This document shows, piece by piece, positions 1-64,000 of a stretch of DNA of 64,000 nucleotides. This stretch comes from Sphingomonadales bacterium Ga0077559 (GTDB lineage: Bacteria; Pseudomonadota; Alphaproteobacteria; Sphingomonadales; Sphingomonadaceae), in assembly GCA_001464315.1 (NCBI GenBank), contig LNFK01000076.1, positions 1 through 64,000 on the forward strand, read 5' to 3'. Under the pieces are notes generated by a model. It did not search any database and was not told the origin of the DNA. It saw only the letters and a program-made list of their open reading frames with translations. Each line of letters starts with the position of its first letter. Within the stretch, counting starts at the first letter, position 1. A program made the position numbers and the translations under genes.

Positions 1-90
1 TGGCGGAGACGGTGGGATTCGAACCCACGATAGAGTCACCCCTATACACACTTTCCAGGCGTGCGCCTTCGACCACTCGGCCACGTCTCC
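1..90 (-). tRNA. tRNA-Ser (anticodon GGA)
   Basis: On the minus strand the sequence folds as a class II tRNA. The acceptor strands GGAGACG and CGTCTCC pair, the T arm holds GGTTCGAATCC, and the anticodon loop reads CTGGAAA, giving anticodon GGA (decodes UCC/UCU). A long variable arm, as expected for serine tRNA, lies between the anticodon and T arms. The 3' CCA is encoded (tgg at 1-3), so the gene is complete and ends exactly at the window edge. Confidence 0.95.
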
Positions 91-170
91 GCTTGCCCCA
101 TAAGGGACGCACGCCCCTAGCCGCTCGTTAGCGCTTTCGCAAGGGCAAGGGATTTGCAATAACGCAGGCC

Positions 171-1106
171 ATGAAAAAGCTGATCCCCCTGCTCGCTTGC
201 GCAGCTCTGCTCGCGCATTTTCCGCTTTCCGCCCAAGAGGCAAAGCCCGCCCCTGCGCCAGGCGAGATAGTTGCTGCAGCGAAGGCAGAGGAATGGACGG
301 CGATTGCGCCGTCCGACTTGCTCATTATGGACATAGCTGCAGATGCGAAGGGCAAACCGCGCCGCGTGGTTATCCAGCTGATGCCGGCACCGTTCAGCCA
401 GGGCTGGGTCGGCAATATCCGCAAGCTTGCTGCCGCCAAATTCTGGGACGGTACCAGCGTCAACCGGGTGCAGGACAATTATGTCGTGCAATGGGGCGAC
501 GCGACCGAGAAGAAAGCTTTGCCAGACGGTTTGGCGGTGGTGCCGGAGCGTGAATATGCTGGACGCGGTGCGGCGCTCAACGGCTGGATGGAACAGCAGG
601 CAGCTGGACCATTTGGCCTGACGCTCAAAGATATTTACGGGACCAGCCATCCGATGATGGGATGGCCACTAGCAAGCGCCAACAAAGAGATGTGGCCCGT
701 CCACTGCTACGGCATGGTCGGTGTGGGCCGCAATCTGTCGCCCGACACCGGAACGGGTGCTGAACTCTACACCGTCATCGGCCATGCGCCGCGGCATCTC
801 GACCGCAATATCGCGCTGGTTGGCCGTGTGATCGAGGGGATCGAACATCTATCCAGCCTGCCACGCGGAACCGGCGCGCTTGGTTTTTACAAGAAGGAAG
901 AGGAGCGGGTACGGATATTGTCTGTGCGGATTGGCGATGTTGCCAGCGATGTACCAGCCTTCGAATATCTCTCGACCGAAAGCGCCAGCTTCGCCGCCTA
1001 TGCCGATGCGCGCGCCAACCGGCGCGATCCTTTCTTCAACGTGCCAGCGGGCGGCGCGGATATTTGCAACATCCCAGTGCCGGCGCGACGCAAGCCGGTG
1101 AAGTGA
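171..1106 (+). CDS. exported cyclophilin-type peptidylprolyl isomerase
   Basis: The 311-residue protein starts with a Sec signal peptide (MKK, then a Leu/Ala-rich core ending near SAQEA, about residue 22), so it should act in the periplasm. A cyclophilin-like domain spans about residues 50-250. The segment FWDGTSVNRVQDNYVVQWGD corresponds to the family's FDGTxFHRV...QGGD strand, with the catalytic Arg kept. The His before that Arg is Asn here, and the domain has long insertions, so activity may differ from classical cyclophilins. The role in proline isomerisation during folding of exported proteins is inferred from family. It overlaps the next gene by 4 bases (GTGA), which suggests translational coupling. 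Confidence 0.85.
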   Translation: MKKLIPLLACAALLAHFPLSAQEAKPAPAPGEIVAAAKAEEWTAIAPSDLLIMDIAADAKGKPRRVVIQLMPAPFSQGWVGNIRKLAAAKFWDGTSVNRVQDNYVVQWGDATEKKALPDGLAVVPEREYAGRGAALNGWMEQQAAGPFGLTLKDIYGTSHPMMGWPLASANKEMWPVHCYGMVGVGRNLSPDTGTGAELYTVIGHAPRHLDRNIALVGRVIEGIEHLSSLPRGTGALGFYKKEEERVRILSVRIGDVASDVPAFEYLSTESASFAAYADARANRRDPFFNVPAGGADICNIPVPARRKPVK

Positions 1107-1426
1107 GTACAGAGACCCACACTATCACCTCCACACTCTGGCTGTGGACCAATGACAAAGCACCGGCCAGCTGGCATTTCATGACCATCGACGGCGAGGC
1201 GGGTGAGGTGATCCATGCGCTGGCGCTGATGCGGCGGTTGGAAAGCGGGCGGAGGCGCGGTTGGGGTTCGATGAAGGTGTCGGCGACGATTGGCGACACA
1301 GATTGGGAGACCTCGATATTCCCGGCGAACGAGGCCAAAGGCTGGCTATTGCCGGTCAAAGCCGCCGTGCGCAAGGCCGAGGGTTTGGTTACCGGCGACA
1401 AAGTTACGGTGACTATCACGATCTAA
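1103..1426 (+). CDS. DUF1905 domain protein
   Basis: The protein has about 107 residues. I chose the GTG at 1103 because it overlaps the stop of the preceding isomerase gene as GTGA and because the recognisable domain begins right after it; an upstream ATG at 1064 would add 13 residues inside the neighbour. The sequence matches the DUF1905 pattern: an early LWLW strand, WHFMTIDGE, a GWGSMKV turn and a final KVTVTITI strand, as in a small beta-barrel. The family has no established function. There is no signal peptide or membrane segment, so it is probably cytoplasmic although its operon partner is exported. Confidence 0.8.
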   Translation: MSTETHTITSTLWLWTNDKAPASWHFMTIDGEAGEVIHALALMRRLESGRRRGWGSMKVSATIGDTDWETSIFPANEAKGWLLPVKAAVRKAEGLVTGDKVTVTITI

Positions 1427-1509
1427 ATCACTCCAATCCGGAGCGATGCCGCACCAAAACGAACGCGCCTTTAGGATATTATTGACCAGCGCCGTGCGAC
1501 AATGCGGAC

Positions 1510-2055
1510 ATGGGAAAAATAGTCCGTTTCGATACCGCGCAGACCCGACCTTTCAGGAGGCCACACAAGCGCTCAACAGTCTGGAATCCTTCTGGAACGA
1601 CGATCTTCAACATCGGCATGTTGGCATTCATCGCGTTCTGGTTCGTCCCGGATTATCTGGACTATCCAGCGCAGCCGACATCGTTGGCGTTATCCACCAC
1701 CGACACCGAATCCGCCAGCTTTAGCCTCTGTCATAGCGGCGGCGGGACAAATTGTGTCGTTGATGGCGATACGATTTGGTATCAGGGCGACAAAATCCGC
1801 ATTGCCGATATCGATGCCCCCGAAACCCACCCGCCGGGCTGCGCGCGCGAAGCGGAACTCGGCACAGCGGCGACCAACAAATTGCAAAGCCTGCTCAATG
1901 TAGGAGCATTCTCTATTGAACGCATCGACCGCGACACAGACCGTTACGGCCGCCAGTTACGCATTCTAACACGCGGCGGCGAGAGCATTGGCGGGATGCT
2001 GGTCGATGACGGGTTGGCCCGTTGGTATGAAGGCGGACGGCGACCATGGTGTTGA
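1510..2055 (+). CDS. membrane-anchored thermonuclease-like protein (SNase fold)
   Basis: The 181-residue protein has a basic N-terminus, one hydrophobic segment (about residues 34-48, FNIGMLAFIAFWFVP) and then a staphylococcal-nuclease-like domain (about 75-175). Family catalytic features are present: VVDGDTIW, RIADIDAPET (Arg and Glu of the active site) and DRYGRQLR (the second Arg). It probably degrades or processes nucleic acids outside the cytoplasm while anchored in the inner membrane; this location is inferred from the single segment. It ends 4 bases before the convergent stop of fliA. The 83 bases before it hold only a weak 4-bp inverted repeat. Confidence 0.85.
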   Translation: MGKIVRFDTAQTRPFRRPHKRSTVWNPSGTTIFNIGMLAFIAFWFVPDYLDYPAQPTSLALSTTDTESASFSLCHSGGGTNCVVDGDTIWYQGDKIRIADIDAPETHPPGCAREAELGTAATNKLQSLLNVGAFSIERIDRDTDRYGRQLRILTRGGESIGGMLVDDGLARWYEGGRRPWC

Positions 2056-2059
2056 CCGC

Positions 2060-2770
2060 TTAATCCGCCATCATCGTCCGCATTTTGTCGAGCGCGGCTT
2101 TCTTGATCTGGCACACCCGAGCTGCGCCGACCCCCAAAGTCTCGCCGATTTCATCGAGGTTGAGTTCTTCGACAAAATAAAGCTGAAGGATCATCGCCTC
2201 GCGTTCGGATAGCTTGCCCAAATTGGCGACCAAAGCCTCCCGCAATTGCGCCTTTTCGAGCGCAGTGTCCGCACTGTCAGTCAGGTCGGCAAACCACATG
2301 TCATGGTCGGAATAGCTTTCGTCGATGGATTCCTGGCCAACAGGCACGGTCGAGGCGGCCATGGCATGATAGGCACCCGGCTCCAAACCTGCTGCACCGG
2401 CCATTTCGGCATCGCTCGGGCTGCGCATATATTCCTGTTCAAGCCGGGCCCGGACGCCCGCGAGATAGCGCCGGTTCGCCATACCTGCGCGGCCCATGCG
2501 CGCATCGCGGCGGAGCGCGTCGACCATCGCGCCGCGAATGCGTGTCTGAGCATACGGCGCGAAGGCAAGGCCGCGATCTTCGAAATTCTGCGCGGCTTCG
2601 ACGAGTGCGATCAGACCAATCTGGATCAGGTCCTCCACGTCGATCGCGGTCGACATGCGGCTATGCACATGCCAGGCGATGCGGCGGACAAGCGCGCTAT
2701 GCGCCTCAATCAGTCGCGCCGGATTGGCAATATCAGCAGGCGCATAAGCGGTACGGGCTTCATTCAGCAT
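2060..2770 (-). CDS. fliA: flagellar sigma factor FliA (sigma-28)
   Basis: The 236-residue protein has sigma-70 family region 2 (AIDVEDLIQIGLIALVEAA, about residues 40-60, then APYAQTRIRGAMVDALRRD), a region 3 helix and region 4 (LSEREAMILQLYF ... GVGAARVCQIKKAALDKMR). This size and layout match FliA, which directs RNA polymerase to late flagellar promoters. The open frame extends further upstream inside flhA, but the ATG at 2770 follows a GGAG ribosome-binding site and starts the recognisable protein. The gene overlaps the end of flhA by 11 bases. Its antagonist flgM is encoded 3.3 kb away in the same block. No flhF or flhG lies between flhA and fliA, unlike in many polar-flagellate bacteria. 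Confidence 0.93.
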   Translation of the reverse strand: MLNEARTAYAPADIANPARLIEAHSALVRRIAWHVHSRMSTAIDVEDLIQIGLIALVEAAQNFEDRGLAFAPYAQTRIRGAMVDALRRDARMGRAGMANRRYLAGVRARLEQEYMRSPSDAEMAGAAGLEPGAYHAMAASTVPVGQESIDESYSDHDMWFADLTDSADTALEKAQLREALVANLGKLSEREAMILQLYFVEELNLDEIGETLGVGAARVCQIKKAALDKMRTMMAD

Positions 2771-4886
2771 AAGATTCTCCAGTTTCTTGCGGCATGTCGG
2801 CCGGATCTGATTCAGCGAGCATCGGCCGACCGCCGACCACGGCGATGACATCGACCTTTTTGTTTTCGGGAATTTCGAGGAAGGACAGCACCGCAACGTC
2901 GCTGAATTGTGCGCGCAGCAGGCGGGCGACGGCGGCGCGGCACAAGGGCGAGGTGATGACCGCAAAGCTTCGCGCGGCAACCAGCATCGGTTGGACCGCA
3001 TCATCGATCACCGCAATGATGCGGCGGGCAAGTTCTGGCTCGAACGGCCAGCTGGCCTGCGGCGCGGATTGCACCGACTGGACCAGAAGCGCTTCGAGTT
3101 CTCCATCAAAGGTGATGGCGGGCAATGGCATTTTGACGGGCACGATGGTCTGGACGATGAGCGCGCCAAGCCGCTGACGCACCGCCTCGACCAGATCAGT
3201 GGCATCGAGATTGCGCGGGGCGAGATCGACCATTGCCTCGGCCACGCGGCGGAAATCGCGCAACGGTACGCGTTCGGACAGCAACGCACGGCACAGAGCG
3301 GTGATCGCGGCGAGCGAATAAGGCGACGGTGTCAGCCCGCCCGCCAGTTGCGGATAGCTGTCCTTCAAATTGTCGATCAGCGCCTGCGCATCGTCCATTC
3401 CGAACAATTCGGCAGCGGATGCGGCGGCGAGCTGGTTCAGGTGCGTGGCGATGACTGTCGCGGGATCGACCACGGTATAGCCAGCGGCCACCGCATCGGT
3501 ACGATCGGCTTGCGCTATCCACAGCGCGTCAAGGCCAAAACTTGGGTCCTTGACCGCCCGCCCGGTGACGCCTTCGAGGACGTCGCCTGAATCCAGCGCA
3601 AGAAGCTCATTGGCCCAGGCCTGGTCTTCCCCGACCAGCACGCCCGATATACGGATCTGATAGCTATTTCCGGCAAGCGACAGGTCATCAGCGACCTTGA
3701 CCATCGGCAAGACGAAGCCAAATTCGCGCGACAGCTGGCGGCGAATCGCAGTGACTCGGCCCATCAGCGGCGCGCCCTTGCGTTCGTCGACAAGGCTTAC
3801 CAAAGCATAGCCAAGCTCAAGCGTGATCGGCGCGGTTTCGGCGATTTCGTGCCATTCAATAATATGGCCAGGCGCGGCATCGACTATCAGCTCACTAACG
3901 ACCGCCGGTTTCTTCTCGGACTTGCGAAGCATCCACCAGATGCCACCTGCGAGCGCTGCCGCCGGAAGCACCACCAGTTGCGGCATCGCTGGTACAAAGC
4001 CGAGCAGCATCAATATCCCGGCAACTGGTCCCCATGCCCGTGCATGTCCGAACTGGCTGGAAATCTGACCAGAAAGGTCGAGCGGCGACGACACGCGCGT
4101 GACAATTGACGCCGCCGCGATCGAGAGCAGCAATGCGGGCACCTGCGCCACCAACGCATCGCCGATGGCGAGCATGATATAGGTTTCCGCTGCCTCACCA
4201 AAACTGAGTCCGTGACTGACAACGCCCAGCAAAAGCCCGCCGAAAATATTGACGAACAGGATGAGCAGGCCTGCGACAGCGTCGCCCTTGACGAACTTCG
4301 ACGCGCCATCCATCGAGCCGTAAAAATCGGCCTCGGTCGCGACTTCCTGGCGCCTTGCTTTGGCCTCGTCGGGGGTGAGGAGGCCAGCATTGAGGTCGGC
4401 ATCGATTGCCATCTGCTTGCCGGGCAGTGCATCGAGCGTGAAGCGTGCCGACACTTCGGACACGCGGCCGGCACCCTTGGTAATGACGACCATATTGATG
4501 ATCAACAAAACTGCGAAGACGAGAAGCCCGACGATGTAATCACCACCGATTAGGAACGCGCCAAAGGCTTCGATAACATGACCCGCTGCAGCTGGACCTT
4601 TATGTCCTTCCACCAACACAACGCGGGTCGAGGCAACATTGAGAGCCAGCCTGAACAGTGTCGCCAGAAGCAACACGGTCGGGAACGCCGAGAAGTCGAG
4701 CGGCTTAGCAACATTGAGCGCTACCATCAGCACCGCGAGGCTGATCATGATATTGAGGATGAAGCCGACGTCGAGCAAAACGGCCGGAACCGGCACGATC
4801 ATCAACATTACGAGCAAAAGGATCGCGACGGGCAAAGCACCGCTCTTTATGCTGTCCAGCCAGATCGAAAGATTGGCGCGGCCCAT
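2760..4886 (-). CDS. flhA: flagellar type III export protein FlhA
   Basis: The protein has 708 residues, the usual length for the FlhA/InvA family. The N-terminal half carries several membrane segments (VAILLLVMLMIVPVPAVLLD onward) and the conserved cytoplasmic loop (KGAGRVSEVSARFTLDALPG and KQMAIDADLNAG). The C-terminal half is the soluble docking domain. FlhA forms the export-gate ring in the flagellar basal body, drives subunit export and binds chaperone-substrate complexes. The start overlaps the stop of the upstream transglycosylase gene as TAATG, and the end overlaps fliA, so the genes are probably co-transcribed and translationally coupled. Confidence 0.96.
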   Translation of the reverse strand: MGRANLSIWLDSIKSGALPVAILLLVMLMIVPVPAVLLDVGFILNIMISLAVLMVALNVAKPLDFSAFPTVLLLATLFRLALNVASTRVVLVEGHKGPAAAGHVIEAFGAFLIGGDYIVGLLVFAVLLIINMVVITKGAGRVSEVSARFTLDALPGKQMAIDADLNAGLLTPDEAKARRQEVATEADFYGSMDGASKFVKGDAVAGLLILFVNIFGGLLLGVVSHGLSFGEAAETYIMLAIGDALVAQVPALLLSIAAASIVTRVSSPLDLSGQISSQFGHARAWGPVAGILMLLGFVPAMPQLVVLPAAALAGGIWWMLRKSEKKPAVVSELIVDAAPGHIIEWHEIAETAPITLELGYALVSLVDERKGAPLMGRVTAIRRQLSREFGFVLPMVKVADDLSLAGNSYQIRISGVLVGEDQAWANELLALDSGDVLEGVTGRAVKDPSFGLDALWIAQADRTDAVAAGYTVVDPATVIATHLNQLAAASAAELFGMDDAQALIDNLKDSYPQLAGGLTPSPYSLAAITALCRALLSERVPLRDFRRVAEAMVDLAPRNLDATDLVEAVRQRLGALIVQTIVPVKMPLPAITFDGELEALLVQSVQSAPQASWPFEPELARRIIAVIDDAVQPMLVAARSFAVITSPLCRAAVARLLRAQFSDVAVLSFLEIPENKKVDVIAVVGGRPMLAESDPADMPQETGESYAE

Positions 4887-5668
4887 TATGCGGGCAACCC
4901 AGATAAGCGGCGATAGGCATCGCGGGCAAAATCAAGGTCGAGCCGTTTGGGCATCGGCTCCATAGGCGTTAGCGTCAGACGCGGTTGTTGACCGCTCGCT
5001 TGCCGGACGCTGTGGCGATATGCTGGCATGGATGACGGTGGCTGGCTAATCGTATTGCCAAGCTTGGCAGCGAAGTTGCGGCGAATATCGGCGAGGCTGC
5101 GAGCCGAGCCGTCTTCGCGGTAGAATATCGAACGATTTGCCGCAGCAGCAGCGGGGAATATCGGTGCTGCTGCTTGGTCGGGCTGATCCTTATGCGCATC
5201 CAGGAACCGCGCAGCACCTTCGGCGCCCAGAAAATGCGCAAGATATAGATCCACCGGTCCGGGGTCGGCGCCAATACGCGATTGCAGATACTCGCCGTTA
5301 TCTGCGGCAAATTCGGCTGCCATCGCGGCGGCGGCTTCGGGATCGGTGCGAAGCTCTAATATCCGCGCGCGCATCGACGAATCGGCGACCGCATACGTGC
5401 CTTCGCTGTTTTTGGAGATAGCATCCGATGCCCACCCAAGCCCGTGCGCCGCACCATGCTGCTTCAACGTGCCCAGCCAGGTCTGTTTGGTGAACTGGTA
5501 AAGTCCAGTGGCACTCGACGTACTGGCGCGGGCATCGGGACGCATCCCGCTTTCGATCCGTGCCTGATCCATCAGATAATCGAACGGTACGCCGGTGCGC
5601 GCCGAAGCACTGGCTATCGCGGCAGTAACACGCTGTTGCACCGATGGCGCGTTTACGGGGATGGTCAT
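4886..5668 (-). CDS. lytic transglycosylase-like protein of the flagellar cluster
   Basis: Starting at the ATG at 5668 the protein has about 260 residues; a longer version from 5725 would add 19 unusual residues. The N-terminal half is an SLT-type domain: YLMDQARIESGM contains the predicted catalytic Glu (E39), followed by SSATGLYQFTKQTWLG. The C-terminal third is low-complexity. Such enzymes cleave the peptidoglycan glycan strand. In the flagellar block its likely role is opening the wall for the rod, replacing the muramidase domain that FlgJ carries in enteric bacteria; this is inference. There is no clear signal peptide, so export might use the flagellar secretion system. It couples to flhA through TAATG. 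Confidence 0.82.
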   Translation of the reverse strand: MTIPVNAPSVQQRVTAAIASASARTGVPFDYLMDQARIESGMRPDARASTSSATGLYQFTKQTWLGTLKQHGAAHGLGWASDAISKNSEGTYAVADSSMRARILELRTDPEAAAAMAAEFAADNGEYLQSRIGADPGPVDLYLAHFLGAEGAARFLDAHKDQPDQAAAPIFPAAAAANRSIFYREDGSARSLADIRRNFAAKLGNTISQPPSSMPAYRHSVRQASGQQPRLTLTPMEPMPKRLDLDFARDAYRRLSGLPA

Positions 5669-5742
5669 GGCTTGGTCCGGTTGGTCATGCCAGTGGATTA
5701 GCAATGCCCGTGCCAAAACGGGCACGGCGGCAGCAATTGGTG

Positions 5743-6030
5743 CTATTTTACCGCTTTTACGTATGTGGCTGAGGATGTCTGACCCCGAACCTCGGCCAGC
5801 CGGTCAATTTTCTGGCGGTTCCATGCCGTCAGATATTTGACCCGGATGCGCGCGGCTTCGGATTGCTTGAGCCCAAAGGCGAGGGTGTCCCCGACAGATA
5901 ACGCCGGGCTGTGCCGCAGATGCTCGACCGCATCAGCCAAGGCATAACTCGCGCTCAATATCGCATCGGCATCCTGCGAATCGAGCGCCGTTATCAGCTG
6001 TGCCTGACAATCGATGACCGCTTGCATCAT
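5743..6030 (-). CDS. FlgN-like small flagellar protein (putative chaperone)
   Basis: The protein has about 95 residues from the ATG at 6030 (a GTG at 6033 is also possible). Longer readings run back through flgM and are unlikely. The sequence is helical and Ala/Leu-rich, with no cysteine cluster, membrane segment or signal peptide (IDCQAQLITALDSQDADAIL ... KIDRLAEVRG). It starts 4 bases after the flgM stop. FlgN, the export chaperone for hook-associated proteins FlgK and FlgL, commonly lies directly after flgM, so position and composition suggest FlgN. I see no decisive sequence motif; a short uncharacterised flagellar protein is the alternative. Confidence 0.6.
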   Translation of the reverse strand: MMQAVIDCQAQLITALDSQDADAILSASYALADAVEHLRHSPALSVGDTLAFGLKQSEAARIRVKYLTAWNRQKIDRLAEVRGQTSSATYVKAVK

Positions 6031-6034
6031 CACA

Positions 6035-6313
6035 TCAGGCGTGGTCGCGAAAACCGAAGCGGATAATGCCGTCGGCGATCGTGCCCAGATTGATCTGATA
6101 ATTACCGCTGGCAATTGCAGCCTTCAGCGATGCCACTTTGCTCGCGTCAAAAGGCGGGCCCTTTTGCGCAAGCGCGCTGGCAAGGCTGAGGCTAGGCGGC
6201 GGCGGCAATTGCATCTCGGCATTCTTGGTTTGTGTTGGCGCAACATATTTCGCCCCGCGCAACGTGGCGGGAGGAACCGGCTTGGCCGGTCCGAACTTCA
6301 CGGAATCCACCAT
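6035..6313 (-). CDS. flgM: anti-sigma-28 factor FlgM
   Basis: The protein has 92 residues, the typical FlgM size. The C-terminal half (about residues 55-88: DASKVASLKAAIASGNYQIN then IADGIIRFG) matches the family pattern in which helix R-x-x-A-I-x-x-G-x-Y is followed by IA. FlgM binds FliA and keeps it inactive until the hook is finished, then is exported. The ATG at 6313 is preceded by GAAAGGAAC as ribosome-binding site. A candidate FliA promoter lies just upstream (6368-6394), consistent with the known autoregulatory flgM loop. Confidence 0.85.
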   Translation of the reverse strand: MVDSVKFGPAKPVPPATLRGAKYVAPTQTKNAEMQLPPPPSLSLASALAQKGPPFDASKVASLKAAIASGNYQINLGTIADGIIRFGFRDHA

Positions 6314-6367
6314 TTTTCTGTTCCTTTCACTTGGGTCGTCAGGAAACCGACAGCCCTTATGGGAACC

Positions 6368-6394
6368 AAAACGGCAAAAGATGCCCTGCCTTTA
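6368..6394 (-). promoter_or_regulatory. candidate sigma-28 (FliA) promoter for flgM
   Basis: On the minus strand, TAAAGGCA (6394-6387), a spacer of exactly 11 bases, then GCCGTTTT (6375-6368). The enterobacterial FliA consensus is TAAAGTTT-N11-GCCGATAA, so the -35 core TAAAG, the spacer and GCCG all agree. It sits between the flgA stop and the flgM start, 55 bases upstream of the flgM ATG. This was found by eye and is not scored. Confidence 0.6.
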
Positions 6395-6397
6395 GGC

Positions 6398-6826
6398 CTA
6401 GAATGAAACGATGCCGCGCGCTTTGACGATAGCGGTCATCAGAATCGGCGATGACGGGGATTTGACACGCACCGGTTGGCCAATGCCTGCGTCCTCCATG
6501 GCGATCATCGACGTCGAAACCGCAAAACCGGGGCCGCCGGATACACATTCGACCATCTCGCCCTTGCGGACAACGATCTCGGCGGCTTGGTCGGGTTCGG
6601 ATCGGCCTTTTACCGGCACACGTAGCCGCCACCCGATTTCGGGGCAGCGCACGACAACAGCGCCTCCGACGGGCGGCGCGATGATGGCGTCTTGCGGGCA
6701 TTCAGCGAGCTTCAGCCGTTTATCGACAGGTTCGGCGCTTTGCGAAACAGCCGAAATCCGTTCATCCAATATTTCGAGATCTTCGAACGCGGCGGGTGCG
6801 GCAACAAATAAAAGCAGTGCGTACAT
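6398..6826 (-). CDS. flgA: flagellar P-ring assembly protein FlgA (short form)
   Basis: The protein has about 142 residues from the ATG at 6826, which follows the ribosome-binding site AAAGGAG; a longer frame from 6865 lacks one. The N-terminus is a short signal peptide (MYALLLFVAAPAAF). The rest matches the C-terminal SAF/ChapFlgA region, including PVKGRSEPD and the GIGQPVRVKSPSS segment. FlgA is a periplasmic chaperone that assists FlgI polymerisation into the P-ring. It is clearly shorter than the E. coli protein (about 219 residues). Neither flgI nor other rod genes are in the window. Confidence 0.82.
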   Translation of the reverse strand: MYALLLFVAAPAAFEDLEILDERISAVSQSAEPVDKRLKLAECPQDAIIAPPVGGAVVVRCPEIGWRLRVPVKGRSEPDQAAEIVVRKGEMVECVSGGPGFAVSTSMIAMEDAGIGQPVRVKSPSSPILMTAIVKARGIVSF

Positions 6827-6884
6827 AAATGCTCCTTTGAAAGTTTGACTTCCAAAGCAGAGCAATCATCATGCCAGTCTGATT

Positions 6885-7607
6885 TTAGTCGACAATCGCC
6901 TTGGCAATGGCCCGAATTGCATCGGGGCGCGCAACGAACGCCATATGCGTGCAATCAAGTTCAATGCGATGATCGGATTCATGCCGCCGTCCGCGGGCCG
7001 AACGCGGTGCGACAACTCCGTCATTGTTGGACCAGAACGCACATGTGGGAACTGGCGGCTTTTCCGAAAGCGTAACCTCAATCGGCGGGGCATCGACTTT
7101 GTGGCCAGCGACAAGTTCATACAGCCGCCAAGCATTATTGGCGCGCGGATCGCCCGAGAACGGGCTGCCGAGCGTGACCACCTTGGCCACCCGCTGCTGC
7201 GCGACTTTGGCATATTCACGCGCAATCAAGCCGCCAAGACTCCAGCCGACCAATGTGATAGGCTGATTAACGTCGAGCGTCTCGATCCGGTCGTGTAGCC
7301 GTTCAAATATATCGATTTTGATACCCTTGTTCCGGCCCAGTCCCCAGCCGTGCGCTTCAAAGCCCGCATACTGCAGCGAACGCCGCAACCGCGATGTCGT
7401 TTGATCGGACGCCATAAATCCCGGAATGACAATCACCGGGCGGCCGTTTCCTTGTACATCCAGCCGAACAGCTCCGGCAAAAGCGGCGCTGGTACGCGTA
7501 TAGGCAAAGGAAAGCGCCTCGCGCGCGAGTAATGGGAAGGCTGGTGCAATAGCACCAATCTGCGTTAAAACTTTAGGATCAGAAATAGAAGAGAATCGCG
7601 TCGCCAT
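6885..7607 (-). CDS. alpha/beta hydrolase
   Basis: The 240-residue protein has an alpha/beta hydrolase core: the oxyanion strand VIVIPGFMAS, the nucleophile elbow GWSLGG (catalytic Ser), a late Asp in NDGVV and a His in CTHMAF. No signal peptide is seen, so it is likely cytoplasmic. The pattern resembles triacylglycerol-lipase or PGAP1-like esterases (long helix TTSRLRRSLQYAG after the oxyanion strand), but the substrate cannot be predicted. It is a minus-strand gene between flgA (58 bases away) and the heme cluster, and seems unrelated to both. The proposed start sits in a clean upstream context with no better downstream ATG. Confidence 0.8.
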   Translation of the reverse strand: MATRFSSISDPKVLTQIGAIAPAFPLLAREALSFAYTRTSAAFAGAVRLDVQGNGRPVIVIPGFMASDQTTSRLRRSLQYAGFEAHGWGLGRNKGIKIDIFERLHDRIETLDVNQPITLVGWSLGGLIAREYAKVAQQRVAKVVTLGSPFSGDPRANNAWRLYELVAGHKVDAPPIEVTLSEKPPVPTCAFWSNNDGVVAPRSARGRRHESDHRIELDCTHMAFVARPDAIRAIAKAIVD

Positions 7608-7655
7608 ACCGCCGTTATATGGCGGCTGCAGATTTATGAAAGATTTATGACGGTC

Positions 7656-8498
7656 CTATTCCGGTATTATATTATTCGGCGTTTCGAATGTCGGAACGGG
7701 AGCATCCATTATCGGTGCAGGCGTAGGTGCCGGAACGGGCATGGGCGGCGCGGCCAGCGCGCTGCGTTCGAGCACATCTAGCGCTTTCCGCGTATCCTCA
7801 TAGCGCTTGGCGCGGGTCAGCCACGCCTGCGCTGCGGGTGCAGACGCGCCTGGCATCGCGGAAACTTCTGCAATCGCTCCGCGCAAATTCGCTGATTCAA
7901 CTAGAGCATGCACGCGCAATATCCGTTGGGTAGGTGCTGGCGATGGCGAGTCAGATTTACGCAGCACGAACAGTTCGGAAAATTCGCGCTGGATTGTTGC
8001 CCAAACGGTTTCTTCGGGACTGCCGGTGACAAGCAGGTTTTCGATTGCGGTCAGTTCGGACTGCAACGATTGCACGGTTACAGGTGCCGCCGAAGCTTGC
8101 AATATCGTCAGGACCGCCTGCGGTTGGTTCGACCCGAATCGCAAACGCAATTGGTCGGTGAGATAGCCAAGCGGCGTTCCGGCATCAATCGCGCGGCGTG
8201 CAGCGATAGCGACCAACAGCCCTTCGGCGCGCGCTGTATTGCCCGCAGCTATTGCCGAATCCATGGCTGAGGGAGACAGTTGCTCGACAAGCGGCGCGAC
8301 ATTTGGTCCTACGACCGATGTCCCTTTGGTGGGCGCAGCTGTGCCCGCAACGGGATCGGCATCCAACCAACCGTAACGGTCGGCAAGCCACCAGCTAAGC
8401 CCGGCTCCCCCACCAAAGGCAAGAATTAGCAAAAGTAATATATGCTTGAACTTCATGCCGCCACGCGGCGATCCACTGCTGGTCGCAAATTCGGTCAT
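7656..8498 (-). CDS. COG4223/mitofilin-like membrane protein of the hem cluster
   Basis: The 280-residue protein has one transmembrane segment near the N-terminus (HILLLLILAFGGGAGLSWWL, about residues 19-38), a Pro/Thr/Ala-rich linker, a mainly helical periplasmic domain (about 75-245) and a Pro-rich tail. Alphaproteobacteria often encode a COG4223 (mitofilin/HemX-like) protein directly after hemD, and this gene lies 22 bases downstream of hemD on the same strand. The family assignment therefore rests on topology and position rather than a catalytic motif. Its role in heme synthesis or membrane organisation is unproven. Confidence 0.7.
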   Translation of the reverse strand: MTEFATSSGSPRGGMKFKHILLLLILAFGGGAGLSWWLADRYGWLDADPVAGTAAPTKGTSVVGPNVAPLVEQLSPSAMDSAIAAGNTARAEGLLVAIAARRAIDAGTPLGYLTDQLRLRFGSNQPQAVLTILQASAAPVTVQSLQSELTAIENLLVTGSPEETVWATIQREFSELFVLRKSDSPSPAPTQRILRVHALVESANLRGAIAEVSAMPGASAPAAQAWLTRAKRYEDTRKALDVLERSALAAPPMPVPAPTPAPIMDAPVPTFETPNNIIPE

Positions 8499-8520
8499 TC
8501 CATCCCCTTCGTCCGAGGTT

Positions 8521-9210
8521 TCAGTAGGGGTCGCTCAAGGCCGATGTAAAGCTCGAATACAGGTAAGACAAGAGCGCGGCGTCATTTGGGGTGGGCGCAA
8601 CGCGCACAGATTTCCAGCCACCCCCTGCTGCCCGTGCGATACCTTCGGACAACACGCCGATTGATATTTTCGCCTTCTCAAGGCATTGGTCGGTTAATAT
8701 CGCTGACAAATGCGTGGCTGCACGGGCAGAGTGGAGCAGGATATAATCCGCCTGCAATATCATCGGATGAAAGTTTTCTGGTGCGGGCAAAGCAGCGCTT
8801 CGGTAAACGATCCTTACATCTACTTTGACCGTTTGCGGAGCATTTGGGTCCGTTTGGTCCTCTCCGGCTAGCCAGAGCAGTCTGCGATTCTCGCACCCTT
8901 GCAAAAGCGCTTCAACCCCGGTGTCACCGATCTGACCAATCGTAAGTCCCGCCGTCAGAGCCGCATTTGCAGTTACCTGCCCAACGGCAAGCAAGGGTAA
9001 ATGCGCGAAGGATGCCAGTTGCGGCCCCGCCTGTCGCACGGCATTGGCGCTCGTGAGGAGCAATCCGTCATAATCTTGCACTGGCGGTGCTTGCCAATCC
9101 ACCGGCTGAACTTCGAATAAAGGCATCAATAATGCTTCGTGGCCCGCCGCCTCGACCCGTGCCATCGTACCGTCCGCGCCGGGTTGAGGGCGGATGATCA
9201 GCAATTTCAT
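8521..9210 (-). CDS. hemD: uroporphyrinogen-III synthase
   Basis: The 229-residue protein resembles HemD: an N-terminal strand and PQPGADGTMARVEAAGH (the P-x-x-x-A segment), GLLLTSANAVR in the first lobe, AVGQVTANAAL, and a second-lobe YILLHSARAATH. HemD closes hydroxymethylbilane to uroporphyrinogen III with inversion of ring D. The family is poorly conserved, but the context is decisive: the ATG overlaps the hemC stop by 3 bases (ATGA), as expected for consecutive pathway steps. It is cytoplasmic. Confidence 0.88.
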   Translation of the reverse strand: MKLLIIRPQPGADGTMARVEAAGHEALLMPLFEVQPVDWQAPPVQDYDGLLLTSANAVRQAGPQLASFAHLPLLAVGQVTANAALTAGLTIGQIGDTGVEALLQGCENRRLLWLAGEDQTDPNAPQTVKVDVRIVYRSAALPAPENFHPMILQADYILLHSARAATHLSAILTDQCLEKAKISIGVLSEGIARAAGGGWKSVRVAPTPNDAALLSYLYSSFTSALSDPY

Positions 9211-10145
9211 GCGGTGAATAAGGCGCGCAGTTCGGCGCTGGCTTTTGCGATCAACTCCTGCGCCAACCTGCTTGGACCATCAGGATCGTTAGCTTCAAAG
9301 GTTACAGAACCCGCCTGCCTCTCGCTGCCATCTTCGCGCAATATTTCGCCCAGCAGTTTGATTTCGCCGCCGCTGACCACCGCTTGCGCTGCAACTGGCG
9401 AATGGCAATTGCCGCCCAGTGCCTCCAAAAACGCACGCTCGGCCATTACCGCGGCAAAAGTCACTTCATCGTTGACAGCTTGCAGAAAGATCTCGATTTC
9501 AGGCCGGCTGGCCAGATGGTCGATACCAATTGCGCCTTGCGCTGCGGCAGGCAGCATGTCTTCGAACGAAAGGTTCACGCCGACACCAGTCATTCCGAGC
9601 CGGTTGAGCCCTGCAGCGGCTAGCAAGGTCGCATCGAAATCGCCTGAATCGATCTGCGCAAGCCGAGTAGCGACATTGCCGCGGATGGGCGAGAATCTCA
9701 GATCAGGCCGCAACGCCGCCAGCTGCGCGGCGCGGCGCGGACTTGAAGTCCCGACATGGGCATTCTGCGGCAGTGCCTCAAGGCTGCCTGCGCCAACCAG
9801 ACGATCATGCACATCTGCGCGTGGTAACATGGCCGACAGCGTAAATTCCGGCGCGCGGACGGTTTCGACATCCTTCATCGAATGAACGCCGATGTCGATC
9901 TGATCTTCGATCAGCGCGCGCTCAAGCTCCTTGGTCCACAGCGCCTTGCCGCCGATTTCGGCCAGCGGGCGGTCCTGAATCTTGTCGCCGCTTGATAACA
10001 TGGGAACGAGAACAACGGCCTCGTCTTGGAGGCCATGAGCGGCGCGGATTGCGGCGGCGGCCATCTCGGCCTGCGCGAGCGCGAGTGGTGAACGGCGGGT
10101 GCCAATGCGGAGCGGGTTATCGGTGGTAAAGTCTGGAATGGTCAT
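9207..10145 (-). CDS. hemC: hydroxymethylbilane synthase (porphobilinogen deaminase)
   Basis: From the ATG at 10145 the protein has 312 residues, very close to the typical size (E. coli about 313); an upstream start at 10172 adds 9 residues without support. Motifs include IGTRRSPLALAQAE at the N-terminus, IGVHSMKDVE, VGTSSPRRAAQL, IRGNVATRL, and EALGGNCHSPVAA, whose Cys carries the dipyrromethane cofactor. HemC polymerises four porphobilinogens into hydroxymethylbilane. It is divergent from tsaD with about 42 bases between start codons, so the two share a compact promoter region. Confidence 0.95.
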   Translation of the reverse strand: MTIPDFTTDNPLRIGTRRSPLALAQAEMAAAAIRAAHGLQDEAVVLVPMLSSGDKIQDRPLAEIGGKALWTKELERALIEDQIDIGVHSMKDVETVRAPEFTLSAMLPRADVHDRLVGAGSLEALPQNAHVGTSSPRRAAQLAALRPDLRFSPIRGNVATRLAQIDSGDFDATLLAAAGLNRLGMTGVGVNLSFEDMLPAAAQGAIGIDHLASRPEIEIFLQAVNDEVTFAAVMAERAFLEALGGNCHSPVAAQAVVSGGEIKLLGEILREDGSERQAGSVTFEANDPDGPSRLAQELIAKASAELRALFTA

Positions 10146-10187
10146 GCGACTTGTCCATAGCGGGGGAGCCACCTATGGGAAAGCCGA

Positions 10188-11222
10188 ATGACAATCATTC
10201 TCGGCCTTGAATCAAGTTGCGACGAAACGGCGGCGGCAATCGTCAGGTCTGACCGCACGGTTTTGAGCCATGCGCTGGCCGGACAAGAGGATCATCACCG
10301 CGCCTTTGGCGGTGTCGTTCCCGAAATAGCGGCGCGTGCGCACAGCGAATTGATGATGCCGCTGGTTGAAACTGCGCTGGCCGACGCCGGGATGACGCTC
10401 GATGATGTCGACGCGATAGCCGCAACCGCTGGGCCAGGCCTGATTGGCGGGGTTATGGTCGGGCTGGTGACAGCAAAGGCGCTGGCTATGGCGGCGGGCA
10501 AGCCGTTGATCGCGGTCAACCATCTCGAAGGCCATGCTTTGTCGCCCCGGCTGGTCGATGCGGATCTGGACTTTCCCTATTTATTACTGCTCGTTTCGGG
10601 CGGGCATTGCCAGTTGCTCCGGGTGAACGGCGTGGGTTATTATGACCGGCTCGCGACAACCATCGACGATGCGGTGGGTGAAGCGTTCGACAAGACTGCC
10701 AAGATATTGGGCCTTGGTTTCCCTGGGGGCCCAGCGGTCGAGCGGGCTGCACAAAATGGCGATGCCAAAAATGTGCCGTTGCCGAGACCGCTTAAAGGCG
10801 CGGATGAACCGCATTTTTCCTTTGCTGGCCTCAAAAGCGCAGTCGTGCGTGCGCATGACACGGGTCAGTATCGTATCGAAGATATCGCCGCCTCGTTTCA
10901 GCAAGCAGTAGTCGAATGTCTGGCTGACAGATTGACATACACGCTCGACCGCATCGATCCGCCTGGCGCGTTGGTCGTCGCAGGCGGAGTAGCAGCCAAT
11001 ATGCAAATTCGCGGCATGCTGGAAAGTCTTGCAGAAAAACGGGGCATGCGCTTTGTCGCACCGCCGCTGTGGCTGTGCACCGATAATGGCGCGATGATCG
11101 CATGGGCAGGCGCAGAGCGCTTCGCCGCCGGGCATACCGACGGCCTCGATTTCGTGGCCCGTCCGCGCTGGCCGCTCGATCCCGACGCAGCACCTGCGCG
11201 CGGTGCAGGAGTGAAGGCATGA
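10188..11222 (+). CDS. tsaD: tRNA N6-threonylcarbamoyladenosine transferase subunit TsaD
   Basis: The 344-residue protein shows the Kae1/TsaD signatures: [15 protein letters not shown] at the N-terminus, the metal-binding [11 protein letters not shown] (two His), [25 protein letters not shown] and [13 protein letters not shown]. Together with TsaB and TsaE it transfers threonylcarbamoyl to A37 of ANN-decoding tRNAs. It is divergent from hemC and overlaps gpsA by 4 bases (ATGA). The tsaD-gpsA pairing opposite hemC is common in Alphaproteobacteria. Confidence 0.97.
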
Positions 11223-12214
11223 GCAGCGCTAAATATCCAGTGGGCATAATCGGCGGTGGAGCCTGGGGAACAGCGCTTGCTGCGGTCATGACGCAAATCC
11301 ACGACGACGTGCTGATCTGGGCGCGCGAAGATGAGGTGGTTGCCGGGATCAACGACGCTCACGAAAATGCCACCTTTCTTGCAGGCTTGAAGCTGTCGCC
11401 AAAAATCGTAGCGACAGGTCACCTGAACAGAATGGCCGAATGCGGAGCGTTGCTTGTTGTTACCCCGGCGCAGCATGTGCGCGCCACCTTGGCCGCGCTG
11501 CCGGATACCCCGGCACCGTTGTTGCTCTGCGCTAAAGGCATTGAGGCCGAAACTCAAATGCTCGTGTCCGACATTGCTGCCGAGGTCAGACCCGACAATC
11601 CGTTGGCAGTCTTGTCGGGCCCGACATTTGCGCATGAGGTTGCTGCGGGGAAGCCCACCGCAATCACGCTTGCCACCCCCAATCAAGCGATTGGCTCAAT
11701 GCTGATTCGCCTGATCGCTGCCCCGCATTTCCGGCCCTATTGGTCGGATGACGTGGTCGGTGCCGAGATTGGCGGCGCGGTCAAAAATGTTCTCGCGATC
11801 GGTTGCGGCGTTGTCGACGGCGCTGGCCTCGGCCTCAACGCCCGCGCGGCATTGATCGCGCGGGGTTTTGCCGAGATGCAACGTTATGGTCTTGCACGCG
11901 GGGGGCGGGCGGAGACACTTGCGGGGCTCTCTGGATTGGGTGATTTGGTCCTGACCTGCAGTTCCGAAAACTCACGCAATTTCTCGCTGGGGCGTGGGCT
12001 TGGACAGGGAATACCAGCCGCTGAAATGCTCGCCGACCGGCGAACCGTGGCCGAGGGCGCATTCACGGCGCCCGTGCTGGCACAATCAGCGCAAAAGCTC
12101 GGCGTCGACATGCCGATTGTCGCCGCCGTCTGCGCGTTACTGGATGGCAGCGCGACCGTCAGCGAAGTTACTGCCACGCTGCTGGCGCGCCCACTCAAGG
12201 CCGAAAGCTGGTAA
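11219..12214 (+). CDS. gpsA: glycerol-3-phosphate dehydrogenase [NAD(P)+]
   Basis: I use the ATG at 11219, which overlaps the tsaD stop (ATGA) and begins [20 protein letters not shown]; the frame is open further upstream only inside tsaD. That gives 331 residues, the normal length. The Rossmann motif [26 protein letters not shown] and the catalytic [15 protein letters not shown] Lys segment are present. GpsA reduces dihydroxyacetone phosphate to sn-glycerol-3-phosphate for phospholipid synthesis. It is cytoplasmic and translationally coupled to tsaD. Confidence 0.96.
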
Positions 12215-12256
12215 CGTTCGTGCGATTGCGCTAGCTTGCCAGACAGGGGTGTGAAT

Positions 12257-13765
12257 TTGACGGCAGCCAGAACCGACGAAGACGATATTGCGGCGCTGGC
12301 AAAAGGCGGGCGCACCAATGTCTTCGGATTTTTGCTACGGCTCGCCGCGCGCATTCCCTTCCTGTTTATCGCAGGGCGGCTTTATGGGCCTGAGGCGCTC
12401 GGGCGATTTGCTTATGCTTTGCTAATCGTCGAATTCGTCGCGCAACTGGCATCATTGGGACTGAGGCGCGGGCTTGCCGAGTTGCTTTCGCGCGACGACC
12501 GCCCGCACACGCATATAATCGCCGACGCGTTTCTTCCGGCAATGGTCACGGCTGCATTGGGAGCGGCCATACTGATCGCCATCCCGCAAATCATGTTCCC
12601 CAATAGCGGCATTAACGGCCTAGACCGCTTTCTGCCTTTGGTCATTTTTGCCATCGTCGCAACCGACATTGCACTCGCTGCTTTGGCTTACAGGTTCGAT
12701 ATCGTCTCGACAGTGCGCGCCCGCGCTATTGTCGAACCCTGGACGATCAGCATCGCGGCAGGTGCCTTCTATTTCTATTCGGCGCGCGACGGCCTGATAC
12801 TTGCCTATGTCGTTTCGTTGATCGCGGCGTTGCTGTTCGCTTTGTGGCCGCTTTGGCGCAGTTACGGCTTGCCATGGGGCTGGATGCCCAATCCGTCGCG
12901 ATCTTACGCGATTGCGCGACTTAACCTGCCCCTGGCCGCTGCCGACGCCGCCGAATGGGGCAGCAGACGGCTTGACCTCGCCATATTGGGCCTGTTTGCG
13001 TCGCCTGCAGTGGTCGGGATATATTATGTTGCGCAACAAGTTGCCAGCCTGCCGCAAAAACTGAAAACCAGTTTCGACCCGATATTAGGCCCGGTGATTA
13101 CCCGCAATTTACAGTCGAAAAACTATGCCGAAATTGCCAAGCAGGTCGGGCAAGTTGGATTTTGGATTATCGCGGCGCAAGCCGGAATAGCGCTGGCTTT
13201 GGGCATTCCCGGTGAGGGTGTGATGGGCCTAGTCGGACCTGAATTTGTCGGCGGCACCGGCGCTCTGGCTTTCCTGCTAGCTGCTGAAGTCGCGGCGGCA
13301 ACTGCGGTGGTCAGCGAATCGGCATTAGTTTACATGGCACGCCACCGCAATTTGCTGATCTCGATAGCGATGCTTGCCGTGCAGGCGCTGGTGAGCGTCG
13401 GGCTTATCATGTTGATTCCGTATTTTCCGGTCAAACCGTCTTATGTAGGCCTTTTCCAGGCGGCTGCCGTCGCCTGCGGACTGATGATCTCGCTTGGCAT
13501 CGGATCGCTCATCAAGTCGCGTTTCCTTAGCCGTTTGCTCGGTCACCCGATCAGCATCTGGCGCAGTGCATTGATATTTGCGGTGACCGCTGCCGCGATA
13601 TTAGGCGTTTGTATCGTCAGCCTACCGGCGCGGTTCGAATGGGTCGAACTCGCCGTCGGTATCCCTGCGATACTGGGTCTTTACAGCTGGATTATCTGGC
13701 GCTGGGGATTCAGCCCAGACGACCGCGTGCTTTTCAAAAAGGCGCCTAGCCCAGACGAACCCTGA
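12257..13765 (+). CDS. polysaccharide/oligosaccharide flippase (MOP/Wzx-like)
   Basis: The protein has about 500 residues and at least 12 hydrophobic segments, beginning NVFGFLLRLAARIPFLFIAG, as in the oligosaccharide flippase family of the MOP superfamily. It should move lipid-linked sugar units or related polymers across the inner membrane. The start is uncertain: no ATG is in a sensible position. TTG at 12257 follows AGGGG with good spacing; TTG at 12236 and GTG at 12251 are alternatives. No glycosyltransferases lie nearby, so the substrate is unknown. Its 3' end overlaps the convergent adenosine kinase gene by 20 bases. Confidence 0.8.
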   Translation: MTAARTDEDDIAALAKGGRTNVFGFLLRLAARIPFLFIAGRLYGPEALGRFAYALLIVEFVAQLASLGLRRGLAELLSRDDRPHTHIIADAFLPAMVTAALGAAILIAIPQIMFPNSGINGLDRFLPLVIFAIVATDIALAALAYRFDIVSTVRARAIVEPWTISIAAGAFYFYSARDGLILAYVVSLIAALLFALWPLWRSYGLPWGWMPNPSRSYAIARLNLPLAAADAAEWGSRRLDLAILGLFASPAVVGIYYVAQQVASLPQKLKTSFDPILGPVITRNLQSKNYAEIAKQVGQVGFWIIAAQAGIALALGIPGEGVMGLVGPEFVGGTGALAFLLAAEVAAATAVVSESALVYMARHRNLLISIAMLAVQALVSVGLIMLIPYFPVKPSYVGLFQAAAVACGLMISLGIGSLIKSRFLSRLLGHPISIWRSALIFAVTAAAILGVCIVSLPARFEWVELAVGIPAILGLYSWIIWRWGFSPDDRVLFKKAPSPDEP

Positions 13766-14741
13766 CCAACTCGGCAATGTCCGCCTCTGGCCGCGCGCCA
13801 TAATGCGAGATAATTTCCGCCGCGCATACCGCACCCATCGTCAGGCTGTCGGCCATCGAGCGGCCTTGGGCGATCCCCGCAAACACGCCGGCTGCGAACA
13901 GATCGCCAGCACCGGTGGTATCGACCAGCTGCGTAACCGGCTCGGCGGGTACCTCGGTGCGCACCCCATTTTCGATGGCAATCGCGCCATGTTCACCGCG
14001 TGTGCAGACCAGCAACGGCACCTTGGCGGCGATGGCGGCAACCGAGGCTTCGAAATCGTCGCTATTATTAAGCGCGCAAATTTCGACTTCGTTCGAGAAT
14101 AATATGTCGATTCGTCCGGCGTCCATTTCGGCCAAAAAATCGGGGCCGTGGCGTGAAATCACGAATGCGTCGGACAAAGTCAGCGCAACTTTGCGCCCTG
14201 CCGCACGGGCAACGTCGATGGCGGTGCGCATCGCGGCGCGCGGTTCTTCCGGATCCCAAAGATAACCTTCGAGATACAGGATTGCTGAGCTTTCGATCAG
14301 TGCCTTGTCGATAACGCGCGCGGGAAGGAACTGCGAAGCGCCTAGAAATGTATTCATCGTCCGCTGCGCATCAGGCGTGACCAAAATATAGCAGCACGCG
14401 GTCGCAGGCGCGCCGTCACGCGCGGGAATATCATAATGGATGCCGCCTGCGCGGATATCATGCGCGAACACGCCGCCGAGCTGGTCATCGGCAACCTGCC
14501 CGATGAATGCCGACTTGTGTCCAAGCCGTGCCAGTCCCGCCAGCGTATTTGCCGCAGAACCGCCGCTGATTTCGCGTGCTGGACCCATATGGTCATACAG
14601 TGCCTTTGCCCGGTCTTCATCGATCAGCTGCATACTGCCCTTGGTCAGGCCTTCGCTTTCGATGAAAGCATCGTTCGTGTCGGCGATGATATCGACAATA
14701 GCGTTGCCGATTGCGAGGACGTCGAAGCGGGTATCGGTCAT
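13746..14741 (-). CDS. adenosine kinase-like PfkB-family sugar kinase
   Basis: The 331-residue protein carries both PfkB signatures: an N-terminal GGSAANTLAGLARLG glycine-rich segment (about residues 60-75) and the C-terminal DTTGAGDLFAAGVFAG, with the catalytic Asp in GAGD. The N-terminus VLAIGNAIVDIIA is typical of adenosine-kinase-like members, which phosphorylate adenosine to AMP; another nucleoside or sugar is possible. The ATG at 14741 follows GCAGGAAA, a good ribosome-binding site. The gene stands alone and overlaps the end of the flippase gene tail to tail. Confidence 0.88.
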   Translation of the reverse strand: MTDTRFDVLAIGNAIVDIIADTNDAFIESEGLTKGSMQLIDEDRAKALYDHMGPAREISGGSAANTLAGLARLGHKSAFIGQVADDQLGGVFAHDIRAGGIHYDIPARDGAPATACCYILVTPDAQRTMNTFLGASQFLPARVIDKALIESSAILYLEGYLWDPEEPRAAMRTAIDVARAAGRKVALTLSDAFVISRHGPDFLAEMDAGRIDILFSNEVEICALNNSDDFEASVAAIAAKVPLLVCTRGEHGAIAIENGVRTEVPAEPVTQLVDTTGAGDLFAAGVFAGIAQGRSMADSLTMGAVCAAEIISHYGARPEADIAELVRVRLG

Positions 14742-14846
14742 TGGGTTTCCTGCAGAAAAAAGGTCCGCGCGCCCTAGTCGGCTGAGGGATTAGGGGCAAG
14801 ACAATAAGGTGATTGACTTGAGTAACACACCTCCTATTTTGACCGA

Positions 14847-15533
14847 ATGATCCAAGCGATTATCATGGCCTTCGAAAGCCTCGCCGACCGCCGTGTGCAA
14901 TGGTTGCTGATTCGTGTGATATTGTTGACCTTGCTGGCATTCCTAATTCTCGGTTTTGCCCTCTGGTGGGTGATGGATGCAGGTCTGGACTGGATTGGCC
15001 TCGGCCGCATCGGTATCGGCGCCGATAATGCATCGGTTTTCGGGGCGTTTCTTGCGGTTGTTGTCACAATATTTTCGACGCTGCTGCTGTTTCGCATTGT
15101 TGCGGTGGCAGTCACCTGGATTTTTGCCGACGATATTATCGACGCGGTCGAGGACCGGCATTATCCCAAACATGCGATGACAGGCAAAAGGCCCGGCCTC
15201 GCAAGCGGTGCAGGAATGGCAGTGCGCTCAGTGGCTAGGGTGGTCGGCTATAATTTGCTGGCGATGCCGGTTTACCTCCTGCTGCTGTTTACCGGCGTTG
15301 GCACCGCCATAGCGTTTCTGCTGGTCAATGCCCTGCTGCTTGGCCGCGATCTGGAGGATATGCTGGTCGCTCGGCACGGCAAAGAGCAAGGCGCGATGCG
15401 CAAGCTACCTCGTCTATTGCTCGGACTGACCGGAACGGTCGGAATGATGGTACCCTTTTTCAACCTGATTGTGCCAGTGCTTGCCACCGCAGCAGCAGTG
15501 CACATGGCGCATTCGGGAGTGAGCAAATTATGA
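14847..15533 (+). CDS. EI24/CysZ-like membrane protein
   Basis: The 228-residue protein has four to six hydrophobic segments (for example VILLTLLAFLILGFALWWVM at about residues 26-45 and LLAMPVYLLLLFTGVGTAIA at about 136-155). Topology and a conserved loop before LLNRPVYLLLL-like sequence match the EI24 domain family, which includes the sulfate transporter CysZ. No cysteine or sulfate genes lie nearby, so sulfate transport is not supported by context. It overlaps the following lipoprotein gene by 4 bases (ATGA), so the two probably form one unit. Confidence 0.75.
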   Translation: MIQAIIMAFESLADRRVQWLLIRVILLTLLAFLILGFALWWVMDAGLDWIGLGRIGIGADNASVFGAFLAVVVTIFSTLLLFRIVAVAVTWIFADDIIDAVEDRHYPKHAMTGKRPGLASGAGMAVRSVARVVGYNLLAMPVYLLLLFTGVGTAIAFLLVNALLLGRDLEDMLVARHGKEQGAMRKLPRLLLGLTGTVGMMVPFFNLIVPVLATAAAVHMAHSGVSKL

Positions 15534-15913
15534 AATATCCATTGTTGGCGGCAACGCTGCTCACCGGAGCCTGCGCAGGCACTGTTCCACCGGCGCAGGT
15601 CCGGCCAGCACAGCAGCCCGAACGCACCGCGGCGGCCTATCCGATTCGACCAGCCATGGATAAGCGCGGGTTAGAGGCGGTTTTGGGCAAGGACATCGGC
15701 ACGCTCAAACGGCTGTTCGGCGAACCCCGGCTTGATGTCGTCGAGGTTTATGGCCGCAAACTGCAATTTACCGGCAAGGCATGCGTACTCGATGCATTTC
15801 TGTATCCTGATGGCAAAGGCGGCGCGGAAATCGTGACGCATGTCGATGCCCGGCGCAGCGATGGCGCAGCCGTCGACCGCGCATCCTGCGTCGATGCGCT
15901 GCAGCGCCGTTAG
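15530..15913 (+). CDS. small lipoprotein of unknown function
   Basis: The 127-residue protein starts [17 protein letters not shown]: a short signal peptide ending in a lipobox (LTGAC, Cys15). After a Pro/Ala-rich linker comes a compact domain with [19 protein letters not shown] and a [10 protein letters not shown] strand, resembling small SmpA/BamE-like folds, though I cannot confirm that. It overlaps the EI24 gene upstream (ATGA). Its stop shares four bases (TTAG) with the convergent queG stop. The function is unknown. Confidence 0.72.
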
Positions 15914-16959
15914 TCCAAAGCTAGCTCGTCAATCGCCCATAAAGCGGTTTCGCGCACCGTCTCGCAGCGATCTTCGAGCAAAACAGTCAGAAGCGGCAGT
16001 AACGTCTTGTCTCCGCTATTCCCGGCAGCGATCGCAACATTCCGGATGAACCGATCTCGGCCGATCCGCTTGATCGGCGAGCCTGAAAATAACCCGCGGA
16101 AAGCAGCATCATCGAGCGCAAGCAAGTCGGCGAGCCGCGGAGCAACCAGTTCGGCGCGCGGCAGAAAGGCCTTGTTGGCTGCGGCCGCCGAGGCGAACTT
16201 ATTCCACGGGCAGACGGCGAGGCAATCGTCGCAACCGTAGATATGGTTGCCGATAAGAGGGCGCAGCTCCAAGTCAATCGGCCCTTTATGCTCAATGGTA
16301 AGGTAGGAAATGCAACGACGCGCATCGACTTGGTACGGAGCGGGAAACGCATCGGTCGGGCAAATGTCCTGACACGCGCGGCATGAACCACAGTTGTCGC
16401 TTCCGGCGACGTCGGGTTCGAGTTCGGCAGTGGTATAAATCGCCCCCAGAAACAGCCAGCTGCCGTGGTCGCGGCTGACGACATTGCTGTGCTTGCCTTG
16501 CCAGCCGATCCCGGCCGCCTCGGCCAGCGCTTTTTCCATGACCGGCGCGGTGTCGACAAATACCTTCACGTCCGCGCCCGCCTCATGCGCGAGCCAACCT
16601 GCCAGCCGCTTGAGCGCACCCTTGACGACATCGTGATAATCACGGCCCAGCGCATAGACCGAAATGCGCGCGCGGTTGGGGTGGCCTGCCAGCGCCATCG
16701 GGTCGTTGGCCGGGGCGTAGCTCATGCCCAGCATGATCACCGACCTAACTTCGGGCCAAAGCGCGTCGGGGCTGGCGCGCTGATCGGCGCGGCTTTCCAT
16801 CCATAGCATATCGCCATGATGGCCATCGGCAAGCCATCGGCGCAACCGCACTCCAGCCTCCGGCGCAAGCGAGCCTGGCGCAATACCGAACGCCGCAAAG
16901 CCCTCGGCAGCCGCCCGTTCTTTCAACGCGTTAACCAAATTTGTCTTGTGTCTTTTCAC
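15910..16959 (-). CDS. queG: epoxyqueuosine reductase
   Basis: The 349-residue protein has the QueG layout: an N-terminal cobalamin-binding region ([26 protein letters not shown]), [19 protein letters not shown], then two 4Fe-4S clusters, [17 protein letters not shown] and [14 protein letters not shown], each with the family cysteines. A C-terminal HEAT-like repeat follows. QueG reduces epoxyqueuosine to queuosine in tRNA wobble positions. The alternative name iron-sulfur 4Fe-4S double-cluster protein applies to the same family. It shares a 4-base stop overlap with the convergent lipoprotein gene and its start is 48 bases from the divergent ABC gene start. Confidence 0.95.
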
Positions 16960-17007
16960 ACGCCAACCCTATTCAGCACCGATATCGTTTCCGGGGCGCA
17001 ATTCAGA

Positions 17008-17940
17008 ATGTATGCAATAGAGGCAAAGGGTCTGGTAAAGCAATTCGACGGCTTTCGTGCAGTCGATGGCGTCGATCTGAAAGTTCCCGAAGGCAGCATT
17101 TACGGCATATTGGGACCCAATGGCGCGGGCAAGACGACGATGCTGCGTACCTTGCTTGGGATCATCGACCCCGATGAAGGCGTCCGCATGCTATTGGGTT
17201 CGGACCGGCCAATCACACAATCGCGCAATGTCGGATATTTGCCCGAAGAACGCGGGCTGTACCAGTCGATGCGCGCGGTCGATACCATCGCTTTCATGGG
17301 AGCACTGCGCGGCTTACCGCTTAAGGAAGGTGCGGAAAAAGGCAGGTCGCTGCTTGAAGAAGCTGGCCTTGGCTATGCCGCCGACCGGCAAATCCGGCAA
17401 CTATCAAAGGGCATGGCGCAGACGGTGCAGTTGATGGGCACTATCGTTCACCATCCCAAGCTTATCGTCCTCGACGAACCGTTTTCAGGACTGGATGCGC
17501 TCAATCAAGCCAAGCTTGAAAAAATGATCCGCGCGCAATCGGCAAAAGGCGTGACGGTGATTTTTTCCACGCATGTCATCGCGCATGCCGAGCGTTTGTG
17601 CGAACGTATCGCGATTATCGCGAAAGGCAAGATCAGCTTCGACGGGCTGGTATCCGAAGCGCGCGACCGGTTGCGGCCGCAAGTTCACCTTGAAACCGAA
17701 ACATTGGATGGTCCGTGGCGGTCGGCATTGCCCGCCGATACCAAAGCCGAGGGCCATTGGTGGCATTTCACTTTGCCGGTCACCGGCGTCGAACCTTTGC
17801 TCACCGCTTTGGTTGAGGGCAAAGCCGGGATTAAGTCGCTATCGATTGAGCGGCCTGGGTTGCACGATGCCTTTGTTGCCATCGCGGGCGAAGCGGTTGC
17901 CGCCGAGATGGATGAGCCCGTCGCAGGAGATGTAATGTGA
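17008..17940 (+). CDS. ABC transporter ATP-binding protein (NatA/CcmA-like)
   Basis: From ATG 17008 (MYAIEAKGLVKQF) the protein has 310 residues; the longer frame from 16816 runs antisense to queG. Walker A is GPNGAGKTT, the signature is QLSKGMAQTVQL (a variant of LSGGQ), Walker B is LIVLDEPFSGLD, and the H-loop is FSTHV. A C-terminal domain (about 235-300) follows, as in NatA-type exporters. It should power the membrane subunit encoded next, whose GTG start overlaps its stop by 4 bases. Family members export sodium, antibiotics or lipids; the substrate here is unknown. Confidence 0.92.
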   Translation: MYAIEAKGLVKQFDGFRAVDGVDLKVPEGSIYGILGPNGAGKTTMLRTLLGIIDPDEGVRMLLGSDRPITQSRNVGYLPEERGLYQSMRAVDTIAFMGALRGLPLKEGAEKGRSLLEEAGLGYAADRQIRQLSKGMAQTVQLMGTIVHHPKLIVLDEPFSGLDALNQAKLEKMIRAQSAKGVTVIFSTHVIAHAERLCERIAIIAKGKISFDGLVSEARDRLRPQVHLETETLDGPWRSALPADTKAEGHWWHFTLPVTGVEPLLTALVEGKAGIKSLSIERPGLHDAFVAIAGEAVAAEMDEPVAGDVM

Positions 17941-19166
17941 AAGAGATCATCCGCGCCGCGTTCGTTATCGCCCGCCGCGATTTCACCGCGATTATCTATT
18001 CCAAGGCTTTCATCTTCTTCCTGCTCGGGCCGTTCTTCCCCATATTAGTCGGCGTGGCGGCAGGCAGTCTGGGTGGCCAAATCGCCCGCGATACCGCCCG
18101 CCCAGTTATCGGCTTGGCCATGGCGCAAACCGATTCGGAAAAAATGCTCGCCGCCCGCGACACGCTCGCCAAAAATATGGGTGAAAGCTATTTCACCGAA
18201 TTGAAGATCGTGGGTGAGGCAACGGCCGACCAATCAAAAAATCCGCAAGATTATCTCAAAAAGAAGGACGATAATCTCAGCGTCGTCGTTACCGGAACGC
18301 TCGATAAGCCTATCATCACGGGTACCAAGCGCTCGGTAGACCGCGAAAGTCCAGACATCGAACTGCTCGCCGCGCATGCGCTCAATCCGGGCCTCGTTAA
18401 ATTGCCCGATGCGACGTCCGATATCGTTGCCGAAACCGCCAATAACGACAAGCAACTGCGCACCGTTACCGCGCAAGGCGGCCAGGTATTGGTGTTTTTC
18501 CTAACGATGCTGCTCGCCGGAATGGTGCTGTCCAATCTGGTCGAGGAGAAATCGAACAAGATTATCGAGATATTGGCGGCATCGATCCCGATGGAATCGG
18601 TGTTCCTTGGCAAGCTATTTGCGATGCTGGGGATGGCGCTGCTCGGCGTTTTGGTCTGGACCAGCGTCGGTCTTATTGGCATTTCCCTACTCGGCCAGAA
18701 TATGCCAAGCTTCCCGACACCTGCTGTGGGCTGGCCTTTGTTTGTAACGCTGTGCTTTACCTATTTTATCTTAGCATATCTGATGCTCGGCGCGTTGTTT
18801 TTGGGTATTGGCGCGATGGCCGCAACGGTACGCGAGGTGCAGACGATCTCGATGCCGGTGACGATGGCGCAGCTGATCAACTTTTTCTTCGCGTCATTTG
18901 CGCTCACCAAAACGGGGCAGCCCGTCGAAATACTCGCGTCGGTCTTTCCTTTCAGTTCGCCTTTTGCAATGATCGGCCGGGCTGCGCTGGAACCGACATT
19001 ATGGCATCACGCTGTTGCTATCATCGGGCAGATTTTCTTCGCGATATTGGTGCTTCGTGTGGGTGTATATCTGTTCAAGAAAAATGTAATGAAATCGGGT
19101 AATGCTGGCCGGATTAAAGATGGCGGCAAGCGCAAGCTGTTTGGTTTAATCACCGTCAAAGGCTAA
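17937..19166 (+). CDS. ABC transporter permease (NatB/ABC-2 type)
   Basis: The 409-residue membrane protein has one N-terminal segment (AFIFFLLGPFFPILVGVAAG), a large extracytoplasmic domain (about residues 45-180) and a C-terminal cluster of five to six segments starting VLVFFLTMLLAGMVLSNLVE, followed by the conserved EEKSNKIIEILAASIP. This is the NatB-like ABC-2 layout. It starts at a GTG overlapping the ATP-binding gene (GTGA), so the two subunits are co-translated. A hairpin that includes its stop codon probably terminates the transcript. Confidence 0.9.
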   Translation: MKEIIRAAFVIARRDFTAIIYSKAFIFFLLGPFFPILVGVAAGSLGGQIARDTARPVIGLAMAQTDSEKMLAARDTLAKNMGESYFTELKIVGEATADQSKNPQDYLKKKDDNLSVVVTGTLDKPIITGTKRSVDRESPDIELLAAHALNPGLVKLPDATSDIVAETANNDKQLRTVTAQGGQVLVFFLTMLLAGMVLSNLVEEKSNKIIEILAASIPMESVFLGKLFAMLGMALLGVLVWTSVGLIGISLLGQNMPSFPTPAVGWPLFVTLCFTYFILAYLMLGALFLGIGAMAATVREVQTISMPVTMAQLINFFFASFALTKTGQPVEILASVFPFSSPFAMIGRAALEPTLWHHAVAIIGQIFFAILVLRVGVYLFKKNVMKSGNAGRIKDGGKRKLFGLITVKG

Positions 19167-19173
19167 GCCTTTT
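19158..19173 (+). terminator. small intrinsic terminator around the permease stop codon
   Basis: AAAGGC (19158-19163), loop TAA (19164-19166) and GCCTTT (19167-19172), then T. The loop is the stop codon of the permease gene, so the stem could form only after the ribosome leaves. The stem is short (6 bp) and the T tract modest, so efficiency is uncertain. Confidence 0.45.
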
Positions 19174-19199
19174 AATCCAGTTGCATATCGAAACGGGAT

Positions 19200-19213
19200 T
19201 GACATATTTGTCA
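19200..19213. promoter_or_regulatory. inverted repeat upstream of the P450 gene (candidate operator)
   Basis: TGACA-tatt-TGTCA is a perfect 5-bp inverted repeat with a 4-base spacer, 32 bases before the P450 ATG. Palindromes of this size are typical operators for dimeric repressors. No regulator gene lies next to it, so the factor is unknown, and a palindrome this short could occur by chance. Confidence 0.35.
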
Positions 19214-19244
19214 GTAGTGGCAGTTTCGTGGCTGAGAGGAATCA

Positions 19245-20531
19245 ATGAAAATGGCCACTGCCCCGATATTCGAGAGCGATACGCTTCCCTGGGAAATCAA
19301 TCAGGCGCCGCATCGCTGGGATGTTACCAAGCCCGATATCTATGCCGAAGACCGCTGGCATCCGATATTCAAGGAAATGCGAGAGAAAGCGCCGATCAAC
19401 AAGATCGAAGGCTCCGATTTCGGCAGCTACTGGAATATCACGACGCTGAAAGCCATTCAGCATGTTGAGGCATTGCCTGACATTTATTCGTCTTCGTTCG
19501 AACATGGCGGTATTACGCTGATTGACGATAACGCGCTAGAAGAGCCAATTCCCGAAGACCAGAAAATCGTCATGCCGATGTTCATCGCGATGGACCGGCC
19601 CAAGCATACAGAAGAACGCCGCGTTATCGCGCCTGCCTTTACGCCCGGCGAGATGGAGCGGATGTCGCATGACATCCGTCAGCGCACCGGCGATCTGCTT
19701 GACTCGCTACCTGTTGGGCAGGAATTTGACTGGGTCGATCTTGTGTCGATCGAATTGACCACGCAAATGCTTGCCTTGCTGTTCGACTTCCCGTGGGAAG
19801 ACCGGCGCAAGCTTACCGAATGGTCCGACTGGGCGGGTGATGTAGAGCTGTTCCGCACCGAGGAAACCCGCAAGGCACGGCTGGAAAAAATGTTCGAGAT
19901 GGGTGCGTATTTTCAGCGTCTGTGGGAAGAGCGCAAGGACCGCGGCGAAGCGCCCGACCTGATATCGCGCATGATCCATTCGCCGATGAAGGATATGAAC
20001 CAGTTCGAGTATATGGGTAACCTCATCCTGCTGATCGTCGGCGGCAATGACACGACCCGAAATTCGATGTCGGGCTATGCTTATGGCCTGCACTCCTTTC
20101 AGGACGAGCGAGAAAAGCTTGAGAAAAATCCCGAATTCATCACCAACGCGGTCAGCGAAATTATCCGCTGGCAGACCCCGCTCGCGCATATGCGCCGCAC
20201 GGCAACGCAGGATCATGACCTGTTCGGTGCCCCGATCAAGGCAGGCGACAAGATCGGTATGTGGTATCTGTCGGCCAACCGTGACGAGAGCGTATTCCAG
20301 AACCCCGACAAGCTGATTGTCGATCGTGAGAATGCGCGGCGGCATCTGGCTTTTGGTTACGGAATTCACCGCTGCGTGGGCGCACGGCTGGCGGAATTAC
20401 AGATCCGGATATTGCTCGAAGAAATGGCAAAAAGGCGCTTGCGTCCCAACGTGATCGGCGAACCCGAGCGTGTCGCGGGATGCTTTGTCCACGGCTACAA
20501 GAAAATGCAGGTTGAGCTTTCCAAATATTGA
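19245..20531 (+). CDS. cytochrome P450, CYP153-like
   Basis: The 428-residue soluble P450 has an I-helix GGNDTTRNSMSGYAYGL (acidic-alcohol pair D-T), the K-helix ExxR in SEIIRWQTPLAHMRR, and the heme loop FGYGIHRCVGARLAELQ with the Cys ligand. The phrases FDFPWEDRRKL, WQTPLAHMRRTA and IHRCVGARLAELQ strongly recall CYP153 enzymes, which hydroxylate the terminal carbon of medium-chain alkanes, fatty acids or terpenoids. It would need a ferredoxin and a ferredoxin reductase, and neither gene is nearby. Ribosome-binding site GAGAGGA precedes the ATG. Confidence 0.9.
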   Translation: MKMATAPIFESDTLPWEINQAPHRWDVTKPDIYAEDRWHPIFKEMREKAPINKIEGSDFGSYWNITTLKAIQHVEALPDIYSSSFEHGGITLIDDNALEEPIPEDQKIVMPMFIAMDRPKHTEERRVIAPAFTPGEMERMSHDIRQRTGDLLDSLPVGQEFDWVDLVSIELTTQMLALLFDFPWEDRRKLTEWSDWAGDVELFRTEETRKARLEKMFEMGAYFQRLWEERKDRGEAPDLISRMIHSPMKDMNQFEYMGNLILLIVGGNDTTRNSMSGYAYGLHSFQDEREKLEKNPEFITNAVSEIIRWQTPLAHMRRTATQDHDLFGAPIKAGDKIGMWYLSANRDESVFQNPDKLIVDRENARRHLAFGYGIHRCVGARLAELQIRILLEEMAKRRLRPNVIGEPERVAGCFVHGYKKMQVELSKY

Positions 20532-20564
20532 ACTGAAACCTTTTGATTATCGGCAGCGTATTTA

Positions 20565-20580
20565 TATCTGAACTCAGATA
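20565..20580. promoter_or_regulatory. inverted repeat upstream of msrB (candidate operator)
   Basis: TATCTGA-ac-TCAGATA, a perfect 7-bp inverted repeat with a 2-base spacer, 15 bases before the msrB start and just upstream of its AAGGA ribosome-binding site. It is more likely an operator than a terminator, since the stem is AT-rich and no T tract follows. Confidence 0.4.
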
Positions 20581-20595
20581 AGGAAAAAATTCGCC

Positions 20596-21078
20596 ATGCC
20601 ATTCAGCAAGCGCCAGTTTCTGTCATTGACCAGCCTCGGTGCTGCCGCGTTTATCTTCGGTTGCGGCAAGGATGCGACCGCAAAAACGCGATACGCGGTG
20701 ACTTACAGCGAAGCGGAATGGAAAAAGCGCCTGTCGCCCGCCGCGTATCGCGTGCTGCGGCTTGAGGATACCGAGCGGCCCTTCACTAGCCCGCTCGACA
20801 AGGAAAAGCGCAAAGGCACGTTCGTCTGCGCTGGTTGCAACCAGCGGTTGTTTTCTTCATCGACCAAGTTCGATAGCGGCACCGGCTGGCCAAGTTTCTG
20901 GCAGCCCTTGGCAGGCGGCGTCGGCACCAAGACCGACTATAAAATCGGGCTGCCCCGCACCGAAGTGCATTGCGCACGTTGCGGCGGGCATCTGGGACAT
21001 GTGTTCAACGACGGGCCGAAACCGACGGGCAAACGTTATTGCATGAACGGCGTCGCGATGAAGTTCGTAACAGGCTAG
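20596..21078 (+). CDS. msrB: exported peptide-methionine (R)-S-oxide reductase (lipoprotein)
   Basis: The 160-residue protein begins MPFSKRQFLSLTSLGAAAFIFGCGKD, an N-terminus with a KRQFLS segment (weak Tat-like) and a lipobox ending at Cys23. It is probably anchored in the periplasm. The MsrB domain follows, with zinc ligands CAGC (C78, C81) and CARC (C126, C129), GTGWPSFW and the catalytic RYCMNG (C149). MsrB reduces methionine R-sulfoxide and repairs oxidised exported proteins; periplasmic reducing partners are not encoded here. The inverted repeat upstream may regulate it. Confidence 0.92.
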   Translation: MPFSKRQFLSLTSLGAAAFIFGCGKDATAKTRYAVTYSEAEWKKRLSPAAYRVLRLEDTERPFTSPLDKEKRKGTFVCAGCNQRLFSSSTKFDSGTGWPSFWQPLAGGVGTKTDYKIGLPRTEVHCARCGGHLGHVFNDGPKPTGKRYCMNGVAMKFVTG

Positions 21079-21085
21079 GCCAGCC

Positions 21086-21739
21086 TTATTTCACTTCGCC
21101 GACGCCTGAAAAATCGAGTTCGGCGGGCTTTTTGGTAGTTTCGGTTTTGCCGTGATTCTCAATGATAGAGACGATAGCGCTCGCGCGGCCGTCCTGCTTG
21201 GCATAATCTCGCGCCGAATATCCGGCGCGGCTGTCCTTCTTGTCCGGATCGGCGCCAGCCTTGAGTAGAACTCGTACCGCTTCGCTGTTGCGCAACTGCA
21301 CCGCAAGAATCAAAGCGGTTTCGCCCGAGCGGTTGGTCTGATCGACAACGGCCTTTCGTTTGACTAGCGTATCGATGCCATCGACAAAATTGATCTGTGT
21401 CGCCAGCATCAACGGCGTTGTGCCCTTTTTATCGGCCAGATTGGGATTGGCCCCTTTTTGCAGCAGATAACCAAGCCAAGTCGAATCGCGCCTTTGCACC
21501 ACGATATGCAATGCGGTTTCACCTGTAGTGCCATCGCGCGTGTTGATGATGACGGTGCCGGGTTCGGCCAGAAATTTTTCGGCATCCGCGCCCTTGCGCT
21601 CGCGCACGGCCTTCAGGAAATTATAGCTGTCCGAAAATTGCGCTTGAGCGGCGGGTGCCACTATACTGCTTGCAATCGGAAGCATCGCAACCGCGACCGC
21701 CGCCAAAATGATTTTTCTGTTCACTGGAAAGTGCCCCAT
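21086..21739 (-). CDS. exported ankyrin-repeat protein
   Basis: The 217-residue protein has a hydrophobic N-terminus (IILAAVAVAMLPIASSIVAP, a signal peptide ending near AQAQF) and then about four ankyrin repeats between residues 60 and 190, seen as GETALHIVVQRR, KGTTPLMLATQ, SGETALILAVQ and AGYSARDYAKQDGR. Ankyrin repeats bind proteins; the partner is unknown. A GTG a few codons downstream of the ATG is an alternative start for the signal peptide. It is convergent with msrB (7 bases apart). Confidence 0.8.
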   Translation of the reverse strand: MGHFPVNRKIILAAVAVAMLPIASSIVAPAAQAQFSDSYNFLKAVRERKGADAEKFLAEPGTVIINTRDGTTGETALHIVVQRRDSTWLGYLLQKGANPNLADKKGTTPLMLATQINFVDGIDTLVKRKAVVDQTNRSGETALILAVQLRNSEAVRVLLKAGADPDKKDSRAGYSARDYAKQDGRASAIVSIIENHGKTETTKKPAELDFSGVGEVK

Positions 21740-21797
21740 TTTTGTCGACCCAATAGGCTTGATTTGGACGCATTAGCAGACCATGTCTGGCCCCGCT

Positions 21798-22418
21798 ATG
21801 AACAAAACTCTCCCCATCGCCCTATCCGTCGCACTTTTGCTCGCTGCTTGTGGCGGCGAACCTGCGCAACCACCTCTCTCTACAGCACCTCTGGCGGGCG
21901 CGGCCATCGGCGGCGATTTCACGCTGACCGATCAGGACGGCAAGAAACGGAGCTGGCAGGAATTCGACGGTCAATATCGTATTGTCTATTTCGGGTACAC
22001 CAATTGCCCGGACATTTGCACACCCGACATGCAGAATTTGATGGCGGGGCTGAAGGCGTTTGAAAAAACGCAACCCGAGCTTGCGGCGAAAATCCAGCCA
22101 ATCTTCATCACTGTCGATCCACAGCGCGACACACAGGCTGTGCTCAAACAATTTGTCAGCGCCTTCCATCCGCGCGCCATCGGCCTAACCGGGACCGATG
22201 CCGAAATCACCGATGCAACCAAGAAATTCGCGGTGTATTCGAGCCGAGTAGAAGGGTCAGCGCCCGAAAGCTATTTGATGAGCCATAGCCAGACGCCCTA
22301 TCTGATGGGGCCTAAAGGCGAGCCGCTGGCGATCATGCCCGCCGATGTGCCCAACACCGACATTAATGAAGGCGCGCCCAAACTGGTTGAAGCGGAACTG
22401 GCAAAATGGGTCCGCTAA
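21798..22418 (+). CDS. SCO1/SenC family lipoprotein (copper chaperone-like)
   Basis: From ATG 21798 (an upstream ATG at 21783 adds 5 residues before the signal peptide) the protein has 206 residues. It starts MNKTLPIALSVALLLAACGG with a lipobox, so it is membrane-anchored in the periplasm. The SCO motif NCPDICTPD supplies the CxxxC copper site, and a conserved His lies in MSHSQTPYLMGP. SCO proteins deliver copper to, or maintain thiols of, cytochrome oxidase CuA. The stop is followed immediately by the TTG start of the YcgN gene, so they share an operon. Confidence 0.9.
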   Translation: MNKTLPIALSVALLLAACGGEPAQPPLSTAPLAGAAIGGDFTLTDQDGKKRSWQEFDGQYRIVYFGYTNCPDICTPDMQNLMAGLKAFEKTQPELAAKIQPIFITVDPQRDTQAVLKQFVSAFHPRAIGLTGTDAEITDATKKFAVYSSRVEGSAPESYLMSHSQTPYLMGPKGEPLAIMPADVPNTDINEGAPKLVEAELAKWVR

Positions 22419-22419
22419 A

Positions 22420-22854
22420 TTGAGCAAACTCCCTTTCTGGGAAGCGCCGATTGAAACACTCGACCGCGCGCAATGGGAGGCTTTGTGCGACGGCTGCGGC
22501 AAATGTTGCCTCAACAAGGTCGAGGATGAGGATACCGGCCGGATTTATCCGACGAACGTCGCATGCAAATTGCTCGATCTCAAGACTTGCCGCTGCGCCG
22601 ATTATCGCAACCGCAAGGCGATAGTTCCTGAATGCCTGCGGCTGACTCAGCGCAAGATTGACGATTATGTCTGGTTGCCCGCAACCTGCGCCTATGTACT
22701 GCGCGCAGCAGGCGATCCCTTGCCCGATTGGCATTATCTGGTGAGCGGAAGCCGCGAAAGCATTCATGACGCTGGCATGTCGGTCAAAGGTCGGGCAATA
22801 TCCGAAGTGCATGCTGGGCCACTTGAAAACCATATTATCGACCAACCTCTTTGA
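22420..22854 (+). CDS. YcgN-family cysteine-cluster protein
   Basis: I use TTG 22420, one base after the SCO stop, giving MSKLPFWEAPIETL and 144 residues, the family's usual length. Earlier in-frame starts lie inside the SCO gene. Cysteine patterns CDGCGKCCLNK, LKTCRCADY and an ECLRL segment match the YcgN/YkgJ (UPF0260) family, which may bind an iron-sulfur cluster or zinc, with function unestablished. The gene overlaps the next metallopeptidase gene by 44 bases. Confidence 0.88.
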   Translation: MSKLPFWEAPIETLDRAQWEALCDGCGKCCLNKVEDEDTGRIYPTNVACKLLDLKTCRCADYRNRKAIVPECLRLTQRKIDDYVWLPATCAYVLRAAGDPLPDWHYLVSGSRESIHDAGMSVKGRAISEVHAGPLENHIIDQPL

Positions 22855-23560
22855 GAATGGCCTTACTGACCCCGAGGTAGATATCGAAGGCGAAGCGGTG
22901 CCGGTGCGCATCCGGCGTAACCCGCGCGCGCGGCGCATTTCAATGCGCGCCGATGCGGTGAAACGCGAAATCCGCATTACCATGCCCAATTACACGCCGA
23001 CCAATGTCGCGATGGATTTCGTCGCCAAGAAACGCGAATGGATCGCCGCGCGGCTGCGAAGCGCGCCTGATGCCGCTCCGGTTGCGCCGGGCGGTGAAAT
23101 CGCGGTTGAGGGCGAGGCGCATATCATCGAATGGCACGAAAACTGGCCGCGCAGCATCCGTTGCGGCGAAGGCATGTTGCGATTGGGTGGCCCCGAAGCA
23201 TCGGTCGAGGCGCGCATCCTGCGTTGGTTGAAGGCCGAAGCGCGACGGGTCTACACCGATGAAATTCGCCATTATTGCGAGAAGGCGGGCGAACCCGTCC
23301 CGCGCTTGTCATTGGGCGACCCACGCAGCCGTTGGGGCAGTTGCTCTAGTCGCGGTACGATATCGCTCAGTTGGCGGCTAATAATGGCGCCGGTCCATGT
23401 CCGCCGCTCAGTTATCGCACACGAAGTCGCGCATATGCGGCACATGGACCATAGCGCTGCGTTTTACTGCTGGCTCGACGAGCTGTATGAAGGCGACCGC
23501 AAGGCTGCCGACCGCTGGCTGAAAATGCACGGCACTGGTTTGCAACGCGTGGGCCGATAG
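22811..23560 (+). CDS. YgjP-like metallopeptidase (M48/DUF45)
   Basis: From ATG 22811 the protein has 249 residues; a longer frame from 22766 adds 15 residues inside the YcgN gene. The zinc motif HEVAHMRHMDHS (HExxH plus a later His) and the preceding RWGSCSSRGTISLSWRL strand define the DUF45/YgjP family, a SprT-like protease fold. Its substrate is unknown. It lies in the SCO-YcgN-DUF1272 cluster, coupled to YcgN by a 44-base overlap. Confidence 0.85.
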   Translation: MLGHLKTILSTNLFENGLTDPEVDIEGEAVPVRIRRNPRARRISMRADAVKREIRITMPNYTPTNVAMDFVAKKREWIAARLRSAPDAAPVAPGGEIAVEGEAHIIEWHENWPRSIRCGEGMLRLGGPEASVEARILRWLKAEARRVYTDEIRHYCEKAGEPVPRLSLGDPRSRWGSCSSRGTISLSWRLIMAPVHVRRSVIAHEVAHMRHMDHSAAFYCWLDELYEGDRKAADRWLKMHGTGLQRVGR

Positions 23561-23570
23561 GAAGAAAACG

Positions 23571-23759
23571 ATGCTGGAAATGCGTGGATCATGTGAACGC
23601 TGTGCGTTTCCGCTGCCTATGGACAGCAGCGATGCGCGGATATGCTCTTACGAATGCACCTTTTGCGCGCCTTGCGTAGACGGCCAGCTCGAAGGCCGTT
23701 GCCCCAATTGCCAAGGCGAGCTCCAGGTCAGGCCGACTCGAGCTTCAAAAGTGGCCTGA
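23571..23759 (+). CDS. DUF1272 small zinc-ribbon-like protein
   Basis: The 62-residue protein has the DUF1272 cysteine pattern: SCERCAFPL, ICSYECTFCAPC and CPNCQGEL, eight cysteines in CxxC-type pairs that probably bind zinc. The family is uncharacterised. The ATG at 23571 is 10 bases after the metallopeptidase stop and is preceded by GGAAGAAAA. It is likely the last gene of the SCO cluster. Confidence 0.88.
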   Translation: MLEMRGSCERCAFPLPMDSSDARICSYECTFCAPCVDGQLEGRCPNCQGELQVRPTRASKVA

Positions 23760-23788
23760 CCCGAATATTCTTATAAGAAAGAAGTGTC

Positions 23789-24556
23789 TCAGCCCTTGCT
23801 GACTTCGCTGCCCAGTGCGCCATATTTCTTTTCAAAACCGGCAACGTCTCCGGCGACCAACAGCTTGGCCTGATCGACCCAATTGTCTCGGTTGATGCGT
23901 CCGGCGAATGTGCCCAATTTGGCGTCGAGTTCGGCAATGTCGGCCGCGCTCCAATTCGCCACCTGACTAAAGCTTGTTATCCCCAAAGATTTGAGCAGCG
24001 CGCTCAGCTTCGGACCAACGCCTTTCAACAGCTCGATGTTGTCTGGAATGACCGGCTTGGCGACTGCCTTAGGCTTTGGGGTAGCTTTTGGCTTAGGAGC
24101 AGCTTGGGGTGCAGCGATCGCTGGCTTGGCGGTCGATTTTGCTTTGGGCGCTGCTTCCGCCTTGAGCTTAGATGTTGCCTTGGCGGCGGGTTTCGTTGCC
24201 GCGACTTTCGCCACGGCAATCTTGGGCGCTGACACCTTCGGCGTTGCGGGCTTTGCAGGTGCAGGCATCTTGGAAGGCGCAGCCTTTGTCGCACCAGCTT
24301 TTAACGGCGCTTGTGCTTTGGCAGGTGCCGTCTTCGAAGCAGGTGCCGGATCGTCCATAAGCTTGGCGGGCTCTGCCACCTTTGGCGCAGCAGGTGGCGG
24401 TGCAGCAGCGACTGGCGGTGCAGGCACAGGCTTTGGCGGCGCGACATCCCGTGGAGAGGCATCGCCCGATTTCACCGAATCGAGTTTGGTCAACCACCAC
24501 CACAAGATGGCGATGATCAGCACTGCACTTATAATGACCGGCAAATAATTTGACAT
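23789..24556 (-). CDS. membrane-anchored helix-hairpin-helix protein with Ala/Lys/Pro linker
   Basis: The 255-residue protein begins with one transmembrane segment (LPVIISAVLIIAILWWWL, residues about 4-21), then about 140 residues very rich in Ala, Lys and Pro (KPATPK-type repeats, positions about 35-170), and ends in an HhH-like domain: ELLKGVGPKLSALLKSLGI and a second ADIAELDAKLG helix. Such domains occur in predicted 5' nuclease-like and NADH-dehydrogenase-associated proteins. The HhH could bind DNA or proteins, and the linker would let it reach away from the membrane. I do not recognise a named gene. Confidence 0.78.
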   Translation of the reverse strand: MSNYLPVIISAVLIIAILWWWLTKLDSVKSGDASPRDVAPPKPVPAPPVAAAPPPAAPKVAEPAKLMDDPAPASKTAPAKAQAPLKAGATKAAPSKMPAPAKPATPKVSAPKIAVAKVAATKPAAKATSKLKAEAAPKAKSTAKPAIAAPQAAPKPKATPKPKAVAKPVIPDNIELLKGVGPKLSALLKSLGITSFSQVANWSAADIAELDAKLGTFAGRINRDNWVDQAKLLVAGDVAGFEKKYGALGSEVSKG

Positions 24557-24652
24557 GATTTCCCCCCAGGATGATCCTCAACGGCAGATAGGGTTAGCGA
24601 TTTTTGCAGCGCAGGAAAGCCTTAATCGGAGTTAACCGATACCGCCCTTTGC

Positions 24653-25927
24653 TTAATCATGCACGGCTTCGCGTTTGACTTCACGCCAGCCGATATCACG
24701 GCGGCAGAAGCCTGTGGGGAAATCGATGGCATCGACTGCTGCGTATGCTGCATTTTGTGCTTCGGTAACGCTTGCGCCTGTGGCCGTGACGTTCAGCACA
24801 CGGCCGCCATTGGCGAATAGTTGGCCGTCACGTTCATCTGTCCCGGCATGAAAAACTTTGGCCCCCTCGACCCGTTCGAGCGATATTGCACCGCCTTTTT
24901 GCGGTACGCCTGGATAGCCATTCGCCGCCATGACCACGGTGAGGGCGGTTTCGTCTGCAAAAGCAGGCGTATCCGCGGCCGCAAGCTCCCCCTTCGCAAC
25001 CGCCAGCATCAACGACGCAAGATCGCCGGTAAAGCGCGTCATCAGTACCTGGCATTCGGGATCGCCGAACCGCGCGTTATATTCAATCAGCTTTGGACCT
25101 TCGCAGGTCAGCATCAGCCCGGCAAACAGCACACCCGAATAAGGCATCCCATGCGCGGCCATGTAAGCGACGGTCGGCTTGATAATCCGCTCCATCACCT
25201 CCGCCTGCAAAGCTTCGGTCAATACTGGCGCAGGCGAATAGGCGCCCATGCCGCCGGTATTGGGGCCGGTATCGCATTCACCAACACGCTTGTGGTCCTG
25301 CGCCGATCCGAAAGCCACCACGTCGTTGCCGTCGGTGAGCGCGAAAAAACTCGCTTCCTCGCCGGTCATGAACTCTTCGATGACCACCGACGCTCCGGCA
25401 TCGCCAAAGCCGCCGCCAAACATGTCTTCAATAACTGCTTCGGCCTCGGCACGCGTTTCGGCGATGATGACGCCCTTTCCGGCCGCCAGGCCATCGGCCT
25501 TGATCACATAAGGTGCCTGGAAGTCATCAAGCCCCGCTGTTGCGGACGCCTTGCTATCGTGCCTTCTATAGCCTGCGGTCGGGATATTGGCAGCGGCGCA
25601 CATATCTTTGGTGAAGCCCTTAGACCCTTCAAGCTGCGCGGCTTGCTTGTTGGGACCGAACACCGGAATGCCCGCCTCGCGCAAGCTATCGCCCAACCCA
25701 TCGACTAGAGGTGCCTCGGGTCCGACGACAACCAGGCCAATGTCATGACCAGCGCAGAACGTGATGACTGCGGAGTGATCGGCGATATTCAAATCTACCA
25801 ATTCGGCTTCTTCGGCGATCCCGGGATTGCCCGGGGCAGCAAAGAGTGTATCGCAATTTGGCGATTGCGCGAGCTTCCACGCCAGCGCATGTTCGCGTCC
25901 GCCCGACCCCAAGAGCAAGATATTCAT
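24653..25927 (-). CDS. purD: phosphoribosylamine-glycine ligase
   Basis: The 424-residue protein opens [20 protein letters not shown] and has [16 protein letters not shown], the ATP-grasp segments [16 protein letters not shown] and [17 protein letters not shown], and FNARFGDPE-type metal loop [10 protein letters not shown]. PurD makes GAR from phosphoribosylamine and glycine in purine synthesis. Its ATG and the xseA ATG overlap head to head (CATG), so the promoters of each must lie inside the other's coding region. About 96 bases downstream hold no gene. Confidence 0.96.
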
Positions 25928-27323
25928 GTCCGACGACTACCCCTTCAACGATCCGCGCGTCCTAGCCGAGGAGCGTCCCGGCGACAACGCCCAAGCCATG
26001 AGCGTGTCCGAATTATCGTCGGCACTGAAGCGCACCGTCGAGGACCGCTTTGGCCATGTCCGTGTGCGTGGCGAGATTTCCGGATTCAAGCGCGCGGCGT
26101 CGGGGCATATCTATTTCAGCCTGAAGGACGAAAATGCACGCCTCGATGCGGTAATGTGGAAGGGCAGCGCGGCTCGCTTGCCGTTCGCGCCCGAGGATGG
26201 GCTAGAGGTTATCGCGACCGGAAAGCTCACGACCTATGCCGGGCGGTCGAATTACCAGATTGTCGTCGAAACCCTTGAGGTTGCGGGCGAAGGCGCGATG
26301 ATGCTGCTGTTCGAAAAGTTAAAGGCTCGGCTCGCGGCGGAAGGTCTGTTCGATCTGGCACGCAAAAAAGCAATGCCATCGCTGCCGCGTGTCATTGGAG
26401 TCGTGACCTCGCCCACCGGCGCGGTCATCCGCGATATCCTCCACCGCCTCGCTGACCGCTTTCCAAGCCATGTGATCGTCTGGCCAGTGCTGGTGCAGGG
26501 CGAGGGCGCGGCGGTTCAGATTGCCAAAGCGGTCAACGGATTTTCGGCGATGCCTGCGAACGGCCCGACCCCGCGGCCCGATCTGGTGATCGTCGCACGC
26601 GGTGGTGGATCGATTGAAGACCTATGGGCATTCAACGAAGAAGCCGTCGTTCGCGCCGTCGCCGATTGCACCATCCCGATTATCTCCGCCGTCGGGCACG
26701 AAACCGACACGACGCTTTGCGATTTCGCCGCCGATTTGCGCGCGCCGACACCCACAGCAGCCGCTGAAATCGCGGTTCCAGTAAGAAGCGAACTTTTGGA
26801 GCGCCTCGGACAGATAACGCTGCGCATGTCGGGCGCGGTCCGGCGGCATGTCGACCGCGCTGCCGAACGGCTCGAGGGGCAGCGTCGTTTGATGCCGAAG
26901 CTTGGCGACCTGGCCGCGCCGCATCAGCAACGCACTGACGAGCTTGCCGAACGCTTGCGGCAATCGCTGCGCACGCGGGCGGGCAAGGCCGAACTGGCTT
27001 TTTCTGTCCCTGCGCAAATGTTGCATCCGCGCCTGCTCGTCCGGCGAATCGAGCAAGGCCAGCAGCGGCTCGATGCGCTATCGCGGCTTCAGGGAAGCCT
27101 GCATCCCGAAGCGCCGCTCAAGCGCGGTTTTGCCCGCGTGACCGATGCGAGTGGGAAAACGATCATGTCACGCGATGCGGCGGTTGCAGCTAGTGAAGTC
27201 GGTTTGCGCTTTGCCGATGGTGAGGTTGCGGCACTGGTTCATGGCGGCACGCCTACGCCAAGAACGGCACCGGCCAAGGCGGCAAAGCCCGCCCCAAATC
27301 AGGGCAATCTGTTCGACGGCTAA
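25926..27323 (+). CDS. xseA: exodeoxyribonuclease VII large subunit
   Basis: From ATG 25926 ([20 protein letters not shown]) the protein has 465 residues, a usual length. Upstream in-frame ATGs run antisense to purD. It shows the OB-fold region ([33 protein letters not shown]), [35 protein letters not shown] and [28 protein letters not shown] in two stretches. ExoVII degrades single-stranded DNA to oligonucleotides; the small subunit xseB is not in the window. The start overlaps the purD start on the opposite strand by two bases. Confidence 0.95.
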
Positions 27324-27366
27324 GCCGGTTATTGCCCGTTCAGCCGCTTTGCGCCATAATGCCCCG

Positions 27367-27570
27367 ATGTTGATGATGAAAAATAACAAGGTCGCCCGCC
27401 TGCATTATATGGCCAACGGGTTCCGGCTCCTCAGTCCCGGCGATCATGTGCTGTGCGCGGTAACGGGCAAGGCAATCCCGCTCGATGAACTTCGCTATTG
27501 GAGCGTGATTCGGCAGGAAGCCTATGCCAGTGCCGAAATCTCGACGCGGGCCACACTCGGCAAAGCATGA
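27367..27570 (+). CDS. DUF2093 small protein
   Basis: The 67-residue protein from ATG 27367 matches the DUF2093 pattern, including ARLHYMANGFRLLSPGDHV, LCAVTGKAIPLDELRYWSV and RQEAYAS. A longer frame from 27145 is mostly antisense-like extension within xseA. The family is found in Alphaproteobacteria and has no known function. It lies 43 bases after xseA, a recurrent neighbour in this group, and overlaps the M23 gene by 4 bases (ATGA). Confidence 0.85.
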   Translation: MLMMKNNKVARLHYMANGFRLLSPGDHVLCAVTGKAIPLDELRYWSVIRQEAYASAEISTRATLGKA

Positions 27571-28487
27571 CGATAGTGCGCGGTCGCGGGTCGATAATGC
27601 TGGCAACGTTCGCTGCGATTGCTAGCTGTTCCGCGACGCCGCCAAAAGCCGCCGCGCCATCCAGGCTACCCCAACTGCCGGTCGAATCGTCACCCCGGCT
27701 GATTGTCGATATCGCCTCCGAGACACGGCCAGCCGATTTCTGGTTATCGGGCACGGCGGTTCAAGGCGGCCTGATGACCGGGCAAGCCCCGCGCGGCGCG
27801 CGTGCAGTCATTTTTAACGGCACCGAATTGCCAATGACGCCAGACGGATTTTTCATAATCGGTTTCGACCGCGATGCGGAGAATAGTGCGAGCCTTGTCG
27901 CCATCACTTCGGATGGCCGCCGCACCGAACGCTATTTGCCGGTGTCGCCGGGCAATTGGCGCATCGAAAATGTCGCCGCCAATCCGGTCGGCGGCGCCAA
28001 AACAAGCGCGGAATTTCAGGCGCGGCGTGGTCCGGAACTCGCCCAGATCAATGCCGCGCGCGCCATCCGTAGCAACGCCGAAGGCTGGCGACAGGAATTT
28101 GTCAGGCCTGTCGCGGGCCGGATCTCGGGCCTGTTTGGCGCGCAGCGGATCTACAATGGCACACCTGGAAGCTATCATAGCGGGATGGACATCGCTGCTC
28201 CTTCGGGTGCCATCTTCGTCACGCCCGCCGACGGTGTCGTCACGCTGGCCGCTGACGTGCCGTTTACGCTTGAGGGCAAATTGTTGATGATCGATCACGG
28301 CATGGGGCTGAACAGCGCGTTTTTGCACGGATCGGAATTGTTCGTGAAAGTCGGCGATATCGTCCGTCAGGGCCAGCCTATTGGTAAAGTCGGCGCAACA
28401 GGGCGCGCCAGCGGACCGCATCTGCATTGGGGGATGAAATGGAACAGCGCGCGGGTTGATCCGAAGCTGCTGATCCCTGCGGGCTAG
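27567..28487 (+). CDS. M23 metallopeptidase lipoprotein
   Basis: Start ATG 27567 overlaps the DUF2093 stop (ATGA), giving 306 residues. The N-terminus (MTIVRGRGSIMLATFAAIAS then CSATPP) is a signal peptide with a lipobox, so the protein is probably anchored in the periplasm. The C-terminal LytM domain has the zinc/active-site segments YHSGMDIAAPSG and GPHLHWGMKW. M23 enzymes cut peptidoglycan cross-bridges; related proteins regulate cell separation. The stop codon shares CTAG with the convergent gene. Confidence 0.9.
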   Translation: MTIVRGRGSIMLATFAAIASCSATPPKAAAPSRLPQLPVESSPRLIVDIASETRPADFWLSGTAVQGGLMTGQAPRGARAVIFNGTELPMTPDGFFIIGFDRDAENSASLVAITSDGRRTERYLPVSPGNWRIENVAANPVGGAKTSAEFQARRGPELAQINAARAIRSNAEGWRQEFVRPVAGRISGLFGAQRIYNGTPGSYHSGMDIAAPSGAIFVTPADGVVTLAADVPFTLEGKLLMIDHGMGLNSAFLHGSELFVKVGDIVRQGQPIGKVGATGRASGPHLHWGMKWNSARVDPKLLIPAG

Positions 28488-29017
28488 TTGACCCGCTTCA
28501 TCCGTATCGCCCGCTGACCGTCGATATTAGCAAAATAGCTGCCCATCGCGGCGGCCCGTATTTTGACTTCCATACCGTTTTTGGGATTTTTGCGTAACAC
28601 CGTTGTGTCGATCTGCGTCCAGCGCGCGCCATCCTCGAGCACGATGGTCCATTTGCCGTAATTCGCCATATAAGCCGAGTCGATTTTGGCGACGAGTTCG
28701 AAATCTTCTTCCTCTTTGCCGTCATTACCGAATATCTTGAGCTTGGGGATGGAAAAGCCGAACAGTCCCTTGCGCGCCTCTTTCATTGATGCCTTGTCAG
28801 CCAAGACCAGCTCGTCGCTTTTCTCGGCCTCATCGATAGCTGCAACCTTGTCGTCATAGCATGCCAGCCGCGCCGTGGGATCAGCAACAGTCCTGCAATT
28901 TACGAGTTCTTCGAACACTGGCGGCCGCGATTGCGTTAAGGTATCGGTTTTGCCTAAGACCGCAGCACCGGGCAACAAAATGCCGCCTGCCAATATCAAT
29001 CGCCAATGAATACGCAT
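28484..29017 (-). CDS. exported protein of unknown function
   Basis: I place the start at ATG 29017, preceded by AGGAAAGG, giving 177 residues; a frame from 29122 lacks a ribosome-binding site. The N-terminus (MRIHWRLILAGGILLPGAAVLG) is a signal peptide. The mature protein has NCRTVADPTARLACYD and a C-terminal strand-rich part. The C-R-x-x-x-D-x-x-x-R-L-x-C-Y-D motif is common in exported Alphaproteobacteria proteins, but the function is unknown. It ends at a CTAG shared with the convergent M23 gene. Confidence 0.75.
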   Translation of the reverse strand: MRIHWRLILAGGILLPGAAVLGKTDTLTQSRPPVFEELVNCRTVADPTARLACYDDKVAAIDEAEKSDELVLADKASMKEARKGLFGFSIPKLKIFGNDGKEEEDFELVAKIDSAYMANYGKWTIVLEDGARWTQIDTTVLRKNPKNGMEVKIRAAAMGSYFANIDGQRAIRMKRVN

Positions 29018-29102
29018 GTCGAGGCCTTTCCTATAAACAGGCCCGCGTTTAACAACCAATCGCCAACATCTGCAAGTCACCATATATTGGGCCACAAATC
29101 GA

Positions 29103-31349
29103 TCAGGCGGCTTTCCAGTCACCCATAGTGCTGAACGCAGGCAGGCTCTTGGGCCGCTGTTCGCCTTCGGCGGTTGTGTAATATCCGGGCGGAAGGTTGG
29201 CGATAGGCATGCCGGCGGCTGCCATCATATAGGGCGAAATCCGTCGGCTGGTGCACAGACCGCCATTGCCGTCGTTGACCAGCCGTTCTTCAAATACGAG
29301 ACCTTGTTGGTGACCCATCGAGCGAACGACCGACGAAACCGCCAATTGTCCGTCGCCGAAATCAAGAACAAATTTGGTGCCTTTGGGGACATCTACAATG
29401 CCTTCGATCAACGCACCTGTTACCGAAAGATTGCGTAGGACCACGTTATAGCAATGATTTTCGTGGATCGCGCCGATCTTGCGGAACATCGACAACCGGT
29501 CGCCGCGCGTGACTGCCGGGCCAGAGGGGGTAATCCGCCAGTCGCCGCTCTGGCAACGTTCAAGCAGCACGTCATTGGCGACTGGCTGGCTGTAAACATA
29601 GCCCTGAACATGGCTAACATTAAGCTCGCGGATCAGATCGAGCTGATCAAGCGATTCGATCCCCTCGGCGGTGGTGTCCATATCCAGCGCGTGAGCGAGC
29701 GCGACGATTGCTGCGATAATTGCACCATTACGCGACTCAGGCTCGGTTGCGCCGCGCACAAAGCTCTGGTCGATCTTGATTTTGTCGAACGGCGCAGTTT
29801 TCAGGTAGCCGAGCGATGAATAGCCGGTGCCAAAATCGTCCAGGGCCAAACGCACGCCAATTTTTTTCAGCGCCTTGAACATGCTGTCGGTATCGGCAGT
29901 TTCCTGCAGGAACACACCTTCGGTGATCTCAAGCTCCAGAAGTTCGGGCGGTAGTCCAGAGCTTGCAAGCGCGCTTTCCACAATCTTCGGCAACATGTCA
30001 TTTGCGAACTGGATCGGTGATACATTGACTGCAACCTTCATCCTGCCTGGCCAACCTGCCGCTTGTTCACACGCTTTGTGCAATGCCCATTCGCCAAGAG
30101 CACCGATAAGATTTGCTTCTTCGGCAATGGGGATAAAGACCGCCGGCGAAATCGCACCGCGTTCGGGATGGTTCCACCGGATGAGTGCCTCAAAGCCGGT
30201 TACGACGTCGGTTTTGGCATCGACGACTGGCTGATAAGCCATCCAGATTTCATTCTTGCCCAAAGCATCGCGCAAATCTTCTTCGAGCACGCGCCTGTCT
30301 TCGGCTGCTTGCAGCAGTTCGCTGGAATAAAAACGGAACCGACCGCGCCCCCCACCTTTGGCGGCATAGAGCGCGAGGTCGGCATTACGGATCAGATCTT
30401 CGCTGCTTTGTCCGTCAAACGGACTGACCGCGACGCCGACCGACGCGCCGATGATGCAGCGGCTGCCGTCCACCGAATAGGGATGCGACAGGCTTTTGAT
30501 AATACGTTCTGCCAAATCGCCCAATGCACCGCGATCATCGACGTCCTGCAATATGATCTGGAATTCATCGCCGCCGAGACGGCTAATTTTTTCGCGGTCA
30601 CCGACCACTTTTACAAGTCGGTCAGCGACTTGCTTTAACAATGCGTCGCCCGCCGGATGCCCCAGCGTGTCGTTGACATGTTTGAAACGGTCAAGGTCGA
30701 TCAACATGACTGAACAGGCGCGTTTTTGTACGCGGAATGCCGTGAGCGTAGTGTCGAGTAATTGCGACATCCTGAAGCGGTTTAACAAACCCGTCAGCGA
30801 GTCATAAGTGGCGAGGCGCGAAGTATCCTTTGCTGTCCGGCGTTGCGCAGTGATATCGGTACCGCTGCCGCGATAACCGGCAAATTGCTTGCCTTCGTTA
30901 AAATAGGGCCTGCCGGAAACCGCCCACCATATTTCGTCTTCGCCGTTCGCTGCGGCCTGCAGAGGAAGGTCGTCAAACTTTGACTGCTTGGTCAGGATGA
31001 ACGGTAAAGTTCGCTGATGACTTGCCGCTTCTTCGCCCTGACAAAAAAGTTCGGCAAACGATGAACCGATAATTGCCGTCAACGGGCGACCGACAAGTTC
31101 ACTCACCGAAGGGCTCAAGTATGTGATCTTGCCTTCGCCGTCGGTCGACCAGAACCAGCCTCGGCCGCTTTCTTCAAAATTTTGTAGCAGTAACAGCGCC
31201 TGCTTTGAACTGGCATTGAAACTGATGGGCGCGGCGGAATCGGCCGCTGGCACATTTCGCCCCGATATCTTGCCAAAAAAGCCGCGCACGTCCGCAGGGG
31301 ATGCTTTGCCATCCTCCGGAGCGCTCCACGGAAACTTTCTTGTTGTCAT
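29103..31349 (-). CDS. PAS-GGDEF-EAL-PilZ protein (cyclic-di-GMP turnover)
   Basis: The 748-residue protein has a PAS domain (about residues 50-165; LLQNFEESGRGWFWSTDGEG), a GGDEF domain with intact SRLGGDEFQIIL (about 185-335), an EAL domain with FEALIRWNHPE, LDDFGTGYSSLGYLK and TTAEGIES (about 350-600) and a C-terminal PilZ-like segment with RNLSVTGALIEG (about 640-700). Both cyclic-di-GMP synthesis and breakdown motifs look intact. PilZ would sense the same nucleotide, so the protein may be feedback-controlled. There is no membrane segment, so the sensor PAS is cytoplasmic. The gene lies alone between unrelated genes. Confidence 0.92.
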   Translation of the reverse strand: MTTRKFPWSAPEDGKASPADVRGFFGKISGRNVPAADSAAPISFNASSKQALLLLQNFEESGRGWFWSTDGEGKITYLSPSVSELVGRPLTAIIGSSFAELFCQGEEAASHQRTLPFILTKQSKFDDLPLQAAANGEDEIWWAVSGRPYFNEGKQFAGYRGSGTDITAQRRTAKDTSRLATYDSLTGLLNRFRMSQLLDTTLTAFRVQKRACSVMLIDLDRFKHVNDTLGHPAGDALLKQVADRLVKVVGDREKISRLGGDEFQIILQDVDDRGALGDLAERIIKSLSHPYSVDGSRCIIGASVGVAVSPFDGQSSEDLIRNADLALYAAKGGGRGRFRFYSSELLQAAEDRRVLEEDLRDALGKNEIWMAYQPVVDAKTDVVTGFEALIRWNHPERGAISPAVFIPIAEEANLIGALGEWALHKACEQAAGWPGRMKVAVNVSPIQFANDMLPKIVESALASSGLPPELLELEITEGVFLQETADTDSMFKALKKIGVRLALDDFGTGYSSLGYLKTAPFDKIKIDQSFVRGATEPESRNGAIIAAIVALAHALDMDTTAEGIESLDQLDLIRELNVSHVQGYVYSQPVANDVLLERCQSGDWRITPSGPAVTRGDRLSMFRKIGAIHENHCYNVVLRNLSVTGALIEGIVDVPKGTKFVLDFGDGQLAVSSVVRSMGHQQGLVFEERLVNDGNGGLCTSRRISPYMMAAAGMPIANLPPGYYTTAEGEQRPKSLPAFSTMGDWKAA

Positions 31350-31451
31350 CTCGGCTTAATACTCTGCTGATCCATCCTTTCATGTACCCCAATGCTGTTT
31401 CTGAATGGTAAACGTTGCTGCGCGTCAGCAGAAATGACCGCTGCAATTTAT

Positions 31452-32429
31452 TCAAGTCAAGGTTCGCTCGATCAACCAGTAGCTGGCAATGATACCGATA
31501 GCGTAAGTCGCTATTTTCACGACATTCTGTTCGATGCCTGGCAGGCGGTACCGCAGCAGCCCAAGCACGCCGATTGTTGTGCCGACAATCACCAATTGCC
31601 CCGCCTCGACTCCCAGATTGAAGGTTAACAAGGCTGTTGGCACATCGCTTTCTGGTAGACCGATTTCTTTTAACGCACCGGCAAAGCCGAAACCATGTAG
31701 CAACCCAAATGCAAACGCCACTACCCATGGTATTCGTTCCGAAAGCCGGGGTATGTGCGGCTTCCGCTTAACGATTTCGACTGCCAAAAACAGGATAGAC
31801 AGCGCAATAACGCTTTCGACAGGTTGCTGGGGCAGGCCGACAAGACCCAGCGTTGTGCCAATAAGCGTGAGTGAATGCGCGATGGTAAAGGCCGTTACCG
31901 CCTTGAATACCGTCCAAAAGCCAGAAAGCAACAGAACCAGTGCCACGACAAACAGCAGATGATCATAACCAAAGACGATATGGTCGATGCCAATCACAAA
32001 ATAGGTGCGCGCCACCTGCCAACGGTCCGGCTTGGCTTTGATCATGGCGCGCGGTTCGGCGGGCGTCAGGCGCAGTGCTTGTACCGCACGGTTGAGCGGC
32101 GCGACCCGGACCAGCACATCTGATTGCGCAGTATCGAAATTTTCTAGCCCGAGAGTGCGGCCCGCTAAGTCATTTTGGCAGAATATATTGGATGTTGTGA
32201 CCACCGAACCATTGGCGATGACCCGCATCGGCGAGCCGGTGACCGTGCACCCTTTGGGCAAAACGGGGGATGTGAACGGCGTGAACCCGCCTTTCATCGG
32301 GGATTTCCAGACGAGCGTCCACTCCATGCTAGTCTGCTGGGTGAATTCGAGATAGCCGGGGCGTAGTTCATCTGCTTTCGCGGACCCCGCCAAAAGCATA
32401 GCAAAGACAAGCAGGACGAACCGAATCAC
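31452..32429 (-). CDS. HupE/UreJ-like membrane protein
   Basis: The 325-residue protein has a signal peptide (FVLLVFAMLLAGSAKAD), an N-terminal extracytoplasmic domain (about residues 20-135) and six to seven membrane segments. The motif FVIGIDHIVFGYDHLLFVV has the HxxxGxDHxLF pattern of the HupE/UreJ family of putative nickel or cobalt transporters. There is no hydrogenase or urease gene nearby. It overlaps the upstream parvulin-like gene by 4 bases (ATGA) and recurs with such a partner in Proteobacteria, suggesting a shared but unknown role. Confidence 0.82.
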   Translation of the reverse strand: MIRFVLLVFAMLLAGSAKADELRPGYLEFTQQTSMEWTLVWKSPMKGGFTPFTSPVLPKGCTVTGSPMRVIANGSVVTTSNIFCQNDLAGRTLGLENFDTAQSDVLVRVAPLNRAVQALRLTPAEPRAMIKAKPDRWQVARTYFVIGIDHIVFGYDHLLFVVALVLLLSGFWTVFKAVTAFTIAHSLTLIGTTLGLVGLPQQPVESVIALSILFLAVEIVKRKPHIPRLSERIPWVVAFAFGLLHGFGFAGALKEIGLPESDVPTALLTFNLGVEAGQLVIVGTTIGVLGLLRYRLPGIEQNVVKIATYAIGIIASYWLIERTLT

Positions 32430-33250
32430 GGCTTCAATATCTGAATGGTATAGCCATCCAGCAGAGCCTGATAGGCTTTGGCTTCGCGTTGTTTAAGGGT
32501 CGCTGACCGCCAGTCATTCTCGACCGCCTGCCGGACGTCGGCGAGTTTTACTTTTTGTGGTATCTCTTGGTTGCGCACCCGGACCAGATGCATTCCAAAA
32601 CCCGATTCCACCGGCCCAGACCACATATCTGAAGGCAATTTGGCAATCGAACTGGCAAATGCCGGGCCGAATTGGCGTTCGACCGCGCCGCGCGGCGCAG
32701 ATTCAAGCGAATTCGGCAAAGATATCGATTCACTTTGTGCGGCCCAATCCGCGCTATCGGCTTCCAGTGCTGTTAAAATAGCCGCAGCTTGGTCCCGTCT
32801 TTTATCTCCGAGGTAAATCTGGTCGAAACTGTAGGTCACATCGCGGTCAAAACGGGCTGGATATTTGTCGAGCCATGCCTGAAGCGTGGTATCGTCTGCT
32901 TGCGCATTTTCAACTTGCGCCGATGCCAGATATTCCATTTTTGACCGCAGCCGGCGGCGAATGACGGTGTCATCCTCGTCCAACCCAAGCCGCTTCGCCT
33001 CGCGATAATAGACCTCTTCCTTGATATAATCGCGGATCAGCGCATCGATTTCCCTCGGTTGGGGTGGCCGCCGCCAGGTCATTTCCCAGTTCGCAGATAA
33101 CCGGGCGACTTGCGCCTCAGTAATCGTAATTCGGCGGCTTTCCGGGTCAGCAGCCTCGCCGCGCCATGCCGAAAGCAGAAATATGAAAAACCCGGCAATC
33201 AAGAAATGAACAAGCGGTTCGCGCAGCAAGAGTCGCGCGCGTGTATCCAT
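32426..33250 (-). CDS. membrane-anchored parvulin-like peptidylprolyl isomerase
   Basis: From ATG 33250 the protein has about 274 residues; TTG 33274 and ATG 33268 are alternative starts. It has one membrane segment (LVHFLIAGFFIFLLSAW, near the N-terminus), a long helical chaperone-like region with EVYYREAKRLGLDEDDTVIR, and a C-terminal parvulin-like part (DVTYSFDQIYLG ... GPVESGFGMHLVRV). The SurA/PpiC-type fold helps secreted or outer membrane proteins fold. It is coupled to the HupE-like gene, which suggests it services that protein or its partners; this is inference. Confidence 0.78.
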   Translation of the reverse strand: MDTRARLLLREPLVHFLIAGFFIFLLSAWRGEAADPESRRITITEAQVARLSANWEMTWRRPPQPREIDALIRDYIKEEVYYREAKRLGLDEDDTVIRRRLRSKMEYLASAQVENAQADDTTLQAWLDKYPARFDRDVTYSFDQIYLGDKRRDQAAAILTALEADSADWAAQSESISLPNSLESAPRGAVERQFGPAFASSIAKLPSDMWSGPVESGFGMHLVRVRNQEIPQKVKLADVRQAVENDWRSATLKQREAKAYQALLDGYTIQILKP

Positions 33251-33510
33251 CTTTGCCGTCCAGCCCATGTCCAACGCCTATCTGGGAGCCGAATATGTTG
33301 CAAGGACCGTTGATTAGGCCCGAAAACTGCAGATTTCAGGCGGTTGCTTGCCGATCTCCGCCTTTACTGGAACCTTTCGTTCTATTTTTCGTTTAAATTT
33401 AGCGTGTGAGGGGGAATCACGACAAAGGATTGCATTGCGCAGCGGTGTTATTTCCTGTCCCCTTGCCATAAAAATAAATCATCCGCACATTCGCGGGCCA
33501 AGGAGAAAGA

Positions 33511-34524
33511 ATGGACAATCAGGTGCGGGTCCGCAACATCACAGATCTGGCACGGCTGGCAGGGGTATCACCAGGGACAGTATCCCGTGCGCTTGCAGAT
33601 TCGCAGCTTATCGCGAAAAAAACACGCGAACGTATTCAGGAGTTGGCGCGCGAACATGACTTCCGTCCCAACGTTATGGCGCGAAATCTGCGCATCAAAC
33701 GCGCTGGAGCAATTGGCGTTTTGATCCCGCTCGGCCATGAAACGGGCCAGCATATCTCTGATCCATTCTTCATCACAATGCTTGGTCATCTGGCCGATGC
33801 GCTGACCGAGCGTGGGCATGATCTGTTGCTGTCGCGCGTTATTCCGAAAGATCCCGACTGGCTTAACCGAGTGGTGGATTCGGGACGCGTCGACGGCGTG
33901 ATACTGATTGGCCAGTCCGACCAGCTTGCCACTATCGATAAGGTTGCCAGCCGTTATTTGCCGCTCGTGGCCTGGGGCGCAAACCTTGCCGGACAGGTGC
34001 ATTGCTCGGTGGGTTCGGACAACCGCAAGGGCGGGCAGCTTGCGACCCAGCATCTCATCGACCAGGGTTGCCGTAATTTTGCATTTTTTGGTGATCCCGT
34101 TTCTCCCGAAATTTCCGAACGTCTGGAAGGATGCCGGACCGCACTTGCCGCCGCCGGTCTGTCCGACTATTTGAGCATATTGTCCGTCCATTTGACCGCT
34201 GAAACCGCACATTCTGCGATCAGCAACTGGCTCGACGAAACCAAACCGATTCCCGATGGCATCATCGCTGCATCCGACGTGGTCGCGATGAGTGCGTTGC
34301 GCGCGCTATCCGAGCATGGCGTTGCAGTGCCGGGCCAAGTGCATGTGGTCGGTTACGACGACTTGGTTTTTGCCAATCAAACCGTACCGACATTGTCTAC
34401 TGTGCGGCAGGATCTGGCGGCCGGCGCAGCCCATCTGGTCGACCTGCTCTTTCGCCGGATTGCAGGAGAAGCGACAAGCTCGGTTGGTCTAGAACCCAAA
34501 TTGGTCGTTCGACAGTCTAGCTGA
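33511..34524 (+). CDS. LacI-family transcriptional regulator (orphan)
   Basis: The 337-residue protein has an N-terminal LacI-type helix-turn-helix (ITDLARLAGVSPGTVSRALA, about residues 9-28), a hinge (PNVMARNLRIKRAGAIGV) and a periplasmic-binding-protein-like effector domain. The DNA-binding start follows the ribosome-binding site AAGGAGAAAG. Such proteins usually repress sugar genes. No sugar genes lie next to it: the divergent neighbour is the parvulin gene and the downstream convergent gene is the dctD-like regulator. The 260-base upstream region has no evident palindrome that I would call an operator. Confidence 0.88.
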   Translation: MDNQVRVRNITDLARLAGVSPGTVSRALADSQLIAKKTRERIQELAREHDFRPNVMARNLRIKRAGAIGVLIPLGHETGQHISDPFFITMLGHLADALTERGHDLLLSRVIPKDPDWLNRVVDSGRVDGVILIGQSDQLATIDKVASRYLPLVAWGANLAGQVHCSVGSDNRKGGQLATQHLIDQGCRNFAFFGDPVSPEISERLEGCRTALAAAGLSDYLSILSVHLTAETAHSAISNWLDETKPIPDGIIAASDVVAMSALRALSEHGVAVPGQVHVVGYDDLVFANQTVPTLSTVRQDLAAGAAHLVDLLFRRIAGEATSSVGLEPKLVVRQSS

Positions 34525-34603
34525 ACATTTCTTACCAAGTGCGAGAGGTCGAACTGCCCGAGGGAAAATTTCCAATCCTAGGCGTAACGAACTACGGGTC
34601 GCG

Positions 34604-35935
34604 TTATACCGGGCGGAAATCCTTGGGTCGCAATCCATAACGGCTCAACTTGTCGTAGAGCGTCTTGCGCGGCGTGCCGAGCGCCTGTTCGAGCCGAAGG
34701 ACATCGCCACCAACAGCGCGTAATGCGTTCTCAATTACTGTCCTTTCAAACTCTGTCACTGTCAGGTGTAGCGGGCGGCTGTCCATAGCGATCTGTGCGT
34801 CGTTATCCGGTAGATTGAGGCCAATGGCCCAGCTACGAGCGAACGCTTCGAGTTCGCGCAAATTGCCTGTCCATTCATGTGTTTGCAGATATTTCCAGAC
34901 ATCGTCAGCGACTTCGCGGTGAGATATTCCCAGTTCGCCTTCATGCCGGGAAAGGAAATGGTGGAAGAGCGCGGCAATGTCTTCGCGCCGGTTCGCAAGC
35001 GGAGCCATCATCAGCCTTACCGCGCTGAGCCGTTCATGGAAAAGGCTTCTACCGTCACTGGCATGGCCAGACCCGTCGTGCAATTGTCGGGTGACTACGA
35101 AACGCAAGTTCAGTTTGCGCGATCGCTCGGCCCCGGCAGGCAGGATGGAGCGGGTGCTCAAGACCGATAGCAGCCGCGCCTGCAAAGCCGGACTGGCAGC
35201 CTCAATCTCGTCGATGAGTAACGTGCCGCCACTGGCCCGCTCGATCAACCCCGTTCGCGACAGGCCGCCCCGGCTAGGCTCGCGCCCGAACAATAACAAG
35301 TCAACGTCCTGATGAGTCAGCGTTCCCGCATCAACCGCGACGAACGGGCGAGTGTGGCGGGGACCGAGTTCATGGATCAATCGCGCAATAAAGGTCTTGC
35401 CGGTGCCGGCCGCACCCTCGACTACCACGTCGACCTCAGTTTGGGCCACCGCCGAAAGCATGCTACGCAGTCTCACGGCGAAGTCCGATGAACCGACAAA
35501 CCCTGTTTGCGCCTGTTGCTTCAGGGTTTGGCGAAGCCTGCGGTTTTCCAGCACCAACCGACGTCTTTCTGCCGCGACGGTAATGGCCCGGATCAGTGCC
35601 GCAGACGAGTAGGGCTTGGTGAAAAAATCTGCCGCCCCGTCTTTCATCGCAGCCACTGCCATAGTCACATCGCCATGGCCAGTTGTGAAAATCACCGGCA
35701 GATCGGGATCCTGCAGCTGCAGCCGCCCAAACAGCGCCAAGCCATCCATGCCCGGCAAGCGAACGTCACTCACCACCACGCCGGGATAGTCATTCGGAAT
35801 ATAGCTGAGCGCACTGTCGGCTTCGCCAAACAGCGCAACCTCCATGCCCTCCAAGCGCAAGGCTTGCGCGACCGCCGGCCCGAGGGCCTCGTCGTCTTCG
35901 ACCAGTACGACGTTTATAGGCTCGTACTCGGTCAT
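34604..35935 (-). CDS. dctD: DctD-like response regulator lacking the GAFTGA loop
   Basis: The 443-residue protein has a receiver domain (phospho-acceptor D57 in VVVSDVRLPGMDG), an AAA+ domain of the sigma-54 activator class (Walker A VEGAAGTGKTF at 172-182, Walker B TLLIDEIE at 238-245, arginine-finger-like HERLSAVRL) and a Fis-type helix-turn-helix C-terminus (VLRLEQALGTPRKTLYDKL). The GAFTGA loop that contacts sigma-54 is replaced around residues 219-230 by REPSRGGLSRTG, so sigma-54 activation may be lost, as in a few NtrC-like proteins that act with sigma-70. It overlaps the dctB-like gene by 4 bases. Confidence 0.88.
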   Translation of the reverse strand: MTEYEPINVVLVEDDEALGPAVAQALRLEGMEVALFGEADSALSYIPNDYPGVVVSDVRLPGMDGLALFGRLQLQDPDLPVIFTTGHGDVTMAVAAMKDGAADFFTKPYSSAALIRAITVAAERRRLVLENRRLRQTLKQQAQTGFVGSSDFAVRLRSMLSAVAQTEVDVVVEGAAGTGKTFIARLIHELGPRHTRPFVAVDAGTLTHQDVDLLLFGREPSRGGLSRTGLIERASGGTLLIDEIEAASPALQARLLSVLSTRSILPAGAERSRKLNLRFVVTRQLHDGSGHASDGRSLFHERLSAVRLMMAPLANRREDIAALFHHFLSRHEGELGISHREVADDVWKYLQTHEWTGNLRELEAFARSWAIGLNLPDNDAQIAMDSRPLHLTVTEFERTVIENALRAVGGDVLRLEQALGTPRKTLYDKLSRYGLRPKDFRPV

Positions 35936-37623
35936 GCGCCGGGAATCAGCATCGTGAACCGCGTGCCTTTGGCCACTGGTTCTTCGACCAAGTCGCCGCC
36001 CAGTCCGCGCATGATATCCTGTGAAATTACCAGCCCCAGGCCGAGCCCGTCGGCTTTGGTCGTTGCAAAGGGTTGGAAAAGATTGGTGCGTTGTCCATCT
36101 GTGATGCCATGACCATTATCGGTAACCGAAAGGCGCCGGAATGGCCCGGATTCACCGATGTCGATCACCACCCTGCCGCCCCGCCCAGTCGCGTCGAAGG
36201 CATTTTGCAGGAGGTTGACCAATACCTGTTCAAGCGCAACATGTTCGCCGCGAACAATCAGTTCGAGCGCGGCCCCAGGTGGCAGGCTAAGGTCAATGTC
36301 CAGCTGCGCTACTCGGTCACGCAACAATAACAGCGCGCCGTCGATAACCTGACGTAGGGGAACCTCACGAGGTTCGCGCTTGCCACGGCGGCTGAACCGG
36401 AGCAGTTCATCGGTTATGGTACCAATCCGGTCGGTCAAAGCCGCTATCCGGGGAAAGTTCGCGGCGGCCTCGTCATGCGCGCCGCGTTCGCTCAGCCGTT
36501 CGCCCGTCTCTGCCAATATCCGGATGGCGGCGACCGGTTGGCGTATTTCATGCCCGACACCCGCCGTAATCTGGCCAAGCGTTGCCAATCGGTTAGCCTG
36601 TTGAAGCTGGTCGCGTAGACGCCCCGTTCGTTCGTGAAGCAGCACGTCGGCGCGGGCCTCCCTTCGTCTTATACTAAAAGCCGCCAGCCCAGCGATCGCT
36701 ACGGCTAGCACCAACAGCATGAGAAATAGCAAACGCCCGTTTGCTTTGGCAGCGGCGAGAGAAGTTGACGGATCAGACAGCAGATGCAGGTTCCAGTCGA
36801 GCGGTCTAACTGACCGACGGCTTTCGATCAGTGTGGGAGTAAGCGCACGCGTGCCACCCTCGCCGAGATCAAATCGCGGTAGCTCCGCCTTACCGAATTG
36901 GCGCAGGTCCTGTTGCGGATCGCGCGTTCCTGGTGGGATCAGCCGTGTGGTATTGAAGCGCCAGGCCGGACTGCTGGTGACCAGAATGATGCCATCGGGG
37001 TCGGTCACATAGACACCCGCCGTGGCTTTTGCCCAGGCTGCTTCGAGTGAATTGAATTCCACCTTGATGGCAACGACGCCAACCGGACCAACCGGGCCAT
37101 CGACGCGGCGGGCGATATATAATCCGGGTCGCCGGCTGACTGTGCCCAAAGCAAACTCGGTCGCTACGCCCGACGCCCGTGCACCGCTAAAATAGCTACG
37201 GAAACCATAATCAGAACCGACAAAGCTGTCTGGCCGGTTCCAGTTGCTTGCCGCTAGCGTTAGCCCCTCACGGTTCATAAGGTAAATGACCGCAGCACCG
37301 GTCTGTTGGGCAATTTGCTGAAGCCGCTGGTTGAGGCCGCGTTGCTGTGCGCTATCGCCGGCCATAAGCGATTGAACCTGGGGATCGCGTGCCAGCACCA
37401 GCGGGACCAGACTGAATTTGTCCAGCTCGCTTTCGAGCCCTGCTGCAAGGATTGCCGCCTCGTTCTGCGCCGCATTTTCGGCTTCTTCAAGTGCAGAGGT
37501 GCGCATCGCTCGGTCGGTCGCCAGCAGACCCAGCGCGGCAAGCAGCAGAATTCCTATCGCGATTATGCCAGCGAGATATCGGCGCCCGGGCTGCGACGGT
37601 GAGGGCGGCCTGCCATTCAGCAT
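35932..37623 (-). CDS. dctB: DctB-like sensor histidine kinase
   Basis: The 563-residue protein has two membrane segments (about residues 17-38 and 285-305) around an extracytoplasmic PDC-like sensor domain that contains GSDYGFRSYFSGA and YVTDPDGIILVTSSP, as in DctB. The cytoplasmic part has the H-box GVGHEIRQPVAAIR (His is the phospho-site), the N-box NLLQNAFDATGRGG and G-box LGLGLVISQDIM. It should sense C4-dicarboxylates or a related ligand and phosphorylate the next-encoded DctD-like regulator. Its start lies 252 bases from the divergent dctA start. Confidence 0.9.
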   Translation of the reverse strand: MLNGRPPSPSQPGRRYLAGIIAIGILLLAALGLLATDRAMRTSALEEAENAAQNEAAILAAGLESELDKFSLVPLVLARDPQVQSLMAGDSAQQRGLNQRLQQIAQQTGAAVIYLMNREGLTLAASNWNRPDSFVGSDYGFRSYFSGARASGVATEFALGTVSRRPGLYIARRVDGPVGPVGVVAIKVEFNSLEAAWAKATAGVYVTDPDGIILVTSSPAWRFNTTRLIPPGTRDPQQDLRQFGKAELPRFDLGEGGTRALTPTLIESRRSVRPLDWNLHLLSDPSTSLAAAKANGRLLFLMLLVLAVAIAGLAAFSIRRREARADVLLHERTGRLRDQLQQANRLATLGQITAGVGHEIRQPVAAIRILAETGERLSERGAHDEAAANFPRIAALTDRIGTITDELLRFSRRGKREPREVPLRQVIDGALLLLRDRVAQLDIDLSLPPGAALELIVRGEHVALEQVLVNLLQNAFDATGRGGRVVIDIGESGPFRRLSVTDNGHGITDGQRTNLFQPFATTKADGLGLGLVISQDIMRGLGGDLVEEPVAKGTRFTMLIPGA

Positions 37624-37689
37624 TGCAGATTGCCCATCGCCTTAAACATACGCTCTCCGTCTCACACTAGAGTATCTCTGTTCGCACAT

Positions 37690-37751
37690 TTTGTCTGGAA
37701 ATCCGCAATTTTGGCAAGCACTTTGTCTGGAATATCGGAATTTAAATCCGA
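37690..37751. promoter_or_regulatory. direct repeats and palindrome between dctB and dctA (candidate operator)
   Basis: TTTGTCTGGAA occurs at 37690-37700 and again at 37722-37732, a 32-base period (three helical turns), and each copy is followed by a similar AT-rich tail. Next comes TCGGA-N7-TCCGA (37735-37751). The region lies 65 to 190 bases from the two divergent starts. A sigma-54-like reading TGGCAAG-N4-TTGTC exists at 37712-37727 but its -12 element is imperfect. The likely binder is the DctD-like regulator encoded next door, which is inference. Confidence 0.5.
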
Positions 37752-37874
37752 AAATCGATGTCATCGATCTGTTTTTTATACGTTTCCTGAGCGAGTCATT
37801 TTTTGTTGTTAACGCTCTTATTCCCCCTATCCTGCCCGCAACTGGATATTAAGTCCGGAGGAGGGGTAGCCGTA

Positions 37875-39260
37875 ATGCGGATAATAGCGCCGACAACCGT
37901 TGGAACAGAAGCGCCTGTCCGGCTGCCCTTTTATCGGCAATTATATGTCCAAGTGTTGACAGCCATCTTCCTGGGTGCGCTGTTGGGGCACCTCTATCCC
38001 GAAATCGGCTCTGCGCTAAAACCGCTGGGTGACGGCTTTATCAAGCTGGTGAAGATGATCATCGCTCCGGTGATTTTCCTCACCGTCGCCACTGGGATTT
38101 CAGGAATGCGCGATTTATCAGCCGTCGGCAGCGTTGCGGGCAAGGCATTTGCCTATTTTCTGTTCTTTTCCACCCTCGCGCTGATCATCGGGTTGGTTGT
38201 CGGCAACATCGTGCAGCCTGGTGCAGGTCTTAACATTGATCCCGGGACCCTCGATGCCAGCAAAGTTCAGGATTACGCCAAAACATCGGAAGGCCAGACG
38301 ATTGCTGGCTTTCTGCTCAACATGATCCCCGAGACTTTATTCAGCGCTATGACCGATGGGAACATTTTGCAGGTTCTTCTCGTCGCGATCCTGACCGGCT
38401 TGGCGCTGGCCGCCACGCGCCCGCACAGCGATCTCGTGCTCGACGTGCTCGCCTCATTCAACGAGGTGATCTTCAAGCTCGTTCACATGTTGATGAAACT
38501 GGCGCCAATCGGGGCATTCGGCGCAATCGCCTTTACAATCGGCGAATTTGGCATCGCATCGCTCGCGAGCCTCGCCGCTTTGGTCGCCACTTTCTATCTC
38601 ACGTCGCTGTTCTTCGTGATCGTCGTGCTTGGTGCAGTCGCCTATTTCACCGGCTTCTCCATCTTCAAGATGATCCGTTTCCTGCGCGAGGAATTGCTGC
38701 TGGTGCTTGGCACGTCGTCGTCGGAAGCTGCGCTGCCGAGCCTGATGGAGAAGCTCGAGATTGCCGGTGCGCGCAAATCGGTGGTCGGCCTCGTGGTTCC
38801 GACCGGCTATTCATTCAATCTCGATGGCACTAACATCTATATGACGCTGGCGGCGCTATTCATAGCGCAGGCGGTTGGCATCGACTTGTCGTTATCCGAT
38901 CAATTGGCCTTGGTGCTGGTCGCCATGATCAGTTCGAAGGGCGCGGCGGGGGTTACTGGTGCGGGTTTCGTGATCCTCGCAACAACCCTGTCGGTTGTGC
39001 CATCGGTTCCCGTCGCAGGCATGGCACTGATTTTAGGTATCGACCGGTTCATGAGCGAATGCCGCGCGCTGACCAACTTCATCGGCAATGCCGTCGCAAC
39101 GATTGTCGTCGCGCGCTGGGAAGGTGCGCTGGATACCGAGCGTCTGGCGGCGGCGATGGCAGGCACGCCGATGCCGTTGCCCGAAGAGGATATCGAACGG
39201 CACGAACGCAGCGGGCCGCGTAGCGAAGCGTTGGCAGAGGTATTGGGCGAGCCGTCATGA
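37875..39260 (+). CDS. dctA: C4-dicarboxylate/proton symporter DctA
   Basis: From ATG 37875, after a strong GGAGGAGGGG ribosome-binding site, the protein has 461 residues; the frame from 37803 adds 24 unlikely residues. It is a DAACS-family transporter: eight to nine membrane segments, [37 protein letters not shown] and the late [17 protein letters not shown]. The family imports succinate, fumarate and malate; some members take aspartate or glutamate. The divergent dctBD genes support control by dicarboxylates. It overlaps the downstream esterase gene by 4 bases (ATGA). Confidence 0.93.
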
Positions 39261-40222
39261 TCGCGCGGCGTACCTTGTTGCAAAATCTCGCCGCGTTGAC
39301 GGCGATTAGCGCTGTGCAATTGGGCGGTGCTGTGCCCGCGATGGCTGACCAATGGGAAGAGATTCCATTATGGCCCGGCAAGCCACCCGGCCGGGGCGGG
39401 GTGACGGGCCCTGAGAAACTCGGCGAAGCAGGTGCGGGATTTGGCGCGCTTTCCAACATCGCGACCCCGCGGATGCGCGTTTATCGCCCCGCAAAACCAA
39501 ACGGAGCAGCTGTTATCGTCTGCGGTGGCGGTGGCTATTTCCGGATTCAATTGTGGAAGGAAAGCACGCCGATTGCCCGCTGGCTGCAAGAGCGCGGCTT
39601 TACCGTGTTCGAGCTGCTCTATCGCCTACCGAACGACGGATGGGATGCCTCAGCGCCGTTCATGGATGCACAGCGGGCGATGCGGATTGTTCGCACCCGG
39701 GCGACTGAGTTTAGCATTGATCCCAAGCAGATCGGCATCATGGGTTTCTCCGCAGGCGGGCACCTCGCCGGGTTCACCGCGCTACAGCCGCAACGCGCAC
39801 TTTACACCGGGTCCGACAAATATGAGAAAGTCAGCGCCAGACCCGATTTTTCCGCGCTGCTGTTTCCCGTGGTATCGCTACGCAAGCCCTATGATACCAC
39901 CCGAACCCGGCGTGAAATCATCGGCGACACCCCCAGCGCCGAAGCAGAGAATACCTGGTCGCTAGACACTTATGCCAGCGCTGATGCTCCGCCGACGATC
40001 ATTTTTGCATCAGCGGACGATAAGACCGCGCCGCCGGGCCATGGCATCATGTTGTTCGAAAAACTCAACGCCGCCGGTGCTTCGGCAGAACTGCATATGT
40101 TTCGCGACGGCGGTCATGGCTGGGGTCTTGGTCGCCCGGAGCAGGTGCTGAGCCAATGGCCGGACATGTTCGTCAAATGGTTAGATTCAGGAAAAATAGT
40201 ACCAAACAAGCAGGGAGAATGA
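39257..40222 (+). CDS. secreted alpha/beta hydrolase (acetyl-xylan-esterase-like)
   Basis: The 321-residue protein has a twin-arginine-like N-terminus ([18 protein letters not shown]) with a signal peptide ending near AMAD. The catalytic elbow is GFSAGGHL with Ser165. The early [10 protein letters not shown] and [12 protein letters not shown] segments resemble the esterase/lipase group that includes acetylxylan esterases and BD-FAE-type feruloyl esterases. It probably cleaves ester bonds outside the cytoplasm. It is coupled to dctA by ATGA and to the TonB receptor gene just downstream, suggesting it prepares substrates for that receptor; this is inference. Confidence 0.85.
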
Positions 40223-40224
40223 AG

Positions 40225-43200
40225 ATGGCAACCAAGATATTCCGCAAGCTGGCGTTGCTCAGCACGACCGGATTGATGACCGCAAATATGGCGTACGCGC
40301 AGGATGCGGTGCCTCCTGTGGCCCAGTCCGCCGAGGAAGCGGAGGCAGCAATTGTCGTAACCGGCTCACGGATCCAGGGCGCGCAGATCAACGACGTGCT
40401 TCCGGTCACCGTTCTTGACGAGCAGCAGATCGAAAATACCGGCGCGTCGTCGGGCGACGAACTGTTTCGCGCACTTCCGCAGAATGGCACGATTGCGTTC
40501 AATGAACAAAACGCCACCACGCAGAATAACGTGCGCGGCGATGTCGGGTCGGTCAACCTGCGCGATCTGGGCACAGGAAACACTTTGCTGCTGATCAACG
40601 GCCGCCGCATGAACCTTCACCCCGGATTCCAGACCGAGTTGCTGGTGCCCGTCGTCAGCCCCGACACAAACGAGATTGCTCCCGGCAGCGTTCGCCGGAT
40701 CGAAGTCCTGCGCGACGGCGCGTCGGCCATCTATGGTGCCGATGCGGTTGCGGGTGTGATCAACACCGTGCTCAAGGGTAATTTGAAAGGCGGTTTTCTT
40801 GAGGGCGACTGGCGCGCATCCGACGGAACCAGCCTGTACAGCTACTCAATCAGTGGCGGACTGGGGTTCGACTTCGGCGGTGGCCGCGGAAATCTTACCT
40901 TGTACGGCGGCCATTTCCACGAAAACGGCCTTGCGTCGTCCAGCCGCGACTATTCGCGCGACGATGATCGCACGCGGTTGCTAGTGGGAACCGATTTCGA
41001 AGGGGAAGCCTCGTTCAACAACCGCAACACTTTTGGCCCGTTCGGCCAATTCGATATTCAGACGTCACCCAACAGCCGCACGCCGATCAATGATGACGAC
41101 TTTTATCTGCAGCCAAGCACGTTCACCGGTTGCCGCATGGATTTCCGCAACGGCATCTGTGCCCGCAACGGCGAGACGCCAACGACCGCAGTTCGGTACA
41201 ACACGATTTTCGGCAACACGCTGATCAGTCGGAAGAACCGCTATAATGCAATGGCCTTGCTCAACTACGAGCTGACCGACAATGTCGAAGCCTATTTCGA
41301 AGGCAGCTATTATCGTTCGGAGAACCAGCGGTTCAACGATGCCTCGGCCATCTTGAGCGCGGTTCCGGTGGGCATAGCGCGCACCGCGTACTGGAACCCG
41401 TTCGGCCCGACCACTTTGGTTGGCGGCGGGGCCAATCCCAATCGCCTGCCCGGCACCACTATTCCGACCACCGGCGCTGATGTCATTATGGAGCGCTATC
41501 GCTTCGTCGATGCGGGCAATCGCGGCGTGTTTGTTGACAAGGACGCGTATCGTCTCGTCGCTGGCCTGCGCGGCAATTTCGGCGCGTGGGATTTCGACAC
41601 CGGCTTCGTGTATTCCGAATCGAAACTGACCGACCTTGAAACCAACCGCGTGTCGCTCACCGCGATGCAGCAGTCGATCAACCGGACGACTCCCGATGCC
41701 TATAATCCGTTCAACGGCGGCTGCATTGACGATCCCGGCCAAGGCGATTGCACCCCGAACCCGGCATCCGTAATCGACGCCTTCCGTATCAATGTGTTCC
41801 GCAAAGGCGGTACAAGCCTCGCACTGGCGGACTTCAAGGTCAGCCGTGACGACCTGTTTGTATTACCTGGCGGCAACCTTGGCGTTGCAACGGGAATCGA
41901 ATGGCGGCGCGAGACCTTCTTCGATGATCGCGATCCCCGGCTCGACGGCACGATTACCTTCAGGGATAGCGTGACCGGCGTGTTCAACGGCAGCGACGTC
42001 GCCGGCACCAGCCCGTCACCCGACACAGATGGAACGCGTACCGTTTATTCGGCCTATGCCGAATTGTTCGTGCCCTTGGTCAGCGAAGATATGAATATCC
42101 CGCTGGTCGAGGCATTTAACGTCCAGATGGCCGGACGGATCGAACGCTTTCAGGATATCGACGCAACCGCGATGGTTCCGCGTGTCGCCGCATCATGGAC
42201 CACTATTCCCGGCGTAACTTTCCGGGGAGCATGGTCGCAAGGTTTCCGCGCGCCCAATCTGGCGCAAGTCAACGACGATGGCACGACCCGGTCCAACACC
42301 CGCGACGATTTCGTGTTCTGTCAGGCACAGGTCAGAAAAGGCCTGCTATCCGGTCTCGACGCCTGCCCTGGCGCAGGTGTCATCAGCTTCAGGTCGGGTG
42401 CTCGCAGCCTCAAGCCCGAAGACAGCGAGAGCATCAACCTGGGTATTGTGCTTGAGCCCAAGTTCATTCCCGGCCTGACACTAACGGCGGACTATTGGCG
42501 GGTCAAACAGACCGGCTTGGTCGGCACATTCGGCGACGACAATGCGATTGCGCTCGACCTGCTCCGCCGTTTGGGCGGCAGCAGCAATCCGAATGTCATC
42601 CGCGCCGCGCCGACGGTGGATGATATCGCGTTGTTCACGGGCACGGGTCTCGCCCCGACAGGCAGGATCGTTCAAGTACTTGATCCCTATCTGAACCTCG
42701 ACAGCCGCGTGTCGAAGGGTTGGGACTTCGGTATGGTCTACAATGTGCCGGAATTCGGGGCGGGTAAGTTCCGCCTCCGCCTAAACGCCGCACGGCTGAA
42801 AAGCTTTGTCCAGAGCGCCGGTGTTGACGGCGAGGAACTGCTCACCGGAATCGCGGCGGGTACTCTACCGGCCGACGTTACCGTAGGCGGGCTGGGTGAA
42901 CTACTCGAAATCGATGGCCGTCCCAAATGGCGCGTCAGCGGATCGATCAATTGGGAGAGCGGTCCTGTCGAGATCGGTCTGTTCGGCCAGTATACCGGCA
43001 AAGTTTGGGACACCAGCGTGGTGCGCGACATTTTGCTGGTTTCGGATGATCCCAATGCCAACTTCTTCCGCGTCAACGACCAGTTCCTGACCAATCTGTC
43101 GGTGTCCTACACGATCGATAATGACACGGCCCTCAACGGAACCCGGTTGCGCTTTGCGATCAACAACCTGTTCGACAAGGATCCGCCGCTCGCCGACGAA

Positions 43201-43275
43201 ACCTATGGCTTCTACAGCGAGTTGTACACAGCACGCGGGCGTGTCTTCCACGTCGAACTCCGCAAGAAGTTTTGA
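40225..43275 (+). CDS. TonB-dependent outer membrane receptor
   Basis: I use ATG 40225, which has GGGAG at a suitable distance; ATG 40219, two codons earlier, overlaps the esterase stop. The protein has 1,016 residues, a signal peptide (IFRKLALLSTTGLMTANMAY then AQDAV), a TonB box-like AIVVTGSRIQG, a plug domain (about 50-200; RRIEVLRDGASAIYGADAVAG) and a beta-barrel ending HVELRKKF with the terminal Phe that barrel proteins need. Such receptors import large or scarce molecules with TonB energy. Because the genes around it encode a secreted esterase and peptidase, the ligand may be a modified peptide or ester. No TonB or ExbBD genes are nearby. Confidence 0.92.
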   Translation: MATKIFRKLALLSTTGLMTANMAYAQDAVPPVAQSAEEAEAAIVVTGSRIQGAQINDVLPVTVLDEQQIENTGASSGDELFRALPQNGTIAFNEQNATTQNNVRGDVGSVNLRDLGTGNTLLLINGRRMNLHPGFQTELLVPVVSPDTNEIAPGSVRRIEVLRDGASAIYGADAVAGVINTVLKGNLKGGFLEGDWRASDGTSLYSYSISGGLGFDFGGGRGNLTLYGGHFHENGLASSSRDYSRDDDRTRLLVGTDFEGEASFNNRNTFGPFGQFDIQTSPNSRTPINDDDFYLQPSTFTGCRMDFRNGICARNGETPTTAVRYNTIFGNTLISRKNRYNAMALLNYELTDNVEAYFEGSYYRSENQRFNDASAILSAVPVGIARTAYWNPFGPTTLVGGGANPNRLPGTTIPTTGADVIMERYRFVDAGNRGVFVDKDAYRLVAGLRGNFGAWDFDTGFVYSESKLTDLETNRVSLTAMQQSINRTTPDAYNPFNGGCIDDPGQGDCTPNPASVIDAFRINVFRKGGTSLALADFKVSRDDLFVLPGGNLGVATGIEWRRETFFDDRDPRLDGTITFRDSVTGVFNGSDVAGTSPSPDTDGTRTVYSAYAELFVPLVSEDMNIPLVEAFNVQMAGRIERFQDIDATAMVPRVAASWTTIPGVTFRGAWSQGFRAPNLAQVNDDGTTRSNTRDDFVFCQAQVRKGLLSGLDACPGAGVISFRSGARSLKPEDSESINLGIVLEPKFIPGLTLTADYWRVKQTGLVGTFGDDNAIALDLLRRLGGSSNPNVIRAAPTVDDIALFTGTGLAPTGRIVQVLDPYLNLDSRVSKGWDFGMVYNVPEFGAGKFRLRLNAARLKSFVQSAGVDGEELLTGIAAGTLPADVTVGGLGELLEIDGRPKWRVSGSINWESGPVEIGLFGQYTGKVWDTSVVRDILLVSDDPNANFFRVNDQFLTNLSVSYTIDNDTALNGTRLRFAINNLFDKDPPLADETYGFYSELYTARGRVFHVELRKKF

Positions 43276-43279
43276 TGTG

Positions 43280-44464
43280 ATGCGGCAGGCAGGAGTTTGG
43301 CTAGCTTTCGCCGCGTGGGTTATGATTGGGAGCGGGTCGGTTGCGTTTGCGCAGCCACCCGCGCCCACGTCCAAGCCGTCGGGGTCAGGATGCCAGACAG
43401 CACAGGGTAGCGTCCATTTCGACTTCGAAGGCGCGTCGCGTTCGGCTTGCTACGTCGAGGATGAAAGGACGCTTTCGATTCTGGTCACGCCCGAACATCT
43501 GCCGCCGATCAACCCGAGCCCTTGGTATGCCTTCCGATACCATGCAGTCGAAGGTGGCAAGCTGACCGTCAATGTGCGCTATATCGGCGCGCGCCACCGC
43601 TATGCTCCGCAATGGCGTGGGAGCGGCGACCCATCGGCATTTTCGGTTGCGGTGGGGCAGGATCGTAGCGCCGTATCGATCACGCTTCCTCCGGGCGAAG
43701 GCGTTGTCACCGCGCAGCCGCTTGTCACATCGGCCCATTACGATAAGCTGCTCGAGCAACTCGCAAAAAACCGGCGGGGCAGCAGAATCATTTTGGGCCG
43801 ATCACACGACGGACGGTCAATCAAAGCCGTCCGGCTGGGCAATAGCGATGCCCCGAGCCTTGTGCTGCTGCTTGGGCGTCAGCATCCGCCCGAAGTGACC
43901 GGTGCGGTTGCGATGGACGCGTTTGCACTGACGATTGCCAAGCTGGTCCGTTCAGGTGCAATCGACGGAAAGCAATTCCAGTTCCTGATTGTTCCGTTGC
44001 TCAATCCCGACGGTGTTGCCCGCGGGCACTGGCGCGCGAACTTGGGCGGCGCGGACCTTAACCGCGACTGGGGCACTTTCAAGCAGCCTGAGACCCGCGC
44101 GATCGGCGACTGGCTAGCCCGGCTCCCCGCACAAGTACGTCCTGTCCTGATGCTCGATTTCCATTCGACCAACCGCAACCTTTTCTATGTGCAGGGTGAC
44201 GAGGCGAGTGCGCAGGGCAAGGCCTTCCTAGCTGCGTGGCTCAGGGGTAAGGAGAACGCCTTTGCAGGATATCCGTTCAAGATCGAGCCGCGCGATGCCA
44301 ATCCAGGTTTGGGCACGACGAAGAACTGGTTCAGTACGACATACGGCATCCCAGCCTATACCTACGAGGTCGGAGATGACTCCGACCCTGCAGCCGTTCG
44401 CACCACGGCAGAGGCGTTGGCCCAAAATTTGATACCATCGCTGGTTATGGCGCTTAAAGAGTGA
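43280..44464 (+). CDS. secreted M14 zinc carboxypeptidase
   Basis: From ATG 43280 the protein has 394 residues with a signal peptide (VWLAFAAWVMIGSGSVAFAQ). After an N-terminal strand domain (about residues 40-150) comes an M14 domain with zinc ligands GRQHPPEVTG (H202, E205) and LDFHSTNRN (H295) and catalytic YTYEVGDD (E363). The early domain resembles that of cytosolic-carboxypeptidase-like M14 members. It cleaves C-terminal residues from peptides outside the cytoplasm. It starts 4 bases after the TonB receptor stop and probably feeds the receptor or the DctA system. Confidence 0.87.
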   Translation: MRQAGVWLAFAAWVMIGSGSVAFAQPPAPTSKPSGSGCQTAQGSVHFDFEGASRSACYVEDERTLSILVTPEHLPPINPSPWYAFRYHAVEGGKLTVNVRYIGARHRYAPQWRGSGDPSAFSVAVGQDRSAVSITLPPGEGVVTAQPLVTSAHYDKLLEQLAKNRRGSRIILGRSHDGRSIKAVRLGNSDAPSLVLLLGRQHPPEVTGAVAMDAFALTIAKLVRSGAIDGKQFQFLIVPLLNPDGVARGHWRANLGGADLNRDWGTFKQPETRAIGDWLARLPAQVRPVLMLDFHSTNRNLFYVQGDEASAQGKAFLAAWLRGKENAFAGYPFKIEPRDANPGLGTTKNWFSTTYGIPAYTYEVGDDSDPAAVRTTAEALAQNLIPSLVMALKE

Positions 44465-44516
44465 TGTAGTTGATGAGGCGCATGGCTGATGTTCAGTTCG
44501 AGCCGGAGATTTATTA

Positions 44517-45452
44517 ATGAGCGTTTGCATTATCCTTCGCGTCGCAGGTTTACTTGCCTGTCTCGGGGCGTCTTTCACAGCGGTGCCAGCCAGAGCAAAA
44601 GAATGCAAACCGCTAGCGTCCGGATCGTCGCAGATCGTTTTCTCTGGCTGGTCGGGTCCCAAACTGCCGGTTTTCGTGCACAAGCCGCATACGGCCGGAG
44701 CGAATAGCCGTATCGTCTTCGTCATGCACGGCGTGCTACGCGACGGCGATCGCTACCGCGATGAATGGCGCGATCTGGCCGAAAAGCATGACCTGATCAT
44801 CGTGGTTCCGACATTCGGCAGGAATGATTTTCCAACCACGGGCTCCTACAATCTTGGGAACATTATCGATGAGAGTGGCCGCAGAAATCCTCAGGTAAAA
44901 TGGTCATTCTCGGCTATCGAGCCGTTGTTCGACGATGTCGTCTGCCGTATCGCCGGGACCCAGCGAGGCTATGCGCTTTATGGCCACTCAGCGGGCGGGC
45001 AGTTCGTTCACCGCTTTGTCGCCTTCGCCGATGCGCCCCGGATGGAATCAGCGGTCGCCGCAAATTCTGGCTGGTATACGATGCCGGACGATACGGCTTT
45101 CCCTTATGGCTGGGGCGGCGACGTGGCAGGGCTGGTTTCGCCCGAAAAGGCATTTCGACGACCGCTGACGATTTTGCTGGGCACGCAAGATACCGACCGC
45201 AACGATCCCAACCTGCGCATCAACGCGCAGGCCGACAAACAGGGGCTGACACGTTATGACAGGGGGCATGGTTTTCTTAATGCTGCGCGCAAATTGGTCG
45301 GCACGGATACGCCGCTTGGTTGGCAGATCGCTTATGCGCCAGGGATCGGACACGACAATGGACGAATGGCACCCTTCGCCATTCCCCACCTGATTGGCGT
45401 AAGTGAGGGCTCCCAGCACCGGACGTCGCCTTTGTCAAAGAACTTACCCTAA
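44517..45452 (+). CDS. secreted alpha/beta hydrolase (PHB-depolymerase/esterase-like)
   Basis: The 311-residue protein has a signal peptide (ILRVAGLLACLGASFTAVPA, then RAKEC). The catalytic elbow is YGHSAGGQF (S158), with the oxyanion strand IVFVMHGVLRDGDRY, and a late GIGHD His. The layout resembles esterases and polyhydroxyalkanoate-depolymerase-like proteins. It follows the M14 gene after 52 bases on the same strand and is probably the last gene of the dctA operon. Its substrate is unknown. It is convergent with the halogenase-like gene, 48 bases away. Confidence 0.82.
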   Translation: MSVCIILRVAGLLACLGASFTAVPARAKECKPLASGSSQIVFSGWSGPKLPVFVHKPHTAGANSRIVFVMHGVLRDGDRYRDEWRDLAEKHDLIIVVPTFGRNDFPTTGSYNLGNIIDESGRRNPQVKWSFSAIEPLFDDVVCRIAGTQRGYALYGHSAGGQFVHRFVAFADAPRMESAVAANSGWYTMPDDTAFPYGWGGDVAGLVSPEKAFRRPLTILLGTQDTDRNDPNLRINAQADKQGLTRYDRGHGFLNAARKLVGTDTPLGWQIAYAPGIGHDNGRMAPFAIPHLIGVSEGSQHRTSPLSKNLP

Positions 45453-45500
45453 TTAAATCAGGCATAAACTACCCGACCCAATCGGGCGCAGGCGGCGATT

Positions 45501-47006
45501 TTATAACGGTGCTGGGCAGTAATTTTTCAAATAATCGCCATGCGCAGGCATATGTTCGACAACGAATCGGATCGATTGCTCCATCTCGTCGATCTCTTTT
45601 CGGGTGGTCGGTTCTTTCACAGCCTCCGCCATTGCGTTGTGGCCGCCCATATGGATGCCTTGCCCCATCATGACCGCCGCCCAGCTGGTTTCAGTGAACA
45701 GCTCGTCATCTTCACGGAAAATCTGGCCATTGAGGCGGAATAGTTCGATCTTTTCGGTCAGGGTGTCAGGTACCGGCATATTGCGGCAATAATTCCAGAA
45801 AGGGCTGTCGTCGCGGCTTGTCGTATTATAATGCAGAATAAGAAAATCACGGATGCGCGCATATTCTTTGCCCGTCAGCCGGTTGAACGCGTCCTCCTGC
45901 ACCTGCGTAATCCCGTCGAGCGAAAGGAGCGAAATCAGCTTGTTGATGCCGGTGTTAACGAGGTGGAGCGACGTCGATTCCAGCGGCTCCATAAACCCCG
46001 ACGCCAGCCCCAACGCGACCACATTCTTATTCCAGAATTTCTTGCGGCGACCCGTAACGAAGCGCAGGAAATTGGGCTCGGCCTGCGGCTTTCCGGCGAT
46101 GTTGCCCACCAATATGCCGTGCGCTTCGTCATCTGACATATATTCACTGCAATAGACATGGCCATTTCCATTGCGATGTTGCAGCGGCACCTGCCATTGC
46201 CATCCCGCAGAATGCGCGGTGGCACGTGTGTACGGTAATGGCCCGCTGCCATCTTCGCGCAGGCATGGCAATGCGACGGCGCGATTGCACGGCAGGTAAT
46301 TTGACCAGTCGTCATAACCGGTTTTCAGCGCCTGTTCGATCAATAGCCCGCGAAAACCCGAGCAGTCGATGAACAGATCGCCCTTAAGCATTTCCCCGTC
46401 GTCCATTGTCACCGATGAAACAAAGCCATTTTCGCCATTGAGCGTTACATCGACAACTTTGCCCTCGCGCCTTCCAACCCCCCGCGCCTCGGCATATTTG
46501 CGCAAATATCGCGCATATCGTCCGGCATCGATATGATAAGCATAATTAACCGGTGGCAAGTCTTCGCGCTGATAATCTTCCGTACGGGCAAAGCGGCCAA
46601 AATACGCGGCCATGGTTTCCACATTATAAACCTGTATTGGCCGCTTGTCGCCAGCCTGACGATATTTGTGCCATACATGGTGGAAGGCTATCCCTTCGAT
46701 CTGATATCCATAGGAACCAAACGGGTGGATATAGCTATCGCCGATCTTACCCCAATTAACAAACTGGATGCCAAGCTTAAAACTTCCCTGCACTGCCGCA
46801 AGCATTTCGCGCTCATCGACTTCGAGCAATTTGTTGAAATCGAGAAACGGTGGAATGGTGGCTTCGCCGACGCCAACCGTTCCTATTTCTTCGGATTCCA
46901 GAAGTGTGATAGACACTTTCCGCCCTGCACTGAGCTTCGAGAGCGCTGCAGCGGCCATCCAGCCAGCGGTGCCGCCCCCCACAATGATGATTTGTTCGAT
47001 CGCCAT
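45501..47006 (-). CDS. flavin-dependent tryptophan-halogenase-like protein of a TonB-receptor locus
   Basis: The 501-residue protein has the FAD motif VGGGTAGWMAAAAL (residues 9-22), VGVGEATIPPFLDF, the active-site Lys segment SFKLGIQFVNWG and the WxWxxP motif GWQWQVPLQHR, followed by CSGFRGLLIEQAL. These match the flavin-dependent halogenase family. In Caulobacter- and Sphingomonas-type genomes such genes sit beside TonB receptors and are not linked to secondary metabolites, so the substrate may be a carbohydrate-linked aromatic or unknown. It is divergent from the TonB receptor gene and shares a region with LacI-type operators. A reductase partner is not visible. Confidence 0.87.
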   Translation of the reverse strand: MAIEQIIIVGGGTAGWMAAAALSKLSAGRKVSITLLESEEIGTVGVGEATIPPFLDFNKLLEVDEREMLAAVQGSFKLGIQFVNWGKIGDSYIHPFGSYGYQIEGIAFHHVWHKYRQAGDKRPIQVYNVETMAAYFGRFARTEDYQREDLPPVNYAYHIDAGRYARYLRKYAEARGVGRREGKVVDVTLNGENGFVSSVTMDDGEMLKGDLFIDCSGFRGLLIEQALKTGYDDWSNYLPCNRAVALPCLREDGSGPLPYTRATAHSAGWQWQVPLQHRNGNGHVYCSEYMSDDEAHGILVGNIAGKPQAEPNFLRFVTGRRKKFWNKNVVALGLASGFMEPLESTSLHLVNTGINKLISLLSLDGITQVQEDAFNRLTGKEYARIRDFLILHYNTTSRDDSPFWNYCRNMPVPDTLTEKIELFRLNGQIFREDDELFTETSWAAVMMGQGIHMGGHNAMAEAVKEPTTRKEIDEMEQSIRFVVEHMPAHGDYLKNYCPAPL

Positions 47007-47056
47007 ATGCTACATCCTCTCCTTGTCCGCATAGCCGATTAGCGCAAAACTGCAAA

Positions 47057-47090
47057 TTGTGAACGTTCATTTTGTCTCTTGTGAACGCTC
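47057..47090. promoter_or_regulatory. two LacI-type boxes between the halogenase and receptor genes
   Basis: TGAACGTTCA at 47060-47069 is a perfect 10-base palindrome inside TTGTGAACGTTCA, and TTGTGAACGCTC repeats the left half at 47079-47090, centres 22 bases apart. LacI-family operators usually have a CG centre in this kind of palindrome. The boxes lie in the divergent region of the halogenase and receptor genes. The LacI regulator encoded at 51455 is the expected binder (inference). Confidence 0.6.
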
Positions 47091-47158
47091 TCAATTGGCG
47101 TTATGCACAGAATTAATAGTGGGAGTTATACCCACGAGTCAGTATCAGGGAGGATCAT

Positions 47159-50100
47159 TTGGCACGCAAATCTATATTCGGAGTGTTGCATTCGCAGCGG
47201 CTTGTCGCATTAACGACTGCATCAAGTCTTGCATTATGTGCAGCGCAACCGGCATTCGCCCAAAGCGCTGAGCAGCCCGATGAAATTGCTGAAGATGCCG
47301 ACGCAGAAGATGTCATTGTCGTCACCGGCTTTAAGAAATCGCTGGAGAACGCGCAAAATATCAAGCGTGATTCGGATACTTTCGTCGATGCCATAACCGC
47401 TGAGGATATAGGTGCGCTGCCTGACCGTTCGGTCGCAGAAGCACTTCAGCGCGTGCCAGGCGTCAACATTGGGCGCTTCGAGAAGACGAGCGACCCGGAC
47501 CGATTCTCGGTCGAAGGCACGGGCGTCATCATTCGCGGCCTGCCCTTTGTCCGTTCGGAGCTCAATGGGCGTGATATCTTTTCGGCTACTGGTGGAACGG
47601 TACTTTCATTTAATGATGTGTCGCCCGAGCTTTTGGGCCGGGTCGAAGTCTTTAAAAACGTAACAGCCGATATGATCGACGGCGGCATCGCAGGCACCGT
47701 TAACCTCGTCACTCGTAAGCCGCTCGATAGTCCCGGCCTTAAGGTCGCTGGCACGATCGAGGGGAATTACGGCGATTTGGCTAAGGAATGGTCGCCGGGA
47801 TATTCTGGTATCATTTCCAATACCTGGGAAACCAGTGGAGGCAGCAAGTTCGGCCTTCAGCTGGGCTATGCGCGCTCGGAACTCGTCAGCCGCACTGATG
47901 CATCGCAGCTGACTGACCCATGCTACCGTGCCGCCACTCTCACTTCTACGTGCTTGCGCGTGCGGGATGTAGGCTCCGGTGGCTTTGGCAACGTAAATTT
48001 TAACGAGACCAATTTTCCACCTGCAGGTACGGTTATCGTGCCGAAGGGGGCCGGTGTTCGGACTACCACTCTGGAACGTGATCGCGAGGCGTTTTCAGCT
48101 GTCGCACAATTCGAAAGCGGGGATGGCCGACTTGTAGCGACTGCGGAGTTCCTGCGTTCCAAAACCAAATTCTTTACCGACGAATTCGCCATATTGGCGC
48201 TGGTGAATAATGATGCCGGATTCCCGGTTCCGGCCAGCGGCAGCACTTGGACATTCGACGATAACAATGTTTTCCAGACCGGCACCTTGACACAGACAGG
48301 CGGCGACTCGGGCTTCTCGCCATGGGGTGGCCTACCGACTGAACTTCTGCGCTTCCAACGCCAGACTGAGGCAACCACCGAGGACTTCTCGTTCGACGCC
48401 AAGTTCGAAGCGACTGATCGCCTGCGTTTCAACTTCGAATTACAGCATATCGGGTCTGATCTTAGCCAGGACGCGATAATCGGCACAATGGCGACATTCT
48501 CAGACGTCCGCATCGACAATACCGGCAATGTTCCCAAGGTCGAGTTCATCTTGCCGCAAGGCGCACCGCAAGGAATTTACGGCAGTCCGGAATACACCTA
48601 TTTCTGGTTTTTGCTCGATAGCCAGGCGCGCAACGAAGGTGATCTCAACAGCGTTCGTTTCGACGTCGACTATGACATCAGCGATGAAGGCTTCTTCAAG
48701 AAAGCTAGTTTCGGCACGCGCTGGGCGGAGCGTGACCGCGTTACCCGCGACAGCAATTTCGGCAACTGGGGCACGCTTGGCGCGCCCTGGACGGGCCGGG
48801 ACGGGTCTTGGAATAGGCCTGGCCCCAGCGGTCCATTACCCGGCGCGCGCCCCTATGGCGGTGGCGGTGGCGCATACCCAATCGATTTCCCCGCTGCAGC
48901 CTCGTTCCGCAATCCATTCGCGGACGGCTTTCAGCGCGGCAACGCCCCGACCCCGATTGAGAATGGTGGCGGCTTTTTCTATGGCGGCGACGATTTCATC
49001 GGCGAGTATCTAAATGGCACAACCGCAACACAGGGCGCTGCGATCACCCGTTGGTCCTTCCCCGACCGCTTGGGCGAAGCCTGGGAACCAATCACCGATC
49101 GCCGCAACGCTGACGGAACGGCTTGCGCCCCTTTCTGCACTGGCGAAATTTCGGATGTGACAGAGAAAACCAAGGCCGCTTATGCGCGGGTCGATTTCGG
49201 TAGCGATTTCGGCAACGGTTGGAACCTCATCGGTAACGTCGGCGTTCGCTATGTCCGCACCACCGTCGAGAGCGGCGGGGTAATTACGCTGCCGAATCCG
49301 GACCGGTTTGATGCAGTCTTGGCCGGCGGCAATGGCGACGGTCGGGTTCAGGTCTCTGAAATCCAGACTGTCTGCAACAACACGGTTGCAGGCCAGCAGA
49401 GACCCGGATTCTGCTCACTATCGAGCACAAGGCAGGCGGAATTTGCCGCAGCGCATACTGGACAGGTGATCGTCGATGATCGTGACATTAACTTCGATCA
49501 CTGGCTGCCCAGCTTTAACGCAAAGCTCGATGTCGGCGGCGGGCTGCTGTTCCGTTTTGCTGTTTCAAAGGGCATTTCGCGCCCCGACTTGGCGCTGTTC
49601 CGTGCTGGCGGTACCGTTTCGGACAATACAACGGATCTTGTTTCCGATGGTACGCTAGCTACAGGCCCTCTATTCCAGCTCTTCACTGGCAACCGCACCA
49701 TCCAGGCGACCCAATCGTGGAACTACGATCTTTCGGCCGAATGGTATTTCGATACTGTTGGCTCAATCACCGTATCGGCGTTTCTTAAGGACATTAAGGG
49801 GATTGTCAGCAGCGGCGTAAACGTCGTCGATTACCCTTCAGCCAACGGCGACATCGCAGTTGAGGTCAATGGCCCGAGCAACGAACTGGGCGGAACGCTG
49901 AAGGGTGTCGAAATCAGCCACCAGCAGACTTACGACTTCCTGCCAGGATTGCTGAGCGGGCTTGGTTCGCAACTGACCTATACCTATGTCGACGCGGGCA
50001 ATTTCTCCAACCCTGATCTCGCCGGGAACCGCGGCACCTTTGCGTCGCTGCAGCCACTCCAAGGTGTTTCAAAGCACACAGTCAATGCTACCGTGTTCTA

Positions 50101-50395
50101 CGAGAAGGGTCCGATAGCCTTGCGTGCGGCCTATAACTGGCGGTCGGATTTCCTAATCACCCCGCGTGATGACATTTTTCCGTTCTCGCCAATCTGGCAG
50201 GAATCGACCGGCCAACTTGACGCGTCGATCTTCTATTCCGTTACGGACAATATCAAGCTGGGCGTCCAGGGCGTGAACCTGCTAGACACGGTCACGCGAA
50301 CCTCACAAGTGGTCGATTTTGACGGAACACGGCTAACCCGTTCGGCATTCCGCAACGACCGCCGGTTTACTTTCCTCGCACGGTTAGACTTCTAG
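47159..50395 (+). CDS. TonB-dependent receptor, Caulobacter-type (carbohydrate locus)
   Basis: The 1,078-residue protein starts at TTG 47159, preceded by GGGAGG, with a signal peptide (RLVALTTASSLALCAAQPAF, cleaved near AQS). The TonB box is DVIVVTGFKKSLENAQ and the plug holds DRSVAEALQRVPGVNIGRFE. The length, plug wording and barrel ending FLARLDF fit the TIGR01782-type family of large TonB receptors that import oligosaccharides. The neighbouring GH16, GH3, LacI and sugar transporters suggest a beta-glucan fragment as ligand. A strong terminator follows it. Confidence 0.93.
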   Translation: MARKSIFGVLHSQRLVALTTASSLALCAAQPAFAQSAEQPDEIAEDADAEDVIVVTGFKKSLENAQNIKRDSDTFVDAITAEDIGALPDRSVAEALQRVPGVNIGRFEKTSDPDRFSVEGTGVIIRGLPFVRSELNGRDIFSATGGTVLSFNDVSPELLGRVEVFKNVTADMIDGGIAGTVNLVTRKPLDSPGLKVAGTIEGNYGDLAKEWSPGYSGIISNTWETSGGSKFGLQLGYARSELVSRTDASQLTDPCYRAATLTSTCLRVRDVGSGGFGNVNFNETNFPPAGTVIVPKGAGVRTTTLERDREAFSAVAQFESGDGRLVATAEFLRSKTKFFTDEFAILALVNNDAGFPVPASGSTWTFDDNNVFQTGTLTQTGGDSGFSPWGGLPTELLRFQRQTEATTEDFSFDAKFEATDRLRFNFELQHIGSDLSQDAIIGTMATFSDVRIDNTGNVPKVEFILPQGAPQGIYGSPEYTYFWFLLDSQARNEGDLNSVRFDVDYDISDEGFFKKASFGTRWAERDRVTRDSNFGNWGTLGAPWTGRDGSWNRPGPSGPLPGARPYGGGGGAYPIDFPAAASFRNPFADGFQRGNAPTPIENGGGFFYGGDDFIGEYLNGTTATQGAAITRWSFPDRLGEAWEPITDRRNADGTACAPFCTGEISDVTEKTKAAYARVDFGSDFGNGWNLIGNVGVRYVRTTVESGGVITLPNPDRFDAVLAGGNGDGRVQVSEIQTVCNNTVAGQQRPGFCSLSSTRQAEFAAAHTGQVIVDDRDINFDHWLPSFNAKLDVGGGLLFRFAVSKGISRPDLALFRAGGTVSDNTTDLVSDGTLATGPLFQLFTGNRTIQATQSWNYDLSAEWYFDTVGSITVSAFLKDIKGIVSSGVNVVDYPSANGDIAVEVNGPSNELGGTLKGVEISHQQTYDFLPGLLSGLGSQLTYTYVDAGNFSNPDLAGNRGTFASLQPLQGVSKHTVNATVFYEKGPIALRAAYNWRSDFLITPRDDIFPFSPIWQESTGQLDASIFYSVTDNIKLGVQGVNLLDTVTRTSQVVDFDGTRLTRSAFRNDRRFTFLARLDF

Positions 50396-50417
50396 AGCCC
50401 ATAATCGGTGTCGCAAC

Positions 50418-50456
50418 GAACGGGCTCTGGTCATATGACCTGGGCCCGTTCCTTTT
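50418..50456 (+). terminator. strong terminator hairpin with a competing upstream arm
   Basis: GAACGGGCTCTGGTC (50418-50432) pairs with GACCTGGGCCCGTTC (50437-50451), with one T-T mismatch and one G-T wobble, followed by TTTT at 50453-50456. A second option pairs AGAGCCC (50394-50400), at the receptor stop codon, with GGGCTCT (50422-50428), which would break the terminator. It separates the receptor gene from GH16. Confidence 0.7.
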
Positions 50457-50476
50457 GGGGCAATAGGAGAAAATGG

Positions 50477-51451
50477 ATGTTCGTGCGCATAGTCATATTT
50501 TCTGTCTTCGCTAGTTTGACCGGATACACTTCGGCAACTCTCAACGCCCAACCGGCCCAAGTCGGATGGGATGTCGTCTGGGCGGATGAATTTAGCGGCA
50601 CTGAACTGGACCGCAACAAATGGAAGCCAGAGGAATCCTGCTGGGGCGGCGGCAACCAAGAGCGGCAATGTTACACCGACAGGGCCGAAAACATCCGCGT
50701 GAAGGACGGACTCTTGCACCTGAAGGCGCGCAAGGAACGGTTCACCGGACCCGATCGCCCGCCGGAAATCGCGGACAGACGCAATTCACAAAAGACACAA
50801 CAATTTACCTCGGGCAAGATACGTACTTTGGGTCTTGCCAGCTGGAAATATGGCAAGATCGAATTTCGCGCCAAGCCGCCCAAGGGTCAGGGCACTTGGC
50901 CTGCCGTCTGGATGATGCCCGCAGGCAATGTCTATGGCGGTTGGCCGCGCTCGGGTGAAATCGATATACTGGAAGGCGTCAATCTCGGCGCAACGTGCGA
51001 GATTTGCGCGGGCAATGTCGGTGAAAACCGGATGATCAGCGCGATCCACTTTGGCAATTATGCGCCCAAAAACAAGTTTCGCGATACCCGGGTTGCCTTG
51101 CCTTCGAACGCCCTTCCGTCCGATGACTTCCATGTGTGGACACTTGAATGGGGCAAGGGCTTGATGCGCTTCTATCTTGATGGCCAGAAATATTGGGAAC
51201 TGACGCAGGACGATTGGGACACCGCCTCGCCGCTTGCCAACGCAAATCCCGTTGCGCCATTTGACCAGCCCTTCTACATCATGGCAAATTTGGCCATCGG
51301 GGGTGGTCTGGCGGAGAAAAATAACGACAAGGGGGTTGCAGCCAATGTAACCCCGGCGGAGTTTCAAGTCGACTGGATCCGCATCTACGAGTGCGGCGAT
51401 GACAAGGACACGGGGCTGGCTTGCATGCAGGGCGTCAAAGAGGGCAAATAA
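50477..51451 (+). CDS. GH16 endo-beta-glucanase (laminarinase-like), secreted
   Basis: From ATG 50477, after AGGAGA, the protein has 324 residues with a signal peptide (MFVRIVIFSVFASLTGYTSA). The GH16 catalytic motif is GEIDILEG: nucleophile E161, D163 and acid/base E166. Other GH16 segments are WADEFSGTELDRNKW, SGKIRTLGLASWKYGKIEFRAKPP in two stretches and FHVWTLEWGKGLMRFYLDG. GH16 members cut beta-1,3- or mixed beta-1,3/1,4-glucans; the motif fits laminarinases, though the substrate is not proven. It is followed after 3 bases by the LacI gene. Confidence 0.93.
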   Translation: MFVRIVIFSVFASLTGYTSATLNAQPAQVGWDVVWADEFSGTELDRNKWKPEESCWGGGNQERQCYTDRAENIRVKDGLLHLKARKERFTGPDRPPEIADRRNSQKTQQFTSGKIRTLGLASWKYGKIEFRAKPPKGQGTWPAVWMMPAGNVYGGWPRSGEIDILEGVNLGATCEICAGNVGENRMISAIHFGNYAPKNKFRDTRVALPSNALPSDDFHVWTLEWGKGLMRFYLDGQKYWELTQDDWDTASPLANANPVAPFDQPFYIMANLAIGGGLAEKNNDKGVAANVTPAEFQVDWIRIYECGDDKDTGLACMQGVKEGK

Positions 51452-51454
51452 GAC

Positions 51455-52507
51455 ATGGCGAGACGCCGCCAGGCAGTCACCATCAAACATGTTGCGGCCG
51501 ATGCAGAGGTTTCCCTGCAGACGGTGAGCCGCGTCATCAACAACGAGCCCAATGTGCGCCCATCGATGAAGGAGCGCGTGCAGGCTTCGATTGACAAGCT
51601 TGGCTATGTACCCTCGATTGCCGCGCAGCGAATGAGCGGTTCGCGCTCTTATCTGATCCTGGCGATCAACGACCGTGAACGCACCATTGCCGATTGGCGG
51701 ACACGGCAGGGCACCGACTGGGTCGACCAGATGCTGCTCGGCGGAATGCTCAAATGCGCCGAGCATGGCTACCGAATGATATTCGAGCTGGTCGATACGC
51801 ATAATGACCATGTCGAGCGCGAACTGGGCGCGACAATTGCGGCGTTGCAGCCCGACGGTGTTATCCTGACCCCGCCGCATTCCGATAACCCTCTGATTAC
51901 TGCATTTCTGGCTAGGCGCAAAATACCGTTTGCGCGGATCGGGTCGATGACGCCGGGACCGGGTATTGCTATGACAATGGATGATGAGGGCTCAGCGCGC
52001 CGGGCAACCGAGCATCTAATTGCCTTGGGGCATCGCCGTATCGGGTTCATCGCGGGGTCAGAAGAATATGACCTGTCGAACTGGCGTATCGATGGCTGGC
52101 GCGAAGCGATGGATGCGGCGGGGCTTTCGCATGACGGGCTATGCACAAGAGGCGACTTCAGTCACGAGAGCGGAGTGATTGCCGCGAACAAGCTGCTTGA
52201 TCTGGATCCTCCTCCCACTGCGATTATCGCCAGTAATGACCAAATGACGCTTGCGGCACTCGACACGGCCAACCAGCGCGGATTGAAAGTCCCCGGTGAC
52301 CTGTCGCTGATTAGCTTCGACAATACGCCTGTCGTTCGCTTTACCGACCCAAAGCTCACCGCGGTCGATCAGCCCATTGCAGCGACCTTTTCAAAAGCAG
52401 TGGAACTGCTGATTACCAACGGCGATGCGGCCGTGCCGCATCAGCCAGTGGTCACCGCGGGCAGTCTCGTCGAACGCGGCAGTACTTCGCCGCCGCGCGG
52501 TGCCTGA
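51455..52507 (+). CDS. LacI-family regulator of the glucan locus
   Basis: The 350-residue protein has a LacI helix-turn-helix (TIKHVAADAEVSLQTVSRVI, residues about 9-28), a hinge with PSIAAQRMSGSRS, and a sugar-binding-like effector domain with IASNDQMTLAAL. It starts 3 bases after GH16 and ends inside the next MFS gene, so it is co-transcribed with both. It is the likely regulator of the TTGTGAACGTT boxes at 47057 and 57467; this is inference from position. Confidence 0.9.
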   Translation: MARRRQAVTIKHVAADAEVSLQTVSRVINNEPNVRPSMKERVQASIDKLGYVPSIAAQRMSGSRSYLILAINDRERTIADWRTRQGTDWVDQMLLGGMLKCAEHGYRMIFELVDTHNDHVERELGATIAALQPDGVILTPPHSDNPLITAFLARRKIPFARIGSMTPGPGIAMTMDDEGSARRATEHLIALGHRRIGFIAGSEEYDLSNWRIDGWREAMDAAGLSHDGLCTRGDFSHESGVIAANKLLDLDPPPTAIIASNDQMTLAALDTANQRGLKVPGDLSLISFDNTPVVRFTDPKLTAVDQPIAATFSKAVELLITNGDAAVPHQPVVTAGSLVERGSTSPPRGA

Positions 52508-53714
52508 CATAAGAACCGCCGCGCCTGAACAGCAATCGGCGCGTTTCATGTATCTGTACGCGCTCGCGGTTTCGGGCGGGGCGGTTGCCTATATTCCGTT
52601 CCTGACGATATTGTTGCCGCTCCGTGCTACCGGCCTGGCAGGTGACGACGCGCTGAATATGCTGGCAATCGCCGCCTTTGCTGGCGCGATATCGGCGAGC
52701 CTTGCCAATATCGGTTTCGGCTCGGCAAGCGATGTCACAAAGACAAGGCGACCGTGGATATGGGCAGGGCTAATCCTGTCGTCGTCGTTGCTGATCGCGA
52801 TGCCATTGGCCACCGGCCCTGCGATGCTCATTACGATGATCGTGTTCTGGCAAATCAGCCTCAATATGATGCTCGCCCCGCTGGGCGCCTGGGCGGGCGA
52901 TAGCATTCCGGACTCGCAAAAAGGGCTGCTCGGCGGTCTGCTGGCGCTGGCGCCTGCCTTAGGTGCACTCTCTGGCGCTTTTGTAACGCTGCGGGGTTTC
53001 ACTCCGTTCGAAAATCGCGAAACGCTTGTAGCAATATTGGTTTTCGTAATGGTCGGACCTGTTCTACTTTTTGGCAAGCCCGTTCAAATGCCGCAGTTGA
53101 TCGAGCGGGCCTTAGAAGCTGACCCGTTCGACTTGCGCGTGATAGCGACCCGGCGAGCCGCGATACGGATGTGGCTGGCGCGTCTGCTTGTCCAGATCGC
53201 AGAGGCATCGTTGTTCGCTTTCCTTTTGCTGTGGTTCCGCAGCCTCGACCCCGATTTTAGCGAGAACGACGCCGCAAGCATATTTGCTTTGGTTTTGGGG
53301 CTCGCCGTTTTTCTGGCGCTGGCCGTCGGCCGATGGTCGGATCGCGCCCACCGGCCCATGTTACCGCTCGTCTGGGGATCTGCCATTGCCGCTGCAGGGC
53401 TGCTGGTTATGTCATTTGCACCCAGCCTTCCATTTGCCATCGCGGGCTATGTCGCATTCGGGCTGTCCAGCAGCGTGTTTCTTGCGCTCCACACCAGCCA
53501 GACGCTGCGTGTGCTACCGCGCCCACAAACACGGGGTCGAGACCTAGGCATTTTCAATCTTACCAATACAGTGCCGTCGCTCATTATGCCATGGCTGACA
53601 CTGGCTCTCGTGCCCGCTTACGGGTTCGACGCGCTGTTTTTGCTGCTTGCGGGGCTCGCGTTTGTTGCTTCTGCCCTACTGCTAACCATGCCGCACCAGA
53701 TTGCAGAAATCTAG
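52500..53714 (+). CDS. MFS transporter (sugar locus)
   Basis: The protein has about 404 residues from GTG 52500, which overlaps the LacI stop by 8 bases; ATG 52549 is an alternative because the first membrane segment starts soon after it. About 12 membrane segments are seen, for example LYALAVSGGAVAYIPFLTIL at the start, with a conserved loop FGSASDVTKTRRPWIWAG after segment 2, typical of the glycoside-pentoside-hexuronide/MFS group. It probably moves mono- or disaccharides across the inner membrane. Its stop shares CTAG with the convergent sugar transporter. Confidence 0.82.
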   Translation: MPDIRTAAPEQQSARFMYLYALAVSGGAVAYIPFLTILLPLRATGLAGDDALNMLAIAAFAGAISASLANIGFGSASDVTKTRRPWIWAGLILSSSLLIAMPLATGPAMLITMIVFWQISLNMMLAPLGAWAGDSIPDSQKGLLGGLLALAPALGALSGAFVTLRGFTPFENRETLVAILVFVMVGPVLLFGKPVQMPQLIERALEADPFDLRVIATRRAAIRMWLARLLVQIAEASLFAFLLLWFRSLDPDFSENDAASIFALVLGLAVFLALAVGRWSDRAHRPMLPLVWGSAIAAAGLLVMSFAPSLPFAIAGYVAFGLSSSVFLALHTSQTLRVLPRPQTRGRDLGIFNLTNTVPSLIMPWLTLALVPAYGFDALFLLLAGLAFVASALLLTMPHQIAEI

Positions 53715-54988
53715 GCCGGCCGCCGCGCGTAAAATCCGAACCCGGCAATCACCGCATAGCATGCCATCGGCAGCATGAACGCAATCGCGAGACTTGATGT
53801 AAGATCGGCAATCACCCCGGTCAGCAATGGAATGACCGCACCACCAACGATGGCAACGTTGATGATGCCCGACCCATCGGCTGCACGCGAACCGAGCTTT
53901 TCACAGGCGAGCGTGAAAATCGTCGGGAACATGATGGCGTTGGTCAGGCCGACCGCGAGCAGTGTGTAACCCGAGAAGTCACCCGTGGTCTGGGTTGAAG
54001 TGACCAGCAGCGCAATCGCTGCGATTGACACGAATGCCAGTACCTTGCCGGGGCTCAACACGCGCAGCACCGCCGAGCCGATAAAGCGCCCGACCATCGC
54101 GCCGCCCCAATATAGCCCGATAAGTTTGCCTGCGGCTTGCTCTTGCAGCCCCATGACATGGTCCTGCATCAGATAGTTGACGATGAGCGACCCAATGGCA
54201 ACTTCTGCGCCAACGTAGAGAAAGATACACAATGCGCCGTAGCCGAAACGCGGACGCTGAAGCAGGTCAAGCCCGGCCAACCCCTCGCTTGCCTCATGCT
54301 TTTCGCCCTTCAACGCATTGCGGAACATCCATACCACGCCCGCGACGATCGCCAGCGCGACCGCGATACCGAGATAGCCATTCACGATCGCCTGGCTCTC
54401 TGCCGTGCGATAGGCATCCAACTCGACGCCCGACAGTTGGTCGGCGGTTACCGTGGCCAATCCGCCCAGGATCAGTATTGAGCCGACAATCGGAAATATT
54501 GTGGTGCCGAGCGAATTGAAGGCTTGCGCAAAAGTCAGGCGGCTATGCGCGGTGGCGGGTTTGCCGAGAAGCGAGATCAGCGGGTTCGATACCACCTGCA
54601 CAATCACCACGCCGCTTGCCAGAACGAACAGAGCAAGCAGAAATACACCATAAGTCGCGGTCTGGCTGGCGGGAATGAACAGCAGGCATCCTGCCATCAT
54701 CGTCAGCAACCCTGCGACCGCGCCACGCATATAGCCTATTTTCTTGACCAACCGCGCACCGGGAATCCCGATAACGGCATAGGCCGCGAAGAAGCAGAAC
54801 TGCACCAGCATTGCTTGCGTGTAGTTGAGCGTGAAGAGTTCTTTCAGCTTTGGAATGATGACATCGTTCAGGCTGGTGATGCCGCCGAAGATGAAAAATA
54901 GTCCCATGACGAACAACTGCAATTGCGGTGCATCAATATGGGTATCGCCAGCTTCGGTGGACGCAGGTGCGCCGGGTGCTAATGCCAT
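53711..54988 (-). CDS. sugar MFS transporter (GluP/FucP-like)
   Basis: The 425-residue membrane protein has about 12 segments. The N-terminal FVMGLFFIFGGITSLNDVII and later AQAFNSLGTTIFPIVGS match the glucose/galactose or fucose permease (GluP/FucP) family. It should import the hexose released by the GH3 enzyme encoded 18 bases downstream in the opposite reading order: the GH3 gene is upstream on the minus strand, and this gene follows it. The overlap at CTAG with the plus-strand MFS gene is tail to tail. Confidence 0.9.
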   Translation of the reverse strand: MALAPGAPASTEAGDTHIDAPQLQLFVMGLFFIFGGITSLNDVIIPKLKELFTLNYTQAMLVQFCFFAAYAVIGIPGARLVKKIGYMRGAVAGLLTMMAGCLLFIPASQTATYGVFLLALFVLASGVVIVQVVSNPLISLLGKPATAHSRLTFAQAFNSLGTTIFPIVGSILILGGLATVTADQLSGVELDAYRTAESQAIVNGYLGIAVALAIVAGVVWMFRNALKGEKHEASEGLAGLDLLQRPRFGYGALCIFLYVGAEVAIGSLIVNYLMQDHVMGLQEQAAGKLIGLYWGGAMVGRFIGSAVLRVLSPGKVLAFVSIAAIALLVTSTQTTGDFSGYTLLAVGLTNAIMFPTIFTLACEKLGSRAADGSGIINVAIVGGAVIPLLTGVIADLTSSLAIAFMLPMACYAVIAGFGFYARRPA

Positions 54989-55006
54989 CTTCTCTCTCCC
55001 TGTGTT

Positions 55007-57454
55007 TTAGCGCGCTTTGCCGGGGCAGGCCGCCTTTTCTTTTATCGCTTCGATATGAACGTTGCGGATAGTGGCAACAAGGCCTTTCGCTGCCTGCATA
55101 CGTATGGGTGAGCCAACCGCATCAAAATTTGCGCCTGCATCGGCGAAGCAGCGCAAAGGTATGCGTGTTTGCGCCGCGGTGCCGGGCGGTAAGGCGCGGA
55201 TCGCCTGCTGCAAATCGATAGTGCCGCCACCAAATGAAAGCATGACTGCTCCGGTCGCTGGGCGGTCGATTCGCCAGTCAATGAGCATCGCCCAGCCGTC
55301 TTGGAGTTGCTTGGTCAGGTTGACCGCAGGACCATTGACCACGAATGCGCCATCGGCATTCCAGGTAAATTGCCGTGCATCTTCCTGCGCCGACAGGTCG
55401 ACTGCGCGTGCGCTGATCGAGCCGTCCATCTGCAGGTTCCACGGCGCGGGCACTTTACCCCGCACCACATAATTGGTGGCGACCGTCAGCGAGGATAGGT
55501 CGACGCGTGGGTCTTCGTTCACCGGGGCAAGTTTGTCTGATCGGGAATAATCAATTCCGTAACCCAGCGGAAATAACGGCGCAACCAAAGGCGATCTTGC
55601 ATCGGCTGGCCAAGCAAATGGCAGTCGTCCGGTAAAGTCATGCGTCGCTTTGCCGCCAGCCCCCGCAACCAATACATCAGCAACGCCACGTCCTTGCGTT
55701 CCGGGCAACCAAGCAGCGACGAAGGCGTCAGACTGATTAATCAGCTTGCCGGTAAACATCGGACGGCCCGATAGAAACACCACAACCACCGGAACGCCCT
55801 GCGATTTGAACCGCGCTATCATTTCCTCTTCGCCTTGTGTCGGCTTAAACGCGAGGTTTGGCACGTCGCCTTCGAACTCGGCATAAGGTTTCTCGCCTAG
55901 CACCACGATGGCAACATCGGGTTTGGTTTCAAAAGCGCCGTCGGGCGAAATCGCCGCAGCGCCGCCATTTGCTTTCACGGCGTCGGAAATCGCCCGACCA
56001 ATCGTTTGCCCATTCGCAAAATCTGCTGCCGTAGTGTCGGTGCCCTGCCAACTGATCGTCCAGCCGCCCGCTTGCATCGCCATACTATCGGCACCGGACC
56101 CGGCAACCAGCACTCGGGCGCCGTTGCGGATAGGCAAGACGCCATCATTGTTCTTGAGCAACACAAGCGATTTCGAAACCGCCTCGCGCGCGAGTTCCAG
56201 ATGCTCTTTTTTGCCAACCAATGACGCATCACCGCGCACCGTTTGGACATCGCCCATCAGGCCCAGCTTATATTTCACACGCAGGATACGCCGTACCGCG
56301 TCGTCTATACGCGCAGGTGATATGCGCCCGTTTCGCGCAGCGACCAGCGTAGAGTCAAACAGGCCCTTCCAGCTATCGGGGGCCATGAACAGATCAAGCC
56401 CTGCGTTGATCGCAATAGAGCAATCGGTCGCCGAACAGCCCGCGACTTGACCGTGACCATTCCAGTCACCGACCACCAGTCCGGCAAAGCCCATACGGTT
56501 TTTCAATACATCGGTTAGCAGCGAGGCATTGCCATGATGCTTCACGCCGTTCCAACTTGAGAAACTGGCCATGACGGTCAACGCGCCTGCGTCGATTGAT
56601 GCGGGATAGCCTTGCGCATGTTTAGCTACCAACTCGGCTTCGCCAATCTGCGCATCGCCCTGATCGCGGCCATCCATCGTACCGCCGTCGGCTAAGAAAT
56701 GCTTGGCAGTTGCTGCAACATGTTTGGCATCCAGAGGCTTGCCGGAAGCCAATTGCCCTTGCAGTCCGATCGTCATCGCTCGCGCATAGCTGGCAATCAG
56801 CGCAGTGTCGGATGAATAGCCTTCATAGGTGCGCCCCCAGCGCAGATCCTGCGGCACGGCAAGGGTAGGAGCAAATGTCCATTCGATTCCGCTCCCCGAA
56901 ATCTCGGCAGCGGTCGCCGCCCCGATCCGTTCGATCAGGTCAACATCGCGCGCGGCACCCAGACCGATATTATGCGGGAAAATCGTCGCTTCGGGCAGAT
57001 TCGAATGACCATGGACAGCGTCCACGCCGAACAGGATCGGAATGCCTGCACCCGATTTGCGCGATACGTTACGAAACTCGCCAACGAGCTGAGCCCATTT
57101 CGCCGCGCTCGCCCGTTCATCGCCATATGGTCCCGAATTGCCTCCCGCCAAAATAGAGCCGAGCGGATATTGTTTAAGATCGTCAGGCTTGATCGCGCTG
57201 ATGTCGGCCTGGATCAGTTGCCCGACTTTTTGTTCGACAGTCATTTTCGCAATTATTGCGGAAATTTCCGTTTCTGTTTTCGCATCGGAAATTGCCGATG
57301 GACTTGCGGCGGCGGGCCATAATTTGGGGTTAGCGCGGGCTTCGGGGTCAGCGGCCGAAACAAATGTAGAATCTGGCGGCGTAACCGTTGATACGCACCC
57401 CGCCAAAACAAAGGCCAGCAGCGCTCCTGTTCGCTTGAACCGCATCAAATCCAC
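55007..57454 (-). CDS. GH3 beta-glucosidase (exo-beta-glucanase)
   Basis: The 815-residue protein has a signal peptide with a lipobox-like LLAFVLAGC (Cys about 20), suggesting a periplasmic or surface lipoprotein. The GH3 N-domain contains PILFGVDAVHGHSN, GRTYEGYSSDT, KHFLADGGTMDGRDQGD and the nucleophile loop GLVVGDWNGHGQ (D330). The GH3 C-domain has DVAIVVLGEKPYAEFEGD and a following exo-glucanase-type domain ends the protein. It hydrolyses terminal beta-glucosyl residues from oligosaccharides; beta-1,3 or 1,4 preference is unknown. The gene precedes the sugar MFS gene by 18 bases and is preceded by a LacI-type box. Confidence 0.93.
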   Translation of the reverse strand: MDLMRFKRTGALLAFVLAGCVSTVTPPDSTFVSAADPEARANPKLWPAAASPSAISDAKTETEISAIIAKMTVEQKVGQLIQADISAIKPDDLKQYPLGSILAGGNSGPYGDERASAAKWAQLVGEFRNVSRKSGAGIPILFGVDAVHGHSNLPEATIFPHNIGLGAARDVDLIERIGAATAAEISGSGIEWTFAPTLAVPQDLRWGRTYEGYSSDTALIASYARAMTIGLQGQLASGKPLDAKHVAATAKHFLADGGTMDGRDQGDAQIGEAELVAKHAQGYPASIDAGALTVMASFSSWNGVKHHGNASLLTDVLKNRMGFAGLVVGDWNGHGQVAGCSATDCSIAINAGLDLFMAPDSWKGLFDSTLVAARNGRISPARIDDAVRRILRVKYKLGLMGDVQTVRGDASLVGKKEHLELAREAVSKSLVLLKNNDGVLPIRNGARVLVAGSGADSMAMQAGGWTISWQGTDTTAADFANGQTIGRAISDAVKANGGAAAISPDGAFETKPDVAIVVLGEKPYAEFEGDVPNLAFKPTQGEEEMIARFKSQGVPVVVVFLSGRPMFTGKLINQSDAFVAAWLPGTQGRGVADVLVAGAGGKATHDFTGRLPFAWPADARSPLVAPLFPLGYGIDYSRSDKLAPVNEDPRVDLSSLTVATNYVVRGKVPAPWNLQMDGSISARAVDLSAQEDARQFTWNADGAFVVNGPAVNLTKQLQDGWAMLIDWRIDRPATGAVMLSFGGGTIDLQQAIRALPPGTAAQTRIPLRCFADAGANFDAVGSPIRMQAAKGLVATIRNVHIEAIKEKAACPGKAR

Positions 57455-57466
57455 TCCCGAAGTTCA

Positions 57467-57480
57467 TTGTGAACGTTATC
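57467..57480. promoter_or_regulatory. LacI-type box upstream of GH3
   Basis: TTGTGAACGTTATC (57467-57480) shares TTGTGAACGTT with the box at 47057-47067 in the halogenase-receptor region. It lies 13 bases before the GH3 ATG, in the position expected for repression. Only one of the two halves matches the perfect palindrome TGAACGTTCA. Confidence 0.55.
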
Positions 57481-57596
57481 ATTGATGGATGACAGCAACC
57501 TCAATGAAAATCAAGCTTCATTGTCGGCGATATGCCCAGGATGTCCGAAAGAGGTGAACCGCTTGATCAAAAATTAGGCGGTAAGCGTAATGTTGT

Positions 57597-57670
57597 TGGA
57601 GGCCCGAGCCGGAATCGAACCGGCGTGCAAGGATTTGCAGTCCTCTGCGTCACCACTCCGCCATCGGGCC
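57597..57670 (-). tRNA. tRNA-Cys (anticodon GCA)
   Basis: On the minus strand the gene reads GGCCCGA ... TCGGGCC for the acceptor arm, GGTTCGATTCC in the T arm and anticodon loop CTGCAAA, giving GCA for cysteine. It has 74 bases and an encoded CCA (tgga at 57597-57600). The variable loop is short, as in class I tRNAs. Confidence 0.94.
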
Positions 57671-57868
57671 TCTATACAACAATAAGCTGTTTGTGGTGGA
57701 GGCGCGCGTCTAGCGAGCCTTGCAAATCATTGCAACCGCCAATCTGGCCCGCTGTGCCATGCGCGCCACAAGTCGCGGAAAAAGTTGCCATTTGCGGCTC
57801 CGAATAGGGTGTTCGTCTGAATCCTGCTTGGCGTTTCGCATCACGCTGGCTAGAAACAGAAGTAAGGG

Positions 57869-57890
57869 CTGTATTGTCATTGCAATACAG
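57869..57890. promoter_or_regulatory. inverted repeat upstream of the Pcm-like gene
   Basis: CTGTATTG-N6-CAATACAG, a perfect 8-bp inverted repeat 39 bases before the Pcm-like ATG. It could be an operator or an RNA hairpin; no T tract follows, so a terminator is less likely. The remaining 200 bases between tRNA-Cys and this site show no gene. Confidence 0.4.
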
Positions 57891-57928
57891 TTGTGCCAAA
57901 TGGCCGTGACGTTAATGGAAATATCCCG

Positions 57929-58513
57929 ATGGAATCAGTAATTTTCGAAGATATGCGCCGCGCAATGGTGGATAGCCAGCTGCGCACCAGCGGCGTAACA
58001 GACGCATGGGTGATCGCTGCAATGGGCGGTTTGCCGCGCGAAAATTTCGTTCCCACCGCACATCGCTCGACGGCCTATATGGACCGTTCGATCGCACTGG
58101 CGGACGGATCGGTGTTAAACCCGGCGGTGTCGACTGCGTTGATGCTCCAGGCGGCCGAAGTTAGCCCCGACGATAACGTGCTGCTTGTCGGCCCAAGCGG
58201 CGGCTATGTCGCTGCATTGTTGCGCGGGCGCGTGGCAAAACTGGCCTGCGTGGAAGCAGCCGACCTGCAGGACGCGAGCGCATCGGCTCCCTATTCGCTG
58301 CTCATCGTCGATGGTGCTGTCGAGGAAGTGCCCGAAGCGCTCCTCGCGATGGCAGCCGACGGTGCGCGATTGGTCACTGGATTGGCCGAAGGCGCTGTGA
58401 CGCGGCTGGCCAAAGGCTATGTGCACGATCATAAGGTCGCACTGAAACCCTTCATTGATAGCGAGATAGCTGTGTTGCCCGCATTTGCCCGCAAGCCGGA
58501 ATTCGTGTTTTGA
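57929..58513 (+). CDS. protein-L-isoaspartate O-methyltransferase-like protein (shortened)
   Basis: From ATG 57929 the protein has 194 residues, below the usual 205-220. It keeps the N-terminal RRAMVDSQLRTSGV and PRENFVPTAHRSTAY, and the later PYSLLIVDGAVEEVPEALL. The SAM-binding Gly-rich loop, normally GTGSGYQ, is GPSGGYVAALL. After the motif-II strand CVEA about 25-30 residues that normally include motif post-I are missing. It may be catalytically inactive. It lies directly before tolC, an arrangement I recall from other Sphingomonadales. The gene overlaps tolC by 4 bases (TTGA). Confidence 0.82.
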   Translation: MESVIFEDMRRAMVDSQLRTSGVTDAWVIAAMGGLPRENFVPTAHRSTAYMDRSIALADGSVLNPAVSTALMLQAAEVSPDDNVLLVGPSGGYVAALLRGRVAKLACVEAADLQDASASAPYSLLIVDGAVEEVPEALLAMAADGARLVTGLAEGAVTRLAKGYVHDHKVALKPFIDSEIAVLPAFARKPEFVF

Positions 58514-59973
58514 GCCCGCGTCATCTGATACTTACTGCGTTGCTGGCGTCCGCTACGCTGTCTGCGCCCGCTGCTGCCGATACGCTGCGCGATGCATTGG
58601 TGTCGGCTTATGAAACCAACCCAAACCTGACCGCCGCGCGCCAAGGGCAGAAGGCGACCAACGAAGGCGTGCCGCTCGCTAAAGCCAATGGCCGTCCCGA
58701 CGTCACGGTCCAGCCGACCTATTTCGAAAATGTCATGCAGGACGGCGGCTCGTCAGTCACGCAGGCGCGCGGCGTCAGCGTCAATGGTACGATTTCTGCG
58801 CCGATTTATGCAGGTGGCGGCATCCGCAATGCAATCCGCGCTGCCGAAAACCGTGTCGAATCGGGCTTTGCCAATTTGCGCGGTACCGAAAGCGCGATTT
58901 TCTCTGCGGTGGTGGGCGCTTATATGGATGTCATCCGTGACGAGGCCATTGTCGAACTAAACCGCGCGCAGGTCGGCGTGCTTTCAGTCAATCTGGACGC
59001 GACCGGCGACCGGTTCGAAATCGGCGATTTGACCCGCACCGATGTCGCGCAGTCCGAAGCGCGGCTGGCGCTGGCCACCAGCAACCTCGAAACCGCGCGG
59101 GCGAACCTCATTCGTTCTAAAGAAGTCTATATCCAGCTGGTTGGGCGTGAACCGGGTCAGCTCGAAGCGCCCCCGCCGCTGCCAAATTTGCCCGAAACGC
59201 CCGACAATGCCGTCAATGTCGCGCTCGAAAGTAACCCCGATCTGATTGCCGCGCGCGAGAATCGCGAAGCCGCCGGTTTTGATCGCCGCGCCGCCAATGC
59301 ATCGCGCCTGCCAACGATAAGCGTCTTCACCTCGCCGTCGTACAGCAACGCGCTGAATTCGATATCGTCGAATATTCCAGGATTTGCCGCAGACAATAGT
59401 TCGTTCACCGCGCAAGCCGGTGTGCGCGCAACCGTACCTTTGTATCAGGGCGGACAACCCGCGGCGCAAATCCGTCAGGCGCAGGCGCGGCTGGGTCAGG
59501 CGCAGGAACTCGAAATCGCCGCCGAGCGCGAAGTCATCGCGCAGACGCGCGCGTCCTATGCAAGCTGGCGAGCCGCGATGGATGTAATCACCGCATCGCA
59601 GCGCGCGGTTTCAGCCAATGAATTGTCGCTGGAAGGCACCCGCGCCGAAAACAGCGTTGGCAACCGGACGATCCTCGACATCTTGAATGCTGAGCAGGAA
59701 TTGCTTAACAGCAAGGTGCAACTCGTCACCGCGCGGCGTAACGCCTATGTCGCCGGATTTACATTGCTTGCCGCGATGGGCCGCGCCGAAGCCCGCGATC
59801 TGGGCCTTGAAGGCGGCACGCTTTACGATCCCGTCGCCGATTATGAAAAGATCGACAATGCGTGGAACGATTGGTCGTCGCAGCCCGACCCAACCACCCG
59901 GTCGACGCGCACCGTTGACACGCCTGCGCAAAAGGCGGACATAGAGCCGCTTCCCGAGAATGTCCGGAAGTGA
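58510..59973 (+). CDS. tolC: TolC-family outer membrane efflux/type I secretion protein
   Basis: The 487-residue protein starts at TTG 58510, overlapping the stop of the preceding gene. It has a signal peptide (LILTALLASATLSAPAAA then DTL), then the TolC repeat pattern: LRDALVSAYETNPNLTAARQ near the N-terminus and RATVPLYQGGQPAAQIRQAQ halfway, plus the C-terminal NRTILDILNAEQELLNSKVQL. TolC forms a trimeric channel for efflux pumps or type I secretion. No pump genes are adjacent. A ribosome-binding site is not obvious, consistent with coupling. Confidence 0.93.
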   Translation: MSPRHLILTALLASATLSAPAAADTLRDALVSAYETNPNLTAARQGQKATNEGVPLAKANGRPDVTVQPTYFENVMQDGGSSVTQARGVSVNGTISAPIYAGGGIRNAIRAAENRVESGFANLRGTESAIFSAVVGAYMDVIRDEAIVELNRAQVGVLSVNLDATGDRFEIGDLTRTDVAQSEARLALATSNLETARANLIRSKEVYIQLVGREPGQLEAPPPLPNLPETPDNAVNVALESNPDLIAARENREAAGFDRRAANASRLPTISVFTSPSYSNALNSISSNIPGFAADNSSFTAQAGVRATVPLYQGGQPAAQIRQAQARLGQAQELEIAAEREVIAQTRASYASWRAAMDVITASQRAVSANELSLEGTRAENSVGNRTILDILNAEQELLNSKVQLVTARRNAYVAGFTLLAAMGRAEARDLGLEGGTLYDPVADYEKIDNAWNDWSSQPDPTTRSTRTVDTPAQKADIEPLPENVRK

Positions 59974-60000
59974 TTGAACGCAGCAGCGGGGGCTGGGATT

Positions 60001-60417
60001 ATGGCAGAAGGCCGGAACGAACCATCGATGGACGAGATTCTCTCCTCGATTAAACGAATCATCGCCGATGATGAGCGTATCCGTCCGGCGGCCAAACGCA
60101 GCGCCAAGCCCGCGCCGCCGCAGGACGATCAGGATGAAATTCTTGAGCTCACCGAAGCAGCCGCCGATGGCGATGCGGACGACGTCCTGCTCGACGACAG
60201 TAAGGCTCAAAGCCTGCGCCATAGCTTTTCGGCATTGCAGACCTTGTCCGAGCCCGGCGTGGCTCCGCAGATCGTTCGTTCGGGCGAAACCTCGCTTGAG
60301 GGCCTGACCCGCGACCTGCTTCGTCCGATGCTGAAGGATTGGCTCGACACCAATTTGCCTCCGATTGTCGAGGCGATGGTCGAGCGCGAAATTACCCGCA
60401 TCACCAAAAAGGGCTGA
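60001..60417 (+). CDS. DUF2497 / PopZ-like polar organising protein
   Basis: From ATG 60001 the protein has 138 residues; TTG 59974 is an alternative, immediately after tolC. The N-terminal NEPSMDEILSSIKRIIADD helix, an acidic Pro-rich middle and a C-terminal helical part (SLEGLTRDLLRPMLKDWL and IVEAMVEREI) match DUF2497, the PopZ family. PopZ self-assembles at cell poles and anchors the chromosome partition system. The family link is good; a pole role here is inferred. It overlaps the amidohydrolase gene by one base (TGATG). In related genomes I recall valS following it, which it does not here. Confidence 0.82.
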   Translation: MAEGRNEPSMDEILSSIKRIIADDERIRPAAKRSAKPAPPQDDQDEILELTEAAADGDADDVLLDDSKAQSLRHSFSALQTLSEPGVAPQIVRSGETSLEGLTRDLLRPMLKDWLDTNLPPIVEAMVEREITRITKKG

Positions 60418-61691
60418 TGCGCGCTGCGCTGATGGTTTTACTGGGGTTGGCCTTTGCGCCGACTCCGCTTTTTGCCAGCGCTCTTTATGTTGAAGCCGGA
60501 CGGCTTGTCGATGTAGCGGCTGGCAAGGTACAGACTGGTAAGTGCATCAGCATTAATAATCAGAAAATTGTTACTGTCGCACCTTGCGGCCCTACGCCAG
60601 ATGGCGCCAAGCGCGTCGACTGGTCCAGCTATACCGTTCTTCCAGGATTGATCGACCTGCACACGCATCTGGCCGACGCAGGACAAAGTGCAGACCTTGC
60701 GCTTCCCCTCAAGACATCACCCGCCGCGACGGCGTTGATTGGCGCACATAACGCGCGGCTTACGCTTGAGGCAGGTTTTACCACCGTGCGCGATGTCGGC
60801 ACCTATCGCGGGCTTACCGACGTGACGCTGCGCGATGCGATCAATGCAGGACATGTGCCGGGACCGCGGATGTTTGTGGCGGGGGCCTATATCACCATTC
60901 CTAAAGGCGGCGGCGAACTGAACGGCGTTGTCCCCAACGAGCAGTTGCCCGCCGATATGCGCCTGGGCGTCAGTAGCACGCCCGAAGAAGCGGCGGCCAA
61001 AACCGCCTTCCTCATCGACAATGGCGCTGACTTTATCAAGACTATCGCCACCGGCGCAGTGCTCGCCATCGGCACTGAACCCGGCGAACCCGAAATGACC
61101 GAGGAACAGCTGCGCGCCGTTGGCGACACCGCGAAAGCCAAAGGCAAATTCGTCACCGCCCACGCGCACGGAGCCATCGGTATCAAGAACGCAATCCGCG
61201 CTGGCGTGCGCTCGATCGAACATGCCAGCCTGATTGATGATGAAGCACTTTTTCTGGCGAAGGCAAGCGGCACTTGGCTGGTGATGGATATCTACAACGG
61301 CGACTATATCGACGACATCGGCACAAAGGAAAAATGGCCCGAGGAATATCTGCGCAAAAATCGCGAGACCACCGATGTCCAGCGCGCCGGGTTCACCAAG
61401 GCGGTGAAAATGGGTGTCAAGATCGCCTACGGCACCGATAGCGGTGTCTATCCGCACGGCGGCAACGCGAAGCAGTTCGCATACATGGTCCGATATGGCA
61501 TGACCCCGATGCAGGCCATTCAAAGCGCGACAATCCGCGCGGCGGAATTACTCGGCAAAGAAAGCGAACTCGGCAGCATCGCGCCGGGACGGTTTGCCGA
61601 TCTGGTCGCGGTGGCGGGTGATCCCTTAACCGACATTCGTATGTTGGAAGAGGTTGCGCACGTCATAAAGGGCGGGGCAATAGTGAAATGA
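60417..61691 (+). CDS. secreted metal-dependent amidohydrolase (imidazolonepropionase-like)
   Basis: From ATG 60417, overlapping the DUF2497 stop (TGATG), the protein has 424 residues and a signal peptide (LMVLLGLAFAPTPLFASAL). The metal-binding motifs are intact: GLIDLHTHLADAG (HxH), FIKTIATG (the Lys usually carbamylated), VTAHAHG, SIEHASLID and YGTDSGVYPHGG (Asp). The class acts on cyclic amides or peptides, often as prolidase-like dipeptidases; the substrate is unknown. The gene occupies the place where valS is often found. Confidence 0.87.
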   Translation: MRAALMVLLGLAFAPTPLFASALYVEAGRLVDVAAGKVQTGKCISINNQKIVTVAPCGPTPDGAKRVDWSSYTVLPGLIDLHTHLADAGQSADLALPLKTSPAATALIGAHNARLTLEAGFTTVRDVGTYRGLTDVTLRDAINAGHVPGPRMFVAGAYITIPKGGGELNGVVPNEQLPADMRLGVSSTPEEAAAKTAFLIDNGADFIKTIATGAVLAIGTEPGEPEMTEEQLRAVGDTAKAKGKFVTAHAHGAIGIKNAIRAGVRSIEHASLIDDEALFLAKASGTWLVMDIYNGDYIDDIGTKEKWPEEYLRKNRETTDVQRAGFTKAVKMGVKIAYGTDSGVYPHGGNAKQFAYMVRYGMTPMQAIQSATIRAAELLGKESELGSIAPGRFADLVAVAGDPLTDIRMLEEVAHVIKGGAIVK

Positions 61692-61744
61692 CATCATAAA
61701 AAGCATTCGATGACCGCAATATTCCTAAATCCATCACCATAACA

Positions 61745-62059
61745 TTGGTGGCCTTGGTTTTACTGGGGAGCGGTGTGTTTTCGTACTATCTTCAATCCCG
61801 GAAAAGTGATGGTTATGATGTAAACCGGCGGTACACTGCGAAAATACTAGCTATCGCGGAAACGAAAGCCTCTTGGACCGGAGGTCCGCGATTTGCGGAA
61901 ATTCACGGTTTAAATGGGCAAAAGATATTCCTGCAGGATCCCCGTCAAAAATTTTCCAATTGTGAAGTAGGTGACGTTGTCGAATATCGGCTGGATCGAA
62001 ACGGTCTTCCTGGAAATGCGCGGTTCGTTTACAACCCAGCAAGCTGCCGGACGCCGTGA
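61745..62059 (+). CDS. small membrane-anchored protein of unknown function
   Basis: The open frame encodes about 104 residues from TTG 61745 (GTG 61748 is also possible; no ATG is available). One hydrophobic segment at the start (LVALVLLGSGVFSYYL) is followed by a compact domain with RFAEIHGLNGQKIFL and CEVGDVVEYRLD. Base composition is more AT-rich than in the neighbours. I recognise no family. The uncertain start and the local composition make this a tentative gene. A hairpin terminator follows it. Confidence 0.5.
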   Translation: MVALVLLGSGVFSYYLQSRKSDGYDVNRRYTAKILAIAETKASWTGGPRFAEIHGLNGQKIFLQDPRQKFSNCEVGDVVEYRLDRNGLPGNARFVYNPASCRTP

Positions 62060-62067
62060 AAACAAAA

Positions 62068-62088
62068 GGGCGGGGAATTAGCCCGCCC
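62068..62088 (+). terminator. GC-rich terminator hairpin after the small membrane protein gene
   Basis: GGGCGGG (62068-62074) and CCCGCCC (62082-62088) form a perfect 7-bp stem with a 7-base loop, followed by a T-rich stretch (gtccgttctt). It is placed just after the stop codon at 62059. Confidence 0.65.
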
Positions 62089-62122
62089 GTCCGTTCTTCA
62101 TATTTAAAGCAGTTTTCTCAGG

Positions 62123-62194
62123 TCAAACCATCGTGACCGAGAAAAGCAGGCTGCTGAGAGCGAGTGCGCCGACAAAGCTGGCCAGTTTCTGCAT
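62123..62194 (-). CDS. 23-residue hydrophobic peptide
   Basis: On the minus strand, ATG at 62194 opens a 23-codon frame beginning MQKLASFVGALALSSLLF and ending VTMV, with a good ribosome-binding site (GAAGGAA, 7 bases upstream). The peptide has one Lys at the N-terminus and a single hydrophobic span, like known small inner-membrane proteins. It lies between the small membrane protein gene (same region, plus strand) and the S9 peptidase. Expression has not been shown, but the ribosome-binding site and codon pattern are better than expected by chance. Confidence 0.5.
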   Translation of the reverse strand: MQKLASFVGALALSSLLFSVTMV

Positions 62195-62325
62195 GTTTCA
62201 TTCCTTCAATTTGCCGCACAGCCAAAAAGGCCGGGTCGTCCCGTTGAAGGCATCCTTTATGTTTTCGTTATAGCGTCCAGATAGGCGTTCGGGACTAAAA
62301 CTCAATTATATTAGTAGAGAATGTA

Positions 62326-62377
62326 GTTGCGCAAAACGCAACTCGCTATGGTTTCATCAGGCGCAATCTTCTTGCGC
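62326..62377. repeat. two hairpins upstream of the S9 peptidase gene
   Basis: GTTGCG-CAAAA-CGCAAC (62326-62342) and GCGCAA-TCTTC-TTGCGC (62361-62377) are perfect 6-bp stems. Both carry the element TTGCG/CGCAA. They lie 30 to 80 bases before the S9 peptidase start, possibly in its 5' leader. No T tract is present. Confidence 0.4.
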
Positions 62378-62407
62378 GTGCCTGTAACGCTGACTAGCGT
62401 GCCGACC

Positions 62408-64000
62408 ATGAACAAAACCATCTTGCTCGCCGCCATTATCGGCACTTCCGCCCTTTCTACCACCGCCGTTGCCCGTCCAATGACCGAGACCGATCTCGCG
62501 ACGATGAAGCGGCTGTCGGGGGCGGCCGCTTCGCCAGATGGAACGATGATCGCCTATCAATTGCGCGAAACCGACTTGGAAGCGAACAAGGGCAAGACCG
62601 ACCTTTATCTGCTCAAGCTCGGCACGCCCAATACCCAGCCGATGTTGTTTGCATCAAAACCTGACAAGAATGAACACGACCCCGCGTTCGCGCCCGATGG
62701 CAAGAGCATTTTTTACCTCAGCAACGAAAGCGGGTCGGAGCAGATCTGGCGCTATGACATTGCCAGCGGCACGACGAGCCAAGCCAGCAACTTCAAAGCT
62801 GATGTCAGCGGTTTCAAAATCTCCCCCGACGGTATGAAATTTGCGGTTTGGGGCGATGTCGCCCGCGACTGCATGGAATTTGGCTGCGACAAAGATGGCG
62901 ACACGTCGAAGCCCGGCCCCGGAACCGGCCGCGAATATGACCAGCTGATGGTCCGCCACTGGGACGCGTGGGAGACGCCCGGCAATTACAGCCGCGTCTT
63001 CACCGCTGTGCTTGGTGCTGATGGCAAGCTGGGTACGCTTGGCATAGCGATGGATGGTAATCTGGTTGGTGACGCGCCATCCAAACCCTTTGGCGGCGGT
63101 GAGGAAATTGCATGGGCTCCGGACAGCAAATCCTTGTTCTACACGCTGCGCAAGGCGGACAACGATGAAGCAAAATCCACAAATCTCGACATCTATCATG
63201 CTGATTTGACCGGAGTTGTCCATAACGGCACGCCCGGCAATGCAGCCACCGATACAATGCCAGCACCTTCGCCCGACGGCAAATATCTGGCCTATGCTGC
63301 GATGGCGCGCGCTGGATATGAGGCCGACCGTCTTGTTCTGATGCTGCGCGATATGAAGACCGGCAAGGTCGCCGCGCTGACTGACAAATGGGACCGCTCA
63401 GTCGGCTCAATCGCTTGGGCTTCCGATAGCAAAAGCCTGCTTGTCACCGCGCAAGACGTTCTCGAAACCCCGCTGTATCGTGTTGACCTGAAAGGCAAAG
63501 TCACTCGGCTGACCGAACGCGGGCATATCGGCGCGGCATTGCCGCTCAAAAATGGCGGAATCGTATATTCGATCGATAGCATCTCTGGCCCAGCCGATCT
63601 CGTGCACATGGATACCAAAGGCAAAACCACACGACTGACCAACGTTAATGCCGAGACGCTCGGCACGCTTGATCCTGTGAATTACCAGAAATTCGACTTC
63701 GCCGGCGCGAATGGCGAGCAGGTGTTCGGGCAGATCATCAAACCGCAAAATGTGATAGGCAAATTGCCCGTGCTCTTGCTTGTCCATGGCGGACCGCAAG
63801 GCACATTCAACAACAGCTGGTCCTACCGCTGGAACCCAGCCGTCATGGCGTCGCAAGGCTATGCCGTGGTCAGCATCGATTTTCATGGGTCGACCGGTTA
63901 CGGCCAGAAATTCACCGACAGCATCAACAAGGACTGGGGCGGCAAACCGCTCGAAGATTTGAAGCTCGGGATGGACGCGGTCGCCAAAATCGATACGCAG
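62408..64000 (+). CDS. S9 family peptidase (prolyl-oligopeptidase-like), 3' part missing
   Basis: The frame starts at ATG 62408 with a signal peptide (MNKTILLAAIIGTSALSTTA, cleaved after VARP) and stays open to the right window edge: 531 codons without a stop. An N-terminal beta-propeller domain (residues about 35-440) with repeated SPDG and APDG blades leads into an alpha/beta hydrolase domain with VLLLVHGGPQGTFNNSW and FHGSTGYGQKFTD. The catalytic Ser, Asp and His lie beyond the window. Such exported enzymes cleave dipeptides or oligopeptides. It is truncated only by the window edge. Confidence 0.9.
   Translation, partial: MNKTILLAAIIGTSALSTTAVARPMTETDLATMKRLSGAAASPDGTMIAYQLRETDLEANKGKTDLYLLKLGTPNTQPMLFASKPDKNEHDPAFAPDGKSIFYLSNESGSEQIWRYDIASGTTSQASNFKADVSGFKISPDGMKFAVWGDVARDCMEFGCDKDGDTSKPGPGTGREYDQLMVRHWDAWETPGNYSRVFTAVLGADGKLGTLGIAMDGNLVGDAPSKPFGGGEEIAWAPDSKSLFYTLRKADNDEAKSTNLDIYHADLTGVVHNGTPGNAATDTMPAPSPDGKYLAYAAMARAGYEADRLVLMLRDMKTGKVAALTDKWDRSVGSIAWASDSKSLLVTAQDVLETPLYRVDLKGKVTRLTERGHIGAALPLKNGGIVYSIDSISGPADLVHMDTKGKTTRLTNVNAETLGTLDPVNYQKFDFAGANGEQVFGQIIKPQNVIGKLPVLLLVHGGPQGTFNNSWSYRWNPAVMASQGYAVVSIDFHGSTGYGQKFTDSINKDWGGKPLEDLKLGMDAVAKIDTQ

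Follow-up and report, generated by a model that had tools for sequence, protein, structure and literature searches.

PahZ1 enzymes cleave the beta-amide bonds in polyaspartate (PMC4456602). A 43 kDa polymalate hydrolase of Comamonas is reported, in an excerpt of its description (PMC9210645), to have the character of neither a serine esterase nor a metallo-esterase. In the window, by which we mean the whole 64,000-nucleotide stretch of DNA analysed, a PahZ1-like gene closes a locus in which dctDB faces dctA-esterase-TonB receptor-M14 carboxypeptidase-alpha/beta hydrolase. No described version of such an operon was found in the open-licence PMC literature. Judging from the protein sequences and the gene neighbourhoods, we consider it somewhat more probable than the contrary that the locus serves to utilise a polymer or oligomer that lies outside the cell and consists of malate- or aspartate-like C4-acid units.

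On the minus strand, dctD (34604..35935) encodes an NtrC-type response regulator (Pfam Response_reg, Sigma54_activat and HTH_8) that lacks the GAFTGA loop, the loop reading LLFGREPSRGGLSRTGLIERA. It overlaps by 4 bases with dctB (35932..37623), which encodes a sensor histidine kinase (Pfam HisKA and HATPase_c). The plus strand carries dctA for a C4-dicarboxylate symporter (37875..39260), a BD-FAE / PaeX-like esterase (39257..40222), a TonB-dependent receptor of 1018 residues with Pfam Plug and barrel domains (40219..43275), an M14 carboxypeptidase of the CCP-like kind (43280..44464) and the PahZ1-like alpha/beta hydrolase (44517..45452). dctA and the esterase gene overlap by 4 bases, as do the esterase and receptor genes; 4 bases separate the receptor gene from that of the M14 enzyme, whose start codon is uncertain (the ATG is directly preceded by a GTG), and 52 bases lie between the M14 gene and the last hydrolase. 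Signal peptides in the operon proteins, including that of the esterase, were assessed by eye only. The gene order, the strands and the divergence of the dctA operon from DctB/DctD given in the initial annotation were confirmed on ORFs and families, and the repeats it had placed between dctB and dctA are present as two related 18-base probable regulator sites, neither assigned to a strand: a degenerate palindrome at 37692..37709 (TGTCTGGAAATCCGCAAT) and, 32 bp from it, a second site at 37724..37741 (TGTCTGGAATATCGGAAT). Between 37600 and 45700 there are 4 promoter-like sites against 3.1 expected by chance, and the only one on the plus strand (43297-43326) lies within the M14 gene. A LacI regulator and a receptor-halogenase pair adjoin the operon.

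This M14 enzyme is present in 49 of the 397 genomes of the family (carriers score above 300 bits, with at most five candidates scored per genome). Some M14 protein is found at E <1e-20 in 368 of the 397, those outside the 49 reaching at most 111 bits. In 46 of the 49 loci, all of which were examined, the receptor gene lies just upstream of the M14 gene; DctA (at least 60% identity) occurs in 28, the esterase accompanies it in 24 of these 28, and 22 loci, window included, hold the complete dctDB/dctA-esterase-receptor-M14 block, so that the order the initial annotation had proposed to look for in relatives does recur. It is kept down to 33-37% identity (loci L019, L185 and L214). The genomes are mutually related and the counts are given without a p-value; some loci repeat one region (L018/L084, L041/L188, L075/L185 and L106/L186), and L030 and L194 look alike too. 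The recurrence of the order in relatives is more than chance. TonB receptors are numerous in such genomes and a single transcript is only predicted for the operon, which would suit unrelated genes that became neighbours by accident, but this explanation is largely refuted by the conserved order in the 49 M14 loci, with its 22 complete blocks and its persistence in the most diverged loci, and we give it hardly any credence.

The last hydrolase was assigned to no Pfam family. It matches PDB 6ve6, poly(aspartic acid) hydrolase-1, with an E of 4.1e-63 over residues 28-288, and 9o7u with an E of 1.2e-41, the unassigned LpqC 3d0k scoring as high as the latter. We take 6ve6 and 9o7u to be the PahZ1 of Sphingomonas sp. 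KT-1 and Pedobacter sp. KP-2, and Ser158, Asp225 and His279, which align with 6ve6 and are kept in 14/14 linked copies, to be the catalytic Ser-Asp-His triad. Neither this match nor the missing GAFTGA of DctD had appeared in the earlier sequence-only reading. PahZ1, counted at E 1e-30 or better, is carried by 36 of the 397 family genomes; by a hand count, 23 have it together with the M14 enzyme, against 4.4 expected if the 36 and 49 carriers were independent, and in 14 of these the two genes are at most 10 kb apart. PahZ1 is an optional part of the block, because 18 of the 22 complete blocks lack a PahZ1 gene in their vicinity.

Among the best 80 of 542 PahZ1 loci, a set picked by PahZ1 in which many are contig ends, relatives in other phyla adjoin such receptors, M14 or DctA: in Opitutaceae-type bins their neighbours are a receptor and DctA, in Woeseiaceae and Myxococcota bins M14. 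Many loci of this set have none of these partners, which, like the scarcity of PahZ1 in the family and its optional place in the block, speaks against a C4-acid polymer as the substrate. In other phyla an isoaspartyl peptidase lies beside PahZ1 in 6 loci and an aspartase in 5. Each neighbour cluster is named from a single representative; isoaspartyl peptidase, D-amino-acid dehydrogenase, GGT, aldolase and amidohydrolase fall under the curated NCBIfam cut-offs, and aspartase and DASS over them. The tree, which includes three partial PDB rows and whose deep forks are open, suggests that PahZ1 lineages were likely recruited separately. PahZ2 is M20-like. An M20 peptidase is convergent with PahZ1 in six loci; since its relatives of solved structure, searched at E 1e-10, include no poly(Asp) hydrolase-2, a PahZ1-PahZ2 pair is not claimed.

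In the M14 enzyme, His202, Glu205, His295 and Glu363 are presumably the zinc ligands and catalytic Glu, and Arg252, Asn261 and Arg262 the clamp for the carboxyl end, by equivalence with CPA. All seven are present in 49/49 M14 sequences; L019, whose M14 has an in-frame stop, was omitted from one alignment. Position 348, which precedes the catalytic Glu by 15 residues, is basic in 49/49 (Lys in 48, Arg in 1) and probably corresponds to CPA residue 255, as placed by spacing from the catalytic Glu, not by residue-level superposition. When CPA position 255 is basic, the specificity is acidic, according to the part of PMC9925722 that deals with it, and position 348 accordingly predicts an enzyme acting on acidic chain ends. 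The structural model of the protein gives a Z of 29.3 to 3l2n and 27.4 to CCP5 8v3p. M14 being a peptidase family with, here, a basic residue at the probable specificity position, and TonB receptors being commonly found beside peptidases, the locus might be thought to scavenge proteins or peptides with acidic C-termini in general, with DctA merely a neighbour taking up metabolites. We regard this as unlikely: DctBD and DctA stay with the receptor-M14 pair in 22/49 and 28/49 loci, no endopeptidase was found among the operon proteins by Pfam, and the esterase and PahZ1 are left unexplained.

The esterase is recognized by Pfam BD-FAE at 75 bits, with the PaeX-like NCBIfam match under its cut-off; its motif Ser165 is kept in 24/24 relatives and His287 in the 23/23 that align there. 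The receptor's best paralogue in its own genome reaches only 112 bits. Resemblance of the esterase to acetylxylan and pectin acetylesterases, together with the LacI regulator and the receptor-halogenase pair beside the operon, would fit a locus of the sugar-utilisation kind that strips ester-linked dicarboxyl or acetyl groups off a polysaccharide. However, Pfam and NCBIfam found no glycoside hydrolase, lyase or other carbohydrate backbone-cleaving enzyme in the operon, and across the 49 loci LacI, halogenase and second receptor fall outside the conserved block (the halogenase in L180 excepted). A sugar locus was ranked low on the missing backbone enzyme, and we hold it improbable.

DctA scores 643 bits against NF002461 (cut-off 513) and, at 567 bits, just misses the cut-off of 570 of NF009587, which is also named DctA. 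At the position of GltPh Asp394 it has Ser, as do 28/28 members of the DctA class. A sister class retains the receptor and M14 with other partners, an amidohydrolase and an aspartate/glutamate-type symporter that has Asp394 in 9/9; in the 49 M14 loci the esterase is confined to the DctA class and the amidohydrolase to the sister class, which also has an aspartase-superfamily lyase and a D-amino-acid dehydrogenase. TonB receptors often import metallophores, and the lyase might act on N-substituted aspartates, as would suit a system that takes up and degrades an amino-carboxylate metal chelator; linkage to DctBD and a carbon-acid symporter argues against it, and we find this explanation quite improbable. 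It is Asp394 that determines whether acidic amino acids or dicarboxylates are carried, as stated in a portion of PMC12668577. The two classes, with Ser or Asp at symporter position 394 and an esterase or an amidohydrolase around the same receptor-M14 core, would form a natural comparison that makes the substrate assignment directly testable.

The GAFTGA sigma-54 loop is found in 0/29 linked DctDs, and the strict Walker A pattern in only 15/29, so that the ATPase activity of these DctDs is not assured. The window's own genome has four GAFTGA-coding sites and rpoN, all elsewhere than the locus. A -24/-12 search before dctA gave one match with 2 mismatches (37712-37726, overlapping site 2), the window total being 113 against 91.7 by chance. 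Classic sigma-54 control of the dctA operon is thus unlikely, ranking low on the missing GAFTGA and the -24/-12 search. A pattern written from the window's two sites, after they had been seen, matches only those two in 64 kb, where 0.04 matches would be expected. Most relatives likewise have a pair of sites at a distance of 32 bp in the dctB-dctA gap: with a motif derived from L019, L033, L034, L056 and L062, on which the window's own pair scores 18 of 28, a spacing of 32 bp comes out best in 22/29 regions and joint best in 4 more (window, L030, L194 and L216), but not in L062, L182 and L173 (the last partly N). In the 12 regions first retrieved when motif and spacing were already known (L194, L200-L203, L206-L209, L212, L213 and L216), 32 bp is best in 10 and tied in 2. 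The locus also brings to light DctBD systems in which the sigma-54 contact loop is missing yet a strictly spaced site pair is retained.

The substrate, the place of each enzyme (secretion included) and the regulation of the locus are what we infer from these features. On the C4-acid polymer reading, the PahZ1-like hydrolase would cut the chain internally, the BD-FAE esterase would cut or strip ester bonds, and the TonB receptor would carry oligomers into the periplasm, where the CCP-like M14 may remove end units, their free carboxyl and acidic side chain held by Arg252, Asn261-Arg262 and Lys348. DctA would import the freed C4 dicarboxylate; DctB would sense it, and DctD at the 32-bp-paired sites would switch the dctA operon with no contact of the classic sigma-54 kind. 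The initial annotation had proposed scavenging under DctBD control by cutting ester- or peptide-linked dicarboxylates or acidic amino acids and importing fragments and acid. The cutting and import are in line with the PahZ1 match, the M14 enzyme's basic pocket residue and the DctA signature; control by DctBD in the classic sigma-54 manner is unlikely.

For the window's class we place ester-linked beta-polymalate slightly ahead of beta-linked polyaspartate, both within the same frame. A version with the latter, or an isoaspartyl-rich peptide, as natural substrate and aspartate entering via DctA has in its favour the known activity of PahZ1 on beta-Asp amide bonds. Isoaspartyl peptidase, aspartase and D-amino-acid dehydrogenase adjoin PahZ1 or M14 elsewhere, and locus L081 combines isoaspartyl peptidase with a Ser394-type DctA, which favours aspartate; the best-scoring 6ve6 match among the loci examined (L062) stands beside dctD-dctB, DctA and a receptor, and the window's genome encodes an Asparaginase_2-family isoaspartyl peptidase away from the locus. 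Against it, the amino-group-holding position of DctA is Ser, not Asp, in 28/28, and the DctA class has the esterase and never the amidohydrolase. The amide polymer, which overlaps our preferred reading as a share of it, is possible but less likely than not. The reported lack of serine- or metallo-esterase character in the Comamonas hydrolase speaks against polymalate. We only tentatively suggest that what this class of locus lets bacteria utilise is beta-polymalate or another malate polyester, and that the natural role of the PahZ1 "polyaspartate hydrolases" is to depolymerise poly-C4-acids occurring in nature, synthetic polyaspartate being an isosteric side substrate. If so, the sister class would be the matching amide-polymer version, ester/amide chemistry and symporter residue 394 switching together; PahZ1 enzymes, known from industrial polymer work, would gain a natural setting, and the principle of the TonB-receptor utilisation locus would extend from sugars to poly-carboxylates.

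Compared with classic DctBD-dctA C4-dicarboxylate uptake, the locus shares the divergent dctBD/dctA and the DctA-type signature, but its DctD lacks GAFTGA, its sites are paired 32 bp apart, and its dctA heads an operon with a receptor and hydrolases. Like polysaccharide utilisation loci with TonB receptors, it brings together receptor, hydrolases, inner-membrane transporter and regulator; unlike them, it has no carbohydrate-active backbone enzyme and its transporter is predicted to be one of C4 acids. The modelled M14 enzyme has the two-domain fold of cytosolic carboxypeptidases (CCP, M14; e.g. 4a37, 4b6z and 8v3m CCP5), from which it differs in an N-terminal signal-like sequence, as judged by eye, and in an identity of only about 16-20%. 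A poly-C4-acid as carbon source, here proposed, is shared with the polymalate hydrolase of Comamonas acidovorans, which is set apart by description, not by sequence, through the esterase character denied to it in the excerpt of PMC9210645. Finally, the last hydrolase resembles PahZ1 enzymes in fold family by sequence (residues 28-288), catalytic triad and Sphingomonadales background; those enzymes are known, in the literature covered, only on synthetic polyaspartate, whereas here the gene belongs to a dctBD/dctA/TonB-receptor/M14 operon.

Two divergent units occupy positions 34604-45452 of the window, and the genes, their order and their divergent orientation agree with the initial annotation. 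On the minus strand dctB and dctD share a 4-base overlap; the plus strand carries, in this order, dctA, a BD-FAE/PaeX-like esterase, a TonB-dependent receptor (1018 residues), an M14 carboxypeptidase and, last, an alpha/beta hydrolase (44517-45452). The esterase gene overlaps dctA on one side and the receptor gene on the other by 4 bases each, and gaps of 4 and 52 bases separate the receptor from M14 and M14 from the hydrolase. Protein families were assigned with Pfam and NCBIfam. A LacI-type regulator gene (33511-34524) lies just past dctD and faces it. At positions 45501-50395 a tryptophan-halogenase-like gene on the minus strand and another large TonB receptor gene, this one of the Xanthomonas-Caulobacter type, are transcribed divergently; a halogenase is near the operon in the related locus L180, too.

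A profile search of 397 Sphingomonadaceae genomes for the M14 protein gave a sharp break in score, with 49 genomes above 300 bits and the next match at 111, and all 49 loci of these strong carriers were examined. Upstream of M14 and on its strand, 46 of the 49 have a related receptor (L211, L215 and L217 do not); 28 encode a DctA with 60% identity or more, and 24 of those 28 carry the esterase. The complete block, dctDB facing dctA-esterase-receptor-M14, is found in 22 of the 49 loci, the window counted; the conserved order that the initial annotation proposed to look for in relatives therefore exists. The M14 genes of L019 (genome G020) and L125 (G073) contain one in-frame stop each, representing decayed copies or assembly errors, and the esterase stretch of L027 (4315-5274) also has an in-frame stop.

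Two degenerate versions of TGTGCGG-N4-CCGCACA, a palindrome found in relatives, lie in the gap between dctB and dctA. When spacings of 20-60 bp were compared, 32 bp came out best in 22 of the 29 gaps and tied for best in four more, including the window. The summed site score at 32 bp is 650, compared with 514 for the next-best spacing and with a mean of 398 and a maximum of 412 in 100 shuffles. In 12 regions fetched once the motif and spacing were already known, 32 bp is best in ten and ties in two. No third site was found across the 64 kb with a pattern built from the window's own two. The GAFTGA motif is absent from DctD in 29 of 29 cases; the window's own genome encodes rpoN and four GAFTGA-coding sites, and most GAFTGA mutants are reported to be unable to activate (PMC7175178). 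We infer that control acts through the paired sites and another sigma factor, with DctD as their putative binding protein.

The last hydrolase has no match in a Pfam search. It matches poly(aspartic acid) hydrolase-1 (PahZ1; PDB 6ve6, E 4.1e-63, residues 28-288 of 311), a second PahZ1 structure (9o7u, E 1.2e-41) and LpqC, an unassigned protein (3d0k, E 1.1e-41), and residues of a Ser-Asp-His triad align. PahZ1 enzymes are reported to cleave the beta-amide bonds in polyaspartate (PMC4456602). PahZ1 is carried by 36 of the 397 family genomes; by hand count, it occurs together with M14 in 23, where 4.4 would be expected under independence, and lies within 10 kb of M14 in 14 of these. Fourteen of the 49 M14 loci have a PahZ1-like gene at most about 9.5 kb away, directly after the M14 gene in 12, past dctD in L179 and farther along in L219.

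Four groups are supported in the PahZ1 tree: the window's clade (10 rows, 100/99), a Porphyrobacter/Erythrobacter clade whose gene adjoins dctD (4 rows, 99/97), a three-row group of L019 and L075 (100/99) and seven rows from Verrucomicrobiota, L081 among them (98/97); the forks joining them lack resolution. The lineages differ, yet the same partners recur at varying positions, which argues for a shared task. In L062, the top match of 6ve6 among the loci compared (53%), PahZ1 adjoins dctD-dctB together with a DctA, and the receptor there shares only 25% with that of the window. In the named collection, the 80 best of the 542 confirmed loci for PahZ1 span several phyla. Two Opitutaceae-type bins, L051 and L081, combine PahZ1 with a receptor and DctA; in L054 and L064 its neighbours are M14 and a receptor, and in L065 (Woeseiaceae bin) and L090 (Myxococcota bin) it occurs with M14. 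Similarity clustering of 93 loci (L015-L106 and the window) placed the receptor in 39, the symporter in 21 and M14 in 20, and all three are absent from many PahZ1 loci. Erythrobacteraceae-type genomes (L032, L035, L036, L037, L039, L045) share a conserved neighbourhood in which PahZ1 is convergent with an M20 peptidase gene. By eye, PahZ1 adjoins apparent ABC transporter genes in L070, L073, L082 and L023 (shared clusters 6 and 29), and a PEP-carboxykinase-like gene occurs in L051, L054, L064, L066 and L081. A gamma-glutamyltransferase-like gene (cluster 34, representative from L081) is near PahZ1 in L040, L051, L066, L069 and L081.

The zinc ligands, Glu363, Arg252, Asn261 and Arg262 are identical in all 49 M14 proteins; we take the latter three to be the residues that hold the free carboxyl end. 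Position 348 lies 15 residues ahead of the catalytic Glu; 48 of these proteins have Lys there and one has Arg, and in a wider M14 alignment it is Lys in 16 of 18 and His in two. The structure model (mean pLDDT 80.5) is nearest to the bacterial CCP-like 3l2n (Z 29.3, 333 aligned, rmsd 3.2) and to CCP5 (8v3p; Z 27.4, 348 aligned, rmsd 3.6); its Z to CPO is 21.8, with 241 residues aligned. For M14 enzymes of vertebrates, residue 255 is reported to set specificity, a basic residue there directing the enzyme to acidic ends (PMC9925722). Judged from its sequence, the window's enzyme is predicted to be specific for acidic chain ends.

DctA of the window has Ser at the position of GltPh Asp394, as do all 28 members of its class; Asp394 is described as holding the amino group and separating acidic amino acids from dicarboxylates (PMC12668577; position table in PMC3958442). 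A sister class comprises 14 of the 49 M14 loci (L170, L171, L178, L183, L184, L195, L196, L198, L199, L204, L210, L211, L218 and L219), with M14 and an amidohydrolase in all 14, and a receptor 53-69% like the window's and a D-amino-acid dehydrogenase-like gene in 13 each. Nine contain a symporter with Asp394, Arg397, Thr398, Asn401 and Asp405, but Asn at 390. A DASS transporter and an aspartase-superfamily lyase with a signal-like start are encoded in some sister loci. Within 9.5 kb, the esterase is found in none of the 14 sister loci and the amidohydrolase in none of the 28 DctA-class loci. The receptor-M14 core thus pairs either with esterase and dicarboxylate symporter or with amidohydrolase and acidic-amino-acid symporter.

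Because the core here comes with the esterase and a dicarboxylate symporter, we place an ester-linked malate polymer slightly ahead as the putative substrate of the window's class. Polyaspartate, the other candidate, is slightly behind; the esterase and dicarboxylate-type symporter of the window's class speak against it. Several observations count against the malate polymer: elsewhere PahZ1 is accompanied by isoaspartyl peptidase in six loci and aspartase in five, and L081 unites isoaspartyl peptidase with a Ser-type DctA; PahZ1 is missing nearby in 18 of the 22 complete blocks; and the Comamonas polymalate hydrolase is reported to be of neither serine- nor metallo-esterase character (PMC9210645).

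No described version of such a locus was found in the open-licence literature. The initial annotation's guess of a DctBD-controlled scavenging operon was a good one, and the conserved order, PahZ1 kinship, M14 residue and symporter signature narrow it to what we lean towards reading as a poly-C4-acid utilisation locus, its substrate and regulation being putative and the terminal hydrolase akin to the known poly(aspartic acid) hydrolase-1.
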